The position numbers were made by a program, and so were the translations under genes. The notes under the pieces are model-generated. The model saw only the letters and a list, made by a program, of their open reading frames with translations, had not been told where the DNA came from and ran no database searches. 64,000 nucleotides of DNA. It comes from Verrucomicrobiota bacterium. GTDB lineage: Bacteria > Verrucomicrobiota > Verrucomicrobiia > Limisphaerales > UBA1319. Location of the stretch: contig JAKLHY010000012.1 of assembly GCA_022709905.1 (NCBI GenBank), forward strand, positions 62,001 through 126,000. Direction: 5' to 3'. This document shows positions 1 to 64,000 of this stretch, one piece after another. Every line of letters begins with the position of its first letter. Position 1 is the stretch's first letter.

Positions 1-428
1 GAATGACGGCGTCCCGCATGAAGAGCGACTTCGGATTTCTGGCCGTCGTTGACCGCCTGATTTCGAACTTCGATGGGGGCGCAGGAAGATTGCTTCTGAA
101 GCCATTGGCAGCGAGCGGACAGGACTTCGGCGTTGTCCGGATTGGCTTCAAAGGCAATCACAAGACCGGTGGGACCGGCCGTGCGCGCCATAACTTCGGT
201 CATGACACCAAAATTCGCACCCACATCGATAACCAACGATCCCGATTTGACCCGCCTGGATAAGGTCTGAACCACTCCGTCCTCCGACGGATGATGCGGG
301 GCCCGACGATACGAGGTCAGGAGGCGAACAAGCCAGGGGTGCAGACCGGTGGCACGGCAAGTGCGCTGGATCCAGGCCGGGCTGTTATTCCAAAGCAGAA
401 TGTAAATCCGCAACCACGTGTAGAGCAT
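1..428 (-). CDS. FkbM-family methyltransferase, N-terminal part
   Basis: The gene reads leftward from ATG at 428 and is cut by the window start, so the C-terminus is missing. The translation begins MLYTWLRIYILLWNN. It contains LVIDVGANFGVMTEVMAR, the SAM-binding motif I of FkbM methyltransferases, followed by LVIAFEANPDNAEVL, the acidic motif that follows in this family. Such enzymes O-methylate sugars, polyketides or other small substrates; the substrate cannot be told here. A GGAG lies about 8 nt upstream of the start. It diverges from rpsT. Confidence 0.8.
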   Translation of the reverse strand, partial: MLYTWLRIYILLWNNSPAWIQRTCRATGLHPWLVRLLTSYRRAPHHPSEDGVVQTLSRRVKSGSLVIDVGANFGVMTEVMARTAGPTGLVIAFEANPDNAEVLSARCQWLQKQSSCAPIEVRNQAVNDGQKSEVALHAGRRH

Positions 429-640
429 GTTTCACTCCGATTACCAGGACCGATGTCAACGGTGGAAATTTTCCCCTGGCGATCCTTTTTTGGGCTCGTC
501 CAGGACATGGCATTCAGGCCCTAAACTATGGTCGCAGGCCGGACTTGGGCGCAAGCCTGATTTTCTGATTCGAAGCAAAGCCGTTGACAAACCATTTCAT
601 TCCGCTAGTTTGACGGGCCAATCGACAATTAATGTGATTT

Positions 641-904
641 ATGCCGAATACAAAGTCAGCTCAGAAGCGCGCACGTCAAAGTGAGAGAAGGCACCAGCAC
701 AACCGCCAGGTGAAATCGCGGTTGAAAACCCTCGAATCCAAATACCTGGGGCTGGTCAAGGAAGGCAAATCCGAGGAAGCGGCGACGGCGCTTCGCGCGG
801 TCAGTTCCGCCCTGGACAAAGCGTCCAAAGCCCGAATTATCCATAAGGGCAAGGGAGATCGTAAGAAATCCCGGCTCGCCCTCAAAACGATCAAGCCGAA
901 ATAA
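641..904 (+). CDS. rpsT: 30S ribosomal protein S20
   Basis: 87 residues starting MPNTKSAQKRARQSERR, the characteristic basic N-terminus of bacterial S20, and continuing as a Lys/Arg/Ala-rich helical protein of normal family length. S20 binds 16S rRNA early in small-subunit assembly. No clear Shine-Dalgarno precedes the ATG. The 212 bp to the divergent methyltransferase gene probably hold both promoters; TTGACA occurs at about 585-590 but I could not pair it convincingly with a -10. Confidence 0.95.
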   Translation: MPNTKSAQKRARQSERRHQHNRQVKSRLKTLESKYLGLVKEGKSEEAATALRAVSSALDKASKARIIHKGKGDRKKSRLALKTIKPK

Positions 905-1142
905 ATCCCCCCTTCCGCCGTGTGCGCGGAAAAGATACTCCGCCTTGCGCGGACTGCGAGTCACTTTGCCAGCAGCCCCGGGGGCGTCAGGTGACCTGTC
1001 CAGCTTGAGAGCACGGGCGACCGCCCCCTGCCCAAAGGCAGTGTCGCATGCTCATGAATGCGCCGGAAGGTCTATCCTGCCTGTGCTGCTCACTTCTTTA
1101 TAACTCCCAGCTTCTTGGAACTGAGTTCAGCCCATTAATCTG

Positions 1143-1220
1143 CTGCGACAAAATTTATCGTAGCTACGATGAATTTTGTCGCGACAATGTAAATCGTAGC
1201 TGCGATAAAATATGTCGCAG
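1143..1220. repeat. Alternating palindromic 18-mer repeats
   Basis: Within the gene-poor stretch 905-1365 lie four head-to-head copies of an 18-mer of the form GCGACAAAATTTATCGTA and its reverse complement. The spacing is regular (about 36 bp per pair), so the block can fold into hairpins. Nothing else gene-like is visible in 905-1365. A run of nine G occurs just downstream at about 1243. Confidence 0.75.
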
Positions 1221-1365
1221 GCCGCCTGTGATTCCCAAGTGGGGGGGGGGTGATGAATACAGAAAGGCATGGAGACCAGACATGGAGACCAGGGCGGTCG
1301 CGGCAGAGTGCGCTTTCGCCCACAATTGCCTTGCACGGCGGTTGATTCCGGCGAATTTTATGGCC

Positions 1366-1742
1366 ATGGAAAAAACCGATACTTTGCGTGAGATGTTTCG
1401 CATGCAGCAAGCCCTGAACGAACGCATTGGCGTCAGGACAACCGAAATGAAGGAAGCGGATCGCGCCGTTTGGCTCTTGAATTATTGCCGGGCCATGAAT
1501 CAGGAGATTGCCGAACTGACCGACAGTGTCCCTTGGAAATGGTGGGCCAAATACCAGAAGTTCGATCTTCAGAACGCCCGTGTGGAAGTGGTGGACCTCT
1601 TTCATTTCCTGATCAGCGCGGCCCAGGTTCTCGGGATGACAGCCGATGACGTGTTCGAGGCTTACCTCAAGAAGAACGCAGTGAACTTTCAACGGCAGGA
1701 ATCCGGTTATCAGAAAAAAAACGAGAATGATTCCAAGCACAT

Positions 1743-1746
<4 letters not shown>
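1366..1746 (+). CDS. Dimeric (all-alpha) dUTP diphosphatase
   Basis: About 126 residues from [31 protein letters not shown] and [16 protein letters not shown] match the helical EExxE/ExxD metal-binding pattern of dimeric dUTPases (MazG-like fold). It would convert dUTP to dUMP and pyrophosphate, keeping uracil out of DNA. The open frame reaches back to 1048, but that part is low-complexity Cys-rich sequence encoded by the palindromic repeat block, so I chose an internal ATG; 1360 is an equally possible start. The stop overlaps the aconitase start by 4 nt (ATGA), so the two are probably translationally coupled. Confidence 0.75.
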
Positions 1747-4463
<2,717 letters not shown>

Positions 4464-4562
4464 TGGTCCAGTCTGTTTGAGATTGCCTTTGGGTCGGCGA
4501 GGGGCAAGGATGAGTTGAGCCCAGTTTCAACTCAAAACAGACATTTACCACAAAGGACATTT

Positions 4563-5897
4563 ATGACTCAAAGCCATCCGAGTTCACGACGGGATTTCTT
4601 GAAAACCTCCAGCCTTATGACTGCGGGCGCCGTGGTGGCATCCCAGATGCCTGTGCCGCTCATGGTGCATGCAGCGGATTCCGATCTGCTGAAAGTGGCT
4701 GTGATCGGTGCCGGCGGACGTGGCACGGGCGCTGCTCTCGATTGCGTTGCCGCCGGGGGCAATATCAAGATTATTGCGGTCGCCGATGCCTTTGAGCAGC
4801 AGGCCAAGAATGCTGCCCGCGAGATCTCGACGAAGTGCAAGGATAAAGCCGATTTGCCGCCGGACCGGGTTTTTTGGGGATTGGACGCTTATCTGAAAGC
4901 GGTGGACACAGGGGCGGATCTCGTGATTCTGGCGGGTCCGCCGGGATTCCGTCCGCAGCATTACGAAGCCGCGGTCAAGGCGGGCAAGCATGTTTTCATG
5001 GAAAAGCCGGTGTGCATCTGCCCGGGCGGCTACCGGAAGGTCATGGCAGCCAACAAAGTGGCTGAGGAGAAAAACCTGAAGGTCGTTGTCGGCCTCCAGC
5101 GTCATCATCAATCCAGTTATCTGAGCGGCATTGATGCTATTCAATCTGGCAAGAGCGGCGATCTCTCCCTGTTGCGCGTTTATTGGAATGGCGGCGGCAT
5201 CTGGAATCGTCCGCGTCGCCCCGGCCAGACCGAGATGCAGTACCAGGTGCAGAACTGGTATCACTTCGTTTGGCTGAGCGGCGACAACATCTGCGAGCAG
5301 CATGTGCACAACCTGGACATTGGAAACTGGGTCATGTCGGTCGTGCTCAACAAGCAGGGCGCCGAATGGGCGCACCCGGTCGAAGCCAACGGCATGGGGG
5401 CGTGCCTGACCCGCGGTTACAACGGCAAGGATGTCCAGGGCCAGATTTTTGACGCCCATTTTATCGAGTATTCATACGAGAATGGCACCCGGATGTTCAG
5501 CCAGTGCCGGCATCAGCCCAATACATGGAACATTGTCAATGAGTTTTATCATTCCAGCGCAAAGCCTCGAGGCGCCAATGTTGCCGGCGGCCAGGGACCG
5601 AAACTGCAACACAACAATCCCTATGTTCAGGAGCATTATGTTTTGCAGCAAGCCATCACCCAGAATCGGAAGCACCACGAAGGCTGGCACGGCGCCATCA
5701 GCAGCATGACAGCGGTGTTGGGGCGGACAGCCACCTACTCGGGCCAGGTGGTGAAGTGGGATGAACTGGTGGCCTCCGGGCCGGACACATTCCCGGCGGA
5801 GCTTTCATGGGAGAGCAATCCACCCGTCATGCCCGACGAAAACGGATTCTATCCGATTCCCACCCCGGGCAAGAGCCGGGCGGGAAACCGGGGTTAG
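4563..5897 (+). CDS. Tat-exported Gfo/Idh/MocA-family oxidoreductase
   Basis: 444 residues. The N-terminus has a twin-arginine signal (SSRRDFLKTSSLMTAG), so the folded enzyme with cofactor is probably exported. A Rossmann motif VAVIGAGGRGTGAAL follows, then the family motif GKHVFMEKPVCICPGG. Planctomycetes and Verrucomicrobia carry many such secreted NAD(P)-dependent sugar oxidoreductases; the substrate is unknown. The start at 4563 places the RR motif about ten residues in; the frame is open back to 4515. Confidence 0.9.
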   Translation: MTQSHPSSRRDFLKTSSLMTAGAVVASQMPVPLMVHAADSDLLKVAVIGAGGRGTGAALDCVAAGGNIKIIAVADAFEQQAKNAAREISTKCKDKADLPPDRVFWGLDAYLKAVDTGADLVILAGPPGFRPQHYEAAVKAGKHVFMEKPVCICPGGYRKVMAANKVAEEKNLKVVVGLQRHHQSSYLSGIDAIQSGKSGDLSLLRVYWNGGGIWNRPRRPGQTEMQYQVQNWYHFVWLSGDNICEQHVHNLDIGNWVMSVVLNKQGAEWAHPVEANGMGACLTRGYNGKDVQGQIFDAHFIEYSYENGTRMFSQCRHQPNTWNIVNEFYHSSAKPRGANVAGGQGPKLQHNNPYVQEHYVLQQAITQNRKHHEGWHGAISSMTAVLGRTATYSGQVVKWDELVASGPDTFPAELSWESNPPVMPDENGFYPIPTPGKSRAGNRG

Positions 5898-6052
5898 CTC
5901 CTTCGCTCATTACAGCAAGCGACCTGGGGGGCAACAGCATGGTTTAGCCGGACTGACCGTTCTGGAGTTTTGGGAACGGAGCGGGAGGCTAGTCCGTGCC
6001 GTGTTTCTCTCCTGGTGCAAGTGCGTTCCCGGAAGTAGGAGCTCTGTCTTTG

Positions 6053-6667
6053 TCAAAACGTCGCTGCTTTTGCCCACGTTCCCGGATCGGATTTGAGCCG
6101 CTTTCGAGCTTCGGCTGCGGAGGCGGGTTGGCCATTGGGGCCGGTCAAAGCCATGATCTTGTCGGCAATGGCATTGAGGTCCGGCAGGATGATATCATGG
6201 TGGCCGCAACCGGTCCAAGGCGAGGCGAGGAGGAGGGACTTGCAGCCGGCGTTATGGGCGGCTGCGGCGTCCTGCCACTTGTCGCTGATTACATAGGTGC
6301 GATCCAAATCCAGGTGCCATTTGAAGGCGGCTTCCCGCAGCAGTCCGGGGCTGGGTTTGCGGCAGGGACAGCCATCCTCATCGGCATGGGGGCAAACCAG
6401 GATATCGTCCAGTCGGAACACGCGGATGAGTTCCTCATGAATCCGATCCAGTTCGCGGCGCAAAACGGTGCCGGCGGACACACCGGGCTGGTTGGTGGTG
6501 GCCACCAGGATGAAGCCGGCTTTCTTGAGGCGTTGAAGAGGTGCGATCGCATCCTCGTTGATCACCAGTTCCTCCATGGTGGACGGACCTCGCGGTGTCA
6601 TTTGCGATGCGGGGATCCGGGTCAGGATCCCGTCGCGTTCCAGTATAATCCCTGGATGCATAGGCAT
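6053..6667 (-). CDS. GmhB-like HAD phosphatase with altered nucleophile motif
   Basis: 204 residues. It resembles histidinol-phosphate/heptose bisphosphate phosphatases: motif II region LVATTNQPGV, a Zn loop CPHADEDGCPCRKPSPG and the motif III/IV region YVISDKWQDAAAAHNAG. In motif I the usual DxDGT is ILERDGIL, so the catalytic Asp is replaced by Glu (GAA). Activity is therefore uncertain. It is the most distal gene of the minus-strand cluster, 247 nt beyond the LarA-like gene, and may have its own promoter. Confidence 0.8.
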   Translation of the reverse strand: MPMHPGIILERDGILTRIPASQMTPRGPSTMEELVINEDAIAPLQRLKKAGFILVATTNQPGVSAGTVLRRELDRIHEELIRVFRLDDILVCPHADEDGCPCRKPSPGLLREAAFKWHLDLDRTYVISDKWQDAAAAHNAGCKSLLLASPWTGCGHHDIILPDLNAIADKIMALTGPNGQPASAAEARKRLKSDPGTWAKAATF

Positions 6668-6914
6668 GATCCAATTGCTGCTGATGCTCGACCTAGTACC
6701 TTCCCTTGTGGCACTCGTATTATCACTCTGACAACAATTCGTTTATGCCGTCTTTTTCCGGATGCGTCAAATGAATCAGCCGATTTTTTTCGCACCGACT
6801 TTTTTCTGTGCCAAACGTCGCCTCCGATTGCGCAGAGGCAAAAGTTTCTTAAGTGATCGGATGAAAACAGGTCCTGGAAAAGCGGTGATCCTGCCGGGTC
6901 CGGGGACGCGGGAT

Positions 6915-8231
6915 TCAGGAGCGATCCCTCAAGCGGAACAGAATCTCGCCCGCGTGAGGCACGCACAGAATGCCTTCCTGTTCGCGTCCGGCATAATCTT
7001 CCGGGCGGATGCTGTCAGGATCCCGGTAGCCCAGATTGATGCGGCGGCATTGGATTTCCGGGATGCGGGTGGCCAGGGTAACCCGGGCTCGAGGTGTTTC
7101 GATGCCGTGATCATAGGTGCCTTGACCATAGACGTGGGTGCAGTGTGCCAGAACGCCCCACGGGTGGTGGCGGTATTGGTCCCATTGTTTCAGGAAGAAA
7201 TCGCGGCAATGATAGCCCACCGCCTCAATCAGGCGACCATGGCTAAAGGAGACCTCGCTGATATGCGGCGCATAGATGATTAACTCCCCGCGATCCGCCA
7301 GGACCGGTTCGAGTTTATACATGCACTTTCCACCGGTCCACAGCTCGTCATACATTTTGGGGGCGCAAGAGAGGATCGTGTGGAACGGCCGATCGTGGTA
7401 AGTGACATGGATCTGGCTGGAAAGCCGGCTGGCGGCCGCCCATGCGGCCTCGGGCGATCCTGCATACAGACCGGCCAGAGAGCAGTCCGGTCGCACGACC
7501 ATGCAGATGCAGAGCTTGCTCACGGACACCATGGAGCCAGCGCGGTCCACCACACGTCTGACGGGAGTGTCCTGGCAGCCTATAATGCGGTGGTTGGTGA
7601 TGATCGCGCCCAGCCAGTGGAAAAAGTTCACGATGTCCGGTCCTGCCACCCCGGGAAACAGATACTTGTTGCCTCCGGAAAAACCGACAACTTCGTGTGG
7701 AAAAACCGGGCCGGCAATCATGACCGCGTCATAATCGAAGACCAGGCGGTTGACATCCACCGGCACCTCAAGGGAAAACAATCCGCCACTGAGCTCGCGA
7801 ATCTCGTCGGCGCTGATCACTCCTACCCGACGCAAGGCGCCGGGATCGTTCCAGGCATGGTTGAAGAACCGCACTCGTCCATAGCAGGACCGGCGTGTCT
7901 CGGGCGTCAGATCCAATCGGCGACAGATGGCGGCTTCGCTCATGGGCTGGTGGGTGCCGAGAGCCACCAGAACGTCAAGGGCCCGCGTCACAGCCCCCAA
8001 TTGTTCCTGCAACACTTGAAAGATCAGCCCGATGGGCGCGGTTCGAGTTCCGTCGGGGATGATGAGCAAGAGTCGTTTGTCGCGAAACTCCGCCGCAGGA
8101 CAGAAATCGGCGATGAGGCTTCTCACTTGGTCCAGGGATACGGCACGGTCCTCGCCGGCCTCCTGTGTTATCACTGGGTGTGATTTCATAAGCATCTTGA
8201 TGGTGACGGATTCGGTCTGGATTTTGGTCAT
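6915..8231 (-). CDS. LarA-like (DUF2088) nickel-dependent racemase family protein
   Basis: 438 residues. LIIPDGTRTAP, ALGTHQPMSE and FPHEVVGFSGGNKYLFPGVAG match the LarA family, whose lactate racemase uses a pincer-nickel nucleotide cofactor to invert 2-hydroxyacids. The substrate here is unknown and no larBCE maturation gene is visible nearby. The start overlaps the stop of the upstream reductase by 4 nt (ATGA), indicating co-translation. Internal Met codons (MLMKSHP) are alternative starts. Confidence 0.8.
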   Translation of the reverse strand: MTKIQTESVTIKMLMKSHPVITQEAGEDRAVSLDQVRSLIADFCPAAEFRDKRLLLIIPDGTRTAPIGLIFQVLQEQLGAVTRALDVLVALGTHQPMSEAAICRRLDLTPETRRSCYGRVRFFNHAWNDPGALRRVGVISADEIRELSGGLFSLEVPVDVNRLVFDYDAVMIAGPVFPHEVVGFSGGNKYLFPGVAGPDIVNFFHWLGAIITNHRIIGCQDTPVRRVVDRAGSMVSVSKLCICMVVRPDCSLAGLYAGSPEAAWAAASRLSSQIHVTYHDRPFHTILSCAPKMYDELWTGGKCMYKLEPVLADRGELIIYAPHISEVSFSHGRLIEAVGYHCRDFFLKQWDQYRHHPWGVLAHCTHVYGQGTYDHGIETPRARVTLATRIPEIQCRRINLGYRDPDSIRPEDYAGREQEGILCVPHAGEILFRLRDRS

Positions 8232-8956
8232 TGACTTCTGCGAAAAATCAGGAAAACCTCGGCGCCTCGCCGGCGCATGGACATGCGCTTTAGCGAAACG
8301 GCCTGGTTGAGCCGCGCAAAACCCCGTCCATCGGCGAGAGTTGGAGCCTGGGTGCCTCCGAAGATAACGGGGCAGACGGTCAAGTGCAATTCATCAATCA
8401 AGTTCGCCCGGAAAAGGGTTGCATTGAGTTCGCCCCCCCCTTCCACGAGTAAACGCCGAACCCCCCGGGCTTGACGCAACCATCGAAGGGTTTCCAGGAA
8501 ATCGATCCGTTCGCGGCCGCAAATCCGGACCTCATCGGCCACCTCTCGCAAACGCGCCGCATCGGCCGGGCGGATTCGAGCCGTGGTCAACACCAGAATG
8601 GGGGAATACCGGTGACGAAAAATCTCCGCCTGGGGATTGAGGGAACCGGATCCGCTTACGACAATACGCAGCGGGTATTCCCTCAAGCCCTGCCGCAGGC
8701 GCAACCGTCGAAACCGGAGTGGACCCGGCCCGAGTTGGACCGGATTCAAGTCAACGGTTCTTGCCCCCGCCATGATGGCATCGGCGGTAGACCGAAGTTC
8801 CAGGAGGTGCTGCTGATCAAGGTCGCTTCCGAAGGACCCAAGGTCGCGATTGGCTGCGGCGATTTTTCCGTCGGCTGTCATCGCCATGTTGAGAAGAACA
8901 AAAGGTCGTTCGCCGACAGGGGGCATAGGATTTGTTTGCTGGCTTGGATGAACCAT
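8228..8956 (-). CDS. RibD C-terminal/dihydrofolate-reductase-fold reductase
   Basis: About 242 residues. RPFVLLNMAMTADGKIA is the N-terminal motif of the RibD C-terminal reductase family, and RRLLVEGGGELNATLF plus LTVCPVIFGG are its NADPH and substrate motifs. Family members reduce riboflavin-pathway intermediates or similar compounds. No deaminase domain is fused, so it may be a stand-alone reductase or a paralogue of other function. The frame is open back to 9148, but that part overlaps the HAD gene; the chosen ATG lies 1 nt after the HAD stop. Confidence 0.8.
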   Translation of the reverse strand: MVHPSQQTNPMPPVGERPFVLLNMAMTADGKIAAANRDLGSFGSDLDQQHLLELRSTADAIMAGARTVDLNPVQLGPGPLRFRRLRLRQGLREYPLRIVVSGSGSLNPQAEIFRHRYSPILVLTTARIRPADAARLREVADEVRICGRERIDFLETLRWLRQARGVRRLLVEGGGELNATLFRANLIDELHLTVCPVIFGGTQAPTLADGRGFARLNQAVSLKRMSMRRRGAEVFLIFRRSQ

Positions 8957-8957
8957 G

Positions 8958-9650
8958 TTACGCGCGGCGGCCTTGAGGAGAGGACGGCCTGGGATCGGAT
9001 GGGTGGGGCGATAGCAGAAGCTTTTCGATCTCCTCGTAGTTTTGCACGACATGGGTGGCATGGGTAAGTTGTTCTCGAGGCAGGGTGTTCGTGATGGCAA
9101 TGACGTCCATTCCCGCCTTTCGCGCGGCTTCCACACCCACCGCCGCATCCTCTAGCACGCAACATTCGGCAGGCCGAACGTTCAGCAAATCGGCCGCTCG
9201 CAGAAACACATCCGGGGCAGGTTTTGGGTGTTCGACATCCTGAATGCTGGCGACCGCCTGAAAATACCATCGCAGGTTCCGGAGGGCTAATACCTCTTCA
9301 ATAACCGGATGCACCGAGCCTGAGGCCAACCCCAGGACATACCGCGGACTCAACCGATCGAGCAGGCCAGGTATGGCGGGAAAGATCGGTTTTTCTCGAC
9401 GGATAATTTCGATAAACCGCCGCTGTTTCCACGCGATCAAGTGTTCGATTGGATAGGGCGGGTGGTGGCGTTCGACAAAGTCGCTCCATAGCGCCCGGTC
9501 TGAACGGCCATAATAGGCGGTGAAGTCCATGCCATGATTCTCCCCGAAGCCCATCTCCCGGAATACCTCAAGAAATGCCTGGATGTGCCGCGGTTCGCTG
9601 TCCACAAGCACACCATCCATATCGAAAATAATTGCACGATACGTGTTCAT
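8958..9650 (-). CDS. HAD-superfamily (beta-phosphoglucomutase-like) hydrolase
   Basis: 230 residues. AIIFDMDGVLVDSEPRH is motif I with both catalytic aspartates, GLASGS is motif II, and HPKPAPDVFL...CCVLEDAAVGVEAARKAG are motifs III and IV. The cap is the helical subclass I type seen in phosphoglycolate phosphatases and beta-phosphoglucomutases. The substrate cannot be assigned. It sits 6 nt after the metallo-hydrolase and 1 nt before the reductase in a tight operon. Confidence 0.88.
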   Translation of the reverse strand: MNTYRAIIFDMDGVLVDSEPRHIQAFLEVFREMGFGENHGMDFTAYYGRSDRALWSDFVERHHPPYPIEHLIAWKQRRFIEIIRREKPIFPAIPGLLDRLSPRYVLGLASGSVHPVIEEVLALRNLRWYFQAVASIQDVEHPKPAPDVFLRAADLLNVRPAECCVLEDAAVGVEAARKAGMDVIAITNTLPREQLTHATHVVQNYEEIEKLLLSPHPSDPRPSSPQGRRA

Positions 9651-9656
9651 ATCCGT

Positions 9657-10592
9657 TTAAAAGATCTCGGGCAAGCCCTCCTCCAGCAGCCGGATGCGCT
9701 GCATAATTCCCTGTTTGCGGGCCAGTTCCCGCAACCAGCGCGGAGGCTCATTGAGTCCCTCGAAGGATAACCGAAAGGTGCCGAAGTGCATCGGCACCAG
9801 CCACCGGGCATTCAAATCATGAAAGGCTTTGATCGCTTCATCCGGCCCCATGTGGACCCGGCGCAGGCCTTCCGGGTGATAGGCGCCAATGGGCAAAAGG
9901 GCAATTTCAGGAGAGTGTCGCTTCCCGATCTCCTTGAAACCTTCGAAATAAGCGCTGTCGCCCGCGTGGTATATGCTGCGCCCTTGATACTCGAGAATGA
10001 ACCCGCCATAGCCTCGATGGCTATCGTGCAGCACTCGCGCCCCCCAGTGTTTGCATGGGGTCAAGGTGACCTTCCAGTCTCCGTGCGTGAAAGTCTCCCA
10101 CCATTCAAGCTCCAGGACTCGCTCAAAACCCAGGCGACGCGTCAGTTTTCCCATTCCCCAAGGCATGAGGCCCAGCTTCGGCGCCCGCAGCCGACGGATG
10201 CTTCGCTTATGAAAATGATCAAAATGCGCATGAGTCAGCAAAACCAGATCGATTTGAGGCAAATCCTTCGCCTTTAAACCTGTGTTCCGGATCCGTTTCA
10301 TGAGAAACAGCCAATTGGCAAAGATCGGATCAATCAGAACGTTCAGGTCCTTGAACTGCAATAAAAACGAGGCATGGCCAATCCATGTGATGGCCACCTG
10401 ACCCGAATTCAGAGAGGGAAAGATGGGACGATTCGGAACTCCGGTCCGCCGGGTTCTCCACGCCTTCCAAATCATCTCGTAGAAAAACGTATGAGGACTG
10501 AACGATTGGCTCGGGGTCAGGTCCTTGAAAGATCGCGGCAACCTTCGCCGGTATTGCGGAGGACGCGACTGCTTATCCAATTCCGAATTCAT
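9657..10592 (-). CDS. UlaG/NAPE-PLD-like metallo-beta-lactamase-fold hydrolase
   Basis: About 311 residues from MNSELDKQSRPP. WIGHASFLLQFKDLNVLIDPIF followed by LTHAHFDHFHKRSIRRL shows the HxHxDH metal site, and IYHAGDSAYF and PMHFGTFRLS give later ligands. The arrangement resembles N-acylphosphatidylethanolamine phospholipase D and L-ascorbate-6-phosphate lactonase relatives. It is the first gene of the minus-strand operon. The frame extends upstream to 10715, but the downstream Met gives the normal family length. Confidence 0.85.
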   Translation of the reverse strand: MNSELDKQSRPPQYRRRLPRSFKDLTPSQSFSPHTFFYEMIWKAWRTRRTGVPNRPIFPSLNSGQVAITWIGHASFLLQFKDLNVLIDPIFANWLFLMKRIRNTGLKAKDLPQIDLVLLTHAHFDHFHKRSIRRLRAPKLGLMPWGMGKLTRRLGFERVLELEWWETFTHGDWKVTLTPCKHWGARVLHDSHRGYGGFILEYQGRSIYHAGDSAYFEGFKEIGKRHSPEIALLPIGAYHPEGLRRVHMGPDEAIKAFHDLNARWLVPMHFGTFRLSFEGLNEPPRWLRELARKQGIMQRIRLLEEGLPEIF

Positions 10593-10762
10593 ATTAGCGA
10601 AGCCTCTTTCGAGTATCGCCGAGACAGCAACCGTTGCCGCCCGAGGAAGCCCCAAATTGCCTCGCGGTATGTTTAATGCCCCCCCATCAATACCGCGTGA
10701 ATGAATAAAACACAATACACCGCGTCCATATCAGCGGCAGGCAAATTAGAGAAAGACTTGCT

Positions 10763-11221
10763 ATGAAAAAAATGATGAAGATTTCTGTAATCGCAGCAAC
10801 AGCGTTATCTCTCACTTCGATAACACCTTGCGTGCAGGCTGGCAACTCGGAATGGGCCACGGCCGGCAAGATTCTAACTGGAGTTGTGGCGGGCTCGGCC
10901 TTGACCAGCATCCTGGCTCCCCATCACCATTGCACGACGGTGTATACAACGCCTGTTGTTGCCACAACTACGACTGTGGTTCCGGCGGTTCCTGTGCAGC
11001 AAGTTGTGGTTCAACAGCCTGTGCAGCAAGTGGTTGTTGAATCCAGACCGCAGACAGTCCTTGTCCAACCGGCGCCCGTCCCAGTCGTCGTGCGGCCCGC
11101 CCCTGTCGTTGTTTACTCGGCTCCGGTTGTGTGTCCGCCCCCCTATGTGGTTTATCGGCCGCCTTTGGTGGGTGTCCATTTCTCGTATGGGCATCACGGC
11201 CGGCCCCATCATCGTTGGTAA
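10763..11221 (+). CDS. Small secreted Val/Pro-rich protein
   Basis: 152 residues. The signal peptide MKKMMKISVIAATALSLTS...VQAG is followed by a low-complexity region of repeated VVVQQPVQQVVVE and PAPVPVVV-type segments and a His/Gly/Pro-rich tail ending GHHGRPHHRW. I do not recognise a catalytic domain; the tail could bind metal or surface polymers. A strong terminator follows. It is divergent from the metallo-hydrolase operon, with 170 bp between them. Confidence 0.7.
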   Translation: MKKMMKISVIAATALSLTSITPCVQAGNSEWATAGKILTGVVAGSALTSILAPHHHCTTVYTTPVVATTTTVVPAVPVQQVVVQQPVQQVVVESRPQTVLVQPAPVPVVVRPAPVVVYSAPVVCPPPYVVYRPPLVGVHFSYGHHGRPHHRW

Positions 11222-11243
11222 TCTCCCGTTTTGACCTCGACAC

Positions 11244-11270
11244 AGGACGCCATCAGGCGTCCTTTTTTTT
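11244..11270 (+). terminator. Rho-independent terminator
   Basis: The stem AGGACGCC/GGCGTCCT closes a 4-nt ATCA loop and is followed by eight T, 23 nt after the stop of the Val/Pro-rich protein gene. Confidence 0.9.
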
Positions 11271-11305
11271 ACAGTCTGTTGCTGAAGTTCTTTATTGAAA
11301 CCACG

Positions 11306-11908
11306 ATGATGGAAACGCACGAATCAAAAAAACTGATCGAACAGCAGCTAAAGGTATTTCTAGGCAAGAAACCTGTTTTGGGACGGCAGGTTTATGTGGC
11401 TTCCGGCGCTGTGGTGGTGGGGGATGTCACCCTGGGTGATGAGAGCAGCGTCTGGTATAACGCCGTGATTCGCGCGGATATTCATCGGATTGTGATCGGC
11501 AACCAATCCAACATCCAGGACAATGCCGTGTTGCATGTCGCTGATGATTTTCCATGCCTAATTGGCAGTCGGGTCACGATTGGTCACGGGGCAATTGTGC
11601 ATGCCTGCGAGGTGGGCGACGAAACCCTGGTTGGCATGGGGGCGGTCATTCTGGAGGGGGCGGTCATCGGGCCCCGATGTCTCATTGGCGCCAACGCCCT
11701 GGTCACAGGCGGATCCAGGTTTCCTGAAGGTTCCCTGGTGCTTGGTTCTCCGGCCAAGGTGGTGCGTCCCCTGCGGTCCGATCAAATCCAGACCGTGCGG
11801 GCCAGCGCGGATAAATACGTGGCCAACGGCCGTTATCACCTCGAAAACTGCATCCAGGTTCATCCCATGTGCGTGCGCCGCCGTCCTCGACGATGCGCGG
11901 CGGGTTAG
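11306..11908 (+). CDS. Gamma-carbonic-anhydrase-like left-handed beta-helix protein
   Basis: About 200 residues from MMETHESKKLIEQQL. Hexapeptide repeats (VVVGDVTLGDESSVWYNAVIRADI...IGNQSNIQDNAVLHV...VTIGHGAIVHACEVGDETLVGMGAVIL) form the left-handed beta-helix of the CamH/YrdA/PaaY group. The metal-site histidines are at VLHV and IGHGAIVHA. Members are carbonic anhydrases, thioesterases or of unknown activity. An open extension to 11231 overlaps the terminator and is unlikely. Confidence 0.85.
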   Translation: MMETHESKKLIEQQLKVFLGKKPVLGRQVYVASGAVVVGDVTLGDESSVWYNAVIRADIHRIVIGNQSNIQDNAVLHVADDFPCLIGSRVTIGHGAIVHACEVGDETLVGMGAVILEGAVIGPRCLIGANALVTGGSRFPEGSLVLGSPAKVVRPLRSDQIQTVRASADKYVANGRYHLENCIQVHPMCVRRRPRRCAAG

Positions 11909-12100
11909 CGTTTGAGGCATATCCATTCGGGAGGAACATCCCGGCAGTCCTTCCATTTGAGGCGTGGTGGCGGGGGAATTTTCGCGGTTATAAAGGTTTT
12001 ACTGCATTCATTTTCCATGGATTGTCTGCCTGGGCTGTCAGACGCACACTTGGCAGGATGATTGATCTTATGAGAATGATGAGGAAAACTTCATTATCTC

Positions 12101-12931
12101 ATGAAAACATTGATAAACCGACGCTCCAATCGAGGTTTTACTCTGATCGAACTCCTGGTGGTGATTGCCATCATCGCCATTCTGGCGGGCATGTTGTTGC
12201 CGGCCTTGGCCAAAGCCAAGAGTAAGGCTCAGGGCATTCTTTGTATGAATAACACCAAGCAGTTGGGTCTGGCTTGGATCCTCTATGCGGATGATTATGA
12301 AGGCAACCTGGTCCGCAACCATCATGGGGGCGACGCTCAAGGAGGTGCCAACCGCCTCGGGTGGGTAACGGGGTGGCTTTCCTGGACCACGAGCAGCGAC
12401 AACACCAACACGTTGTTTTTGACCGACGAGAATTATGCGAAACTGGCTCGTTACTCGAACAAGGCCAAAAATATTTATAAATGTCCTGCCGACAAATATT
12501 TGCATCAAACACAAAAGGCCAGGGGATGGTCGGAGCGTGTTCGCAGTATTTCCATGAACTCCTGTATGGGCGACGGAAACGACAAGAATTGGTATGGCAG
12601 ACTCCACACGGTTTACAAGAAGATCAGTGACATGAAAAAAACTCCGCCGGTCAAGGCCTGGGTTTTTGTGGATGAACAGCCCGATAGCATCAACGATGGG
12701 TGTTTCTTTGTGAACGTTCAAAGCCCTGAAATCGTCGACATGCCGGCGAGTTATCACAATGGCGCGTGCGGTTTTGCCTTTGCGGATGGGCACTCGGAGA
12801 TCAAGAAGTGGGTGGATCCCGTTGTCGCCAAGGCGCCTATTCGCTACCAGGATATGGCGCGAATCACGATCCAGAAGACGAATCCCGATTGGATCTGGTT
12901 GGTGCAGCATACCAGTGAACCCCAGGATTGA
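12101..12931 (+). CDS. Prepilin-like protein, first tandem copy
   Basis: 276 residues. The short basic leader ends at the prepilin peptidase site [10 protein letters not shown], followed by the hydrophobic helix with Glu5 and [19 protein letters not shown]. The C-terminus has [11 protein letters not shown], the H-x9-DG-type motif of the large Planctomycetes/Verrucomicrobia prepilin family. The protein is probably processed and assembled in an envelope pseudopilus. It is closely similar along its length to the next gene. Confidence 0.85.
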
Positions 12932-13207
12932 TTTTTTGATATATCTCAAAAAAGTCCTGACCTCGTTATCCAGATGGGGCCAAAGCGTAACCACCAGTCA
13001 GGGGTGTGCCGCAAGACGCACACTAGGCAACTCCGTCCGAACGGCGTTAAACTTGCTCCAGAGACTGGGGAACCAGGTTCGTGGGCCTGTGGAATGGAAG
13101 ACTGGCGAGCCGGAATCCAGTGGCGGTAATAGATGTTCTTAAGAGTTGACGCGCCCTTGGGAACTTCTTAATTTGCCCAAACAATCAAAAAACCAACGCG
13201 CACGTTT

Positions 13208-14044
13208 ATGAATAACCAAATCTGTCATCGACAGAAGCTTTCGAAGGGTTTCACGCTGATCGAACTCCTGGTCGTAATTGCGATCATCGCGATCCTGGCT
13301 GGCATGCTCCTGCCCGCTCTTGCCAAAGCCAAGAGCAAAGCTCAAGGCATCCTCTGCATGAACAACACCAAGCAGCTCGGCTTGGCGTGGATTCTCTACT
13401 CGGATGACTACAATGGGACCCTTGTCCGGAACCACCACGGCGGAGACGCTCAAGGTGGCGCCAACAAACTGGGATGGGTGACCGGATGGATGGATTGGAC
13501 GACGAGCCGGGACAACACCAATCTTTTGTTCCTGATCGACGAGAACTATGCCAAGCTGGCTCGTTACTCCAACAAGGCCAAGAACCTTTACAAATGCCCT
13601 GCCGACAAGTATTTGGCTCCAACCCAAAAAGGCCGAGGCTGGAGCGAGCGCGCTCGCAGCATTTCCATGAATTCCTGCATGGGGGATGGGAATGACAAGA
13701 ACTGGTACGGCAATCTTCACACCATCTACCTCAAGATGACGGATATGAAGAAGCTGCCGCCCGTGAATGCCTGGGTGTTTGTCGATGAACAGCCGGATAG
13801 CATCAATGACGGCTGCAACTTCGTGAATGTCCAGACGCCGCAGATTGTGGACGCGCCGGCCAGTTACCACAACGGGGCCTGTGGCTATTGCTTTGCTGAC
13901 GGCCATTCCGAGATCAAGAAATGGAACGATGTCAAGTTCAGCAAGATCCCGGTGAGATACTCATCGTTCAGCGCGATTACCGTGGCAGCGACGAGCCCGG
14001 ATTATATTTGGTTGAAGCAGCATACCAGCGAGCCGAAGAACTAA
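13208..14044 (+). CDS. Prepilin-like protein, second tandem copy
   Basis: 278 residues. It has the same architecture as the gene at 12101 (leader, [40 protein letters not shown]), and long identical stretches such as [12 protein letters not shown] show recent duplication. The 276 bp between the copies hold no gene. A strong terminator follows, so this copy is the end of the unit. Confidence 0.85.
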
Positions 14045-14059
14045 TCCCTTTAGTGTTCC

Positions 14060-14090
14060 GAGGGCCTGTCATTCGACAGGCCCTTTTTTT
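14060..14090 (+). terminator. Rho-independent terminator
   Basis: The stem AGGGCCTGTC/GACAGGCCCT with an ATTC loop is followed by seven T, 16 nt after the second prepilin gene. Confidence 0.9.
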
Positions 14091-14225
14091 ATGATCGCAA
14101 GCCTTGCGCCGATTGGCGAGTTGGCCTAAGATCGCGCGAAATTCGCTTCAGACAGTTGACGATTCCTCTCCCCGGGGAAAGGATTCGGTGTCTGGTTATA
14201 GGTTGCTTTGGAAGTTCATTCTGTC

Positions 14226-15071
14226 ATGACACTTGATGATCTAAACAAACGGCTGGCGGTTTGCAGTTGGTCGCTGCAACCGGAGAATCCCCAACAGTTG
14301 CTGGAACGATTGGAGGCGACAGGCATCCGTCAGATGCAGTGCGCGCTCGATCCGCTGCGTGACGATCCCAAGGTATGGGGCGCGATGCCATCGATGTGCG
14401 CCGATCGCGGGATTCAAATCGTTTCCGGGATGTTTGGCACCAAGGGCGAAGACTATTCCACCTTGGAATCCATTCGGTTGACAGGGGGCTTGGTGCCCGA
14501 TGCGACCTGGGATGAAAACTGGCGAAACATACAGGCCACCGCGGTTCTGGCTCGACAGATGGGAGTTCAGCTGGTGACCTTCCACGCCGGATTTTTGCCG
14601 CATGAACCCGCCCATCCCGATTTCGACAAACTGCTGAAGCGCGCTCGCCAGGTCGCTGATGTGTTTGCCGATAACGACCTGCAGTTGGCCATGGAAACCG
14701 GTCAGGAGACAGCCGAAACCCTGAGCGCTTTCCTGCAGCATTTGGACCGGCGGAATGTCGGTGTGAATTTTGATCCTGCCAACATGATCCTTTACAATCA
14801 AGGCCAGCCGATTGATGCCCTGCGCATCCTGAGCCCATGGATAAGGCAGTGTCATATCAAGGATGCGGTGCGGACTCGGACTCCCGGCACCTGGGGCGAG
14901 GAAGTGCCGGTGGGAACCGGGCAAGTGGATTGGCTTGCCTTTATGCGCACCCTTTCCAAACAGAGTTTTACGGGCCATCTCGTGATTGAGCGCGAAGCCG
15001 GCACGCAGCGTGTTCAGGACATCCGGACGGCTGTGACTCATTTACGGGCGGTAGGAGCCCAAGGTGTTTAA
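14226..15071 (+). CDS. Sugar phosphate isomerase/epimerase (AP-endonuclease 2-like TIM barrel)
   Basis: 281 residues. LVTFHAGFLPHE, LQLAMETGQETAETLSAFL, VGVNFDPANMILY and QCHIKDAV are the metal-site strands of the xylose-isomerase-like TIM barrel (E, D, H ligands). The final GHLVIEREAG supplies the last acidic residue. It probably isomerises or epimerises a sugar derivative. A Gfo/Idh/MocA oxidoreductase starts 65 nt downstream, a common partnership in sugar or inositol catabolism. Confidence 0.85.
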   Translation: MTLDDLNKRLAVCSWSLQPENPQQLLERLEATGIRQMQCALDPLRDDPKVWGAMPSMCADRGIQIVSGMFGTKGEDYSTLESIRLTGGLVPDATWDENWRNIQATAVLARQMGVQLVTFHAGFLPHEPAHPDFDKLLKRARQVADVFADNDLQLAMETGQETAETLSAFLQHLDRRNVGVNFDPANMILYNQGQPIDALRILSPWIRQCHIKDAVRTRTPGTWGEEVPVGTGQVDWLAFMRTLSKQSFTGHLVIEREAGTQRVQDIRTAVTHLRAVGAQGV

Positions 15072-15136
15072 GCCTGCGATTACGAACAGGCTGATCGTAT
15101 GCCGCACATTAACCCCTCTCACAAGGAAACGTTGTT

Positions 15137-16162
15137 ATGATTCAAGTTGGCGTCGTTGGCATGGGATTCATGGGAGTCACTCACATCAAGGCTTACCGGC
15201 AGGTGAACGGTGTCCGTTTGGCCGCGATTTGTGATTCCGTGCGCCTGCCCCTGGATGGTGATTTCTCCAAGATCAGCGGGAACCTCGGCGGTGGCGAAAC
15301 GCTCCGCTTAGATATGACCCAGATCAAGGCTTACCGCGATTTTAACGAAATGCTCCAGAATCCGGATATCCAACTGGTCGATATCTGCACTCCGACCTCG
15401 TCGCACGCCCCTCTGGCGACCGCCGCCTTGAAGGCCGGGAAACATGTGATTTGCGAAAAACCCCTCGCCCGCAACAGCGGAATCGCACATGATATTGTGC
15501 AAGCTGCCTCCCAAGCGCAGACCTATCTCCTGCCCGCCATGTGCATCCGCTTCTGGCCGGAATGGGCTTATGCAAAGAAACTCATCGATGATTCGGTTTT
15601 TGGGAAAGTCCTGGCCGCGCGCTTCCGGCGCGTGTCCGAGCCTCCCGCATGGGGACGGGAGAGTTATTTCCAGGGCCAACAGTCCGGCGGCGCGCTTCTG
15701 GATCTTCATATTCACGATACGGACTTTGTGCAATTCTGCTTTGGGCGGCCGCTCTCGGTCTGCTCGCATGGCTGCAGTCGCTTCAGCGGCGCCATGGACC
15801 ACGTCGTTACTCAATACCGCGTGAAGTCCGGCGCCGTTGTTTATGCCGAGGGAAGCTGGTTGATGAGTTCAGGGCATGGATTTAACATGGCCTACACCGT
15901 TGCTTTTGAAAAAGCCACTTTGGACTATGACCTTTCCCGGGGAGCTGAAGCCCTGCGCTTGTTCGAGGAAGGCAAGCCGCCGCAAACCATCAAGTGCCCG
16001 GGCGCCGACGGTTATGTCGGCGAACTGCAGCACATGGTGGATTCGGTCCTGGGCGGAAAACCGCCGTCGATCGTGACACCGGCCGACGGGTTAAGCGCTG
16101 TTGAGATTTGTGAGGCGGAGGAAAAATCCATCCTCACCAAACAGGAAGTTCCTTTAGGCTGA
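15137..16162 (+). CDS. Gfo/Idh/MocA-family oxidoreductase
   Basis: 341 residues. The N-terminal Rossmann motif is VGVVGMGFMGVTHIKAY, followed by the family signature HVICEKPLARN and the C-terminal alpha/beta domain with LLDLHIHDTDFVQF. Unlike the protein at 4563 it has no export signal, so it acts in the cytoplasm. It probably forms an operon with the TIM-barrel isomerase just upstream; substrate unknown. Confidence 0.9.
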   Translation: MIQVGVVGMGFMGVTHIKAYRQVNGVRLAAICDSVRLPLDGDFSKISGNLGGGETLRLDMTQIKAYRDFNEMLQNPDIQLVDICTPTSSHAPLATAALKAGKHVICEKPLARNSGIAHDIVQAASQAQTYLLPAMCIRFWPEWAYAKKLIDDSVFGKVLAARFRRVSEPPAWGRESYFQGQQSGGALLDLHIHDTDFVQFCFGRPLSVCSHGCSRFSGAMDHVVTQYRVKSGAVVYAEGSWLMSSGHGFNMAYTVAFEKATLDYDLSRGAEALRLFEEGKPPQTIKCPGADGYVGELQHMVDSVLGGKPPSIVTPADGLSAVEICEAEEKSILTKQEVPLG

Positions 16163-16221
16163 GCCAGTCACCGTTGCCTGCCGCGAAGGGGGGCGATGCC
16201 GCGCATTTCCTGACCGGTTGA

Positions 16222-17058
16222 TCAGGGAAGCTCGATCAGTTCGCCGCTCCTGGCGATTTGGAAAGGGATCGGACCCAAGAGACGAGCCGCAAGTTTGCCC
16301 AGCTGCGCCCGGTCTTCCCAAAGCGCCCGCGCCAGATGGACGAATACGATGCGTCCAATCTTACGGCCCCGCAATCTCTCAAAAAGATCTTCCGGCCGGA
16401 CATGCGCCATCTCGCAAACCAGAAGATCAAGGGGCTTTTCCAGGAGCGGCTTCAGGTCTTCTACCGCGCCGATGTCGCCGCTATGCCCGATCCTCCACGG
16501 CCCGTGTTCAATCACAAAACTATAAGCTTCAAAAGGAGTCTTCGGATACCGCTTCTGAAACTGCCGTCGTAAGGAGATCAAATGACTGCCGCGATGCGGC
16601 GTCACACGAGTGTTGGAAAGCACCGTGGTCCGGCCGGTCCGCAAAGAAAAAAACGAAGTCTTGAAACCCAGGAGCTCCCTAAAAATACAGCTGGTATCCA
16701 GCATGTCGCGCACCGGTTCAATCCCCCTGCCCGGCAAAAAAACTCTCAGATCCCTCGTCCGCTGCTCCAGCCAAAATCCCTGCATCAGCATGAAAAACCC
16801 TCCCACGTGGTCACAATGCATGTGGGATAGAAAAATACCGTCAATATCGTCAAATCCAACCTCCGCGGCCTTCAGAGCATCACAGACTGAATCCCCGCAG
16901 TCCATCAAAAGGGATTGCCCAGGAAAAGTATAGAGAAAAGCCGCATGGTGCCGTGCCGCGCAAGGCCAGCCATCCCCGATTCCGATGCATCTGACTGAAA
17001 ACGACTGCTTTCCGGATTTCACAGAAGCATAATAACCGATGAACTTCCATTTAGCCAA
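16222..17058 (-). CDS. Metallo-beta-lactamase-fold hydrolase (RNase Z-like)
   Basis: 278 residues. HHAAFLYTFPGQSLLMDCGDS and IFLSHMHCDHVGGFF show the HxHxDH motif, with later metal ligands near IGHSGDIGAVEDL and FVHLARA. The sequence is closer to the ribonuclease Z/arylsulfatase branch than to the UlaG-like protein at 9657, but lacks features that would name the substrate. It is divergently arranged with the exonuclease gene. Confidence 0.78.
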   Translation of the reverse strand: MAKWKFIGYYASVKSGKQSFSVRCIGIGDGWPCAARHHAAFLYTFPGQSLLMDCGDSVCDALKAAEVGFDDIDGIFLSHMHCDHVGGFFMLMQGFWLEQRTRDLRVFLPGRGIEPVRDMLDTSCIFRELLGFKTSFFSLRTGRTTVLSNTRVTPHRGSHLISLRRQFQKRYPKTPFEAYSFVIEHGPWRIGHSGDIGAVEDLKPLLEKPLDLLVCEMAHVRPEDLFERLRGRKIGRIVFVHLARALWEDRAQLGKLAARLLGPIPFQIARSGELIELP

Positions 17059-17171
17059 GCGAGTTGGTTAAGGCAATCCATTTGCCAGGCAGGCATCCCC
17101 TGGCCAAATCCCGGTTGACCGATGAATATGGGCTTGAACAAAACCGCACTTCATGCCCCATACTCCAAGCC

Positions 17172-17891
17172 ATGGCAACCCTCGTGTTCGATATAGAAAC
17201 CTCGGCACTTCCCCTCGAGGCATTCGATGATGTCCAACAGGAATACCTCTTCCGCGAGGCCGGCAAACTCACCGACGAAACCCAACGCCAACTTAAACGC
17301 GAGGAGATCCATCGCCAGTTCAGTCTCTGGCCTCTCACCGCCCAAGTGGTCTGCCTCGCCATGCTCAATGCCGATACCTCCCGAGGCCAAGTCCTCTTCA
17401 CGGCCAATGATTTCGAAGATGAAGCCGATGACGCCGGTCCCGTCGAATTCGTGCCGTGTGTCGATGAGGCCGAGTTGTTGACCGCCTTCTGGGATGTGGC
17501 CAGACACTACGACCAGATCGTGACATTCAACGGCCGCAGTTTCGATGTTCCCTTCATTTACCTCCGCTCCGCACTGCTCAAAGTTAATATCACCCGCAGA
17601 GACTGGCTCGGCTATCGATTCCAAACCGAACCCCACTGCGATCTCGCTGAACAACTGACCTTCTACAGCGTCAGCGGCCGCGAAGGAGCCGCCCGCAAAT
17701 TCAACCTCGATTTCTACTGCAAGGCCTTCGGCCTCCAATCTCCAAAAAGCCAAGGCATCACCGGAATGGATGTCACCGAACTCGTCCGCCAGGAACGCTT
17801 TCGCGATATCGCCGAATACTGCTTGCGGGATGTCCAGGCCACCGTGCTTCTTTTCCAGATCTGGAAAGAACGCCTGGCGGGCATCAAGTAA
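17172..17891 (+). CDS. PolB-like predicted 3'-5' exonuclease (RNase H fold)
   Basis: 239 residues. The DEDD-type motifs are TLVFDIETSALP (D, E), ITFNGRSFDVPF-type VTFNGRSFDVPF (D) and the C-terminal YCLRDVQATVLLF (D). This matches the stand-alone exonucleases related to the proofreading domain of B-family polymerases. It would degrade DNA or RNA 3' ends; the role is unknown. An open N-terminal extension to 17064 is atypical, so the ATG directly before the first motif was chosen. Confidence 0.82.
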   Translation: MATLVFDIETSALPLEAFDDVQQEYLFREAGKLTDETQRQLKREEIHRQFSLWPLTAQVVCLAMLNADTSRGQVLFTANDFEDEADDAGPVEFVPCVDEAELLTAFWDVARHYDQIVTFNGRSFDVPFIYLRSALLKVNITRRDWLGYRFQTEPHCDLAEQLTFYSVSGREGAARKFNLDFYCKAFGLQSPKSQGITGMDVTELVRQERFRDIAEYCLRDVQATVLLFQIWKERLAGIK

Positions 17892-18084
17892 GCCTTCCTG
17901 AGACACTCCAGGTGAGACACCAGCGTCGAACCTAGTGACATTCTGACGCTTTATCGGATTTTTGAGGGACGCTCGCCCGGGGATTTTTTGTCATATAATA
18001 TTTATAATTAGGTATTTATGAATAACAACTGTGCTTGGCATCGACCTTGCTAGGGATGAACAGGTATGTGTTTAAAGGAATTTT

Positions 18085-20028
18085 ATGGCTAAAGTACTGG
18101 GCATTGATTTAGGCACAACGAACTCTTGCATGGCCGTAATGGAAGGTGGAGAGCCTTTGGTGTTGGAAAATTCCGAAGGCAAGCGCACGACACCATCCGT
18201 GGTGGCATTCACGAAGTCGGGTGAACGCCTGGTTGGGGATGCCGCTAAACGCCAAGCCGTGACGAATCCGCGGAACACGGTTTACTCGATCAAACGCTTC
18301 ATGGGCCGCAAATTTGACGAGGTTCAGGAAGAAACTAAGCGGATTCCGTATAAAGTGGTGCGGGCGAATAACGGAGATGCGGCGGTGGAAGTCGAGATTG
18401 ACGGCAAGCCTCGAGTGTTCAGTCCTCCTGAGATTTCGGCGATGATTCTGGCAAAACTCAAGGCGGACGCGGAGATGCGACTGGGAGAAAAGATCACCCA
18501 GGCGGTGATCACAGTTCCCGCCTATTTCAACGATTCACAAAGGCAAGCCACGAAGGACGCCGGCCGCATTGCCGGCCTGGAAGTACTGCGCATCATCAAC
18601 GAGCCCACAGCTGCTTCCCTGGCCTATGGCCTGGATAAGAAGAAGGATGAAAAGATCGCGGTTTACGATTTAGGCGGCGGCACGTTTGACATTTCGGTTT
18701 TGGAGATTGGGGACGGTGTGTTTGAGGTCAAAGCCACCAATGGTGACACGCACCTGGGGGGGGATGATTGGGACAATCGTCTCATGGATTGGATTCTGGA
18801 TGAATTCAAGAAGGACACGGGCATGGATCTGCGCAAGCAGCCGGACGCTTTGCAGCGAATCAAGGAAGAAGCCGAGAAAGCCAAGATCGCCCTGTCGAGT
18901 GCCCAACAATACGAGATCAATTTGCCGTTTATTACGGCGGATGCCAGCGGTCCCAAGCACATTTCGTTGAAACTGACCCGGGCGAAGATGGAACAGTTAT
19001 GCGACGATCTGTTCTCCCGAACCATGGGACCGGTTCGCAACTGTTTGAACGATGCCGGTGTCGCGGCGGAGAAGATTGACGAATTAGTCCTGGTGGGCGG
19101 GATGACCCGGATGCCTCGGGTGGTTGAGATCGCCCACAGCCTGGTCGACAAGCCGCCGCATCAGGGAGTGAATCCTGACGAAGTGGTTGCTGTGGGCGCC
19201 GGCATTCAGGGAGGCGTGTTGAAGGGCGACGTCAAGGACGTCTTGCTTCTGGATGTGACGCCGCTTTCTCTGGGCATTGAAACCCTGGGAGGCGTTTTTA
19301 CCCGCCTGATCGAGCGCAACACAACAATTCCGACCCGGAAATCCGAGATATTCTCCACGGCTTCCGACAGTCAGCCTGCGGTTGAGATTCACGTGTTGCA
19401 GGGCGAACGTCCCATGGCGCGCGACAACAAGACCATTGGCAAATTCCATCTGACGGACATTCCTCCGGCTCCCCGGGGTGTGCCGCAGATTGAAGTCACT
19501 TTTGACATCGACGCCAACGGGATCCTGCACGTGAGCGCCAAGGATCTGGGCACCGGCAAGGAGCAGAAGATTACCATCACCGCCAGCAGCGGTCTATCCA
19601 AGGATGAGATTGAGCGGATGCGTAAGGAGGCGGACCTGCATGCTGACGAAGACAAGAAGCAGCGCGAGGAAATCGAGATTCGGAACGAGGCGGACAACGC
19701 CGTTTACCGGACCGAGAAGATGATTCGCGACAATGCCGACAAGATTCCTGCCGACGACAAGGCGAAAATCGAGAAGGCCGCCGCGGAGGTCAAAGAAGCC
19801 CTGAAGGGCTCCGACACTTCCGCGATCAAATCGGCATCCGAGCGTCTGAACCAATCGTGGCAGTCTGTTTCGGAGCAGCTTTACCGTGCGGCGGCCGAAA
19901 AAGCGCAGGCCGGCAAGGCTCAATCGCCGCCGCCTTCCGAAGAGGGCGGATCCTCGGCCAAGGAGAGCGGTCCCAAAGGCGAGGGTCCCATCATTGACGC
20001 CGAAGTGGTGGATGAGAAAAAAGATTAA
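18085..20028 (+). CDS. dnaK: Chaperone DnaK (Hsp70)
   Basis: 647 residues of standard length. [41 protein letters not shown] and [12 protein letters not shown] are the ATPase signatures, and the substrate-binding domain and acidic disordered tail follow ([16 protein letters not shown]). The upstream 193 bp contain a strikingly AT-rich block (about 17985-18025, with TATAATATTTATAAT), a likely promoter zone; no CIRCE repeat is visible. groES follows 155 nt later on the same strand. Confidence 0.97.
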
Positions 20029-20183
20029 GGGTCGGTAGTATCGCCGCAGGCTGGCGGGCGAGCCCCAGAGGCTTGCTTTACGGCCAACGGAGAAATCGTG
20101 GATCTGCGACGGGTGTCGCGGAGTTGCCTGGAACCGACAGAACCGAGAGAACCGAAAACAAAACAAAGGAAAAAATCGAACCT

Positions 20184-22135
<1,952 letters not shown>

Positions 22136-22166
22136 ATCCCTCTAACTGAACTTTACTGATTCACCC

Positions 22167-22194
22167 GAGGCTGGCTTATGCCAGCCTCATTTTA
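22167..22194. terminator. Terminator after groEL
   Basis: The stem GAGGCTGGC/GCCAGCCTC with a TTAT loop is followed by ATTTTAT. It lies between groEL and the convergent YHS-like gene and may act in both directions. Confidence 0.8.
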
Positions 22195-22281
22195 TGTACA
22201 TCGGACCGGAGTCAGCGCTTGCCGGTCCGATCGTGGATCAGGCTGGCCTCCATAGCGGAGCGGAAATCCGAACCAGCGAAA

Positions 22282-22578
22282 TTACCGTGTTTTTTGGGGC
22301 GATTTCTTTTCCGCCTCTTCGAGTTTCTTAATGTACTTGGCGGTGTTCTTGTTAAACTCTTTGAGGCAACCCTTGCAACACAACTTAATCTCCCGCCCTT
22401 CGTGGGTGAACACGTAGGGCTTGCCCATGCCCCCCAGTTTCTCACCCGTCACCGCGCACGTTTCCAATGGATATGGCTTCGGCGGATTGGCCTTTGTGGC
22501 GGCCGCAATGTTGCCACCGGCCCATAGCATCCCCGCCAATGCCAGAACCGCCATCGAGTATTTCATCATCGTTTTCAT
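22282..22578 (-). CDS. Exported YHS-like metal-binding small protein
   Basis: 98 residues. A signal peptide (MKTMMKYSMAVLALAGMLWAG) is followed by YPLETCAVTGEKLGGMGKP and EIKLCCKGCLKEFNKN. The Cys pattern (C, then CCxxC) and the Phe at the end resemble YHS/TRASH metal-binding domains. It is probably periplasmic and may handle copper or another soft metal. The annotated start is the Met directly before the signal peptide. Confidence 0.72.
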   Translation of the reverse strand: MKTMMKYSMAVLALAGMLWAGGNIAAATKANPPKPYPLETCAVTGEKLGGMGKPYVFTHEGREIKLCCKGCLKEFNKNTAKYIKKLEEAEKKSPQKTR

Positions 22579-22808
22579 GTCTCGGTCATTCAATCGCCCT
22601 ACTATACCACTTGTCCCGCAACTTGCGATGATGCTTCCGACGGAAAATATTGGGTTTTCGCATTCCATTGACCGGGAGATGCCTGGTTGTTAGGCTCAAC
22701 GCCGGCTTGCGATGGAGACCTCGGCAACAAGACGGTGTCCCGCTTATTCCAAAAAACCGTCAGGAAACAGCATCCTTGTGTTCGATAGAAAACGACGAAA
22801 AGAAATCC

Positions 22809-24698
22809 ATGAGTGAAGGACAGCGGGTGGGGAATCGACGGGAATGGGGGCTGGCTTTGGGCGCTCTGGGGGTGGTCTATGGAGATATCGGCACCAGCCC
22901 CTTGTATGCTCTTCGCGAGTGTTTTCATGGACCCCATGCCGCCGCTCCAACGCCCGAGAATATTCTGGGAGTGTTATCGCTGGTCTTCTGGTCTTTGGTC
23001 TTGATTGTTTCGGTCAAGTATTTGGGTTTCATTCTGCGCGCGGATAACCGGGGAGAGGGCGGCATACTGGCCTTGCTCTCGCTGGTCTTGCCAGAGCGCA
23101 GCAGAAGGGGAGGAATCTCGGGATACGGTTGGCTGATGGCCGTAGGGGTGTTTGGGGCGGCGCTTTTGTATGGTGACGGCATCATCACGCCAGCCATTAC
23201 GGTGCTGGGTGCTGTCGAGGGCATTCGGTATGTGACACCGGTGTTTGAGCCGTTTATTTTGCCCATCACGGTTGGATTGCTTGTGGCGTTGTTTGCGGTG
23301 CAACGGGCCGGAACGGGGGGATTGGGTTATGCGTTCGGTCCCCTGATGCTGCTTTGGTTCATCGCGCTGGGATTGTTGGGAGCCAACGCTCTTTGGCGTG
23401 AACCGATGGCCCTGGCAGCCGCGAATCCGTGGCATGCTATCCGGTTTTTTGCGCGCCATGGATTCCAGGGTTTCATCGTGCTGGGAGCCGTTGTGCTGGT
23501 CATTACAGGCAGCGAGGCCCTTTATGCCGATCTGGGGCATTTCGGTCGCCGGCCGATTCGACGAGCCTGGTTTATCGTGGCTTTGCCCGCGCTCCTGTTG
23601 AATTACTTTGGGCAGGGAGCTCTCCTGCTTCGAAATCCGGCGGCCGCTGATCATCCCTTTTACCGCATGGCTCCGCCCTGGGCGCTTTATCCGATGGTGA
23701 TCCTGGCCACTGTGGCGGCCATCGTGGCCTCACAGGCCCTGATTTCGGGATCCTTCTCGCTCACCATGCAGGCGATTCAATTGGGTTACCTGCCGCGACT
23801 CGAAATTGATCATACGTCTTCTCACCAGCGGGGGCAGATCTACCTGCCGCTGGTGAATTTCACTCTGATGCTGCTCTGCATTGGATTGGTGCTGGGCTTC
23901 AAATCTTCGAACAACCTGGCGGCGGCTTATGGGGTGGCGGTGACGCTGACCATGATGCTGACCACGATTCTGTTTTTCTTCATGTCGCGGCGGGTATGGC
24001 ATTGGTCCTCTTTCCGCGCGGGATTGTTTTGTGGGGTGGCCTTGTGGGTCGAGGCGTCCTTTCTCGGCGCAAATCTGGTCAAGATTGGCCAGGGAGGATG
24101 GTTTCCCTTGCTGGTGGCTTTGGCCTTTTATTCCCTGATGTCAACCTGGCATAAAGGCCGGCAAATCTTGGGTGAAAAACTGAGTGAAACGGCGCTGCCC
24201 ATGAAGCTGTTCCTCGAGGAAATGAAGCATCATCCGCCCCATCGGGTTCATGGAACGGCGGTCTATATGTCCGGCCGCAGCAAGGGAACGCCCATCGCCT
24301 TGCTCCATAACTTGAAACACAACAAAGTGCTGCACGAACGGATCATCCTGCTCAATATCACCACCAGCGAAGTCCCGCATGCCGACCCCGAGCACCGGGT
24401 GGAAATCGAGAAACTGAAGGAAGGCGTTTACCGCGTGAGCGGCCAGTATGGATTCATGGAGGATCCCAACGTCCCGGAGTTGCTCGCGCAGTGTTCTAAA
24501 TTGGGCCTCGTTCTGAAGCTTCAGGAAGTCACCTACTTTCTCAGCAGCGAGACAATTATTCCCCGCGGCTCCGCGAAGATTTCGTTCTGGCGTGCCAAGT
24601 TGTTTGCGTTCCTGTCACGGAATGCGCAGCGGGCGACGATCTTCTTCCAGCTGCCGGCCAACCGCGTCGTCGAATTGGGGATGCAGATCGAACTTTAG
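22809..24698 (+). CDS. kup: Kup-family potassium transporter
   Basis: 629 residues. LALGALGVVYGDIGTSPLYALREC is the family signature, then about twelve hydrophobic segments and a cytoplasmic C-terminal domain ending in SETIIPRGSAKISFWRAKLFAFLSRNA. It imports K+ with protons. The frame is open back to 22650; the ATG at 22809 gives the normal family N-terminus. Confidence 0.94.
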   Translation: MSEGQRVGNRREWGLALGALGVVYGDIGTSPLYALRECFHGPHAAAPTPENILGVLSLVFWSLVLIVSVKYLGFILRADNRGEGGILALLSLVLPERSRRGGISGYGWLMAVGVFGAALLYGDGIITPAITVLGAVEGIRYVTPVFEPFILPITVGLLVALFAVQRAGTGGLGYAFGPLMLLWFIALGLLGANALWREPMALAAANPWHAIRFFARHGFQGFIVLGAVVLVITGSEALYADLGHFGRRPIRRAWFIVALPALLLNYFGQGALLLRNPAAADHPFYRMAPPWALYPMVILATVAAIVASQALISGSFSLTMQAIQLGYLPRLEIDHTSSHQRGQIYLPLVNFTLMLLCIGLVLGFKSSNNLAAAYGVAVTLTMMLTTILFFFMSRRVWHWSSFRAGLFCGVALWVEASFLGANLVKIGQGGWFPLLVALAFYSLMSTWHKGRQILGEKLSETALPMKLFLEEMKHHPPHRVHGTAVYMSGRSKGTPIALLHNLKHNKVLHERIILLNITTSEVPHADPEHRVEIEKLKEGVYRVSGQYGFMEDPNVPELLAQCSKLGLVLKLQEVTYFLSSETIIPRGSAKISFWRAKLFAFLSRNAQRATIFFQLPANRVVELGMQIEL

Positions 24699-24791
24699 CG
24701 AGGCGCGGTTACAAAGTCGGCAGCGCTTTTCTACTTGCCGTTGGGGCGCCGAAACGGGGATCATGCGCAGACACTCAACCGGAGAACATTT

Positions 24792-25880
24792 ATGGGCTTG
24801 ATGGATTATCTGAAAACGCAGTTGCTGGATATCATCCAGTGGGAAGACGACTCGCGTGACACTTTATCCTGGAGATTTCCCGACGAAGACAAGGAAATCA
24901 AGCGCGGAGCCCAATTGATCGTCCGCGAATCGCAGATGGCCCAGTTTGTTTATCTTGGGCAGTTTGGCGATGCCTTCGGTCCCGGCAAACACACGCTGGT
25001 GACGGATAACATCCCGATTCTCTCGACGCTCAAGGGTTGGAAATACGGTTTTGAATCCCCGTTTAAAGCGGATATCTATTTCGTCAACACCCGGTTGTTT
25101 ACCGGCAACAAGTGGGGGACATCCAATCCCGTGATGCTTCGGGATCCGGACTTTGGCATTGTGCGGGCGCGCGCCTTCGGCACTTACGATTTTCGTGTGG
25201 TGAATGTGCCGACCTTCCTGAAGGAAGTCGCAGGCACCGATCATCATTTTCGGCTGGACGAATTCGCTGACACGATGCGATCAAGGATTGTCAGCGTGTT
25301 TAGCGATGCCCTGGCTTCGGCCAAGGTGCCCGTTTTGGACGTGGCCGCCCGTTACTCCGAGTTGGGCGACGCCCTGATGCCTCTCATTAATCCGGCCTTA
25401 ACGAGCAAATATGGGATCGAACTGCCCAGCTTTGTGGTGGAGAACGTTTCGGTGCCCCCGGAGGTCGAGCAAGCCATCGACAAACGGTCGAGCATGGCGG
25501 CCATCGGCAATCTCAACGATTACGTGAAGCTCCAAATGGCCGAAGGTCTCGCCAAGGGCGAAGGGGGCGGCGGGCCCGGCGGGATGGCGGCGCAATTCGC
25601 CGTGGGTATGGCCATGGCTCAGCAAATGATGCAACAAACCGGCGGCGTGCTGTCTCAAAGCACTCCGGCTGCGGCTCCCACCGGCCCGGGAGCCTCGGCA
25701 GGCATATCCGCTCCCGCAGGCCTGCCTGAGTTGCTTAATCCAGCCGAGGTCGCCCAGATCCTGAAGGTCGCCGAATCGGATGTGCTGGCCAGCCTCGAGG
25801 CTGGCGACTTGAAGGGCAGGAAAATCGGCACGACCTGGCGGGTGACGCGAGCGGCCCTGGATGAGTTTCTCCGGGGGTAG
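24792..25880 (+). CDS. SPFH-domain protein with C-terminal HTH (excisionase-type) domain
   Basis: 362 residues. The N-terminal half (DIIQWEDDSRDTLSWRFPDEDKEIKRGAQLIV, GPGKHTLVTDNIPIL) is the YdjL/virion-core-like SPFH family. A Gly/Ala/Met/Gln-rich linker follows (residues about 255-305). The last 50 residues (LLNPAEVAQILKVAESDVLASLEAGDL...TWRVTRAALDEFL) look like a MerR/excisionase-type helix-turn-helix. It is followed within 31 nt by a zinc-ribbon protein, a partner often found with this family. The role is unknown; a membrane-associated scaffold is likely for the SPFH part. Confidence 0.8.
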   Translation: MGLMDYLKTQLLDIIQWEDDSRDTLSWRFPDEDKEIKRGAQLIVRESQMAQFVYLGQFGDAFGPGKHTLVTDNIPILSTLKGWKYGFESPFKADIYFVNTRLFTGNKWGTSNPVMLRDPDFGIVRARAFGTYDFRVVNVPTFLKEVAGTDHHFRLDEFADTMRSRIVSVFSDALASAKVPVLDVAARYSELGDALMPLINPALTSKYGIELPSFVVENVSVPPEVEQAIDKRSSMAAIGNLNDYVKLQMAEGLAKGEGGGGPGGMAAQFAVGMAMAQQMMQQTGGVLSQSTPAAAPTGPGASAGISAPAGLPELLNPAEVAQILKVAESDVLASLEAGDLKGRKIGTTWRVTRAALDEFLRG

Positions 25881-25910
25881 TCCAAGGTGGACAACCGGGA
25901 TTCCAGCGCC

Positions 25911-27014
25911 ATGTCTGACGTCACAGCCCAAAAGAAGTTCGCCTGTCCGGCTTGTGGAGCCGAGGCCAATTGGGATCCGGGCCGACAGGCTTTGATCTGT
26001 CCTTTCTGCGGCACCAACTCCCCCGCCCAGCTTGAATTGAACGCATCGGGCGATCAGGTCATCCGGGAACACGATCTTGGATCGACCTTGCGAAATTTGG
26101 GTGAAGATCGTCGGGGGTGGCAGGCAAAAAAGACCTCGGTCAAATGCCAAAGCTGCCAGGCCATCTCCGTGTTCGATGCTGAACGCATAGGCCAGCGTTG
26201 CGATTTCTGCGGATCAACCGCCCTGGTTCCTTACGAGGAAATCAAGGAAGCCATCCGTCCGGAAAGCCTGCTGCCCATGAAGCTCAACGAGGCCCAGGTC
26301 CGGGACTCGATTCGCCAATGGTACCGCACGCGATGGTTTGCTCCCAACCGCCTCCGGAACAAGGCGCTCACCGACACCACCCACGGACTCTACATTCCGT
26401 ACTGGACTTTTGACGCGCAGGTGCATGCGGACTGGACCGCTGAATCCGGTTATTACTATTATACGACCGAGACCTACCGGGACGCCCAGGGACGGATGAA
26501 AACCCGGCAGGTGCGGCATATCCGATGGCAACCGAGTGCGGGATCGGTGGATCACTTCTTTGATGATGAACTGGTGGCGGCATCTAAAGGCGTCGATCCG
26601 GCTTTGCTGAAGAGGGTGGAGCCGTTCCCCACCAAGGAACTCACGGCCTACAATCCCGGCTTTCTCGCCGGCTGGGTGGTGGAGCGGTACCAGATCGACC
26701 TGGTGGGGGCCGCCCAGCATGCCCGCGAGAGCATGACCTCTCAGATCCACCAGATGTGCGCCGCCCGCGTGCCTGGAGATACCCATCGGAACCTGCGCGT
26801 CCAGGCGGATTTTAGCGGACAAACCTTCAAGCACATCCTGGCGCCCGTTTGGCTCCTGGCCTATGACTACGGCCGACGGCGGTTTCAGGTCGTCATTAAC
26901 GGATACACCGGGGCGATTGCCGGACGTTACCCGAAGAGCTGGATCAAGATCACCCTGGCCCTTCTCGCGCTATCGGCCCTGGTTGGAATCGTGGTGGTTC
27001 TGGCGAACCGTTGA
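25911..27014 (+). CDS. Double zinc-ribbon protein with C-terminal membrane anchor
   Basis: About 367 residues. Two Cys4 ribbons are visible, FACPACGAEANWD...ICPFCG and VKCQSCQAISVFD...CDFCGST. A middle beta-rich domain (LYIPYWTFDAQVHADWT) follows, then a single C-terminal hydrophobic helix (ITLALLALSALVGIVVVLA). No catalytic motif is evident. GTG at 25887 is an alternative start. Close linkage with the SPFH gene suggests the products work together at the membrane. Confidence 0.72.
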   Translation: MSDVTAQKKFACPACGAEANWDPGRQALICPFCGTNSPAQLELNASGDQVIREHDLGSTLRNLGEDRRGWQAKKTSVKCQSCQAISVFDAERIGQRCDFCGSTALVPYEEIKEAIRPESLLPMKLNEAQVRDSIRQWYRTRWFAPNRLRNKALTDTTHGLYIPYWTFDAQVHADWTAESGYYYYTTETYRDAQGRMKTRQVRHIRWQPSAGSVDHFFDDELVAASKGVDPALLKRVEPFPTKELTAYNPGFLAGWVVERYQIDLVGAAQHARESMTSQIHQMCAARVPGDTHRNLRVQADFSGQTFKHILAPVWLLAYDYGRRRFQVVINGYTGAIAGRYPKSWIKITLALLALSALVGIVVVLANR

Positions 27015-27240
27015 GGAGGATCAGCCAGCCGTGGCGCACACACGGATCAGACAAGAATGCAGTGCTTCGCCTAATTGTCGGATGCCCCGATCAATGAGTC
27101 CAGGCGAGCAGTAGGAATCGTTCAACCGAAACGTGTTCTTTGTCGTGATTTCGTGCAAAACTTATCCTGGCGCCGCGCGTCAGGTTGGTGAGATTTGCCA
27201 ACGGGCTGGATTTCGGCCGCGGATTGTGCAGGCGGCCGGC

Positions 27241-28164
27241 TCATTCTTTTGATTTCTGGGCTTTCCGGCTTTGCATAACCTTCAAGTAGGATTCGTATCG
27301 CTGTTTTTCCTCCGGGGTTTTGCTCAGATTGATCGCTTCGCTCACCAACGCAATGCCATCGTCTTCTTTGCCGGACTCGAATCGGCCAATCGCGCGGACG
27401 CCCAGGATTTGAGGCTGCTTGCCCCCGGCCAATTTTTCCGCCTTCTCCAGGGCTTCATCCGCGAGGGCAAAGTCGCGGTTTGTCGCCTGAGTGTTGGCCA
27501 CGATGATGAAGGCCAGCTGGCAGAGATCATCGATGTTGCCGGCGTTGTCCGTCAACAATTGGCGTCCCAGATCCTTCGTCTTGGCGTCTCCAGCCGCCGC
27601 CAGTTTCTGATAATCCTTCAACAAACCCTGCGTTTGGGCTCGTTTCTTCATCGCGGTCAGATCGTATTGGCCGGAAAGGATTTGATCCAGAGCTTGCTCC
27701 ATTCTGTCCATAGGATGCCCATGCCAGAGCACGGTGCCCTCTTTCCCGACAATAAAAGCATGAGGGATGCCTCCTTCGCCAAAGGCCTTCATGTAGCCAT
27801 TGCTCGTTTTGCGTTCATCGTCGATCGCGACCCGGTAATCCATCTTATCCGCCATTTTTTCCACGAAGGGTTTCACCTTATCGGGGGTTTCATCACTCAC
27901 CCCGATGAACACAACCCCTTTGTCTTTAAATTTTTTCTGAAGATCGGTCAGATGAGGAATGCTTTCGCGGCAAGGCGGGCACCAAGTGGCCCAAAACTCA
28001 ACCACGTAGACGTTTTTACCATCCTTGACGTCTGCCGGTTTTCCTTTCACCCACTCTCTGATCGCCAACGGCGCAGCGGGATCACCCAAGGTGGCGGCAG
28101 AAGCGGACAAGGCGCTCAGTAAACCCAGGAATACCATGATTGGCAGGATTTGGTGTAAGTTCAT
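27241..28164 (-). CDS. Exported TlpA-like thioredoxin-fold protein
   Basis: 307 residues. A signal peptide precedes a redoxin domain with VVEFWATWCPPCRESIPHL, carrying the CPPC redox site, and GIPHAFIVGKEGTVLWHGHP containing the cis-Pro. The C-terminal 130 residues are helical and TPR-like. It probably acts as a periplasmic thiol reductase or in cytochrome/metal-protein maturation. The 226 bp to its right-hand neighbour at 27014 hold no gene I can see. Confidence 0.82.
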   Translation of the reverse strand: MNLHQILPIMVFLGLLSALSASAATLGDPAAPLAIREWVKGKPADVKDGKNVYVVEFWATWCPPCRESIPHLTDLQKKFKDKGVVFIGVSDETPDKVKPFVEKMADKMDYRVAIDDERKTSNGYMKAFGEGGIPHAFIVGKEGTVLWHGHPMDRMEQALDQILSGQYDLTAMKKRAQTQGLLKDYQKLAAAGDAKTKDLGRQLLTDNAGNIDDLCQLAFIIVANTQATNRDFALADEALEKAEKLAGGKQPQILGVRAIGRFESGKEDDGIALVSEAINLSKTPEEKQRYESYLKVMQSRKAQKSKE

Positions 28165-28254
28165 ATAAAAATCGACAGTTTAGGAGGGCGCAATATCGCG
28201 CAAATGGGGATCGAGCACAAGGGCGGATTCTTGTTCTTGTATTGCCGAAAGCAA

Positions 28255-28932
28255 TCACAGCGGCTGAAAAAAACGTTCCCAACGCGGCCATCCCCGGTGG
28301 TCCCAATCCAGAGATAGGACGACTGCGGTCGCCCTGCCAAGGATTCGGCTCCGCTCCACACAGCCGAAATACCGGGAATCGAAACTGTCGTCCCGGTTGT
28401 CTCCCATGACAAAGTAACTGTCTCGGGGCACCGTCATCTCGGCCAAATTGCGCGCGGACGATCGCGAGGGGTTGAAGATCAGGATATGGCTTTTGTCTCC
28501 CAGATCCTCTCGGTATGCGACGGTGCGATCTGAGTGAGGAGATGCCGCCGAAGGTTCCAGGGCGACCGGTCGATCGTTGAGAAAAACCCGGCCTTGACGG
28601 ACGGCCAGCCGGTCCCCCGGCAGCCCGATAACCCGCTTGACCAAGCGCATGCCATCGTGGGGCGAAAAGAAAACGATAATGTCGCCTCGTTGGGGATTTC
28701 CCCACTCCGCCACGTGCCGGGTGGTGAAGGGCACTTTAAAGTCGTAGGCGAGTTTGTTGACCAAAATCCGGTCGCCTTCCAGGATGGTTGGATTCATCGA
28801 GCCGCTGGGAACGTCATTCCAGTCCGCCAGGCTGGACCGGATGGCTCCCATGACCAGGAGGATCGTCAGGAGCGGTTTCAACCAGTTGCGCCAAAAGGAC
28901 TGCCAGCCGTTAATCGTCGAGCAGGTCTTCAT
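28255..28932 (-). CDS. lepB: Signal peptidase I
   Basis: 225 residues. An N-terminal membrane helix (LKPLLTILLVMGAIRSSLA) is followed by VPSGSMNPTILEGD with the catalytic Ser45, RLVKRVIGLPGD with the catalytic Lys99, and the family box FVMGDNRDDSFDSRYFG. It cleaves signal peptides of exported proteins at the outer face of the inner membrane. The 273 bp between it and the sialidase-like gene show no further gene. Confidence 0.93.
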   Translation of the reverse strand: MKTCSTINGWQSFWRNWLKPLLTILLVMGAIRSSLADWNDVPSGSMNPTILEGDRILVNKLAYDFKVPFTTRHVAEWGNPQRGDIIVFFSPHDGMRLVKRVIGLPGDRLAVRQGRVFLNDRPVALEPSAASPHSDRTVAYREDLGDKSHILIFNPSRSSARNLAEMTVPRDSYFVMGDNRDDSFDSRYFGCVERSRILGRATAVVLSLDWDHRGWPRWERFFQPL

Positions 28933-29205
28933 AGAGATTCAAGTAAATGACACATATCCGGTTTCAGAATGGGCCCTCTATCACACGAGGATCGGCTGCA
29001 GATTCGCAGGACCTGCGGCTCACCCTCGCCAAACAGTTGACCCCGCTCATGGCCTGTCGTTCAAAATCATGGTCAAAAACTCCTGGGATGCTGAGCCCGC
29101 CGACGGCGATCGAACCTCAGAGAGGTGCGAGCAAGCAGAACCGGTCATTTTCCTTATTGCCCTTTGGAGTCCATCGGGTTATAATAGCGATCAATTCCCC
29201 GAATT

Positions 29206-30303
29206 ATGAACGTGAACTCTCGATTGAAAGCGGCGTTCTCATGGTGTTTGTTGCTGGCTTTAACCTTTGGCGAGAACGTTTTTTTTCCAAACAAGCTGTC
29301 TGGCCAGGAGAGTGCTCCGCCTGGATGGGTAAGTTCGCAGTTCATTTACGAGCAAGCCAGTTACCCCGAGTGCCATGCTTCCACTCTTGCGGAGACTGCG
29401 ACGGGATTGGTGGCCGCCTGGTTCGGTGGCACCCGGGAAAAACACCCCGATGTCGGCATATGGTTTTCACGGTGGGTGGACGGGCGCTGGATGGAACCCG
29501 TGGAAGTGGCGAACGGGGTGCAGCACGATGCCAAGCGGTATCCCTGCTGGAATCCGGTGTTGTTTCAGGCGCGCCAGGGGCTCCTTCTGTTGTTTTACAA
29601 AGTGGGGCCCAATCCGGACAGGTGGTGGGGCATGTTGCGAACCTCCTCTGACGGGGGACGCACTTGGTCGGATCCACAACGACTCCCGGAAGACGTCCTG
29701 GGTCCCGTCAAAAACAAACCGGTTCAATTGGCCAGTGGCGAATTATTGTGTCCCAGCAGCTCCGAACACGCGGGTTGGCGGGTGCACTTTGAACGTTCGC
29801 CGGATCTGGGGAAAACGTGGGCTCTCGTTGGGCCACTCAACGATGGCCGCGAAATTCGGGCCATTCAGCCTTCGCTGTTGTTTCACGGGAACGGCCGCTG
29901 GCAGGCGCTGGGGCGCACCGCCAATGGCAAGGTTTTCGAGACCTGGTCCGACGATGACGGACGCCATTGGACCCCACTCCAACTGACCAGCCTGCCCAAT
30001 CCCAACGCCGGGACGGATGCCGTAACACTCCGCGATGGACGGCACCTCCTGGTCTATAACCATACCTCCCGAGGGCGCAGCCCCCTCAATGTGGCCCTCT
30101 CCCGGGACGGCCGAAAGTGGGCAGCCGCCCTCAGGCTCGAAAACGAACCCGGCAGCGAATTCTCCTATCCAGCCGTCATCCAGACCGCCGATGGTTTGGT
30201 CCACATCAGCTACACCTGGAAACGCCAGCGTATCAAACACACGGTCCTTGATCCGGCCCGGCTTGGTTCCCGCGATATCGTCGATGGCCGTTGGCCCGAT
30301 TAG
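29206..30303 (+). CDS. Secreted sialidase/BNR-repeat glycosidase-like protein
   Basis: 365 residues with an N-terminal signal peptide (LKAAFSWCLLLALTFG). ASTLAETATGLVAAWFGGTREKHPDVGIW is typical of the exo-sialidase-like six-bladed propellers. Asp-box variants recur: SSDGGRTWSDP, SPDLGKTWAL, SDDGRHWTPL and SRDGRKWAAA. True sialidase activity is not proven; the same fold serves rhamnosidases and other hydrolases. Confidence 0.82.
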   Translation: MNVNSRLKAAFSWCLLLALTFGENVFFPNKLSGQESAPPGWVSSQFIYEQASYPECHASTLAETATGLVAAWFGGTREKHPDVGIWFSRWVDGRWMEPVEVANGVQHDAKRYPCWNPVLFQARQGLLLLFYKVGPNPDRWWGMLRTSSDGGRTWSDPQRLPEDVLGPVKNKPVQLASGELLCPSSSEHAGWRVHFERSPDLGKTWALVGPLNDGREIRAIQPSLLFHGNGRWQALGRTANGKVFETWSDDDGRHWTPLQLTSLPNPNAGTDAVTLRDGRHLLVYNHTSRGRSPLNVALSRDGRKWAAALRLENEPGSEFSYPAVIQTADGLVHISYTWKRQRIKHTVLDPARLGSRDIVDGRWPD

Positions 30304-30384
30304 CAATCCCCAGGCGGCCGGTCGGAGGCTGGAGGATCCCTGTCGATCGGTCCAGCTTCCAGGATGCCTTCTCTCCATGAGGAC

Positions 30385-33300
30385 ATGAATCAACAGGAAA
30401 ACAAAACCCAGGAAAAACCTCTGCCCCGCGACACTGGCCATCGCCTGCAGAACCTCCCCCAACCCCAAATCCCCGACCATGAACTGCTGCGCTGCATCGG
30501 CAGCGGCAGCTACGGCGAGGTCTGGCTCGCTCGGAACGTGATGGGCACTTATCGCGCGGTCAAGGTCGTATACCGGTTGACCTTCGAAAACGAACGCCCC
30601 TATGAGCGGGAGTTCAACGGGATGAAGAAATTCGAACCTGTTTCCCGGTCGCACGACGCCTTGGTGGATATTCTTCAGATCGGGCGGAATGACACCGCCG
30701 GTTATTATTATTACATCATGGAATTGGGGGATGATCTCGTGAGCGGCCCGGAGATCGATCCCGATCGCTACGAGGCCAAAACACTCGCGAAAGTCCTCCA
30801 CCTCCATGGCCGTCTTCCCTATGAGGAATGTGTGCAGCTCGGAGTGTCCCTGGCCGCCGGATTGGGACGCCTTCACAGCCATGGACTCATTCACCGAGAT
30901 CTCAAGCCCTCGAATATCATTTTTGTCAATGGCATGCCGAAAATTGCCGACATTGGGCTGGTGGCCGAGGTGGGGTCATCCCGGTCTTTCGTGGGAACCG
31001 AGGGTTTCATACCTCCCGAAGGCCCCGGCACCACGCAGGCCGATGTTTACAGTCTGGGCAAGGTGCTTTACGAGCTCAGCTCCGGCAAGGACCGCCAGAC
31101 TTACCCGGAGCTGCCGACCAACCTCGGCGATTTGGGAGAGAAAGAATACCTGGAACTCAATGCGGTCATCCTCAAAGCCTGTGACAACGAACCCCGGCGC
31201 CGTTATCGGACAGCCGATGAACTCCGGGGCGATCTTTTATTGCTCCAGGCGGGCCGGTCTGTCAGACGGTTGCGCACCCTGGAACGCCGCCTGACCCTGC
31301 TCAAGCGCCTCGGAATAGCCGTTGGCCTGCTGGTCTTCGTGGGGGCCATGGCAGGTCTCCAGGTCCATCGGGGACGCCAGATCGCGGTGCGATCGCTGAC
31401 GCAAACCTATGTGGCCAATGGCACGCGGTTCATGGATCAGGGCGACATGTTCAACGCCTTGCCCTGGCTGACCGAAGCCTTGAGAATCAACCAGGGCCGG
31501 CCCACCCTCGAGGAGCCGCATCGACTTCGCGTCAACACCGCCCTGAAGCTATGTCCCAAGCCCGTGTGTACGGTCTTTGAACCGTTCAACGTGTACTGCG
31601 CCGACGTCAGCCCGGACGGCGAGCATTTGGTTGTTGTTGGCAACGAAGTCGAGCCCGCCCTGCTATCCTCCCCTGATTCCTCACGGATTCTTCTACCCCA
31701 CGAGCGGTATTGGGGGGATGTGTTCCGGGTTTCTAGCGGCGAGCGAGTCCTGCGATTTCAAGGACACATCCGCACTCCAGAGACGGTCGAGTATAGCCCT
31801 GACGGTCAACAGATCCTTACAGCCAGCGGGGATGGGACCGCCCGGTTGTGGGATGCGCGCACCGGACAGGAACTCGTGGCCCTGCGGATGCAGCATCCAC
31901 CCGACGAGGCCGTTTTCAGCGCCCATTTCAATCCGCAGGGGGACCGGATCATCACGGCCTGCGCCGATGGCCGAGCCCGGATCTGGGACGCCGGGACAGG
32001 ATCCCTGCTGACGGATTTTATGGCTCATGAGAAGGGGGGGCTGCGGCACGCTGATTTCAGCCCGGACGGCTGCTCGGCTGTCACCGCGGGCGAGGACGGC
32101 GTGGCTCAGCTCTGGGACTTGCGGCGCCGCACCAGGTGCGATCCGGCGTTCCATCATGAATCCTGGGTTTATCAAGCTTGTTTCAGTCCCGATGGACGCT
32201 ATGTGCTCACGACCAGTTACGATCGATCCGCCCGCGCCTGGGATATCCGCACCGGCCTCCAAATCCGACGATGCGAACATAACGGCCCCATTCATAGTGC
32301 CCAGTTCAGTCCGGACGGCCGATATGTCGTCACGGGAGGGTGGGAGGAATATACCGCCCAAATCTGGGACTTCAAAACCGGCTGGCAAATTCACCCCGCG
32401 TTGCGCCATAGCGGCAATCTCATGCACGCGCAATTCCTGCCCGATGGGCGACGCGTGGTGACCGCAAGTTTCGATCACAGCGCGAGGATCTGGGACTTGG
32501 CGGCCACCAACTGGCCCACACGACGGATCGATGGCCAATTCAGCCAGGATGGCAAACAGTACGCCGTTTCATCCGAGAATGAAATTCGTGTCTGCTCCAC
32601 CGAGTCCGGCCAGGCGACTGGCCCCGTCATCTGTCCCCAGGAGGTCCCGATCCAGATCACTCTCGATCCCCGGGGACACTACCTATTTTTGGCTACCCGG
32701 ACTGATTCAGCCGAGGCCTCGGAAGAATTGAACGGAAGGATATGGGACGTCGCCTCAGGCGCGGCCATGGGTGAAGCCTTCCGATTCAGTTCCAATCTGA
32801 CGCAATCCGTGCTCGCAGTTCGCGGAGAGCGCTTGCTGCTCTACAGTTCCAATCGGATGGAACTCAGGGATTCTCAAACCGGCAAAATCGCGTTTTCCAA
32901 AGACATACCCGCAGCGATTCTGGGTGCCGGCTTTGATCCATTGAACCGTTGGATGTTCTGCCTGACCAGAGATAAAGTCACCCTCTGGGACATTCAGTCC
33001 GGTCGGCTCAAGCACAGCCTGACTCAGGCTGGGTTTCCCAACCATGCCGAATTCAGCCGCGATGGCCGCTACCTTGCAGTCTCCTGCGGTTACCCTCAAG
33101 GGAACATCGATCCGTGCGCGGCGCAGGTTTGGGATCCGGAATCCGGTCGTCCCGTGGGCAAGCCTCTTCAACACTACGACGATGTGCTCTGGGTGTCGTT
33201 TAATGAAAACGGCGACCAGGTTGTGACAGCCAGCGAAGACCGCACGGCTCAGATCTGGTCCATCCCATCTGGAGAGCGATGCGGCCCTTTGTTGAAGCAT

Positions 33301-33906
33301 CTCCATCACGTCATCCACGCCGCGTTCAGCCCTGATGGGCGACTTCTGGTCACTTCCTCGCGCAAACGCGCCGCTCGCGTCTGGGACGTTCGCACCGGGA
33401 ATCCCATCACCCCCCCGCTGGAGCACCCGCTACTCGTATCCGCGCACTTTGTCGGACGCGGTCGTAACATTCTGACTGTAGATCCGAAATCCGCTCAGTG
33501 GTGGACTCTCACGCCCGATCATCCGTCGATTGACGACCTCCTGCTTCTGACGCGGTTGCTCTCAGGAGATCAAAGCGTCGAATATGGCAGCGCCCTGCCT
33601 TCCCAGCCGGATGAGTTCGAGGCTGGCTGGAAATCCGTGGTCTCTCGAATGCCCGCCGGTTTCTTCACCGTCTCCCCGGACCAGATTCGGCTTTGGACCG
33701 ACCGAATTAACGTAGAACGCGCCTCGTGGCATCATGGCGAGGCCCTCCAGTGCGAACAATACCGCCAATGGTTTGCGGCTGTTTTTCACCTCGAACGACT
33801 CCTGGACCTGCGGCCCGAGGATTCCCTCGTCTCCTCCCGCTTGGCTGCGGCCCGCGAACAACTCGCCCGGGAATCAGCCGGCGCGAACCCTTATCCGACA
33901 AACTGA
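30385..33906 (+). CDS. Transmembrane Ser/Thr kinase with WD40 propeller
   Basis: About 1173 residues. The kinase domain has the G-loop GSGSYG (39-44), Lys60 in AVKVVY and the HRDLKPSN loop (Asp172). The metal-binding motif is DIG (189-191) in place of DFG. A membrane helix lies at about 310-327. The remaining 800 residues are WD40-like repeats (FSPDGR, IWDVRTG) forming probably two propellers. It is likely a sensor kinase with an extracytoplasmic propeller; ligand and targets are unknown. Confidence 0.88.
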   Translation: MNQQENKTQEKPLPRDTGHRLQNLPQPQIPDHELLRCIGSGSYGEVWLARNVMGTYRAVKVVYRLTFENERPYEREFNGMKKFEPVSRSHDALVDILQIGRNDTAGYYYYIMELGDDLVSGPEIDPDRYEAKTLAKVLHLHGRLPYEECVQLGVSLAAGLGRLHSHGLIHRDLKPSNIIFVNGMPKIADIGLVAEVGSSRSFVGTEGFIPPEGPGTTQADVYSLGKVLYELSSGKDRQTYPELPTNLGDLGEKEYLELNAVILKACDNEPRRRYRTADELRGDLLLLQAGRSVRRLRTLERRLTLLKRLGIAVGLLVFVGAMAGLQVHRGRQIAVRSLTQTYVANGTRFMDQGDMFNALPWLTEALRINQGRPTLEEPHRLRVNTALKLCPKPVCTVFEPFNVYCADVSPDGEHLVVVGNEVEPALLSSPDSSRILLPHERYWGDVFRVSSGERVLRFQGHIRTPETVEYSPDGQQILTASGDGTARLWDARTGQELVALRMQHPPDEAVFSAHFNPQGDRIITACADGRARIWDAGTGSLLTDFMAHEKGGLRHADFSPDGCSAVTAGEDGVAQLWDLRRRTRCDPAFHHESWVYQACFSPDGRYVLTTSYDRSARAWDIRTGLQIRRCEHNGPIHSAQFSPDGRYVVTGGWEEYTAQIWDFKTGWQIHPALRHSGNLMHAQFLPDGRRVVTASFDHSARIWDLAATNWPTRRIDGQFSQDGKQYAVSSENEIRVCSTESGQATGPVICPQEVPIQITLDPRGHYLFLATRTDSAEASEELNGRIWDVASGAAMGEAFRFSSNLTQSVLAVRGERLLLYSSNRMELRDSQTGKIAFSKDIPAAILGAGFDPLNRWMFCLTRDKVTLWDIQSGRLKHSLTQAGFPNHAEFSRDGRYLAVSCGYPQGNIDPCAAQVWDPESGRPVGKPLQHYDDVLWVSFNENGDQVVTASEDRTAQIWSIPSGERCGPLLKHLHHVIHAAFSPDGRLLVTSSRKRAARVWDVRTGNPITPPLEHPLLVSAHFVGRGRNILTVDPKSAQWWTLTPDHPSIDDLLLLTRLLSGDQSVEYGSALPSQPDEFEAGWKSVVSRMPAGFFTVSPDQIRLWTDRINVERASWHHGEALQCEQYRQWFAAVFHLERLLDLRPEDSLVSSRLAAAREQLARESAGANPYPTN

Positions 33907-33993
33907 ATTTCTGGCCCGCCCTCTGGCGGGAGCGTTCCCTCCGGAGCCGGGAAAAAAGCTGTTCATTATTTGAATTGGAGGTAATTTGGCCAT

Positions 33994-35229
33994 ATGGCGT
34001 TCTCGAAATTTGGTTTGTCTCCCTCGATCTTGAAGGGGGTGAAAGCGATGGGCTACGTCGATCCGACTCCAATCCAACTCCGGGCGATCCCGCTGCTCAT
34101 GGAAGGTCGTGACGTGATTGGTAGCGCTCAGACCGGCACGGGCAAGACCGCGGCGTTTGCCCTGCCCATTTTGACGCGGCTCGATCAGCCGAAGGGCTTT
34201 CCGCGGGCGCTGATTCTCGAACCCACTCGCGAGCTGGCCGCCCAGGTGGAAACCGCTTTTCGCGATTTCGCCCGGTTTACCCAGTTCCAAATCGCCGTGC
34301 TGTATGGTGGCGTCGGTTACGGGCGCCAGCTCGACGCGTTGAAGACCGGATCGGATATCGTGGTCGGCACACCCGGCCGGCTGCTCGATCACCTGCAGCG
34401 CGGCACCTGTAAACTCGACCGGATTGAGTTCGTCGTGCTGGACGAAGCGGATCGCATGCTCGACATGGGTTTTTTGCCGGATGTGCGGCGAATCCTGGAA
34501 CGGTGTCCGCGCCATCGCCAGACCTCCCTTTTTTCCGCCACCATTCCCCCCGAGATCGAAACGCTCATCCAATGGGCCATGCGCAAACCCGAGACGATCG
34601 AAATCGGCGCGCGCCGAGCCCCCGCCGAAACGGTGCGACATGCCGTCTATCCGGTCGCCGAGGACCAAAAGAATGACCTGCTGCTCACGCTGCTGGATCA
34701 GGTCCAGTATGATTCGGTCATTGTTTTTTGCCGGACCAAACACCGGGCCGATCGAGTGGCCCAGCTGCTCAAACGCGCGAACCACGCCGTCGCCGTTCTG
34801 CACTCCAACCGCACGCAGCGCGAACGGGAACAGGCGCTCCGCGGATTCCGCGACGGGCGCTTCGAGGTTCTCGTGGCGACGGACATTGCCGCCCGCGGGC
34901 TCGATATCGCCGACGTCAGTCATGTGGTCAATTATGATGTGCCCCAGCACCCGGAGGACTATGTGCACCGCATCGGCCGGACGGGGCGCGCCCAGGCCAC
35001 GGGCGACGCCTTCACCATCATGGTGACTGAGGACGCCCGCCACATGGAGGCCATCGAGCGTTTCATCGGCCGATCCATCGAGCGCTGCAAACTGCCGGGG
35101 TTTGATTACCACTATACGATCCTGATGGACGCGGAAAAACAGCGCCGGGGCATTGTCCCGGGACGGGTCACCGGCGTGCGCCTCAGTGGCGGCTATTTCT
35201 TTGGACCCGCCAAACGCCGCCGCCGATAG
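33994..35229 (+). CDS. DEAD-box ATP-dependent RNA helicase (RhlE-like)
   Basis: 411 residues. The Q-motif PTPIQLRAIPLL, motif I AQTGTGKT, motif II VLDEADRMLDMGF, motif III SAT, and ATDIAARGLDI and VHRIGRTGRA in the second RecA domain are all intact. The family unwinds RNA in ribosome assembly or mRNA decay. The C-terminal tail is short and basic (PAKRRRR). A GGAGG stands about 11 nt before the ATG. Confidence 0.93.
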   Translation: MAFSKFGLSPSILKGVKAMGYVDPTPIQLRAIPLLMEGRDVIGSAQTGTGKTAAFALPILTRLDQPKGFPRALILEPTRELAAQVETAFRDFARFTQFQIAVLYGGVGYGRQLDALKTGSDIVVGTPGRLLDHLQRGTCKLDRIEFVVLDEADRMLDMGFLPDVRRILERCPRHRQTSLFSATIPPEIETLIQWAMRKPETIEIGARRAPAETVRHAVYPVAEDQKNDLLLTLLDQVQYDSVIVFCRTKHRADRVAQLLKRANHAVAVLHSNRTQREREQALRGFRDGRFEVLVATDIAARGLDIADVSHVVNYDVPQHPEDYVHRIGRTGRAQATGDAFTIMVTEDARHMEAIERFIGRSIERCKLPGFDYHYTILMDAEKQRRGIVPGRVTGVRLSGGYFFGPAKRRRR

Positions 35230-35252
35230 GATAAACAAAAAACAAGCCAGCT

Positions 35253-38063
35253 ATGCACACCATTCAACTTCCACGTCTGTTTCTCGCGCCCATCCTTCTC
35301 GGATTTCTGGGTCTGAACCTGATCGCCGCTTCCGGGGATGCTCCCATTCCCCTGCCGGAACATCCAAGACCTGATTTCCAGCGCTCCGAATGGGTGAATC
35401 TTAATGGCTCCTGGGCCTTCGAATTCGACGCCGACAATGTGGGCGAACAACAGCAATGGTTTTCCGGTTCGCGCGAATTCCATGACCGAATCCAGGTCCC
35501 GTTTCCGTGGGGATCCAAGTTGTCGGGTGTATCAAACCGGGCCGACATCGGTTGGTATCAGCGCGCCCTGAAAGTTCCCGCTGCCTGGGCAGGGAAACGT
35601 CTGTTTCTGGTGATCGGCGCCTGCGATTGGACCACTCGGGCCTGGCTCGATGGAGAGCGCCTCGGAGAACACCGGGGCGGCTACACCCCGTTCGAGTTCG
35701 AGTTGACCTCGAAGGTCAAATCCGACCAGGACCAGCGATTGGTGTTGCGAGCCGATGATACCGGTCATCCATTTAAGTTGGAAGGCAAACAGGGCTATGG
35801 CCCGGCCCGTGGCATTTGGCAAACAGTCTACCTCGAGGCGCGAGGATCGGTGTTTGTCGAGCAGGTCCAGTTTTATCCTGATCCCGATCGCGGCCGCGTA
35901 ACCCTGAAAATCCTGCTGAGCGATCCGGCCCCGACCGAAACCGAACTGTGGCTCAAGGATAAGGGAACCGGTTTTCCCGAGATCCGCCAGAAAATCTCCG
36001 CCGGCCAGAGGGATCTCCAGGTCGAGACGACCCTCTCTCCCGCCCGGCTATGGACTTTGGAGGATCCATTTCTATACGAACTGGACGTGATCCTGAACCG
36101 GGCCGGCAAGGAACTGGATCGGGTGGCCACTTACTTCGGCCTGCGCAAAATCGGCGTGGTGAATCTGCCAGGATCGAATCATCCCTATATTGCCTTGAAT
36201 AACCGGCCCGTTTATCTGCAAATGACCCTGGACCAGTCCTATCACCCCGAGGGCTTCTACACCTTCCCGACCGATGCGTTCATGCGCGACGAAATCCTCC
36301 GCACCCGCCGCCTGGGGCTGAACTCCCAACGTCTGCATGTCAAGATCGACGTCCCCCGCAAGCTCTATTGGGCCGATCGCCTCGGGGTATTGCTGATGGC
36401 CGATGTTCCGAACAGCTGGGGACAACCCGATGCGGAAATGCAGCGCGAGACCGAATACGCCTTACGACAGATGATCCGCCGCGATTTTAATCATCCCTCG
36501 ATCTTCTCCTGGGTGGTTTTCAACGAAACCTGGGGTTTGAAAACCGAAGGCAAAGGCTACACGCCCGACACCCAGCAATGGGTGGCGTCGATGTTCCAGC
36601 TGGCCAAGTCGCTCGATCCCACCCGGCTCGTCGAGGATAACTCGCCCTGTAACTACGATCACGTCCAGACCGACATCAACAGCTGGCATGTGTATCTGCC
36701 CGGTTACTCCTGGCGCGATCACCTCGCCATGGTCGTCAGTAATACCTATCCGGGCTCCAAGTGGAACTTCATCGGAGGCCGCACTCAGGACACCCAGCCC
36801 CTGCTCAATAGCGAATGCGGCAACGTCTGGGGCTACGAGGGCAGCGCCGGGGACGTCGATTGGAGTTGGGATTATCATCGGATGATGAACGAATTTCGGC
36901 GGCATCCCAAGGTGTGCGGGTGGCTTTACACCGAGCATCACGATGTCATCAACGAATGGAATGGCTACTATCGATTCGATCGCACCGACAAGGAGACCGG
37001 CCTGGGCGAGATTGTGCCAGGCATGACCCTAAGGGATCTCCATGCTCCCATCTACGTTTCCGCGGGACAAGATCTGTGCCGGACCGTCGAACCCGGAGAA
37101 CGCGTTCGAATCCCGTTGTGGCTGTCGGTCATGACCGATCAGATGCCATCCTCGAAGGCCCAGCTTCAATTCCACCTCTATGGCTGGAACAGCCTTGGAG
37201 AGTTGGAGCTTTATCCCAACGTCCCGCCCCAGCAGACGGTTCGGCTGAGCCCCTGGCTGTTTGAATCCCTGAAGCCGGTCCATGTCCGCGCGCCGAATCA
37301 TCCGGCGCTGGTGGTCTTGGCCATGACGCTTCGCGACCCAGGCGGAACTGTCCTGCAACGCAACTTCACCCTGTTGCGCGCGCGAACGGAGAGCTTGCCG
37401 CGCGACGAACAGATGCAGGTTCAAGGCCGTCGCATGCGCGTATTAAGATTTGCCCCGGCCAGCTTTCGTTCAAGCCAGTGGTCTCTGAAACAATGGCCCG
37501 TGATGAACGGTCTGAAGATGAACGGCGCCGGCCATGGTTGCTTCGAGTATCGCGTGCCGTGGCCCAAAGGCTTGAAGCCCGGCGACATTGCCGCCGCCGA
37601 TTTTCGAGCCGAACTCTCCGCGAAAGTTCTCCATGGCAAGGACCGCGACAATGCCGGCAAGCAAGACGGTGACTACATGCGCGGTTTGGGAACCCTCGAT
37701 CCAAGCCTCAATCCCAATGCGTATCCGATGACGGATACCACCACGCATCCCAGCGCCGTCCGCGTCCGAATCAATGGCCATGCGATCGCGGTTCACGAAC
37801 TCCTCGATGATCCTGCGGACCACCGAGGCATGCTGTCGTGGCACGCCCAGAAACCCGACCGGTTCCTTCACGAAGCCGGCTCCTATGGTTGCCTCGTCCA
37901 AACGAGTCTTTCACAGGAAGTTTTGCGAGAGGCGGCCGAAGCGGGTGAAATCATCCTCCGCCTGGAAGTGGACGCGGCCCTGCCGGGCGGATTGGCCATC
38001 TATGGCGAAGACTTCGGTCGGTATCCCTTGGATCCCTCGCTGGTCTTTCTGATGCGCAAGTAA
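35253..38063 (+). CDS. Glycoside hydrolase family 2 enzyme
   Basis: 936 residues with a short signal peptide (LFLAPILLGFLGLNLIAASG). The sugar-binding jelly roll is FQRSEWVNLNGSWAFEFD, with the TIM barrel after it. WVVFNETWG (Glu425, acid/base) and LLNSECGNVWG (Glu521, nucleophile) are the GH2 catalytic motifs. It is probably a secreted beta-galactosidase or beta-glucuronidase-like enzyme of polysaccharide use. Its 3' end overlaps the convergent endonuclease IV gene by 64 nt. Confidence 0.9.
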   Translation: MHTIQLPRLFLAPILLGFLGLNLIAASGDAPIPLPEHPRPDFQRSEWVNLNGSWAFEFDADNVGEQQQWFSGSREFHDRIQVPFPWGSKLSGVSNRADIGWYQRALKVPAAWAGKRLFLVIGACDWTTRAWLDGERLGEHRGGYTPFEFELTSKVKSDQDQRLVLRADDTGHPFKLEGKQGYGPARGIWQTVYLEARGSVFVEQVQFYPDPDRGRVTLKILLSDPAPTETELWLKDKGTGFPEIRQKISAGQRDLQVETTLSPARLWTLEDPFLYELDVILNRAGKELDRVATYFGLRKIGVVNLPGSNHPYIALNNRPVYLQMTLDQSYHPEGFYTFPTDAFMRDEILRTRRLGLNSQRLHVKIDVPRKLYWADRLGVLLMADVPNSWGQPDAEMQRETEYALRQMIRRDFNHPSIFSWVVFNETWGLKTEGKGYTPDTQQWVASMFQLAKSLDPTRLVEDNSPCNYDHVQTDINSWHVYLPGYSWRDHLAMVVSNTYPGSKWNFIGGRTQDTQPLLNSECGNVWGYEGSAGDVDWSWDYHRMMNEFRRHPKVCGWLYTEHHDVINEWNGYYRFDRTDKETGLGEIVPGMTLRDLHAPIYVSAGQDLCRTVEPGERVRIPLWLSVMTDQMPSSKAQLQFHLYGWNSLGELELYPNVPPQQTVRLSPWLFESLKPVHVRAPNHPALVVLAMTLRDPGGTVLQRNFTLLRARTESLPRDEQMQVQGRRMRVLRFAPASFRSSQWSLKQWPVMNGLKMNGAGHGCFEYRVPWPKGLKPGDIAAADFRAELSAKVLHGKDRDNAGKQDGDYMRGLGTLDPSLNPNAYPMTDTTTHPSAVRVRINGHAIAVHELLDDPADHRGMLSWHAQKPDRFLHEAGSYGCLVQTSLSQEVLREAAEAGEIILRLEVDAALPGGLAIYGEDFGRYPLDPSLVFLMRK

Positions 38064-38917
38064 GGCCGTTTTCGTTCGAGCAGGCATTGGAGAACCGCCA
38101 GGTTCTTGCGGTCCTCATGCAGATCGGGAGATTTCGGAGTCTCCAAACAGCCTGGATGTTTGAGAAACCGGGGATCGTTGACAATATGCCGGAAGGCGTC
38201 TTTGCCGATTTCGCCCTCTCCAATGCTGGCATGACGATCAACCCGGGACCCGAGTCTGGCTTTCGAATCATTGAGATGAAAAGCCAGCACTTGTTCGATT
38301 CCAATCGAGCGATCCACCTCGTCGATCAAGCCATTCCAAATCCTGGGTTGACGGAGATCGTATCCCGCCGCAAAACAATGGGCGGTGTCCAGACAAACGC
38401 CGAGTCGTTGCGGAGCATCGACCCGAGAGAAGATCTCGGCCAGGTGAGCGATCTGATGCCCCAGACAGGTGCCTTGGCCCGCCGTGTTCTCCAGCGCGAT
38501 GCGCACCGATGATTCCCGCGTCGCCCGCAAGACCTGGTTGAGCCCGGACACCACCTCGTCAAGGCCCGCTGAATCCCCCTTGCCAAGATGCGCGCCCGGG
38601 TGCAGGACGAGAAAGGGCAACCCAAGCTGTCCGGCCAATTCAATCTCGAGCATCAGGGATTCCAGCGATTTTTCCCGATTCACCGAAGCTGGAGCCGCCA
38701 AATTGATCAAGTAACCCGTATGCCCGAAAACGACTTGGAAATCGTGCCGGGATAACTCGCTGCGATAGAGATCGAGGTCCTCGTTTGAATAAAGACGGGC
38801 AGACCACTGCATGTTGTTTTTGACGAAGATCTGGCACAACGACGCACCGATCGCCTCGGCTCGCTTCAGCGCCATGTGAACCCCACCGGCAGTAGAACAA
38901 TGCGCCCCAAATATCAT
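38000..38917 (-). CDS. nfo: Endonuclease IV
   Basis: 305 residues from MIFGAHCSTAGGVHMALKRA. FVLHPGAHLGKGD, IALENTAGQGTCLG, GVCLDTAHCFAAGYD, FHLNDSKA-type LAFHLNDSKARLGSRVDRHASIGEG are the Zn-binding signatures of AP endonuclease IV. It cuts DNA 5' of abasic sites in base excision repair. The frame is open upstream to 39004, but the canonical start is at 38917. The C-terminus overlaps the end of the GH2 gene. Confidence 0.93.
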   Translation of the reverse strand: MIFGAHCSTAGGVHMALKRAEAIGASLCQIFVKNNMQWSARLYSNEDLDLYRSELSRHDFQVVFGHTGYLINLAAPASVNREKSLESLMLEIELAGQLGLPFLVLHPGAHLGKGDSAGLDEVVSGLNQVLRATRESSVRIALENTAGQGTCLGHQIAHLAEIFSRVDAPQRLGVCLDTAHCFAAGYDLRQPRIWNGLIDEVDRSIGIEQVLAFHLNDSKARLGSRVDRHASIGEGEIGKDAFRHIVNDPRFLKHPGCLETPKSPDLHEDRKNLAVLQCLLERKRPYLRIRKTSEGSKGYRPKSSP

Positions 38918-38973
38918 AAAGACAGAATAGCGGTGCCTTCTAGAACTGTCTATCCCGTCTATCCCATACCGAT

Positions 38974-39075
38974 CTAACCGTCGAGGTAAAGGCGATCGAG
39001 ACATTCGACGCTCAGCGTCACATGTTCATCGAGGATTGCTTTCACGATGGGCCGAGGTTGTCGTTGAGTTTTCAT
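38974..39075 (-). pseudogene. N-terminal remnant of an unidentified gene
   Basis: A 33-residue ORF reads MKTQRQPRPIVKAILDEHVT then LSVECLDRLYLDG and stops. The segment VTLSVECLDRLYLDG looks like the start of a longer known family, but I cannot name it with confidence. It lies in the gene-poor stretch 38918-39356, which otherwise holds only an AT-rich tract and an interrupted inverted repeat (GTTTTGGTATT at about 39126 and AAATACCAAAAC at about 39176). Confidence 0.35.
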
Positions 39076-39356
39076 GGTTTGATCGCCCGAAAACTTAACC
39101 TCTCTGCCCACCGGATTGAAGTGCGGTGTTTTGGTATTCCCGTTCCGCGCAGCTTCGTTAGTGCTTCTCTCCCCAAATACCAAAACACGCTCCCGCCGTG
39201 CTCCAAAGCTAAAATATGCTTGAATAATAAAAATTCACCATATAAGCCCCGATAGAAAGACACCGAAAATCCAGTTTGTTTCGATGTCTGAGTTCGAGAA
39301 AATAAATGCTTTTCGATGAAAGAAGGTGACTCTCACGGAGCCACAAAGGCACGGAG

Positions 39357-39476
39357 ATGACCGAAAACGCGATCGGGACCCTCATCGTCGATTGTGCGGT
39401 CGAGTTGCGCCGGGATCTGGGATCCGGCTTGCTGGAGACGGTCTACCAGGTAACCCTGGCCCGGGCAGTAGCATGA
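39357..39476 (+). pseudogene. Truncated GxxExxY protein gene
   Basis: 39 residues, MTENAIGTLIVDCAVELRRD then LGSGLLETVYQVTLARAVA. This is the N-terminus of the GxxExxY family (G..E..Y in GSGLLETVY), normally about 125 residues with a nuclease-like fold. The reading frame ends abruptly 11 nt before the first attC-like site, so the rest was lost where the cassette region begins. The upstream GGAGCCACAAAGGCACGGAG repeat style is usual before this family. Confidence 0.7.
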
Positions 39477-39486
39477 GCATCAGACG

Positions 39487-39551
39487 GCACAACACTGTGG
39501 TTGCAGTCGCGAGTGCGGCTGCCAGGGCTGTGCCAGACCTTTGCGTTAGCG
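39487..39551 (+). repeat. attC-like site a (degenerate), left border of cassettes behind intI
   Basis: It starts with GCACAAC and ends in the core GTTAGCG. The end GACCTTTGCGTTAGC is the same as in attC 3 and 7. An internal imperfect stem pairs GCAGTCGC with GCGGCTGC. It is shorter than the others (65 bp). Confidence 0.55.
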
Positions 39552-39558
39552 AAAAGCA

Positions 39559-40335
39559 ATGCGCTCGCACCCCGCATCTTTCGTATTTTGGCTGCCTGCA
39601 ATCACATTGTGTGGAATTGTCTCGGGATATTTTCTTGTGATGTGGTGGAACGTACCCAGGACTCCATCACAGGGCATGGAGGCGCTTATCGGCATCCCAT
39701 ATCTGTTTGCCTCGTTGGCGATGGCACCCATTATGGTCGGGTTTGCGATTTTGTTGTGGATTCGTCCCCGTCGTGCGGCACTGAAGCTTGAATATGTGAT
39801 TCCTACGACGGTCCTGACTGCAGCCGGAGTCGTTGGATATTATGTCACACCGAGAGCAAGTGCCGCCACATACGAAATCCACCTGTTGTTTTTGGATGAA
39901 CGAAACACTCCTCTCTCCGACCTCGCCGTAAAGGTGGTTCATTCCTCACCAGACTTCGACATGATCAGAGGCGGCACGACACGCCGAGAGGAAGCATTTC
40001 ATATTAAAACGAGTGAATTCAGCATCACAAAAACAAAAGGAGAAGACGCCGAAATAAGAATTGAGAAAGACGGATATTACCTCACTAAAGTAAAATTTCC
40101 CCATGTGCGGCCGCCGAAGCGAGATTATGGGCTTCAACAAATTGATGTTGGGTGGCAGAAGGATTGGAGCGGGGGACATTGGGGTGTTGACGCCTGCCAA
40201 GCGTCGATGAATTGGCCACTCCATTCCAAAGAACCTTTCAAGGTCGTGATGCTTGATGGGACATCACCTGCCAAATCACCGTTCCCCGAATACACGGATG
40301 AAGACTTCCAAAACTATCAGAGTGCAAACAAATAA
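39559..40335 (+). CDS. Cassette a: membrane protein of unknown function
   Basis: 258 residues starting 8 nt after the core site. Three hydrophobic segments (WLPAITLCGIVSGYFLVMWW, LFASLAMAPIMVGFAILLWI, TVLTAAGVVGYYV) are followed by an extracytoplasmic beta-rich domain of about 150 residues. I do not recognise a family. It is on the plus strand like the cassettes downstream of intI, although it lies behind the integrase gene. Codon use is AT-richer than in the core genes. Confidence 0.65.
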   Translation: MRSHPASFVFWLPAITLCGIVSGYFLVMWWNVPRTPSQGMEALIGIPYLFASLAMAPIMVGFAILLWIRPRRAALKLEYVIPTTVLTAAGVVGYYVTPRASAATYEIHLLFLDERNTPLSDLAVKVVHSSPDFDMIRGGTTRREEAFHIKTSEFSITKTKGEDAEIRIEKDGYYLTKVKFPHVRPPKRDYGLQQIDVGWQKDWSGGHWGVDACQASMNWPLHSKEPFKVVMLDGTSPAKSPFPEYTDEDFQNYQSANK

Positions 40336-40431
40336 ACCAGGCGGTCTGGCGAACGGCAGCCAGCCGATTGGCCCAGAGACAAATTCAACGTCATCGGTGG
40401 CTGGATCGCGTCGTCGACCTTTGCGTTTGCC
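40331..40431 (+). repeat. attC site b
   Basis: It runs from AATAAAC to the core GTTTGCC. CAGGCGGTCTGGCGAACGGC and the matching GGTGGCTGG arm, ending GACCTTTGCGTTTGCC, show it belongs to the same subfamily as attC 3, 7, 18 and 20. Confidence 0.75.
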
Positions 40432-40435
40432 TCAA

Positions 40436-40972
40436 ATGTGGCTGCGACTCTTCTGCATCACTTTAACGCTGGTTCTGAGGTGCTCAGCCTCGACACAGCC
40501 TCAGGCGTCAACGTTCGTGCAGCGCCTGCATCTGATCCTCTTTCGTGGTGAGGTGACGAATGCGGTGCAGGGCACTCCCGTCGTTGAGCGCACCGTCTGT
40601 CCCATTGGCGTTCTCCTGGTGAACGCTCCGAATAGTTTTCAACCACCAAAGGTCCGCGTCATTCGCGCCTGTGTTGGTGAAGTGCATCGGCATGATCAAG
40701 GGGCTCTCGATCAACTCCGGGCGGCATGTCGGAAAGAAGTCAAAGAAGGGTTGGCTGAGGCCTGGGCACTGGTGGAGTCGGTTTGGGACCCGAAGCCGGA
40801 GGAAGGTGTCTGCCAGGAGTCCATGCGAATCTCTTATACGCATCGCGGAGGCTACTCGACACAGGAAACCTCTCGTTACCGGATCGGACCAGCCCAAAAA
40901 CTGGAGCTTGGGGAACGAATCGGGGAGAGAACCGAAAGGATGAGCGGCCGCGCAAAGCAAGGCGAACCTTAA
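40436..40972 (+). CDS. Cassette b: exported protein of unknown function
   Basis: About 178 residues from MWLRLFCITLTLVLRCSAST, a likely signal peptide. The mature part (FVQRLHLILFRGEVTNAVQGTPVVER) has no family I recognise. The frame is open upstream through attC b, but the ATG 5 nt after the core is the natural cassette start. GGCGAAC at 40961-40967 is the beginning of its own attC, which is cut off by the inverted-repeat element at 40977. Confidence 0.55.
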   Translation: MWLRLFCITLTLVLRCSASTQPQASTFVQRLHLILFRGEVTNAVQGTPVVERTVCPIGVLLVNAPNSFQPPKVRVIRACVGEVHRHDQGALDQLRAACRKEVKEGLAEAWALVESVWDPKPEEGVCQESMRISYTHRGGYSTQETSRYRIGPAQKLELGERIGERTERMSGRAKQGEP

Positions 40973-40976
40973 GGGA

Positions 40977-41316
40977 GCCAACTGTCGCCAAGACAACTGA
41001 CTTGATGACAGTTGGATGTGTAATAAGGCAGTTCAGTTTTCTGCCTTAGCGCCGGTTTTCAAGCCCCTTTTTTGCCCGCATGCCACCGGCTCTTCCTATC
41101 ACGACCACACACGGTGGCCGGCAGACTCCACGATCGCGGTTTGTTTGCAGGACAAGAGCAGAGATTGGTTTGCGCGTGCCCTTCCCAAATCCTACCGACG
41201 TGTCCGGTCTGTTACGGGCAAATAACAGGCCAGAAAACCGGCTGTAACAGCGCTATAGGCACCTGTTTTTTTCGGATCTATTTCTCCCCATGACACTTGC
41301 TTTGGCGACAGTTGGC
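40977..41316. mobile_element. MITE-like 340-bp inverted-repeat element
   Basis: The ends GCCAACTGTCGCCAAGACAA and the reverse complement of TTGCTTTGGCGACAGTTGGC match at 18 of 20 positions. The interior encodes nothing convincing and has a nested repeat (CCGGTTTTC near 41051, its partner near 41234). It interrupts the attC of cassette b. A third copy of the 13-bp end (GGCGACAGTTGGC) lies at 43430-43442. No target duplication was found. Confidence 0.55.
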
Positions 41317-42332
41317 CACCCCAATCCGCTCGAGCGCGAAGTAAAGAAGACCCTTTCGATCCCGCTTTATTATACGGGATTAACGAAAAAGGCCGTTGTG
41401 ATCGAGCGGGACCGCTCGGCCCGCGCCTACACCCTGGAGCGCGAATACAGCATCGAATTGCCGGTCCGGGTGCCTGCGCGCGGAGTAACCTGGTTTGTCA
41501 TCAAGTGATTCATCGACCGGATGGAAGACTTCGCCAACGCGCTGCTCGCGGAGAAACCGAACTTGCCCGTCGTGCGCGGCAACGTGTCGGACAGTTGGAT
41601 TCACGGCCTGGCCAGTTCGCCCCACGCCATGAAGACCGTGTGGTGCCGGAACTTGGAGCCGAGTTGCACACGCTGGCCGAAAACGTGAATGTCCCCGGCC
41701 TCCGGATCGTCGTCTTCAATCCATTGCCCTGGCCTCGAGACGGCCTGGTGGACTTCGCGTTCCCGTTCATGGGTAGCATCGCCGGGAAAACGGCCGTGAA
41801 ATCGGTGGACAACGGGGCGGTGCAGGCGCTGCAAACCTGGGGCGCCCACAGCCATCGCAACGGGCGTTTTGTGGCAAAGAACGTTCCACCCCTTGGGTAC
41901 AAGACCTACATCGTCACCAGCGATGAGCCAAAGAAAACCGCGCTGGCCGGAGATCCACAATCGGCGGTCATCGATCTTCAGATGAATATCGTCCATCATC
42001 TCGCCACCGAGAATCCGGAGGCAGGCTGGCTTTGTCTGCCGTTTGCCATCTCGGACCCCCAATTCCACCTCCGTACGCCGGGAGCCATTACCGTGACCGC
42101 CTTCGGCCCGAATCCGGATGGCGCAGGCACCTTGCTGCGTCTCTGGGAGCAAAGCGGCACGGGAGGAGCCTTGACTGTGACCCTTCCGTCGGAGTTGAAA
42201 GCCATCGAGGCACAACCGGTTAATCTGCGCGGTGAAGAATCAGGACAGCCGATCGCAATGATGGACCACCAAATGACGCTCCACCTGGCTGCATACGCGC
42301 CGGCAAGTTTCATCCTCCAATGCGCACCATAG
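41317..42332 (+). pseudogene. Broken glycosidase genes (GH38-like and another)
   Basis: Pieces in two frames. 41317-41508 is a C-terminal beta-domain fragment (PLYYTGLTKKAVVIERD...RVPARGVTWFVIK) ending at TGA. The same frame then continues with FIDRMEDFANALLAEKPNLP and WIHGLASS, resembling the catalytic part of GH38 alpha-mannosidases. A frame change follows, with VVFNPLPWPRDGLVDF, FVAKNVPPLGYKTYIV and NPEAGWLCLPFAISDPQF, as in the GH38 C-terminal domain. No intact gene can be built; internal sequence has been deleted. Confidence 0.6.
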
Positions 42333-42466
42333 AAATCACTCTCCCGCCAACCGAAGTCACCCGTCCTATCATGAAGTTGAGCGACCTCAAAGACAGAGCA
42401 GATGTCATTGAGCAGGTTCTGCCCGCACGCATCACCAGCACCTTTTCTCCGGCGAACACCCGAATC

Positions 42467-43273
42467 ATGATTCTGCCTTCTCGCCCTGCTCCGCACCAAC
42501 AGCCTCGAGCAAAACCGGGTTTTGTTCATGCACTACCCCTTTCTTGCCGCCTTTTCATTCTTACACTCACCGCGCTCTTGGCAGGAATAACGGTTCCAGC
42601 GGTTGCGCAGAATGCCCCGGCCCCGACCAACTTGCTGCCGAATCCCTCCTTTGAGCAGAAAATCGAGGTCGGCGTCCAAGGCTGGAAATCCCGAGCCTGG
42701 AGCGGCGAAACCGCCGCGCGCTGGACCATCGCGTCGCAGTATTCCATGGCCGACGCCCTGTTCTCGGCGTCCTTTCTCAACGCCTGTCTCCGGCATGCCG
42801 AAGACGTGGGCATGGCCAACATTGCCCCGATCGTAAACACCCGCGGGCCGCTGTTCGTTCACCCGAAAGGCCTGGTCAAGCGCACGACGTTCCATACCCT
42901 GGCGCTCTATGCCAACCATCTCGAGAACCGCGTCTCCAGGATCGACGTGGACGCCGGAATGCTGATCCACGGCGAGGAATTCATTCCCGTCGTTGACGCC
43001 GTGGCCACCGTGGACAAGACCGGCAAAACATGGGCGATCGCCCTGGTCAACCGGCATCCGTCTAAAGAAGTGGATTGCACCGTGAAAATGGAGAATGTGC
43101 CGATTCAAGGCACGCATGGAGCCATCGTTCTATCCGGCGATTCGCCCGAGGCCTACAACGATGTCGAGCATCCCAATCGCGTGGCCCCGAAGCGAACCCG
43201 GATTACGTTCAACCAGGGTGTCGCCAGCTTGGCCCCGCACTCCCTAACCCTGTTGAAATTCGCCGCCCATTAA
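42467..43273 (+). pseudogene. Internally deleted alpha-L-arabinofuranosidase-like gene (GH51)
   Basis: The frame is open for about 268 residues. A signal-like segment and LLPNPSFEQ...GVQGWKSRAWSGE look like an N-terminal carbohydrate-binding domain. The sequence then jumps to FLNACLRHAEDVGMANIAPI, FHTLALYANH and PEAYNDVEHPNRVAPK, which belong to the end of the catalytic domain and the C-terminal beta domain of GH51. The middle of the catalytic barrel is missing in frame, so the product cannot be active. Confidence 0.65.
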
Positions 43274-43304
43274 TCCGTCAACTTTGCGATTCAGAAGTCA
43301 GCGG

Positions 43305-43370
43305 GTGAGTACCGAGGGGACCAAAACGATCCCGATTCCGATACCGACCCCGACTCCGATCGGAAAAGGA
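43305..43370 (+). repeat. Left copy of a dispersed CCGATTCCGA-type repeat
   Basis: GTGAGTACCGAG...AAACGATCCCGATTCCGATACCGACCCCGA is closely similar to 62646-62696, so the two copies flank the integron region. The rest of 43274-43475 shows no gene. Confidence 0.5.
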
Positions 43371-43475
43371 AGCCTGAAAATCGCCAAAAGGGAGCTGAAT
43401 TCAATGCATCTCCCTATGGCCCTCGTGTCGGCGACAGTTGGCCAACGTCCTACTGAGGCACGGAGATGCGGTCAT

Positions 43476-44534
43476 TTACATCGCCAGGTCGTCCAGCGGG
43501 CTCGGCACACCCTGTCCGCCCAGCTTCAACACGTGGGTGTAAATCATCGTCGTGGAAACATCCTCGTGCCCCAACAACGCCTGGATCGTCCGAATATCGG
43601 TCCCCCGCTGCAATAGATGCGTGGCAAAACTATGACGAAAAGTGTGGCTACTCACACGCTTGTTGATCCCCGCTTTGGTTGCGGCAATCTTGATCGCCTT
43701 ATTGATGGTCGCCTCATCCAAGTGATGTCGTCGCTGAACACCACTCCGTGGATCGACCGAGATGCTGCGAGCGGGAAATACATACTGCCAGCCCCATTCC
43801 TTTGCCGCATTAGGATACTTCCTCTCCAGGGCTCCTGGTAAAAACACACAGCCATAACCATTGGCTAAATCATTTTCGTGCAATATTTTAACACTATTCA
43901 AATGCTCCCGAAGCGGAGACACCAGATTCGCTGCCATCACCGTATACCGATCCTTGCATCCTTTCCCGTCGCGAACCGTGATCTGCCTCATATCGAAATC
44001 CAAGTCCTTAACACGCATTCGCAGACACTCCATTAGCCTTAAGCCACTGCCATATAATAGTTTAACGGCTATTTGAGGCGTGTCATTCATCACGCCAATG
44101 ATCCGTTTGACTTCCTCAATGCCCAACACAACCGGGATTCGCGGTAAACGACTCGATCGGACCGCCTGGACCTTATCCAGCGACTGATGTAACACTTCCC
44201 GATAGAGAAACAATAGGGCATTAAAAGCCTGGTTTTGGGTAGATACAGCCACATTACCCTTTACCGATAAATGGCTTAGAAATGATTCAACTTTGGGCGA
44301 GCCATTGTCCAGTTCAACCCGCGTCTTCATCTGGTGGAAATGAATGTATCTCCGAATCCAATCACAATAGGAACGTTCGGTTCGTAAGGAATAATGCTTG
44401 TATCTCATCACCTCACGCACTTGATCCAGTATCTTGGCTTTGGGATTAGGAATGATGGTCTCCCGAGTGGCGATGCGGCTCTCTTTTCCCAGCCTCGGAT
44501 CGTAATTAGGTTGACTCAAATACTCCTGTTTCAT
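43476..44534 (-). CDS. intI: Integron integrase (IntI-type tyrosine recombinase)
   Basis: 352 residues. The catalytic set is complete: Arg166 ([14 protein letters not shown]), Lys near 191-194 (GKGCKDR), His297 and Arg300 ([14 protein letters not shown]), His323 ([10 protein letters not shown]) and Tyr332 (IYTHV). Residues about 235-262 ([20 protein letters not shown]) form the extra helix region that separates integron integrases from XerC/D. It cuts folded attC bottom strands and inserts cassettes at attI. It is transcribed away from the main cassette array, the usual layout. Its promoter region carries two identical palindromes. Confidence 0.95.
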
Positions 44535-44559
44535 TAGATTATCCTATATATGTAACACT

Positions 44560-44573
44560 AGGAAAGTTTTCCT
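44560..44573. promoter_or_regulatory. Palindrome AGGAAAGTTTTCCT, copy 1 (possible operator)
   Basis: A 14-bp palindrome with six paired bases per arm (AGGAAA/TTTCCT). It lies 26 nt upstream of the intI ATG, where a repressor would block RNA polymerase. TATATA occurs between it and the start (about 44545-44551), a possible -10 for intI. The identity of the binding protein is unknown. Confidence 0.55.
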
Positions 44574-44599
44574 CGTTTGTCGACTAATATCAAAATAGC

Positions 44600-44613
44600 A
44601 GGAAAGTTTTCCT
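44600..44613. promoter_or_regulatory. Palindrome AGGAAAGTTTTCCT, copy 2 (possible operator)
   Basis: An exact second copy, 40 bp from the first and 12 bp from the attI-like core. The spacing of about four helical turns places both copies on the same DNA face. It could serve cooperative repression of intI or control access to attI. Confidence 0.55.
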
Positions 44614-44625
44614 AGTAATTAAATT

Positions 44626-44632
44626 GTTCGGC
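44626..44632 (+). other. attI core recombination site
   Basis: GTTCGGC is the first core site after intI, 92 nt from its start codon. It is the reverse complement of the GCCGAAC that opens attC 1, as expected for the boundary of the first cassette. The point of recombination would be between G44626 and T44627. The rest of attI (integrase-binding repeats) cannot be defined by eye. Confidence 0.75.
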
Positions 44633-44684
44633 GGCACCAATTGCTCGTGACGATTCTCATCCAGAACCCTCAAACTAGAAAACT

Positions 44685-45026
44685 ATGAACAAAGTCATTC
44701 ACGGCCTCATCGCGGCGTTCTTCGCCTTCGCTTGCTGGTGCTTGTGGGGTATGCTGACGCTCATCTCGAACGTCATGCTTCGGGTGTCCGACCATCCACC
44801 GGCGTTTACCCAGCTTTGTGTCGGGCTGCGTCCGCTGTTTGTTGTGCTGCCAATCGTGGCGGCTGCCTACTGCCTTTATGTTTGGATTCGGAAGACAGAC
44901 ATCCGACGTTCCTGGGTGCCATTCTTCGCCGCTACGATGGGCAGTCTGGTGTTGGTCATGCTGCCGACGATGGTTGCTGTCTGGCTTCCAGTGATTCAGT
45001 TCATCGAGCTGACAGGAAAGAAGTAG
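44685..45026 (+). CDS. Cassette 1: small membrane protein
   Basis: 113 residues with three predicted membrane helices (LIAAFFAFACWCLWGMLTLI, LFVVLPIVAAAYCLYVWI, FFAATMGSLVLVMLPTMVAVWL). I do not recognise a family. It is the attI-proximal and so probably most recently inserted and best expressed cassette. The start lies 53 nt after the core site. Confidence 0.7.
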   Translation: MNKVIHGLIAAFFAFACWCLWGMLTLISNVMLRVSDHPPAFTQLCVGLRPLFVVLPIVAAAYCLYVWIRKTDIRRSWVPFFAATMGSLVLVMLPTMVAVWLPVIQFIELTGKK

Positions 45027-45036
45027 TGAGATTTTC

Positions 45037-45132
45037 GCCGAACAAAATCACTGGAGCGAACGCGGGCGGGCCACGTCAGTTGCCGATGCGGACGCGCTGG
45101 GCCGCCCGCGTCGCTCAGTTCGGTCGTTCGGC
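45037..45132 (+). repeat. attC 1
   Basis: 96 bp from GCCGAAC to GTTCGGC. The inner arms GCGGGCGGGCC and GGCCGCCCGC pair. The opening core is complementary to this cassette's own start (44626). It resembles attC 17. Confidence 0.88.
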
Positions 45133-45185
45133 GTAGCACGGCATCGACCTGCCAATCCGACACACTCAGCACCATCTCACGCAAT

Positions 45186-45395
45186 ATGAAGATGACACCT
45201 GACACCCCAGACTCTGAGATCGCGTCTCAACTCCGAATGATCCAGCAGCAACAGCAAGACCTCGAGAAGATCGAGCAAGTGGCTCATTCACCGTGGAAGC
45301 TGTGCTTCGGGGTCTTGGAGGCACTGTGTCGCGAGTGTTTGCGCCTGCGTGGAGAGGTCGCCGAGTTGCGTGCCGTCCGGCAGAACACGAAGTAG
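45186..45395 (+). CDS. Cassette 2: small helical protein
   Basis: 69 residues, MKMTPDTPDSEIASQLRMIQ onward, with a QQQQQDLEKIEQ segment and a C-terminal LRLRGEVAELRAV heptad pattern that suggests coiled coils. No signal or membrane segment. No known family is recognised. It fits the cassette window (core 45126, attC 2 at 45417) with its start 54 nt after the core. Confidence 0.55.
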   Translation: MKMTPDTPDSEIASQLRMIQQQQQDLEKIEQVAHSPWKLCFGVLEALCRECLRLRGEVAELRAVRQNTK

Positions 45396-45416
45396 TAGTT
45401 GGCAAAGCACGGGATC

Positions 45417-45543
45417 GCCGAACCAGTCGCGCCAGGCAACCGCCGCCATGTGTCTCGGATTGGATCGGTCTCGGTAATATGAAGATTCATGTTTCAAGTC
45501 GGGAGCGCGCTGACGGCGGCGGCGCCTGCTCTCAGCGTTCGGT
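45417..45543 (+). repeat. attC 2
   Basis: 127 bp from GCCGAAC to GTTCGGT. The arms CCAGGCAACCGCCGCCA and GGCGGCGGCGCCTG pair. The opening core matches this cassette's start (GTTCGGC at 45126). Confidence 0.85.
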
Positions 45544-45549
45544 GAAACC

Positions 45550-46014
45550 ATGAACAAGTGGCAGATCATATGTCCTCTTGTCGCCATCGCGATCGTGGCA
45601 GTCGTGTTTGCGATGGTCAGCGGGAGGAATCATCATTGTTACTACGTGTATGCTCAGACACGGATGATCGGCCAGGAATTGATCACGGCCACGAACTCAA
45701 CACGGCTGGTTCAGATTGGTAGCGGTTTCCGGAAGCGGCTCTCGGAGTTCCTTGTCTCTCCTGCTGGAGTTGCGGAGGTGGAGTTGGGTGATGAGCCCTC
45801 GCCGATTGGAGACGGGACTGCATGTAGCCGAGTCATTGTGTCCAATGCTACCGGAGGGCGTTTGGGCATGCGGTTGCGGCAGGATGCGGAGCCGGAGAGA
45901 TTTCATGTTTTGGGTTTTTGGACCATCACCGAACCAGACGGTCCAGCGAATCGGAGCCAGCCGACTCGCGCCGAGACAAATCGAACGTCAGTGGCGGCTG
46001 GCTCCGATCGCTGA
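45550..46014 (+). CDS. Cassette 3: membrane-anchored protein with attC-encoded tail
   Basis: 154 residues. One N-terminal membrane helix (IICPLVAIAIVAVVFAMVSG) precedes a soluble domain of about 90 residues that I do not recognise. No stop occurs before attC 3, so the last 28 residues (PANRSQPTRAETNRTSVAAG-type tail) are encoded by the recombination site. The ATG is 7 nt after the core. Confidence 0.65.
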   Translation: MNKWQIICPLVAIAIVAVVFAMVSGRNHHCYYVYAQTRMIGQELITATNSTRLVQIGSGFRKRLSEFLVSPAGVAEVELGDEPSPIGDGTACSRVIVSNATGGRLGMRLRQDAEPERFHVLGFWTITEPDGPANRSQPTRAETNRTSVAAGSDR

Positions 46015-46028
46015 CCTTTGCGTTAGCC
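45928..46028 (+). repeat. attC 3
   Basis: 101 bp from ACCGAAC to GTTAGCC. The opening core matches the unusual start GTTCGGT of its own cassette (45537). The arms GGAGCCAGCC and GGCTGGCTCC pair. Same subfamily as attC 7, 18, 20 and b. Confidence 0.92.
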
Positions 46029-46050
46029 AAAAAGAACGGAGCACCCAAAA

Positions 46051-46566
46051 ATGAGATTCAATATTAAAAAGACTGACCTAAAAGGCATGGGAATTTATGC
46101 AAAAGAGAGCATCTCTGCTTATGATGTCATCTCGAAAATTAGATACATCCGGGAGGTGACACGCGACACTCCACTTTTAGAAAGCGAAAAACACCTACAG
46201 GATCATATCCATTACTGGCCTGATGGTAGAATGTTTATTGTTGATGAGCCTGACACTTATTTTAACCACTCTTGCGAGCCTAATGCGTACATCTATTCAG
46301 CTAATAAGGAGTACTATATCATAGCAAAGGCAGATATAAAAAGTGGAGATGAAATAACAGTTGATTATGAGATACATACAACGGGTGGAGATTCCTCGTG
46401 GGAGTGCAAATGCGGTGCACGTAACTGTCGCGGATTGCATAGATGGGATTTCTTCTTATTACCTCCAAAAGTGATCCTGAATTCCTTGCCTTTTTTAGAT
46501 CCATGGTTCGCTCAAGTTCATGGAGAAAAAATCCGGGAGATTCTAAAGCAAGAATTGAAAGGCTAA
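46051..46566 (+). CDS. Cassette 4: SET-domain protein (putative lysine methyltransferase)
   Basis: 171 residues. The SET core is complete: KGMGIYAKESI (11-21), FNHSCEPNAY (71-80) for SAM and substrate binding, and GDEITVDYEI (99-108). The post-SET cysteines CKCGARNCRG (119-128) would bind Zn with the NHSC Cys. Eukaryotic relatives methylate histone lysines; bacterial ones act on a few known proteins. Its low GC compared with its neighbours points to transfer from another genome. The stop overlaps attC 4. Confidence 0.85.
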   Translation: MRFNIKKTDLKGMGIYAKESISAYDVISKIRYIREVTRDTPLLESEKHLQDHIHYWPDGRMFIVDEPDTYFNHSCEPNAYIYSANKEYYIIAKADIKSGDEITVDYEIHTTGGDSSWECKCGARNCRGLHRWDFFLLPPKVILNSLPFLDPWFAQVHGEKIREILKQELKG

Positions 46567-46621
46567 CAAGGGCATGCAGGCCGACGCGGCATAGCCGCGC
46601 GGCTGATGCCTGTCGTTAGGC
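46561..46621 (+). repeat. attC 4 (short type)
   Basis: 61 bp from GGCTAAC to GTTAGGC with the compact arms GCATGCAGGCCGACGCGGC and GCCGCGCGGCTGATGC. It is much shorter than its neighbours. The opening core matches the cassette start GTTAGCC (46022). Confidence 0.92.
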
Positions 46622-46635
46622 CACATCACCCGTCT

Positions 46636-46971
46636 ATGCCAGCCAACCCAAGCGAAATCAAAAAGCGCGAAGCTGCAGCGCGAGCCGCAATCAAGAAAGC
46701 ATACGGCACTGCCGACGGTGAGGACGGTCCTACACTCTTTGTGTCGCACCATTTGGAGGAGTTGGATGCCGCCTTTTGGAAGCAGCACTTCTCCACCGAG
46801 AGGCCAGACCCACAGCGCATCCTTGATGGATTGGTGCTTCGCTCTCATTGGGGCGGGGACGATGAGATTGACACCTTTGATTTTACTCTGCCCGACGAGG
46901 CCACGCAGTATGTCATCAGCGTCGCGTTCGACGAGGACGGCGTCGTTGCTGGCATTGCGATGGAGAGTTGA
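46636..46971 (+). CDS. Cassette 5: DUF2004-like protein
   Basis: 111 residues from MPANPSEIKKREAAARAAIK. FVSHHLEELDAAFW, VLRSHWGGDDEIDTFDFTLP and YVISVAFDEDGVVAGIAMES resemble DUF2004 proteins, some of which occur as immunity-like proteins near polymorphic toxins. The frame extends into attC 4 (46606), but the ATG after the core is preferred. No cognate toxin is present. Confidence 0.65.
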   Translation: MPANPSEIKKREAAARAAIKKAYGTADGEDGPTLFVSHHLEELDAAFWKQHFSTERPDPQRILDGLVLRSHWGGDDEIDTFDFTLPDEATQYVISVAFDEDGVVAGIAMES

Positions 46972-46988
46972 TGAGTTATGACATTGTG

Positions 46989-47081
46989 GCCTAACCATGC
47001 GCTGCAGCGAACCCGGCTTGAGCGCTTCAGTTGCAATCCACCCGTCTGGAGAGCCGGGTCGCTGAGCTTGGGTCGTTAGCC
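46989..47081 (+). repeat. attC 5
   Basis: 93 bp from GCCTAAC to GTTAGCC. The arms GCTGCAGCGAACCCGGC and GCCGGGTCGCTGAGC pair. It is nearly identical to attC 9 outside the variable loop. The opening core matches the cassette start GTTAGGC (46615). Confidence 0.93.
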
Positions 47082-47091
47082 GCTTCGCGAT

Positions 47092-47625
47092 ATGCACGTG
47101 AAACTCTTCACCTCCAAGGGGCCGTTGACCGGCTTCCACGGAAATGTGAGTGTTAAACGTGGAAAGCGCGGCAGTCCGGATTTTATCACGATGGTTCCAA
47201 TTCGGAGTTTGGAGCAGGAGATTGAGTATTGGCTGGCTCAGAACCCGGCGATTGAGATTCACGAGATTCGCCAGTCGGTAGCATCGGGATGGTTTGGGCG
47301 GTTGCAGTGCGTTGTGACCATCTGGTATGACTTGCCCAAGGTCATGCTCACGCGAGAGGCAGCAGAGAAGCTGGTCTTGGAGCAAGTGACCGGGCCGCTG
47401 AACCGTGACACGATATGCATTACGGAGGTGCTTGAGCGCCCCTTCGGTTGGGTGTTTTACTACAATTCCAAACGCTTTGTGCAGACCGGAGACGACAAGC
47501 ATGCGATGTGTGGTAATTATCCCATCCTTGTCGACCGGCACAATTGCACGCTTCATTCGACCGGGCTGGGAAAGATTGAGGATTACATAGAGCGATATGA
47601 GAAGACAGGACAGACAAGCGGCTAA
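47092..47625 (+). CDS. Cassette 6: Imm35-type immunity-like protein
   Basis: 177 residues. The C-terminal 65 residues (RPFGWVFYYNSKRFVQTGDD, YPILVDRHNCTLHSTG, EDYIERYE) match the Imm35 domain of bacterial immunity proteins. The N-terminal half (FTSKGPLTGFHGNVSVKRGK, EYWLAQNPAIEIHEI) is a second small domain of unknown type. No toxin gene accompanies it, so it may protect against toxins of competitors. The stop codon overlaps the attC 6 core. Confidence 0.7.
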   Translation: MHVKLFTSKGPLTGFHGNVSVKRGKRGSPDFITMVPIRSLEQEIEYWLAQNPAIEIHEIRQSVASGWFGRLQCVVTIWYDLPKVMLTREAAEKLVLEQVTGPLNRDTICITEVLERPFGWVFYYNSKRFVQTGDDKHAMCGNYPILVDRHNCTLHSTGLGKIEDYIERYEKTGQTSG

Positions 47626-47718
47626 CCAGATCACTGCACACAACGCCGGATGGCGCCTTCAGTTCCGCTTCGCGGGCAGCGTCTTTTGGTCCGGCGTGTG
47701 TGAGTTCCATCGTTCGAT
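47620..47718 (+). repeat. attC 6
   Basis: 99 bp from GGCTAAC to GTTCGAT. The arms CACACAACGCCGGA and TCCGGCGTGTGTG pair. The opening core matches the cassette start GTTAGCC (47075). Confidence 0.9.
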
Positions 47719-47721
47719 GCA

Positions 47722-48399
47722 ATGAAAGTGACGCGGCATAAGTTTATGGGAGTCGTTGTCTTGGTCATACTTATCGGGATGCCTTTCAGCAACACCGTTC
47801 GCACTCTGCGCGAAGATCGAAAGTATTCTGGTTACAACGCTCGTCCTTCCAAGATAATCTATTCCGGCGTCAGATTTGATTGCCGTATGATTACAGAACC
47901 TGGTGATTGCCCAGTTCCCGGCGTTTTGACCGCTTTAATGGTGATTGACCTTCCATTCTCCGTTTGTGCCGACACCATTTGTCTTCCGTATACGATCTAC
48001 CGTCGATTAACAGAAAGCGGGAGAGTGTGGCGAGTGGTTGACGTGGTCTTTGCGTCAAACGGTGTCCGCCTTATTTCACTGAACAAAACCGAAGAGCGTG
48101 ATGCGTCAACACTAGCTGAGACATGTTCAGTATTGCAGCGCATCACTGGCAAGCCACGATCCGTAAGAGTGAACGTGACTGCGGAAAACACGGTGTCCAT
48201 CGCAGATTACGGAATCCTCTACGAGACGATTCAGTCAAACACAACTCTCACGCTGGCTTACCAATCTGATGGCATAACGCGACTGTCTCAGCAGTATCTA
48301 AAAGAAAAGACATCGAACAAGAGCGGTGCAGCGAACGGGAGCCAGCCGATTCGCTCAGAGACAAAGTCAACATCATCGGCGGCTGGCTCCCGTCGCTGA
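47722..48399 (+). CDS. Cassette 7: YceK-like membrane protein with attC-encoded tail
   Basis: 225 residues. An N-terminal hydrophobic helix is followed by YSGVRFDCRM and ALMVIDLPFSVCADTICLPY, the pattern of the YceK/YidQ lipoprotein family, though no lipobox Cys is present. The remaining 110 residues are unassigned. The frame runs into attC 7, ending AANGSQPIRSETKSTSSAAG plus SRR. The ATG lies 3 nt after the core. Confidence 0.65.
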   Translation: MKVTRHKFMGVVVLVILIGMPFSNTVRTLREDRKYSGYNARPSKIIYSGVRFDCRMITEPGDCPVPGVLTALMVIDLPFSVCADTICLPYTIYRRLTESGRVWRVVDVVFASNGVRLISLNKTEERDASTLAETCSVLQRITGKPRSVRVNVTAENTVSIADYGILYETIQSNTTLTLAYQSDGITRLSQQYLKEKTSNKSGAANGSQPIRSETKSTSSAAGSRR

Positions 48400-48413
48400 C
48401 CTTTGCGTTCGAC
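48312..48413 (+). repeat. attC 7
   Basis: 102 bp from ATCGAAC to GTTCGAC. The opening core matches the cassette start GTTCGAT (47712), a rare variant. The arms GGGAGCCAGCC and GGCTGGCTCCC pair. Confidence 0.92.
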
Positions 48414-48457
48414 GCTGTCCTTAAATGGGGCTACCACGTTCCCTTACATTGATGACC

Positions 48458-48958
48458 ATGAAGACCCGCATTACCATACTTAGCATCCTGGCGTTGATCG
48501 CCACTATTCACACCGGCCTCGCCTTTTCGCTCGATGGCTTTGTGCCATTTGATACTCGCCGTGATGCGATTGAGGGAACGCGCAAGTTTCTGACGCATTT
48601 TACTAACGGTGGTATCGAGAAGGCATGCGAGGTGGTGTGGGACAAGGACATCCAGATCCGTCGGGAGATGATTACCAATTACGACAAGCTGCGTCCCTAT
48701 CTACCCAAGATAGGCAAGAGGACGGCGGAGCATTTCATTGGCGCCAACACTCTCGGAGATTTCTGGGTCGAGCTCGGCTACATTGAGGTGTTTCAGGAGG
48801 CTGTGATGTTTGTTCGAATCAGCTTTGCTCGTCCGACAGGAACCAAATGGTATGTGAAAGATATCAACTACACGATCAAAGCGGACTTGTCGAAGCTACT
48901 TGATGAGATACCTGGAGAGTACAAGCGATTTGTCCCATCAGAGCGAGACCTTCCATAG
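48458..48958 (+). CDS. Cassette 8: exported protein of unknown function
   Basis: About 166 residues from MKTRITILSILALIATIHTG, a clear signal peptide with a cut probably after GLA. The mature part (RDAIEGTRKFLTHFTNGGIE, WYVKDINYTIKADL) could be an NTF2-like fold, but I do not recognise a family. The frame is open to 48425; the chosen Met begins the signal peptide. Confidence 0.65.
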   Translation: MKTRITILSILALIATIHTGLAFSLDGFVPFDTRRDAIEGTRKFLTHFTNGGIEKACEVVWDKDIQIRREMITNYDKLRPYLPKIGKRTAEHFIGANTLGDFWVELGYIEVFQEAVMFVRISFARPTGTKWYVKDINYTIKADLSKLLDEIPGEYKRFVPSERDLP

Positions 48959-49007
48959 TGTGCAGGCAGCGATTTAATCGCATGATTTCACTCGTGAACG
49001 AGTTCTG

Positions 49008-49097
49008 GTCGAACAATCGGCTCCACCCAACCGCTCCTGGCGCCCCACTTCGGGGCCAGCGTCACGAGGTCGCGGTGGGTGAGCCGGGTCGTTAGGC
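49008..49097 (+). repeat. attC 8
   Basis: 90 bp from GTCGAAC to GTTAGGC. The opening core matches the cassette start GTTCGAC (48407). The arms CGGCTCCACCCAACCGC and GCGGTGGGTGAGCCG pair imperfectly. Confidence 0.88.
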
Positions 49098-49146
49098 CGC
49101 TTCACGCGCGCGTCGCGGCAAACAACAAATCAACGGAAGGAATTCA

Positions 49147-49539
49147 ATGAGCATCTGGAAAAAATAATTTGGAGGTGGCGAAGAATCGCCACCGTCCGAC
49201 CTCACTACCGATGTCAGCAAAAAATACGGCATCGTCACTAGTGGTAGTCAATTCGCCTTTCAGGGTGCGTACGAAGATAGTATGCAATCAACGCTTTCCA
49301 CACCGGAGGTGTGCGCTGCCCAGACAAACCAACTAAAAACGGTCGAGGAGGTTTGCATCCTGATGACAGACCCGGTTCTTATTATTCTCGGGAGTCTCGA
49401 AAGGAAGCCGCTTGCTATCCGCACCTCACTTCCTGCGTCGCGCGCCGAAGAGTTCGTGGACGCTTTGAAGCCAGCCGGAGTCAGGATTTTTGCATCTGGG
49501 AAAGTCTGTCTGGCCAAACTGAATCGGCAGAGCGTTTGA
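49147..49539 (+). pseudogene. Cassette 9: gene interrupted by an in-frame ochre stop
   Basis: The frame begins MSIWKK, meets TAA at 49165, and continues without a further stop: FGGGEESPPSDLTTDVSKKY, then 100 more residues to 49539. MSIWKK-x-FGGG with Leu at the gap is how the intact start would read (TTA to TAA), so a single base change has broken the gene. Internal reinitiation at 49282 would give 85 residues. The function is unknown. Confidence 0.65.
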
Positions 49540-49557
49540 TTACATCATGACAACGCG

Positions 49558-49650
49558 GCCTAACCATGCGCTGCAGCGAACCCGGCGGGAGCGTCGCGGT
49601 TGCCATCGTTGCCTCCCGTGCGCCGGGTCGCTGAGCTTGGGTCGTTAGCC
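49558..49650 (+). repeat. attC 9
   Basis: 93 bp from GCCTAAC to GTTAGCC, matching the cassette start GTTAGGC (49091). Same arms and length as attC 5. Confidence 0.93.
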
Positions 49651-49655
49651 CGAGT

Positions 49656-50081
49656 ATGGAATGGTTCGCCGATGATATACGCCGGGGGCAGATCGCGCTG
49701 ACCACTATTGCCCTCGTCCTAACGGCTGCTGGCATTTGGCTGGGGCGAAGGAGATTGTCTGTGGCAGTTCCAGTTGCATTGGCTTTCTTGCTTCTGGCGG
49801 CCATCGCGATTCCGAGCGCCATCCCTGCAAGACTAACCGCTCAACGAAATGCCTGCATCTACAACCTGCGGACGATTCAAAGCGCGAAGATCGAATGGGC
49901 GAGGGAGCACAACAAGCTGGCTGGAGACATTCCTACTGACGCCGACATTTGCGGCACAAACGGCATCGCTGGGATTCTCCGCCACCGCCTTACCTGCCCA
50001 GGTGGCGGCATCTACACAATGGGAGCCGTCGGTCAGAGTCCGACGTGCAGCCTTTCAAACAAAGGACACCGATTGGAATGA
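49656..50081 (+). CDS. Cassette 10: membrane protein with pseudopilin-type C-terminal domain
   Basis: 141 residues. Two N-terminal membrane helices (ALTTIALVLTAAGIWLG, VAVPVALAFLLLAAIAIPSA) precede QRNACIYNLRTIQSAKIEWA and LTCPGGGIYTMGAVGQSPTC, a small Cys-stabilised domain common in verrucomicrobial pseudopilins. No G/FTLIE prepilin site is present, so it is a membrane relative rather than a pilin. The ATG is 5 nt after the core. Confidence 0.68.
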   Translation: MEWFADDIRRGQIALTTIALVLTAAGIWLGRRRLSVAVPVALAFLLLAAIAIPSAIPARLTAQRNACIYNLRTIQSAKIEWAREHNKLAGDIPTDADICGTNGIAGILRHRLTCPGGGIYTMGAVGQSPTCSLSNKGHRLE

Positions 50082-50094
50082 CAACCGAAACAGG

Positions 50095-50187
50095 GGCTAA
50101 CAAGCCGGATGCAGTGAACCCCGCGATCGCGTCGCGGTTGCATTCCGGTGGTCACTGGCGCGGGGTCACTGATCCGGAGCGTTCGGC
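50095..50187 (+). repeat. attC 10
   Basis: 93 bp from GGCTAAC to GTTCGGC, matching the cassette start GTTAGCC (49644). The arms GTGAACCCCGCG and CGCGGGGTCAC pair. Confidence 0.92.
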
Positions 50188-50193
50188 TAAGCT

Positions 50194-50697
50194 ATGAAAG
50201 CCTGCTCACTTGCTATTCTGCTAGTGCTTCTCTCGCTCACGTCCTGCGTCGATCGCCCGTATTCGGAGGCGGAGTTGAGTTCGCTCTTCATTGGATCTTG
50301 GAACAGTTCGAGCTCGTTTGAGACAAACGCGGCGGACACCCATATCATCATGCAGTCACAGGGGAGGACGACTTTTAGAAATGATGGGACGATAACATCC
50401 GAGACCGATACCCTCATGAGGATTAAGGTGCCGGAAGGCGAGGTGCCTGTAGCATACCATGCCGTTGTCCACGGAAATTGGTCGATCGACGGCCAGATGC
50501 TCCGCACATCCCGGACCTCAGAAGAAATCAACCCGAAGGACGAAGTCTCTCAGAAATTCATAGAGCGTGAGGGAATGAGTAAGCTCCGGTCGCAGAGCCC
50601 AACCAACTTCGTGTATACCCTCAGGCACATATCTGCTCAGAAGATTGTAGCCTTGGATGCTCAAGGGACACGAACTACTTACAGACGAGACGAATGA
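50194..50697 (+). CDS. Cassette 11: lipoprotein of unknown function
   Basis: 167 residues. MKACSLAILLVLLSLTSC is a lipoprotein signal with lipobox LTSC, so the mature protein is lipid-anchored at Cys18. The mature domain (SLFIGSWNSSSSFETN, GRTTFRNDGTITSETDT, VVHGNWSIDGQMLR) looks like a lipocalin-type beta-barrel. The ATG lies 6 nt after the core. Confidence 0.72.
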   Translation: MKACSLAILLVLLSLTSCVDRPYSEAELSSLFIGSWNSSSSFETNAADTHIIMQSQGRTTFRNDGTITSETDTLMRIKVPEGEVPVAYHAVVHGNWSIDGQMLRTSRTSEEINPKDEVSQKFIEREGMSKLRSQSPTNFVYTLRHISAQKIVALDAQGTRTTYRRDE

Positions 50698-50734
50698 GCA
50701 TTGATACCCTGTTGCCTCGTTCTCAACACTGGGA

Positions 50735-50827
50735 GCCGAACCAGGCGCATTCACTGGACGGCGCGGAGCGCGAGTGTTTACATTTCGGGCATCACAGGCG
50801 CGCCGCCAGTGATGCACGTCGTTCGGC
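50735..50827 (+). repeat. attC 11
   Basis: 93 bp from GCCGAAC to GTTCGGC, matching the cassette start (50181). The arms GCATTCACTGGACGGCGCG and CGCGCCGCCAGTGATGC pair. Confidence 0.9.
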
Positions 50828-50838
50828 GGCATCGCACA

Positions 50839-51228
50839 TTGCAGGATTTTGACACCATAAACATCAAAGACCTCACTGAACAACAAACACAGGCACTGCT
50901 GGATTTGGCAATGCTTGCCATGTATGCGGACGGCCATCTTGCATCCGCCGAGGATGAGCGGATTCACCGTTTGCTCACCGCGATGGGTTTTGCCACGGAC
51001 TACGACTGCAGCAAACACTACGACGCCTCCATTGGGCGCATCAGCCGGCACTCGCAAACCGCTGCCGCCGCGCGCACGCACACCGCCACGCTGGCGCAGA
51101 GTTTCACGACGCGGGACCAGCGGCGACGCGTTCTCGATGTGCTGGATGACCTGACCTCCAGCGATAGGAGTGTCGCTCCGCAAGAGAGCAGCTACCTCGC
51201 AATCGTCCGGGAAGTGTTTCAGAGGTGA
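50839..51228 (+). CDS. Cassette 12: TerB-like protein
   Basis: About 130 residues. LTEQQTQALLDLAMLAMYAD, SAEDERIHRLLTAMGF and LDDLTSSDRSVAPQESSYLA match the all-helical TerB tellurite-resistance fold with its acidic metal-binding loops. The frame is open back to 50701 through attC 11. No ATG follows the core before the domain, so TTG at 50839 is my choice; ATG at 50812 inside attC is an alternative. Confidence 0.68.
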   Translation: MQDFDTINIKDLTEQQTQALLDLAMLAMYADGHLASAEDERIHRLLTAMGFATDYDCSKHYDASIGRISRHSQTAAAARTHTATLAQSFTTRDQRRRVLDVLDDLTSSDRSVAPQESSYLAIVREVFQR

Positions 51229-51238
51229 CCATGAGATC

Positions 51239-51328
51239 GCCGAACCCGGCTGCACCGAACGCCGGGATCGCGTCTCGGTTAACAGTCGGACATCGTTGGC
51301 CCGGCGTCGGTGAGCCGGAGCGTTCGCC
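51239..51328 (+). repeat. attC 12
   Basis: 90 bp from GCCGAAC to GTTCGCC, matching the cassette start (50821). The arms GGCTGCACCGAACGCCGGG and CCCGGCGTCGGTGAGCC pair. Nearly identical to attC 19 and 22. Confidence 0.92.
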
Positions 51329-51333
51329 GTGAC

Positions 51334-51807
51334 ATGAGCGCGCTTGCCTATCGTTCCAGCTCTGACAACGGCCTGTCGTTCGACTTGCTCGTGGACGGTG
51401 TCGCTTTGGGAGAGGTGCTGGGCGACGGCAACGAGGGCATCCCATATTGGATAGTCGAAGATGATCTGCCGCATTGGCCACCACACGGCACTCCCCGCGA
51501 TCCGGAATACAGGATCGTGACGGTCTGTTCCTGCGGAGAGTATGGATGTGGACACACTCGCTGTCGCGTGATCAAGACCGCCGACACGGTTGCGTTGCGC
51601 GACTTCGCTGGAGATGTCGGTGCTGATGGAGCGGCACGGGTTTTCACGTTCTCGCGATCGGGCTACGAGCAAGTCGTCAGCGAGATTGTTGCAGAGGCTC
51701 GACATCAGAAAGAGACCAACGGCGAACAAAGCGCTCCACCGAATGGCGGCCCCGCCACGCCAGTTGAGAATTCGAGGCTCACCGAGGGGCCGCCATCGGT
51801 GAGCTAA
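51334..51807 (+). CDS. Cassette 13: unknown protein with CxCxxxxC motif
   Basis: About 157 residues. LSFDLLVDGVALGEVLGDGN and PYWIVEDDLPHWPPHGTPRD are followed by VCSCGEYGCGHTRCRV, a Cys/His cluster that probably binds metal. I recognise this pattern from many bacterial hypotheticals but no function. The last 28 residues are encoded inside attC 13. The ATG is 5 nt after the core. Confidence 0.65.
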   Translation: MSALAYRSSSDNGLSFDLLVDGVALGEVLGDGNEGIPYWIVEDDLPHWPPHGTPRDPEYRIVTVCSCGEYGCGHTRCRVIKTADTVALRDFAGDVGADGAARVFTFSRSGYEQVVSEIVAEARHQKETNGEQSAPPNGGPATPVENSRLTEGPPSVS

Positions 51808-51817
51808 ATCGTTAGAC
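51721..51817 (+). repeat. attC 13
   Basis: 97 bp from GGCGAAC to GTTAGAC, matching the cassette start GTTCGCC (51322). The arms GCTCCACCGAATGGCGGCCCC and GGGGCCGCCATCGGTGAGC pair. Confidence 0.9.
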
Positions 51818-51824
51818 TCACACC

Positions 51825-52184
51825 ATGAGGACTGCGATAATTATCGGCCTGCTGTTGATAGTAGCATACTTCATTTTTGTGCCGGCGTTGGCTCGGTCAG
51901 GTTGGCGAGCAGTTGCCGTGAATGCGAAGGCGACGTTGCATTCAACATATGTTGCCGTTCAGAAAGGCGGAGTTTACACCAACGATTGGACCGTGCGTTT
52001 CCATGTTCGCCCATACACCAATCGTTACGTAATTGGTGGGGAAGTCTATCAGTGCGTGATGGCCGTTGATTCTTGGGATTACCAGGGTCGTAGCAATCTG
52101 CTTGCCATAACGATCGAAGAGAGGTTTCTGTATATCGACCAGCGTGGAGCGGTTCCCGTGAGCCATCTGCCGCCTGGATATTGA
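51825..52184 (+). CDS. Cassette 14: small membrane-anchored protein
   Basis: 119 residues. One N-terminal helix (AIIIGLLLIVAYFIFVPALA) is followed by a beta-rich soluble part (VYTNDWTVRFHVRPYTNRYV, LLAITIEERFLYID). No family is recognised. The ATG is 8 nt after the core GTTAGAC. Confidence 0.65.
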   Translation: MRTAIIIGLLLIVAYFIFVPALARSGWRAVAVNAKATLHSTYVAVQKGGVYTNDWTVRFHVRPYTNRYVIGGEVYQCVMAVDSWDYQGRSNLLAITIEERFLYIDQRGAVPVSHLPPGY

Positions 52185-52199
52185 GTTCATGAGACACGC

Positions 52200-52325
52200 G
52201 CCTAACCCGTCGCTCCACACGAACCGCCGCCCAGCGCTTCGGTTTCGGGGTGCCGTGATGCTCGGACGCTGGATTCGCTGCCAGCGCCCGGTTCCGGCGG
52301 CGGTCGATGAGCTGGTGCGTTCGGC
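52200..52325 (+). repeat. attC 14
   Basis: 126 bp from GCCTAAC to GTTCGGC. The opening core differs by one base from the reverse complement of the cassette start (GTTAGAC). The arms GAACCGCCGCCCAGCGC and GCGCCCGGTTCCGGCGG pair. Confidence 0.85.
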
Positions 52326-52653
52326 GTGAGTTGTCGCGGGTGTTGACGGGCGAGGTTTTCGGTGTTGTTCTTTCTCTGCGTTCTTTGCGTTCTTTGTGGC
52401 CAGAGATTTTTGCCGCAAGAGATCGCATAGAGCGCAGAGAGCCGGAGTTGGGAGCGCGGTGATCAGGCCGGTCGTCGCCGCGAGTTCCGAGAGTGAGTTG
52501 ACCGGAGAGTTTGGAATTTATGAACCTTTTATCGCCGAACCAGGTCACTTCACCGAACTGCCGCCAAGCGTTGCAGTTCGGATGCGCCGGATTCTTCAGA
52601 CGCTGCATTCGCTGGCAGCGCCCGTCCCTGGCGGCAGTCGGTGAGTTCTGTCG
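52320..52653 (+). other. Cassette 15: apparently geneless cassette
   Basis: 334 bp between two core sites with no convincing ORF; the longest plus frame (82 codons) runs mostly inside attC 15. The front part has a T-rich direct repeat (CTGCGTTCTTTGCGTTCTTTGTGGCC at about 52376) of the kind scattered in verrucomicrobial intergenic DNA. It could carry a promoter, a small RNA or a dead gene. Confidence 0.6.
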
Positions 52654-52659
52654 TTGGGA
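52534..52659 (+). repeat. attC 15
   Basis: 126 bp from GCCGAAC to GTTGGGA, matching the cassette start (52319). The arms ACTTCACCGAACTGCCGCCA and TGGCGGCAGTCGGTGAGT pair. Confidence 0.9.
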
Positions 52660-52678
52660 GTAACGGCAGACGCGTTCT

Positions 52679-52903
52679 ATGGCCAAACGAAAGCGCAAAC
52701 TTACGCCCGCAGAAAAGAGAGCGCGACGAAAGCGTCGAGAGGAGTTCATGATGATTTTCGTCAACGGCAAGCAGAAGCGCGTGAGGCGTCCGCCGACAGT
52801 GGATGGTATGGATGTTGACGAGTTCATCAGAGAGAACGCCGATCCGATTTGGCTTCATCAAAACGGTCTGTGGGAGTATATGAGCGAGGCCAATGAACGT
52901 TGA
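52679..52903 (+). CDS. Cassette 16: small basic protein
   Basis: 74 residues, MAKRKRKLTPAEKRARRKRR then EEFMMIFVNGKQKRVRRPPTV. The strongly basic N-terminus suggests nucleic-acid binding; the C-terminus (DVDEFIRENADPIWLHQNGL) is acidic. No family is recognised. The stop is followed 4 nt later by attC 16. Confidence 0.62.
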   Translation: MAKRKRKLTPAEKRARRKRREEFMMIFVNGKQKRVRRPPTVDGMDVDEFIRENADPIWLHQNGLWEYMSEANER

Positions 52904-52906
52904 AAC

Positions 52907-53032
52907 TCCCAACAAGCGGGTGGAGACGAACCACCGCCCCGCGCTTCCGTTCGAGGCTGGGCGGGAATTCGGGAGTGCCCCGTGCGCTCCAGCGCTCCTG
53001 TCGGCGGCGGTCGCTCACCCTTTTCGTTAACC
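52907..53032 (+). repeat. attC 16
   Basis: 126 bp from TCCCAAC to GTTAACC, matching the unusual cassette start GTTGGGA (52653). The arms GTGGAGACGAACCACCGCC and GGCGGCGGTCGCTCAC pair. Confidence 0.92.
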
Positions 53033-53045
53033 CGCAGACTCCACT

Positions 53046-53348
53046 ATGAAACGAATCGCTATTCTCTTGGCTCTCGTGGTCCTGTCTGGGTGCAGCAGAC
53101 GCACCAAGATTGAGCCCGCAGATGTGAGTACAGACGACAGGGACGCAATGGTTGCCGCTGTTTACCAAACGGGCATACGAACGAACGGCCTGAGCGTTTA
53201 CTATGTGGAGAGGTTTACCCGCGGGAGAGACAGTTGGCTCCACGTGCAGTTCACAGACGCCAAGGAGACAAATGCTGCGATTCGTCCGGTGTTCGATCTG
53301 GTGAAGACACCTGGCGGCTGGAAAGTCGTGGACAAAAGAGATGAGTAG
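53046..53348 (+). CDS. Cassette 17: small lipoprotein
   Basis: 100 residues. MKRIAILLALVVLSGCSRRT is a lipoprotein signal with lipobox LSGC (Cys16). The mature part (DRDAMVAAVYQTGIRTNGLS, FDLVKTPGGWKVVDKRDE) is short and its ending resembles NTF2-like folds. The function is unknown. Confidence 0.7.
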   Translation: MKRIAILLALVVLSGCSRRTKIEPADVSTDDRDAMVAAVYQTGIRTNGLSVYYVERFTRGRDSWLHVQFTDAKETNAAIRPVFDLVKTPGGWKVVDKRDE

Positions 53349-53360
53349 CAAACAAGCATG

Positions 53361-53456
53361 GGCTAACCAGATCACTGGACCGAAGGCGGGCGGGCCGCGT
53401 CAGTTGAATATTCGGACGTCGCTGACCGCCCGCGTCGGTCAGTTCTGTCGTTGGCC
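53361..53456 (+). repeat. attC 17
   Basis: 96 bp from GGCTAAC to GTTGGCC. The opening core is one base off the complement of GTTAACC (53026). The arms GGCGGGCGGGCCGCGTCAG and GACCGCCCGCGTCGGTCAG are of the attC 1 type. Confidence 0.87.
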
Positions 53457-53475
53457 GAAACAGCACGCATGACTC

Positions 53476-53922
53476 ATGCCCAAGCGTCCCCGCATTCATG
53501 ACAAGCGATTGATCGGCACATGGCGGTCTGATCGGCGACGGACGATGGCGGAGTGGGTCTCCGTACGGCGTTTGACCGAACGGCGGCGCAAGAAGCTCTC
53601 GGACATCTTCGGGCATTTGACACTGCGATTCACTCGGTCGCGTCTCCATTCAGAGTTCAAGGGGACTCGTGACACCCAGGAGTACGCCGTACTGGCCTCC
53701 GATTCCGATTCGGTCTCGATTGTGCATTGGGATGGCCTCCTGAAGGAGCGGCGCATTCAGCATCTCCACTTTGAGGGACGGCACTACTGGATCACGCTTG
53801 GACGCAATCGGGAGTTCTTCAGGAAGCAGAGATCGGCCAACCAGACGGTCCAGCGAACGGGAGCCAGCCGTTCAGCCCAGGACAACAATCGAGCGTCATT
53901 GGCGGCTGGCTCCCGTCGCTGA
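53476..53922 (+). CDS. Cassette 18: unknown soluble protein with attC-encoded tail
   Basis: 148 residues. MPKRPRIHDKRLIGTWRSDR, LTLRFTRSRLHSEFKGTRDT and VSIVHWDGLLKERRIQHLHF suggest a beta-barrel of lipocalin-like type (GTWRSD start) without an export signal. The last 28 residues (TVQRTGASRSAQDNNRASLA plus AGSRR) come from attC 18. The family is not recognised. Confidence 0.62.
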   Translation: MPKRPRIHDKRLIGTWRSDRRRTMAEWVSVRRLTERRRKKLSDIFGHLTLRFTRSRLHSEFKGTRDTQEYAVLASDSDSVSIVHWDGLLKERRIQHLHFEGRHYWITLGRNREFFRKQRSANQTVQRTGASRSAQDNNRASLAAGSRR

Positions 53923-53936
53923 CCTTTACGTTGGCC
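53835..53936 (+). repeat. attC 18
   Basis: 102 bp from GGCCAAC to GTTGGCC, matching the cassette start (53450). The arms GGGAGCCAGCC and GGCTGGCTCCC pair. Confidence 0.92.
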
Positions 53937-53998
53937 GGAAGAATGTGCGAGCGTCTGTGAAGAACTCGATGACAGTATCAAGTGAGAATCACGTCCTG

Positions 53999-54589
53999 AT
54001 GCGCACCGGTCATAAATGGCTCCTCGTCGGTTTGATCAGCGCCCTCTTGACGGGATGCGTTTCTGAAAGGGGACGGAACGCAATCAATGAGCGGACCGAT
54101 TCGAGGAGCAATGAAGTTATGAAACCACCTGACATAGTGCGTCGCGAAGGCTTTCTGGTGATGGGCACGGTGACCCGTAGGCAACCCGGGACCGAGCGTC
54201 CGGAGACGTTCGTATCGGCCTGGAACGAGTTTGAGACGCACCGACAGCGTGTCCAGCGCCACAGCGTGAATTCGAAGTACTATGGCGTCAGCTTTGCGGC
54301 TGGTGCGGATGGGAGCTTTGACTACCTGACTGGCATGGCTGTTGGGCCGGGTGTGGAGACGCCCGAAGGTCTGGAAGTCCGCGCGGTGCCGGCGGCGACC
54401 TATGCCGTGTTCACCTGTCCTGTCCAATCGATCGGACAGACGTATCGGTACATCTTTGGCGAGTGGCGGGCGAAATCCGGTTACACGACTGACGACGCGA
54501 CCCCTGCCTTTGAGGAGTATCCGCCCGCGACGGACACGAATGCCCCCGTGCTCCTTCACATTCCGATCCGGGAGGATCACGCTAAGTGA
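53999..54589 (+). CDS. Cassette 19: lipoprotein with GyrI-like effector-binding domain
   Basis: About 196 residues from MRTGHKWLLVGLISALLTGC, a lipoprotein signal with lipobox LTGC. The mature part (FVSAWNEFETHRQRVQRHSV, YLTGMAVGPGVETPEGLEVR, YAVFTCPVQSIGQTYRYIFG) matches the SOUL/GyrI-like small-molecule-binding domain found in AraC-type regulators, here exported. ATG at 53969 is an alternative start; the frame is also open back through attC 18. Confidence 0.7.
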   Translation: MRTGHKWLLVGLISALLTGCVSERGRNAINERTDSRSNEVMKPPDIVRREGFLVMGTVTRRQPGTERPETFVSAWNEFETHRQRVQRHSVNSKYYGVSFAAGADGSFDYLTGMAVGPGVETPEGLEVRAVPAATYAVFTCPVQSIGQTYRYIFGEWRAKSGYTTDDATPAFEEYPPATDTNAPVLLHIPIREDHAK

Positions 54590-54594
54590 AAAAC

Positions 54595-54686
54595 GGCCAA
54601 CCATCGGCTGCACCGAACGCCGGGATCGCGCTCCGGTCAACAATCGAGCATCATCGGCCCGGCGTCGGTGAGCCGGGACGTTGTCT
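54595..54686 (+). repeat. attC 19
   Basis: 92 bp from GGCCAAC to GTTGTCT, matching the cassette start GTTGGCC (53930). Arms as in attC 12 and 22. Confidence 0.92.
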
Positions 54687-54689
54687 TGA

Positions 54690-55499
54690 ATGAGAGTGCG
54701 ACGCATCCATGTTCTCGTCGTGTTTCTGGCGCTGGCGGCCTGCTTGATCCCCTTTCGTACGAAGGTCAGGTCTGCGGCGGTGAGCGCGATTCAAGTTCTG
54801 AAAGGCAAGAAGAGTGTTGCGGAACGTGTCACAGAATTCGGCGATGCCGTTCACAAGCGCGTGGCAGCACGGTTTAAGGAAGTCGGGGTTGCCTACCCGC
54901 CGAAGCGGATCAACCTCGTTGGCCTCAAGCGGGAGCAAGTGCTTGAGGTGTGGGTGTCCGGTGGAAGCGGTCAGTGTGAGTATTTGACGACATACCCGAT
55001 TCTTGGAGCAAGCGGCACGTTGGGGCCCAAACTGGTCGAAGGAGATGGCCAGGTCCCTGAGGGTGTTTACAAGATCGACTCCCTCAATCCAAACAGCCTG
55101 TATCACTTGGCTCTCCGCGTGGACTATCCAAACCGCTTTGACAGGGCGAAAGGCGCATTGGATGGCCGGGCTGCTCTGGGCTCCGATATCATGATTCACG
55201 GGAAATCCGCCTCGATCGGTTGTCTTGCCATGGGTGATCAGGCTGCCGAGGATCTGTTTGTGATGGCCGCCGAGTCGGGTATTGAAAACATTACGGTGAT
55301 CCTGAGCCCAGTGGATTTCAGAATCCGAAGCTTGCCAGCAACCATGCCGAAGGTCCCGCCCTGGACCGAGGAACTGTACGCGGATATCAGGTGCGAGTTG
55401 ATGAAATTGACAAGACAACCAGACGGTGCAGCGAATCGGAGCCAGCCGAGTCGCTCAGAGACAAATCGAACGTCATCGGCGGCTGGCTCCCGTCGCTGA
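54690..55499 (+). CDS. Cassette 20: YkuD-type L,D-transpeptidase with attC-encoded tail
   Basis: 269 residues. A signal or anchor helix ([18 protein letters not shown]) precedes the catalytic motif [17 protein letters not shown], with His170, Ser175 and nucleophile Cys178, as in ErfK/YkuD murein L,D-transpeptidases or related carboxypeptidases. The usual arginine after SxGC is replaced (CLAM), as in the YafK branch. The last 28 residues lie in attC 20. The ATG is 3 nt after the core GTTGTCT. Confidence 0.82.
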
Positions 55500-55513
55500 C
55501 CTTTGCGTTGGGC
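55413..55513 (+). repeat. attC 20
   Basis: 101 bp from AGACAAC to GTTGGGC. The opening core matches the rare cassette start GTTGTCT (54680). Arms of the attC 3 type. Confidence 0.93.
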
Positions 55514-55522
55514 TCAAACACC

Positions 55523-56428
55523 GTGACTCCGTCCCGTCAACACGTCGCCGCGAGGGCTTCGGTCTCGCCCGGAGAGGCGGATTCGAAACCAGGTTCCTGC
55601 GGTTTCACGTTGATTGAGTTGCTGGTAGTGATAGCGATCATCGCGCTTCTTGCTGCGTTGTTGCTCCCAGCACTAGCTCGTGCCAGGTCAACGGCTCAGT
55701 CTGCTGTCTGCAAGAGCAACTTGAGACAGCTCGGTCTGGCGTTGAATCTCTACGTCGATGACTACCGGGCATATCCTGGAGGACCGCCTTATTTCGGGGG
55801 CATTACTCTCGATGGACCTGGAGCAGCATCAGAACGGGCCTTGTTATACTTGGCACCCTTCGTCTCGGCTGACATCGTCTCCACAGGTCCAGGTGGCAAG
55901 ATCGAGGGGCTGATGTTCGATGTGAGCACAACGGTCTTTCATTGTCCCGCCAAGCCCACAGAGACTCTGCTCCCTTCTGGTGTTGGGACGGTCGCAGTCT
56001 CAGCAAACGGTGCCAGCGACGGGTCGCAGAGCGTCCCAGCTCATTGGAATCGTCGAGTGCGTCCCTATGGCTACGGTTACATTGGGCTAGGCACACTGCA
56101 GCGCCCTGGGGCCGCCGCTTCGCTCGGGTTAGGACCGGTTTTAGTGGAAGAGATTGCCGTTCCTGTCAGAGGGAGCAACATCCGATCGGCGAGCGGCATG
56201 ATCGCGATAGCAGATTCGGTGGGCCGCAATCTCGGTCACATTCATCCCTATTCCTGGCCGCATGGCAATCGGCCCGAGACTATCGCAAGCCTTCACAACG
56301 CTGGGGCAAACGTTGTCTTCTGTGACGGCCACGTAGAGCACGACCAACAAAGCCACTGGCTAGCACCATCGGAAGCGGTTCGGAGGCGTTGGAACAACGA
56401 TCATGAGCCGCACCCAGAAACCTGGTAG
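55523..56428 (+). CDS. Cassette 21: prepilin-like protein
   Basis: About 301 residues from GTG at 55523, 9 nt after the core. A leader of about 27 residues ends at [20 protein letters not shown], the prepilin peptidase site and hydrophobic helix, followed by [20 protein letters not shown]. The C-terminal [13 protein letters not shown] is the H-x9-DG-type motif. It is of the same broad family as the two chromosomal genes at 12101 and 13208 but clearly diverged. It is the longest cassette protein. Confidence 0.8.
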
Positions 56429-56434
56429 AGACGA

Positions 56435-56524
56435 GCCCAACCAGCCGTGCCACCCAACGCCGGTTGCGCGCTTTCGTGAATGCGGTTGCCACCGGCCCGG
56501 CGTGGGTGCACTCTGTCATTAGCC
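56435..56524 (+). repeat. attC 21
   Basis: 90 bp from GCCCAAC, matching the cassette start GTTGGGC (55507), to a variant core ATTAGCC. The G at the exchange point is replaced by A. The arms GTGCCACCCAACGCCGG and CCGGCCCGGCGTGGGTGCAC pair. Confidence 0.85.
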
Positions 56525-56550
56525 CACCATCACACGCGCACGACATCACT

Positions 56551-57063
56551 ATGAGCAAGACCAACTACTGGGATCAGATCGAAGAGGCGTTCGAGGCCGT
56601 TGACATTTACGAGACCTACGACGTGTTCATGCAGGGAGCAGCCAAGTATCCCGACTGGAAGATTGATATTCTGGCGGTGCATTGGACGATGAGCGAGACC
56701 GTGAACGGCGGGCTGGAGCAGTATTTCAGCAACAGTACGGGCATCCTCGCACCCGAGGCCGTCTTTGGTTTTCAGCGCATCGGCAGGCCGGAGTTGGCTG
56801 CGGCACTTCAGAAAGCGATGGCTTTGCTCGGCAAGCCGTATCCGCGAGAGCGCAAAGAGCGAGCGGCGCGGCTTGCAGCTTTGCGAGGCGGCGGAGAGGC
56901 GCAGCAGACGGAGGGTTTCTCGCTTGTTCCGAAATGGGTCGCCAAGAAGGTCGGCATGAAGTCAGCGCAGAGTCCCTTTGAGGAGATGGACGAGGTTCTT
57001 GGTGGCGCTGGTGATGATGTTGAAGAGGCGCTTGATGAGTATGCAGGCACGAAGGTGGGCTAA
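56551..57063 (+). CDS. Cassette 22: DUF4375 (DMP19-like) protein
   Basis: 170 residues from MSKTNYWDQIEEAFEAVDIY. HWTMSETVNGGLEQYFSNST followed by PEAVFGFQRIGRPELAAALQ is the core of DUF4375/DMP19, a family named for a DNA-mimic protein of Neisseria and common among immunity-like genes. The acidic C-terminus (EEMDEVLGGAGDDVEEALDE) fits DNA mimicry. The open frame extends upstream into attC 21; the chosen ATG is the first after the core. Confidence 0.78.
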   Translation: MSKTNYWDQIEEAFEAVDIYETYDVFMQGAAKYPDWKIDILAVHWTMSETVNGGLEQYFSNSTGILAPEAVFGFQRIGRPELAAALQKAMALLGKPYPRERKERAARLAALRGGGEAQQTEGFSLVPKWVAKKVGMKSAQSPFEEMDEVLGGAGDDVEEALDEYAGTKVG

Positions 57064-57150
57064 CAAACCGGCTTCACCGATCGCCGGGATCGCGCCTCGG
57101 TTGACAATCGGACATCGTTGGCCCGGCGTCGGTGAGCCGGGACGTTCGGC
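57058..57150 (+). repeat. attC 22
   Basis: 93 bp from GGCTAAC to GTTCGGC. The opening core is the complement of GTTAGCC, so the variant ATTAGCC at the cassette start is a mutated GTTAGCC. Arms as in attC 12 and 19. Confidence 0.92.
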
Positions 57151-57224
57151 GGGCAATCAAAAAGGGTAAGCTTGAGAACCATACACTATGCAAAATAGAA
57201 ATAACGTATTATGGAGTACCAAAG

Positions 57225-57608
57225 TTGGAAAGCAGCAGGCATGATAGGCATGCCCCTTTTTGGGCGTTAGTACTTGTTATACTTTTCGGCATGGGTCTGG
57301 CAACGATTTGGATAGATGGAGGCCCTTTTTGGAAAGGATATGTGTTGGACATGACGGGGCCAGCATGGAACTACATATTGTTTAGGGGAAGGTTCACTTC
57401 AAAGGCAGATAACTTTTGGACACGGTTTTTTACCCCGTGGCATACCGTTGTGATCTTTGTAGCTGTGTGTTTTGGGATAGAAAGTATGCAGCACTTCGGT
57501 CTTTACGAAGCGACTTTCGATCCTTTGGACTTCTTGGCTTATATTTCCATCTTGGTTCCATTATTCATTTTGGATCAGTTGACGTATGAAGAGCAAGATG
57601 CAGTATAA
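57225..57608 (+). CDS. Cassette 23: membrane protein of unknown function
   Basis: About 127 residues with three or four hydrophobic segments (FWALVLVILFGMGLATIW, VVIFVAVCFGIESM, DFLAYISILVPLFILDQL). The GPAWNYILFRGRF and MQHFGLYEATFDPLDFLAYI segments occur in a family of uncharacterised membrane proteins I recall from Bacteroidetes. AT-rich. No ATG lies in frame after the core; TTG at 57225 is a guess. Its attC is missing, apparently lost at the IS91 side. Confidence 0.55.
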   Translation: MESSRHDRHAPFWALVLVILFGMGLATIWIDGGPFWKGYVLDMTGPAWNYILFRGRFTSKADNFWTRFFTPWHTVVIFVAVCFGIESMQHFGLYEATFDPLDFLAYISILVPLFILDQLTYEEQDAV

Positions 57609-57616
57609 CAGAAAAA

Positions 57617-57698
57617 GGAATGTAGAGAACGCGGGAGGCCGGAGTGGGGAGGTGAATTAACCGTGGAGTTTATCGGCCTCCCGCGTTCTTTGCATTCC
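57617..57698. repeat. 82-bp inverted repeat next to the IS91 element
   Basis: GAACGCGGGAGGCCG (57627-57641) pairs perfectly with CGGCCTCCCGCGTTC (57674-57688), and the outer GGAATG/CATTCC extends the stem. It lies between cassette 23 and the transposase, in the gene-poor stretch 57609-57966. It may be the replication-origin end of the IS or an attC derivative; the core sequences of an attC are not present. Confidence 0.6.
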
Positions 57699-57966
57699 CG
57701 GGTTGAACGACGCCGCGGGGAAACTGGCCAGTCCTACCTTTGCAGAAAGTGTGCGGCTTTTTCGGGTACCGGAAAGGTCTTGGTAAATTCCCGACGTTCC
57801 TCCCATCTCCGCGAACCGGTCTGAAGGATGGCCGGGGGTGGGAATCGCCTGCCTTTGCCCCTACGCCGCGCCTTCCACCGAGCGGAAAACCGGAGGTGGC
57901 ACAGACCCCAGCGGACCACGAGGCAACCCCTCGCACGCCATGGCGCCGGAATGGATGAGGTAACAG

Positions 57967-59196
57967 TCATGATGTCGGCGGTGCACGGGCCGACTCCACC
58001 GGAGGCTGACCACCATGCCACCGAGCGACGCAGACCATGGGCCGGTCACACTGCGGACAGCGCGGGGGCGGGACCGTTGCCTTGGCCGCGGGCAAGGTGT
58101 GCGCCTCGACGAAGGTTTCCGCCCTCTCCAACTCGTCAAACGGATCGGCATCCTCCTCTGGGACCGAGGGCGCCAAGGCCGGTGAGTCGGTCGATTCCAT
58201 CGATCGACCCGCCAGCAATCCCTGAAGGTGCTCGCGTTTAGCCTTGGCCGAGGGATGCCACCAGCCAAAACGGCGCACCCGGTGAAACCCCGCCGGCAGG
58301 ACATGCTGCAAGAACCGCCGGATCAGTTCCTCGGCGCTCAGCACTAACGACCGCCATCGGCCTTGCGCGCTCTCCCGGTAGGGCCACCGCACCCGTCCGT
58401 CGGGCAACCGCGGCACCGCCCGATTGCCCGTGGCCGTCTTGAAGACATACCGGCTCAAATACCGCAGGACTTGTTCTCCCGACCCTGCCGCCTGACTGTG
58501 GGTGACCCACCGTTGTTTCCACACCTTGGCCGGGATCTGCGCCAGCGCCTCCGGGGCTTCTCGTTCGAGCCATTGCCGGAAGCCGGTGCGGCAATGATCG
58601 CTCAAGGGCTCGACCCGAAGCAAAAACCCTCGGCGGGAGGCGATCCACTCTTGCCCATCCAAGCTCAGACCGCCTCCCGGCACCAGATAATGGATATGCG
58701 GATGATAAATCAACGTGCGGCTCCAGGTGTGCAAGACGCCGAGCATCCCCAGGCGAGCCCCCAGGCGCTTTGGGTTGGCCGCCAGATCCTGCAAGGCCTG
58801 GGCGCTGGCGGCGAATAGGGCGTCGTAACCCAGTTGCGGATGCGAGCGCATCCAGCCGCGCAACCCCTCCGGCACCGTGAAGGTCACCAGGAAATAGTCC
58901 ACCGGCAACAGCAAAGCCGATTGCCGGGCTAACCACGGGTCCGCGTCGGCTTGACCGCAACGCGGACAATGCCGGTCGTTGCACGAATGATACCGGAAAT
59001 GATGGAGGCCACACTCCGGACAGACAAACAAGGCGCCCCCCAGGGTCGGGGTCCGACAGCGCAAGAGGTGTTGGAGGACCTCCTGCTGCCGGAGCGGCAG
59101 GGCCGATCCAAAACGCTCAAGGTAAGCCGGAGCGTCGTGGATTAGCACCTCATGGAAGCGCCCGTTGGTCTCCGGGAGGGAGACGGGAGCCGACAT
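57967..59196 (-). CDS. tnpA: IS91-family HUH (Y2) transposase
   Basis: 409 residues. The N-terminal zinc fingers CPECGLHHFRYHSCNDRHCP and RCG (59-81) bind DNA. YHPHIHYLVPGGG (His167 and His169 of the HUH motif) and YLSRYVFKTA (Tyr246 and Tyr250, the paired catalytic tyrosines) complete the active site. The reading frame is intact, so the element may be active. The C-terminal 60 residues have a further CPQCDRPM site. Confidence 0.93.
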   Translation of the reverse strand: MSAPVSLPETNGRFHEVLIHDAPAYLERFGSALPLRQQEVLQHLLRCRTPTLGGALFVCPECGLHHFRYHSCNDRHCPRCGQADADPWLARQSALLLPVDYFLVTFTVPEGLRGWMRSHPQLGYDALFAASAQALQDLAANPKRLGARLGMLGVLHTWSRTLIYHPHIHYLVPGGGLSLDGQEWIASRRGFLLRVEPLSDHCRTGFRQWLEREAPEALAQIPAKVWKQRWVTHSQAAGSGEQVLRYLSRYVFKTATGNRAVPRLPDGRVRWPYRESAQGRWRSLVLSAEELIRRFLQHVLPAGFHRVRRFGWWHPSAKAKREHLQGLLAGRSMESTDSPALAPSVPEEDADPFDELERAETFVEAHTLPAAKATVPPPRCPQCDRPMVCVARWHGGQPPVESARAPPTS

Positions 59197-59205
59197 GGCC
59201 GGGGC

Positions 59206-59803
59206 CTACAGATCGCCCATGAAGGCATTGAGCCGTTTCTGATGCTGGGTCTGGCACAGGCTGGTCAGGTGGGCATAGCGCGCGGTGATGACCGGTCGCG
59301 ATTGCCTTTACCTGCGCGGATCCGCAGGAACATCCGCTGCGAATCGATGTCTTTGACCTCCAGTTGGAGGGCTTCGCCCAAGCGCAGGCCGCAGGAATAG
59401 ATCGTGATCAAGGCCACCCGCTGATCAGCGGCCGATACCTTGGAGAGCACGAGCCGGACTTCCTGGGAGGAGAGCACGACGGGCAGTTTGAACTCGGGAT
59501 CCGCGCGGACCAGTTCGACCTCGGCGGGCCAGGGGCGGCGCAGCGACTTTTCCCAAAAGAGCTTGATCGCGCAAATGGCCTGGGTGGCGGTTTGACGGGC
59601 GACCTTCTTGTCGTGTTTGAGGAAGATGAAGTATTGGCGGAGTTCCTCGGGGCTGACGGCCTCGGGGGCTTTGCCGAAGTGCTCGGCCAATTGGCGGACG
59701 CAGGCCCAGTAGGCCTGCCGGGTCCGGTCGCTGACGCGAACGAGCTTCAGGTCATCGGTGAAGGTTTTTAGGCTGGCGTGGACGGAACTTTTTTTATATG
59801 CAT
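59206..59803 (-). pseudogene. Companion tyrosine recombinase, internally deleted
   Basis: The N-terminal SAM-like domain is present (PEELRQYFIFLKHDKKVARQ, IKLFWEKSLRRPWP), as is the first catalytic Arg (YSCGLRLGEALQLEVKDID). The frame then stops shortly after GKGNRDR. The true C-terminus, ARYAHLTSLCQTQHQKRLNA then FMGDL with the catalytic Tyr, lies directly beyond in another frame. About 100 codons with the HxxR box are missing. The likely ATG at 59803 is also out of frame because of a seven-A run. Confidence 0.75.
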
Positions 59804-59921
59804 AAGGTTGTTTTGTGGAGTGTTAAGGAACACCGCCGGCTTCGTCGGGTGACGGGCCGGCTTTTCCACGATAACGCAATGAAAACAATCGCGGGAGTGC
59901 CAAATCAAGAAGACGGGATGA

Positions 59922-60188
59922 ACCCCTTGCCCCAGAGCCTTTTTCCTGATCGCCGCGCAGCGGCTTCGTTCAACTTACAATGGATACCGATCCTACCACA
60001 GAAGCCCAGAGGATCTTGGCGCGATCGAACCGCACCTGCCGGCACAGGGACGGTTCGTTCATTGGAAGTACCAGGGATTCCCGAGCACCGCCGACTGGAT
60101 CGTGGTCTTTTTCGCGCCACACCGAGATTCACCAGAATCAGAACCACGGGTTGTTGCACGCGGCATTTTCGTGCTGGGGTGTTACTGA
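59922..60188 (+). CDS. Cassette 24: possible remnant ORF
   Basis: After the TGA at 59919 this frame stays open for 88 codons and reads YNGYRSYHRSPEDLGAIEPH, FVHWKYQGFPSTADWIVVFF and ARGIFVLGCY, which looks protein-like, then stops 16 nt before attC 24. No start codon is visible, so the 5' end may have been lost at the IS91 junction. I do not recognise a family. Confidence 0.3.
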   Translation, partial: TPCPRAFFLIAAQRLRSTYNGYRSYHRSPEDLGAIEPHLPAQGRFVHWKYQGFPSTADWIVVFFAPHRDSPESEPRVVARGIFVLGCY

Positions 60189-60204
60189 GATCATGAAGGG
60201 GAAA

Positions 60205-60305
60205 AGCGAACCAAGCAGTCCCGCAAACGGGAGCCAGCCGATTCGCGCAGACACAAATCAAACGTCAGCGTTGGCCGGCTCCGATCGCCGACCTCTGCGT
60301 TCGAT
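60205..60305 (+). repeat. attC 24
   Basis: 101 bp from AGCGAAC to GTTCGAT. The cassette start (expected GTTCGCT) is not found, consistent with loss at the IS91 side. The arms GGGAGCCAGCC and GGCCGGCTCC pair. Confidence 0.87.
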
Positions 60306-60353
60306 GCTCAAGAAGAGGCTCGCATCAGAATAGTCCTATGGTATCCTTTTGCC

Positions 60354-60569
60354 ATGAGCGAGATTGATCATTTACGTACCCTTCCGGTTTCCGAGCGCAT
60401 CCAGCTCGTCGAGGATCTCTGGGACACGATTGCGAGCGACCCTTCGGGAGTGGAGCTCTCCGCGGCCCAGCGGGATGAGTTGGAGCGACGGCTCGATCGC
60501 TGGGAAGGTTCTCCGACCGAAGGGGTGGAATGGTCGGTGCTTCGAACCCGGATCCAAAACTCCGTGTGA
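60354..60569 (+). CDS. Cassette 25, gene 1: addiction-module antitoxin
   Basis: 71 residues. LRTLPVSERIQLVEDLWDTI and PSGVELSAAQRDELERRLDR are typical of the small 'putative addiction module component' antitoxins. It would bind and neutralise the ParE/RelE-like toxin encoded 1 nt downstream and repress the pair. Toxin-antitoxin cassettes usually carry their own promoter; TATGGTAT at 60339 is a possible -10. They are thought to stabilise cassette arrays. Confidence 0.85.
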   Translation: MSEIDHLRTLPVSERIQLVEDLWDTIASDPSGVELSAAQRDELERRLDRWEGSPTEGVEWSVLRTRIQNSV

Positions 60570-60570
60570 A

Positions 60571-60858
60571 ATGAAGCTAATCCTCCGGCCGGAAGCCGAG
60601 GCGGAACTCCTGGAGGCCATCGACTGGTACGAGGCGCGGGGCAGGGGGCTGGGGGCCGATCTTCTTCGTTGTGTCGATGCTTGTCTCCAGCGGATTGTCC
60701 GGAATCCCGACGCCTTCCCGTTCGTCCACCGGTCCATCCGAATGGCAGTGGTGCGCCGCTTTCCCTACCTCGTGTTGTTTCGGATGATGGAGGATGCCGT
60801 TTCAGTGATTGCCATTTTTCACGCCAAGCGCAATCCCAGGATCTGGAAGGATCGATGA
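60571..60858 (+). CDS. Cassette 25, gene 2: ParE/RelE-family toxin
   Basis: 95 residues. LILRPEAEAELLEAIDWYEA, RCVDACLQRIVRNPDAFPFV and RFPYLVLFRMMEDAVSVIAI end in FHAKRNPRIWKDR, the typical ParE C-terminus. ParE toxins poison gyrase and RelE toxins cleave mRNA; the ParE branch fits better. ATG at 60571 follows the antitoxin stop by 1 nt; the frame is open upstream, overlapping the antitoxin. Confidence 0.87.
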   Translation: MKLILRPEAEAELLEAIDWYEARGRGLGADLLRCVDACLQRIVRNPDAFPFVHRSIRMAVVRRFPYLVLFRMMEDAVSVIAIFHAKRNPRIWKDR

Positions 60859-60861
60859 AGC

Positions 60862-60956
60862 ATCGAACAGTCAGTGGAGCGAATGGCGGCGGGCGGACAC
60901 TGTTTGCAGTATCGGGCGCCTTGGGCCGCCGCCATCGCTCACTTTTGTCGTTCGGC
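60862..60956 (+). repeat. attC 25
   Basis: 95 bp from ATCGAAC to GTTCGGC, matching the cassette start GTTCGAT (60299). The arms GTGGAGCGAATGGCGGCGGGC and GCCGCCGCCATCGCTCAC pair. Confidence 0.92.
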
Positions 60957-60965
60957 GATAACACG

Positions 60966-61226
60966 ATGTCACCATCTTGGGTTCAAATTCATGAACTGGA
61001 GGTGCGGGAAAATTATCCCGCCGCCATTGATGCTCTCGAGGAATGACTTCGCGCGTATCCATCCGAACCAGAGGCGGTCATCCGACTGGGATTCAACCTT
61101 GGTTATGCCACGGTCGAGGACATGAGATTGGGTAAAGGTTTGCCGATGGCACAGTATGCCAGCCGATTCATGAAGTTGCTTCGTGAATACCAATCGCAAT
61201 TTGAGAGTAATCCTGACTTCTGCTGA
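60966..61226 (+). pseudogene. Cassette 26: gene interrupted by an in-frame opal stop
   Basis: MSPSWVQIHELEVRENYPAA IDALEE ends at TGA (61044-61046), and the same frame continues LRAYPSEPEAVIRLGFNLGY ATVEDMRLGKGLPMAQYASR FMKLLREYQSQFESNPDFC to 61226. CGA to TGA (Arg to stop) would explain it. The joined product would be about 86 residues, helical and of unknown function. Confidence 0.65.
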
Positions 61227-61232
61227 ACGTTA
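61223..61232 (+). other. Collapsed attC of cassette 26
   Basis: GCTGAAC abuts GTTA directly, where attC sites elsewhere have 60-126 bp between the two cores. The hairpin has been deleted, and the GTTAGGC core is then split by the MITE (the remainder AGGC is at 61506-61509). This marks the far end of the recognisable array. Confidence 0.55.
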
Positions 61233-61503
61233 GGGTTCGTCAAGAAATAAGCTATACATTCGCGGCGAGGGATTGTTCGCTCCGACGAGGCGCGAGCGAC
61301 GCGCATACCCCCAGTGGGTCTGAAAGGAGCGAGCAACGACGTCGGAGTGAAGAAGCACCGCCGCCCCGAGGGTTGCACTGAAATTGGCCCGGGGCTTCGT
61401 TACTCGGTCGGTCGAGTATCGCTGCGGATACACTCCTTCCCTCGTGCCTTACCCCAGGCCAATTTGAGTGCAACGAATGCATAGCTTATTTCTTGACGGA
61501 CCC
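61233..61503. mobile_element. 271-bp MITE with 30-bp terminal inverted repeats
   Basis: The ends GGGTTCGTCAAGAAATAAGC... and the reverse complement GGGTCCGTCAAGAAATAAGC... agree at 28 of 30 positions. TTA is duplicated on both sides (61230-61232 and 61504-61506). The right half holds a second inverted repeat (GTTGCACTGAAATTGGCC and partner). No coding potential. It must be mobilised by a transposase elsewhere; none with these ends is in the window. Confidence 0.82.
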
Positions 61504-61618
61504 TTAGGCGGTTGATCAAGCCACAACGATGAATTGACATAGGTAAATGGAGACGGCGAGGGGGGAAGAAAATGTTCACTTATAGGGTCCACAGGATTTA
61601 TCAGGAGGAGTCACGGTG

Positions 61619-62159
61619 ATGACCAAAATTGCGGTGGTGCACAAGGTCACGTGGACGTCTGACGAGTGGCTCCGGTTGAAGGCGCTGGGCAACGTGCGCT
61701 ACAGTCCTGGCCTACCGTCGTCAGAGGAAGAGCTGCTGGCGCGAATCGGCGACGCGCAGATCGTTATCTCGGCCACCATTGTGCCATTCACGGGCCGGGT
61801 CATAGAACGCAGCCCTCGACTCGGGCACTCGCAGCCTGCTCAACCGTGCCTCGTTTCAGGGGATGGCTCGGCGGCCGATCCTTGTCAACGTTGCCCGCGG
61901 CGAAATCGTAGAGATGGATGCGCTGTTGGAGGCTCTTGAGTCTGGACAGGTACGCGGGATTGGCCTAGACGTGCTCTGGGATGAGCCGCCGGACTGGAGC
62001 AGCGAGAGGATAAAGCGGCTGTTGGCCGCCGAGAATGTGCTGTTATCTCCACACTGCGGTATGCATACGGATGCCGCCTTCCGTGCTTTGACCAAACAGT
62101 GCATCGACAACATCGAAGCCTTTTTGAGCGGGCACCCCACGAATGTAGTCAGTGGGTAG
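61619..62159 (+). pseudogene. Internally deleted D-2-hydroxyacid dehydrogenase
   Basis: The first part encodes KIAVVHKVTWTSDEWLRLKA to VISATIVPFTGRVIERSPRL, the start of the substrate domain. After a frame change at about 61820 it continues TRSLLNRASFQGMARRPILV NVARGEIVEMDALLEALESG and LLSPHCGMHTDAAFRALTKQ, the end of the NAD-binding and catalytic domain with the active His. About 150 residues including the GxGxxG Rossmann loop are missing. A strong AGGAGG precedes the start. Confidence 0.78.
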
Positions 62160-62186
62160 TTCCCGTGCTATCTCCGCCAATCCAGA

Positions 62187-62369
62187 CAGCCGAATCCCTA
62201 TCAAGCCCGAGCGCTTCTGGAGAAGGCGGAGGCATCTGGAGACCTTGGAGCCGAGGCTGCTTGGGAGGAGGAGATCAAGCGCCGCATCCATAAGATTGAC
62301 GCAGGGCTGGCGCAGGGACGTCCGTTTGCAGATGCGCTTCGAGAGATCGACTGTCGGTTGGGAAGATGA
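62187..62369 (+). pseudogene. C-terminal fragment, probably of a small addiction-module-type protein
   Basis: The frame reads PYQARALLEKAEASGDLGAE AAWEEEIKRRIHKIDAGLAQ GRPFADALREIDCRLGR and stops at 62369. It resembles the C-terminal half of short antitoxin-type proteins, but lacks a start and the N-terminal part. It follows the broken dehydrogenase in the same orientation. Confidence 0.45.
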
Positions 62370-62959
62370 TGTTGATCACGACGAAAAAAACAATAACGCT
62401 CAGTGTCCATAATACCCAATATCCTGGGCCGCTATCAAAAACAGCAATTTGATTTCAAATTTGATTTAAAATAAAACTTTACCATGATCACATAATGCTT
62501 CGGACTGTGAAATGGCCCACTCGCAGCAAGCTTGCCTTACAAATTAGGACTTCAGGCAAACATACTGTTGGCTTTGAATCGGGATCGCGATCGAAAGGGA
62601 TAGCAGGGGGTTTGGACATGAGAAACTGGATTCATGAGGAACCGGATGAGTATCGAGCCGGACGAAACGATACCGATTCCGACCCCGATGGGAAGGTGAG
62701 AATGTTACCGATTGCTGGAAGGTGACGGTGAAAGTCAGAGTTGTCGGACGTTTATGACCGCTCCATGTGTAAAAGGAATGACAGTGCCAGGAACGCTAAA
62801 CGCAAAAGATTTGTCTGTTTCGAGAAGCTAGAGCTCGTGTGGTGTCTCTCCATTGGCTGGCGTGCTTGTCAGTGTCTGACAGGCTTGAAAGAAACTGCGA
62901 GATGGCCGGATTTTGTCAGGGGCTGGTGTGGGAGTGCGGGGTTTGACGCCCAATTCGAA
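62370..62959. other. Gene-free stretch with AT-rich tract and dispersed repeat
   Basis: No convincing gene. 62380-62500 is AT-rich, with a direct repeat ATTTGATTTCAAATTTGATTT at about 62450. A copy of the CCGATTCCGA-type repeat is at 62646-62696 (see 43305). The remaining short frames lack family features and starts. Confidence 0.6.
62646..62696 (+). repeat. Right copy of the dispersed CCGATTCCGA-type repeat
   Basis: ATGAGTATCGAG...AAACGATACCGATTCCGACCCCGA repeats most of the unit at 43305-43370, in the same orientation. Confidence 0.5.
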
Positions 62960-64000
62960 TTAGAGTTGTTGAGGATTTTCCATCAATCGGGCGATCCGGG
63001 TGAGGAGACGGCCCGCGGCGCCGCCATCCAGGACGCGATGGTCGAAGCTCAGGGTTAGGTTCGCTTCTGTCACAGGGATGAACTGATTCGAGGTGGAGTC
63101 CCAGAGAGGAGCCGTGCGGCCCGCGCCCATGCCGAGGACCAGGGTTTGTTCGGGCAGCGGAATGGGGGTGGCCCAGGTGAGACCGAAGGTGCCGAAATTG
63201 GTGACCGTCGCGATGGATCCGCCGGTGGCATCGACGGGGAGCTGGCGTTTGCGGGCGAGTTCAACCAGTTCGTTATACCTCTCGGCCATCTGCGGCAGCG
63301 TTTTTTGATCGGCCTGGCGAATGACGGGCACGAGAACACCGTCTTCGGCTTCGACGGCGAAGGCGATATCAATCGAATCCGGATGCACGATCCGATTGCC
63401 CACCAGACGGCCCGCGGGGGCGCTGTTTTCAGAGAGGGCGATCGCGAGGGCGCGCAAGGCATATAGAGTTGGGCCGGGCTTGGGCTCGCAGGTTTTCCGA
63501 TGAGCCAACAAAGCATCGAGGATCACCGGCAGGGAGACCGTGGCCAGAGGACGCGTCCAACTCCGGCGCATGGCATCGGCCACGGCGATTCGCATGGAGG
63601 AAGCCGGATGGGTTTTTCTCTTTTCGAGGTTTTCGAGGAACTGTTCAAAATCGGCGATGGTCAATCGTCCTCCGGCCCCGCTGCCCGCCACTCCCGCGAG
63701 GTCGGCGGCGTGCAATCCCAGTTCATTAATGCGCGCCTTCATGCGGGGCGACATGTAACTGACCCCGACGGCGCTGGCGGGAACGGGCAATCCGCGAACG
63801 GTAGGCTCGACCTTGGACACGCCTGCCGGATGGGGGGAGGACGCGTCTTCGAGGAGATTCGAAGGGGAGGGGTGGGGTTCGCCTGGTTCCGAGGAAGGCT
63901 TGGTGCTGAGGCCCAATCGGGACGCGTCGGCGTCACTGACCTCGAGATAACCCAGGATGGCGCCGACTGGATAGCTATGCTGGACTTCGACGAGGAGTTG
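62960..64000 (-). CDS. Dihydrolipoamide acyltransferase (E2), C-terminal part
   Basis: The frame enters from the right window edge within a lipoyl domain (VEVQHSYPVGAILGYLEVSD). It continues through a linker and a peripheral-subunit-binding domain (YMSPRMKARINELGLHAADL AGVAGSGAGGRLTIADFEQF) to the catalytic domain. The active-site motif LSFDHRVLDGGAAGRLL is intact. It is the E2 core of a pyruvate or other 2-oxoacid dehydrogenase complex; which complex cannot be told. The N-terminus lies beyond 64000. Confidence 0.9.
   Translation of the reverse strand, partial: QLLVEVQHSYPVGAILGYLEVSDADASRLGLSTKPSSEPGEPHPSPSNLLEDASSPHPAGVSKVEPTVRGLPVPASAVGVSYMSPRMKARINELGLHAADLAGVAGSGAGGRLTIADFEQFLENLEKRKTHPASSMRIAVADAMRRSWTRPLATVSLPVILDALLAHRKTCEPKPGPTLYALRALAIALSENSAPAGRLVGNRIVHPDSIDIAFAVEAEDGVLVPVIRQADQKTLPQMAERYNELVELARKRQLPVDATGGSIATVTNFGTFGLTWATPIPLPEQTLVLGMGAGRTAPLWDSTSNQFIPVTEANLTLSFDHRVLDGGAAGRLLTRIARLMENPQQL

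Follow-up and report, generated by a model that had tools for sequence, protein, structure and literature searches.

The twin palindromes lying between the integrase gene (intI) and the crossover site of a Verrucomicrobiota integron are a conserved part of attI. They travel with one family of integron integrases (IntI) across several bacterial phyla, and thus probably provide the integrase with additional docking sites rather than acting as a generic host switch. Among the roles considered by the original prediction, that of accessory integrase sites fits best: the palindromes belong to a conserved attI block, are linked to one IntI lineage, occur in the genome only at attI sites and persist at attIs devoid of intI. 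We consider it fairly likely that the two dyads are accessory IntI-binding arms of attI, similar to the DR1 and DR2 repeats of attI1 but organized as inverted pairs, with IntI as the presumed ligand.

The features identified in the window (the whole analyzed stretch of DNA, 64,000 nucleotides) are listed in Table 1.

Table 1. Features of the integron and of its attI region. Positions refer to the window.
Feature	Position	Strand	Sequence, evidence or remarks
intI, integron integrase, 352 aa	43476-44534	-	TIGR02249, E 4.5e-134, 446.8 bits (cut-off 265)
Candidate cassette promoter Pc	44511-44540	+	TTGACT-N18-TAGATT; overlaps the intI 5' end; weak
Possible intI promoter PintI	44555-44583	-	-35 TCGACA (44583-44578), 17-bp spacer, -10 TAGTGT (44560-44555)
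attI block (dyad A, linker, dyad B, spacer, core)	44557-44632	+	About 75 bp; conserved in relatives
Dyad A	44560-44573		AGGAAAGTTTTCCT; as GGAA-N4-TTCC, conserved among relatives
Linker between the dyads	44574-44599	+	Conserved GTTTGTCNAC-AATATC element, AATATC at 44586-44591
Dyad B	44600-44613		AGGAAAGTTTTCCT; right arm about at the L-box position; 19.5 bp from its centre to the core G
attI core (R box)	44626-44632	+	GTTCGGC; from sequence, placed by analogy with GTTRRRY (PMC12901181)
Cassette array, about 16 attC-like sites	45037-60305	+	attC-like matches; repeat families D1-D7

The two copies are identical over 14 bp and start 40 bp apart, within an interval between intI and the attI core that had been correctly sized at about 92 bp. 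Their 6-bp arms, AGGAAA and TTTCCT, are complementary, whereas the central GT is not self-complementary, and each copy is more precisely a near-palindrome; dyad A, in an extended imperfect form, corresponds to ACTAGGAAAGTTTTCCTCGT (44557-44576). The proposed location on the same helical face holds only approximately, as 40 bp amount to 3.8 turns at 10.5 bp per turn. Towards intI, the repeated sequence keeps a fixed distance from the core, with dyads at about -19 and -59, and in relatives the repeat measures 40-43 bp. Allowing up to 2 mismatches, the motif produces 4 strand-wise matches in the window (the two sites, each read on both strands) vs. 0.32 expected, and none of the shuffles came to 4.

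The integrase gene scores above the TIGR02249 cut-off, as an integron-type integrase, and no other intI of its clade is present in the genome. The candidate Pc is the sole sigma70-like match found by scanning positions 44400-44720 (9 of 12 positions, 0.6 expected in shuffles). PintI is absent from the calls of the same scan; it was recognized by eye in the window and in relatives, and the 17-bp spacer of this putative promoter contains dyad A; in five loci (window and four relatives), a distance of 21-29 nt separates dyad A from the start codon of intI. Crossover is expected after G44626. An attC array lies beside attI: 17 attC-like matches fall on the plus strand between 44.5 and 64 kb, the last of which (63793-63883) is doubtful, vs. 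1 between 1 and 40 kb. The detector fires on the opposite strand too, because attCs are near-palindromic. A strict attC pattern, restricted to GTTRRRY, returned no sites, as the attCs of this array use GTTCGGC, and a relaxed pattern was then used. At 57967-59771, the cassette region also includes a 409-aa reading frame, by eye similar to IS91-type transposases, adjoined by a tyrosine recombinase that is truncated (59286-59771) and stays below the TIGR02249 cut-off, with 102 bits.

The distribution of the motif was analyzed by pattern searches over the whole genome (8,168,781 bases, 8.17 Mb). The palindrome AGGAAANNTTTCCT is found at four places, corresponding to the window pair and to a second pair on contig C6, both with a 40-bp distance. 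The looser pattern AGGAANNNNTTCCT adds just two single sites, vs. 15 for a control pattern, and a 100-bp block used as query retrieves the same two attIs and nothing else. With only attIs and two single sites found, below the control count of 15, an operator belonging to a host regulon was rejected. Positions 8776-8905 of C6, a contig which could derive from a related strain (the contamination given for the genome is 5.27%), are 89% identical to window positions 44503-44632. The C6 attI has both palindromes, a GTTGGGC core and two attC-like sites downstream, and its intI is cut down to about the first 11 codons; its dyad A has a longer symmetry (ACTAGGAAAGTTTTCCTAGT). The intI remnant forms a fusion with an esterase-like reading frame (C6, 8776-9772). 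None of the 14 differences between the two copies falls within the 28 palindrome bases (P 0.027; 0.041 for non-coding positions only), a result that is no more than suggestive. In PLSDB plasmids, the attI block has no match, and all IntI matches among the best 5,000 records are less than 60% identical.

Many integron integrases are controlled by LexA (PMC3108266, PMC8946536), and in proteobacterial integrons with a LexA-controlled PintI a palindrome likewise lies between intI and attI, near the promoter. The palindromes could then be host-type LexA boxes, placing intI under SOS control. The host LexA box, CTGTTCAAATGAACAG, was located upstream of the lexA-dinB operon (contig C308). Its pattern TGTTC-N4-GAACA occurs at 10 places in the genome, the reversed control at 0, and no match with less than 2 mismatches is found near intI. 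The window motif is unlike this box, and also unlike the E. coli-type box, as originally noted; a LexA operator is thus ruled out by sequence, and SOS control through these palindromes has practically no probability.

Conservation was evaluated within the order of the host, for which we use the name Pedosphaerales and which holds 'Verrucomicrobia subdivision 3'. The nearest intI genes, 66-70% identical, are accompanied by the same arrangement written in other bases, e.g. GGAATCAATTCC and GGAATCGATTCC at locus L009; so is the second intI of genome G261 (L037). The dyad A plus linker pattern is found at 9 places, in 5 of the 320 genomes of the order. Dyad B is present at eight of them, and only in degraded form at the ninth (L177). 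The latter locus (G265:C96, 1-1704) holds two degraded tandem attIs separated by about 1.4 kb, and both retain a short remnant of the intI 5' end.

In the relatives, mean pairwise identity is 0.80 for dyad A and linker and 0.66 for the part including dyad B, vs. 0.53 for the 66 bp on the intI side, 0.50 for the 60 bp on the cassette side and 0.50 for shuffles. Conservation covers the block that starts at dyad A and ends with the core, and extends neither to the sequences near Pc and intI nor to the cassettes. The original prediction had been staked on conservation at related integrons, and such conservation is observed. In the alignment of the relatives' blocks, the columns of the GTTTGTCNAC-AATATC linker element are invariant or nearly so. 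Counted from the centre of the dyads, conservation falls on positions 3 to 6 of each half-site, GGAA and TTCC, around four freer bases. The MAFFT block alignment misplaces dyad B where rows contain 1-2 extra bases; pair counts were therefore made on centred dyads. The two halves co-vary, as 324 of 504 pairs are complementary vs. 226 (sd 9.6) when halves are exchanged between dyads, a difference somewhat inflated by the choice of the centre. Picking centres for symmetry within a few bp inflates pairing; at other offsets, an identical procedure gave a mean of 4.3 pairs out of 9, vs. 5.7 and 5.6 for the dyads (P 4e-8 and 5e-6).

Some attIs of this kind keep the dyads where the integrase gene is missing or damaged. 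Two attIs of genome G031 (L173 on C97, L178 on C632) have both dyads but lack an intI within 1.5 kb, and the search of the G031 genome revealed none close to that of the window, although most genomes are MAGs and a missing intI may reflect incompleteness. At one G261 attI, intI is broken. These sites bear on the proposal of a new operator for integrase control, by which a dimeric repressor, host-encoded or IntI itself, would bind the dyads and block PintI, and perhaps Pc. The location of dyad A in a plausible PintI spacer, close to the intI start codon, is in favour of it, and GGAA-N4-TTCC resembles in shape the site of a dimeric repressor. On the other hand, both dyads are kept at the attIs lacking intI, no other place in the genome has the motif, the position of dyad B is linked to that of the core, dyad sequence and number track the IntI lineage across phyla, and ten intI neighbourhoods, whose translations were judged by eye, have no regulator gene in common. 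Since intI-less attIs keep both dyads and no regulator is shared, control of intI is not supported as the primary role, and we regard it as unlikely; it may stand as a secondary role, given the position of dyad A, and autorepression by IntI is compatible with accessory integrase sites.

The arrangement extends beyond the order. IntIs with about 60% identity occur in Nitrospirota, Nitrospinota, Desulfocapsa and Gammaproteobacteria, and their attIs follow the same plan, with CAGG..CCTG-type dyads, as in L082 (CAGGGCAATTATACCTG and CAGGGCAAATAGACCTG, 41 bp apart). Four gammaproteobacterial attIs of the clade (L084, L091, L092 and L103) contain several dyads each; their best self-match offsets are 42-44, 70-72, 112-119 and 141-149, suggesting that spacings of about 42 and about 28 bp alternate. 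In a maximum-likelihood tree, from which short IntI fragments were excluded, all 15 clear twin-dyad attIs fall within a single IntI clade, which comprises 22 rows and has a support of 100/100, and the twin-dyad label, assigned like the cores partly by eye, changes 3 times on the tree vs. 13.7 in shuffles. Twin-dyad attIs are thus confined to one integrase lineage. The majority of the remaining Pedosphaerales IntIs group apart, in a clade with support 98/95, and have differently built attIs. The window integron is thus nearer to proteobacterial integrons than to the bulk of those from its own order. The palindromes follow the integrase rather than the host, because twin dyads are found in one cross-phylum IntI clade and other Pedosphaerales attIs differ.

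The 40-bp repeat is evident in the clade as a whole. Region B of the clade attIs shares 8.0 and 7.5 of 20 positions with the sequence 40 and 41 bp upstream, vs. 5.2 (sd 0.6) across offsets, with weaker self-match peaks at 28 and 69-70. The best match of region B falls in the 39-44 bin for 14 of 23 clade attIs, vs. 3.7 of 60 outside. A dyad 16.5-20.5 bp from the core is among the three best in 46 of 83 attIs of all lineages, a count including four misplaced cores, corrected for later analyses; shuffles gave 9.3 (sd 3.1, maximum 19). In some lineages, the dyad is nearer to 29 bp from the core. When symmetry was averaged at fixed offsets over all attIs, the signal was weak, because dyad centres vary by 1-3 bp; the per-site maximum was hence used. 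A dyad near the L box is therefore a frequent feature of attIs, given its excess over shuffles, and the 40-bp repeat is the mark of the clade, as the 39-44 bin is favoured inside it and not outside. Upstream of the attI core at L164 and L167, which belong to another IntI lineage, a second copy of the dyad ACCCAAAAATTGGG lies at a distance of 29 bp, on the upstream side, so that the pitch differs from that of the clade.

Slippage or duplication can create short repeats, and the pair might accordingly have arisen by chance or as a functionless local duplication. Against such an origin stand the 0.32 matches expected in the window, the genome copies limited to attIs at that stringency, the symmetry kept with other bases in relatives and the co-variation of the halves. 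The attI-only occurrence, the restriction to one IntI clade and the 40-bp repeat within the clade rule it out, and we consider it extremely improbable.

Differences between IntI lineages also bear on a further possibility, that the ligand of the dyads is a host protein of wide distribution, architectural or involved in recombination (IHF/HU-like or Xer-like), which would bend attI for synapsis. A bend could be located at the conserved AATATC element of the linker, and recombination at V. cholerae attIA requires the host factor RecA (PMC8191803). A shared host protein would not explain, however, why dyad sequence differs between IntI lineages inside one host order, nor does it account for a motif found in the genome at attIs only, and this role appears improbable.

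The closest known counterpart of the accessory sites proposed here is attI1, whose L, R, DR1 and DR2 sites are all bound by IntI1, with the repeats favouring recombination of the attI1 x attC type (PMC3518468, PMC12901181, PMC8191803). In both cases the accessory sequence lies tens of bp from the L/R core, on its intI side, and is specific for the cognate lineage; attI1 also contains a short dyad, GGGC-N4-GCCC, made of the L box (CCCTAAA, PMC12901181) and the bases preceding it. The attI1 repeats are two, directly oriented and confined to one integron class, whereas the dyads are inverted pairs, with a pitch of about 40 bp, found in a cross-phylum clade of chromosomal integrons; the direct orientation typical of attI1 is not observed here. 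Binding of IntI1 is proven (PMC3518468, PMC12901181), whereas the dyads are predicted IntI sites known from sequence. They would work like the DR1/DR2 pair without being its equivalent. V. cholerae attIA, which similarly belongs to a chromosomal integron and is flanked by intI and a long cassette array, has been reported to lack repeats (PMC8191803, PMC8946536). In attIs of other IntI lineages, mainly from Pedosphaerales, repeated boxes are also present upstream of the core, but they are directly oriented, GTTAGGC-like and not palindromic. TAGGC occurs upstream of the core 36 times in forward and 4 in reverse orientation in 60 attIs outside the clade (9.8 expected); within the twin-dyad clade, 2 forward and 1 reverse boxes were found. 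Accessory boxes in direct repeat may be common in chromosomal integrons.

We propose that each dyad is an inverted pair of half-sites (AGGAA-N4-TTCCT), on which the cognate IntI would dock beside the L/R crossover site. Dyad B is located about 19 bp from the crossover, its right arm approximately coinciding with the L box, and dyad A about four helical turns further out; together they may sustain a higher-order IntI-DNA complex, marking attI as the double-stranded partner and favouring attI x attC insertion, as DR1 and DR2 do at attI1. The same binding at dyad A could lower intI transcription, because dyad A overlaps the likely PintI spacer. Against docking of IntI, the half-sites are just 4 bp apart, which is tight for two tyrosine-recombinase protomers, and the AGGAA arms do not resemble the core box GTTRRRY beyond TAGG/CAGG; the ligand could be a widely conserved host DNA-binding protein. 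A broader proposal, put forward tentatively and with appreciable doubt, is that in a cross-phylum lineage attI is an array of inverted IntI dyads, with a pitch of about 40 bp, on which a multi-protomer complex would both select attI as the double-stranded partner and repress intI, independently of SOS, and that attIs devoid of intI are served in trans.

Recognition of attI is poorly known, and some attIs have accessory domains (PMC4792948). Accessory sequences have been described as absent from most attIs, and perhaps acquired on mobilisation, in replacement of host factors (PMC8191803). No description of palindromic arrays in attI was found in the literature compared; Nield 2001 and Elsaied 2011, on attI diversity, lie outside this comparison, and prior notice is possible. 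The finding matters in view of this reported absence from most attIs: chromosomal integrons of one clade conserve an accessory architecture specific to their lineage, and this argues against mobilisation as a general explanation. The dyad architecture provides a sequence handle for the annotation of attIs, those lacking intI included, and makes it testable beyond class 1 what accessory sites contribute to attI x attC insertion.
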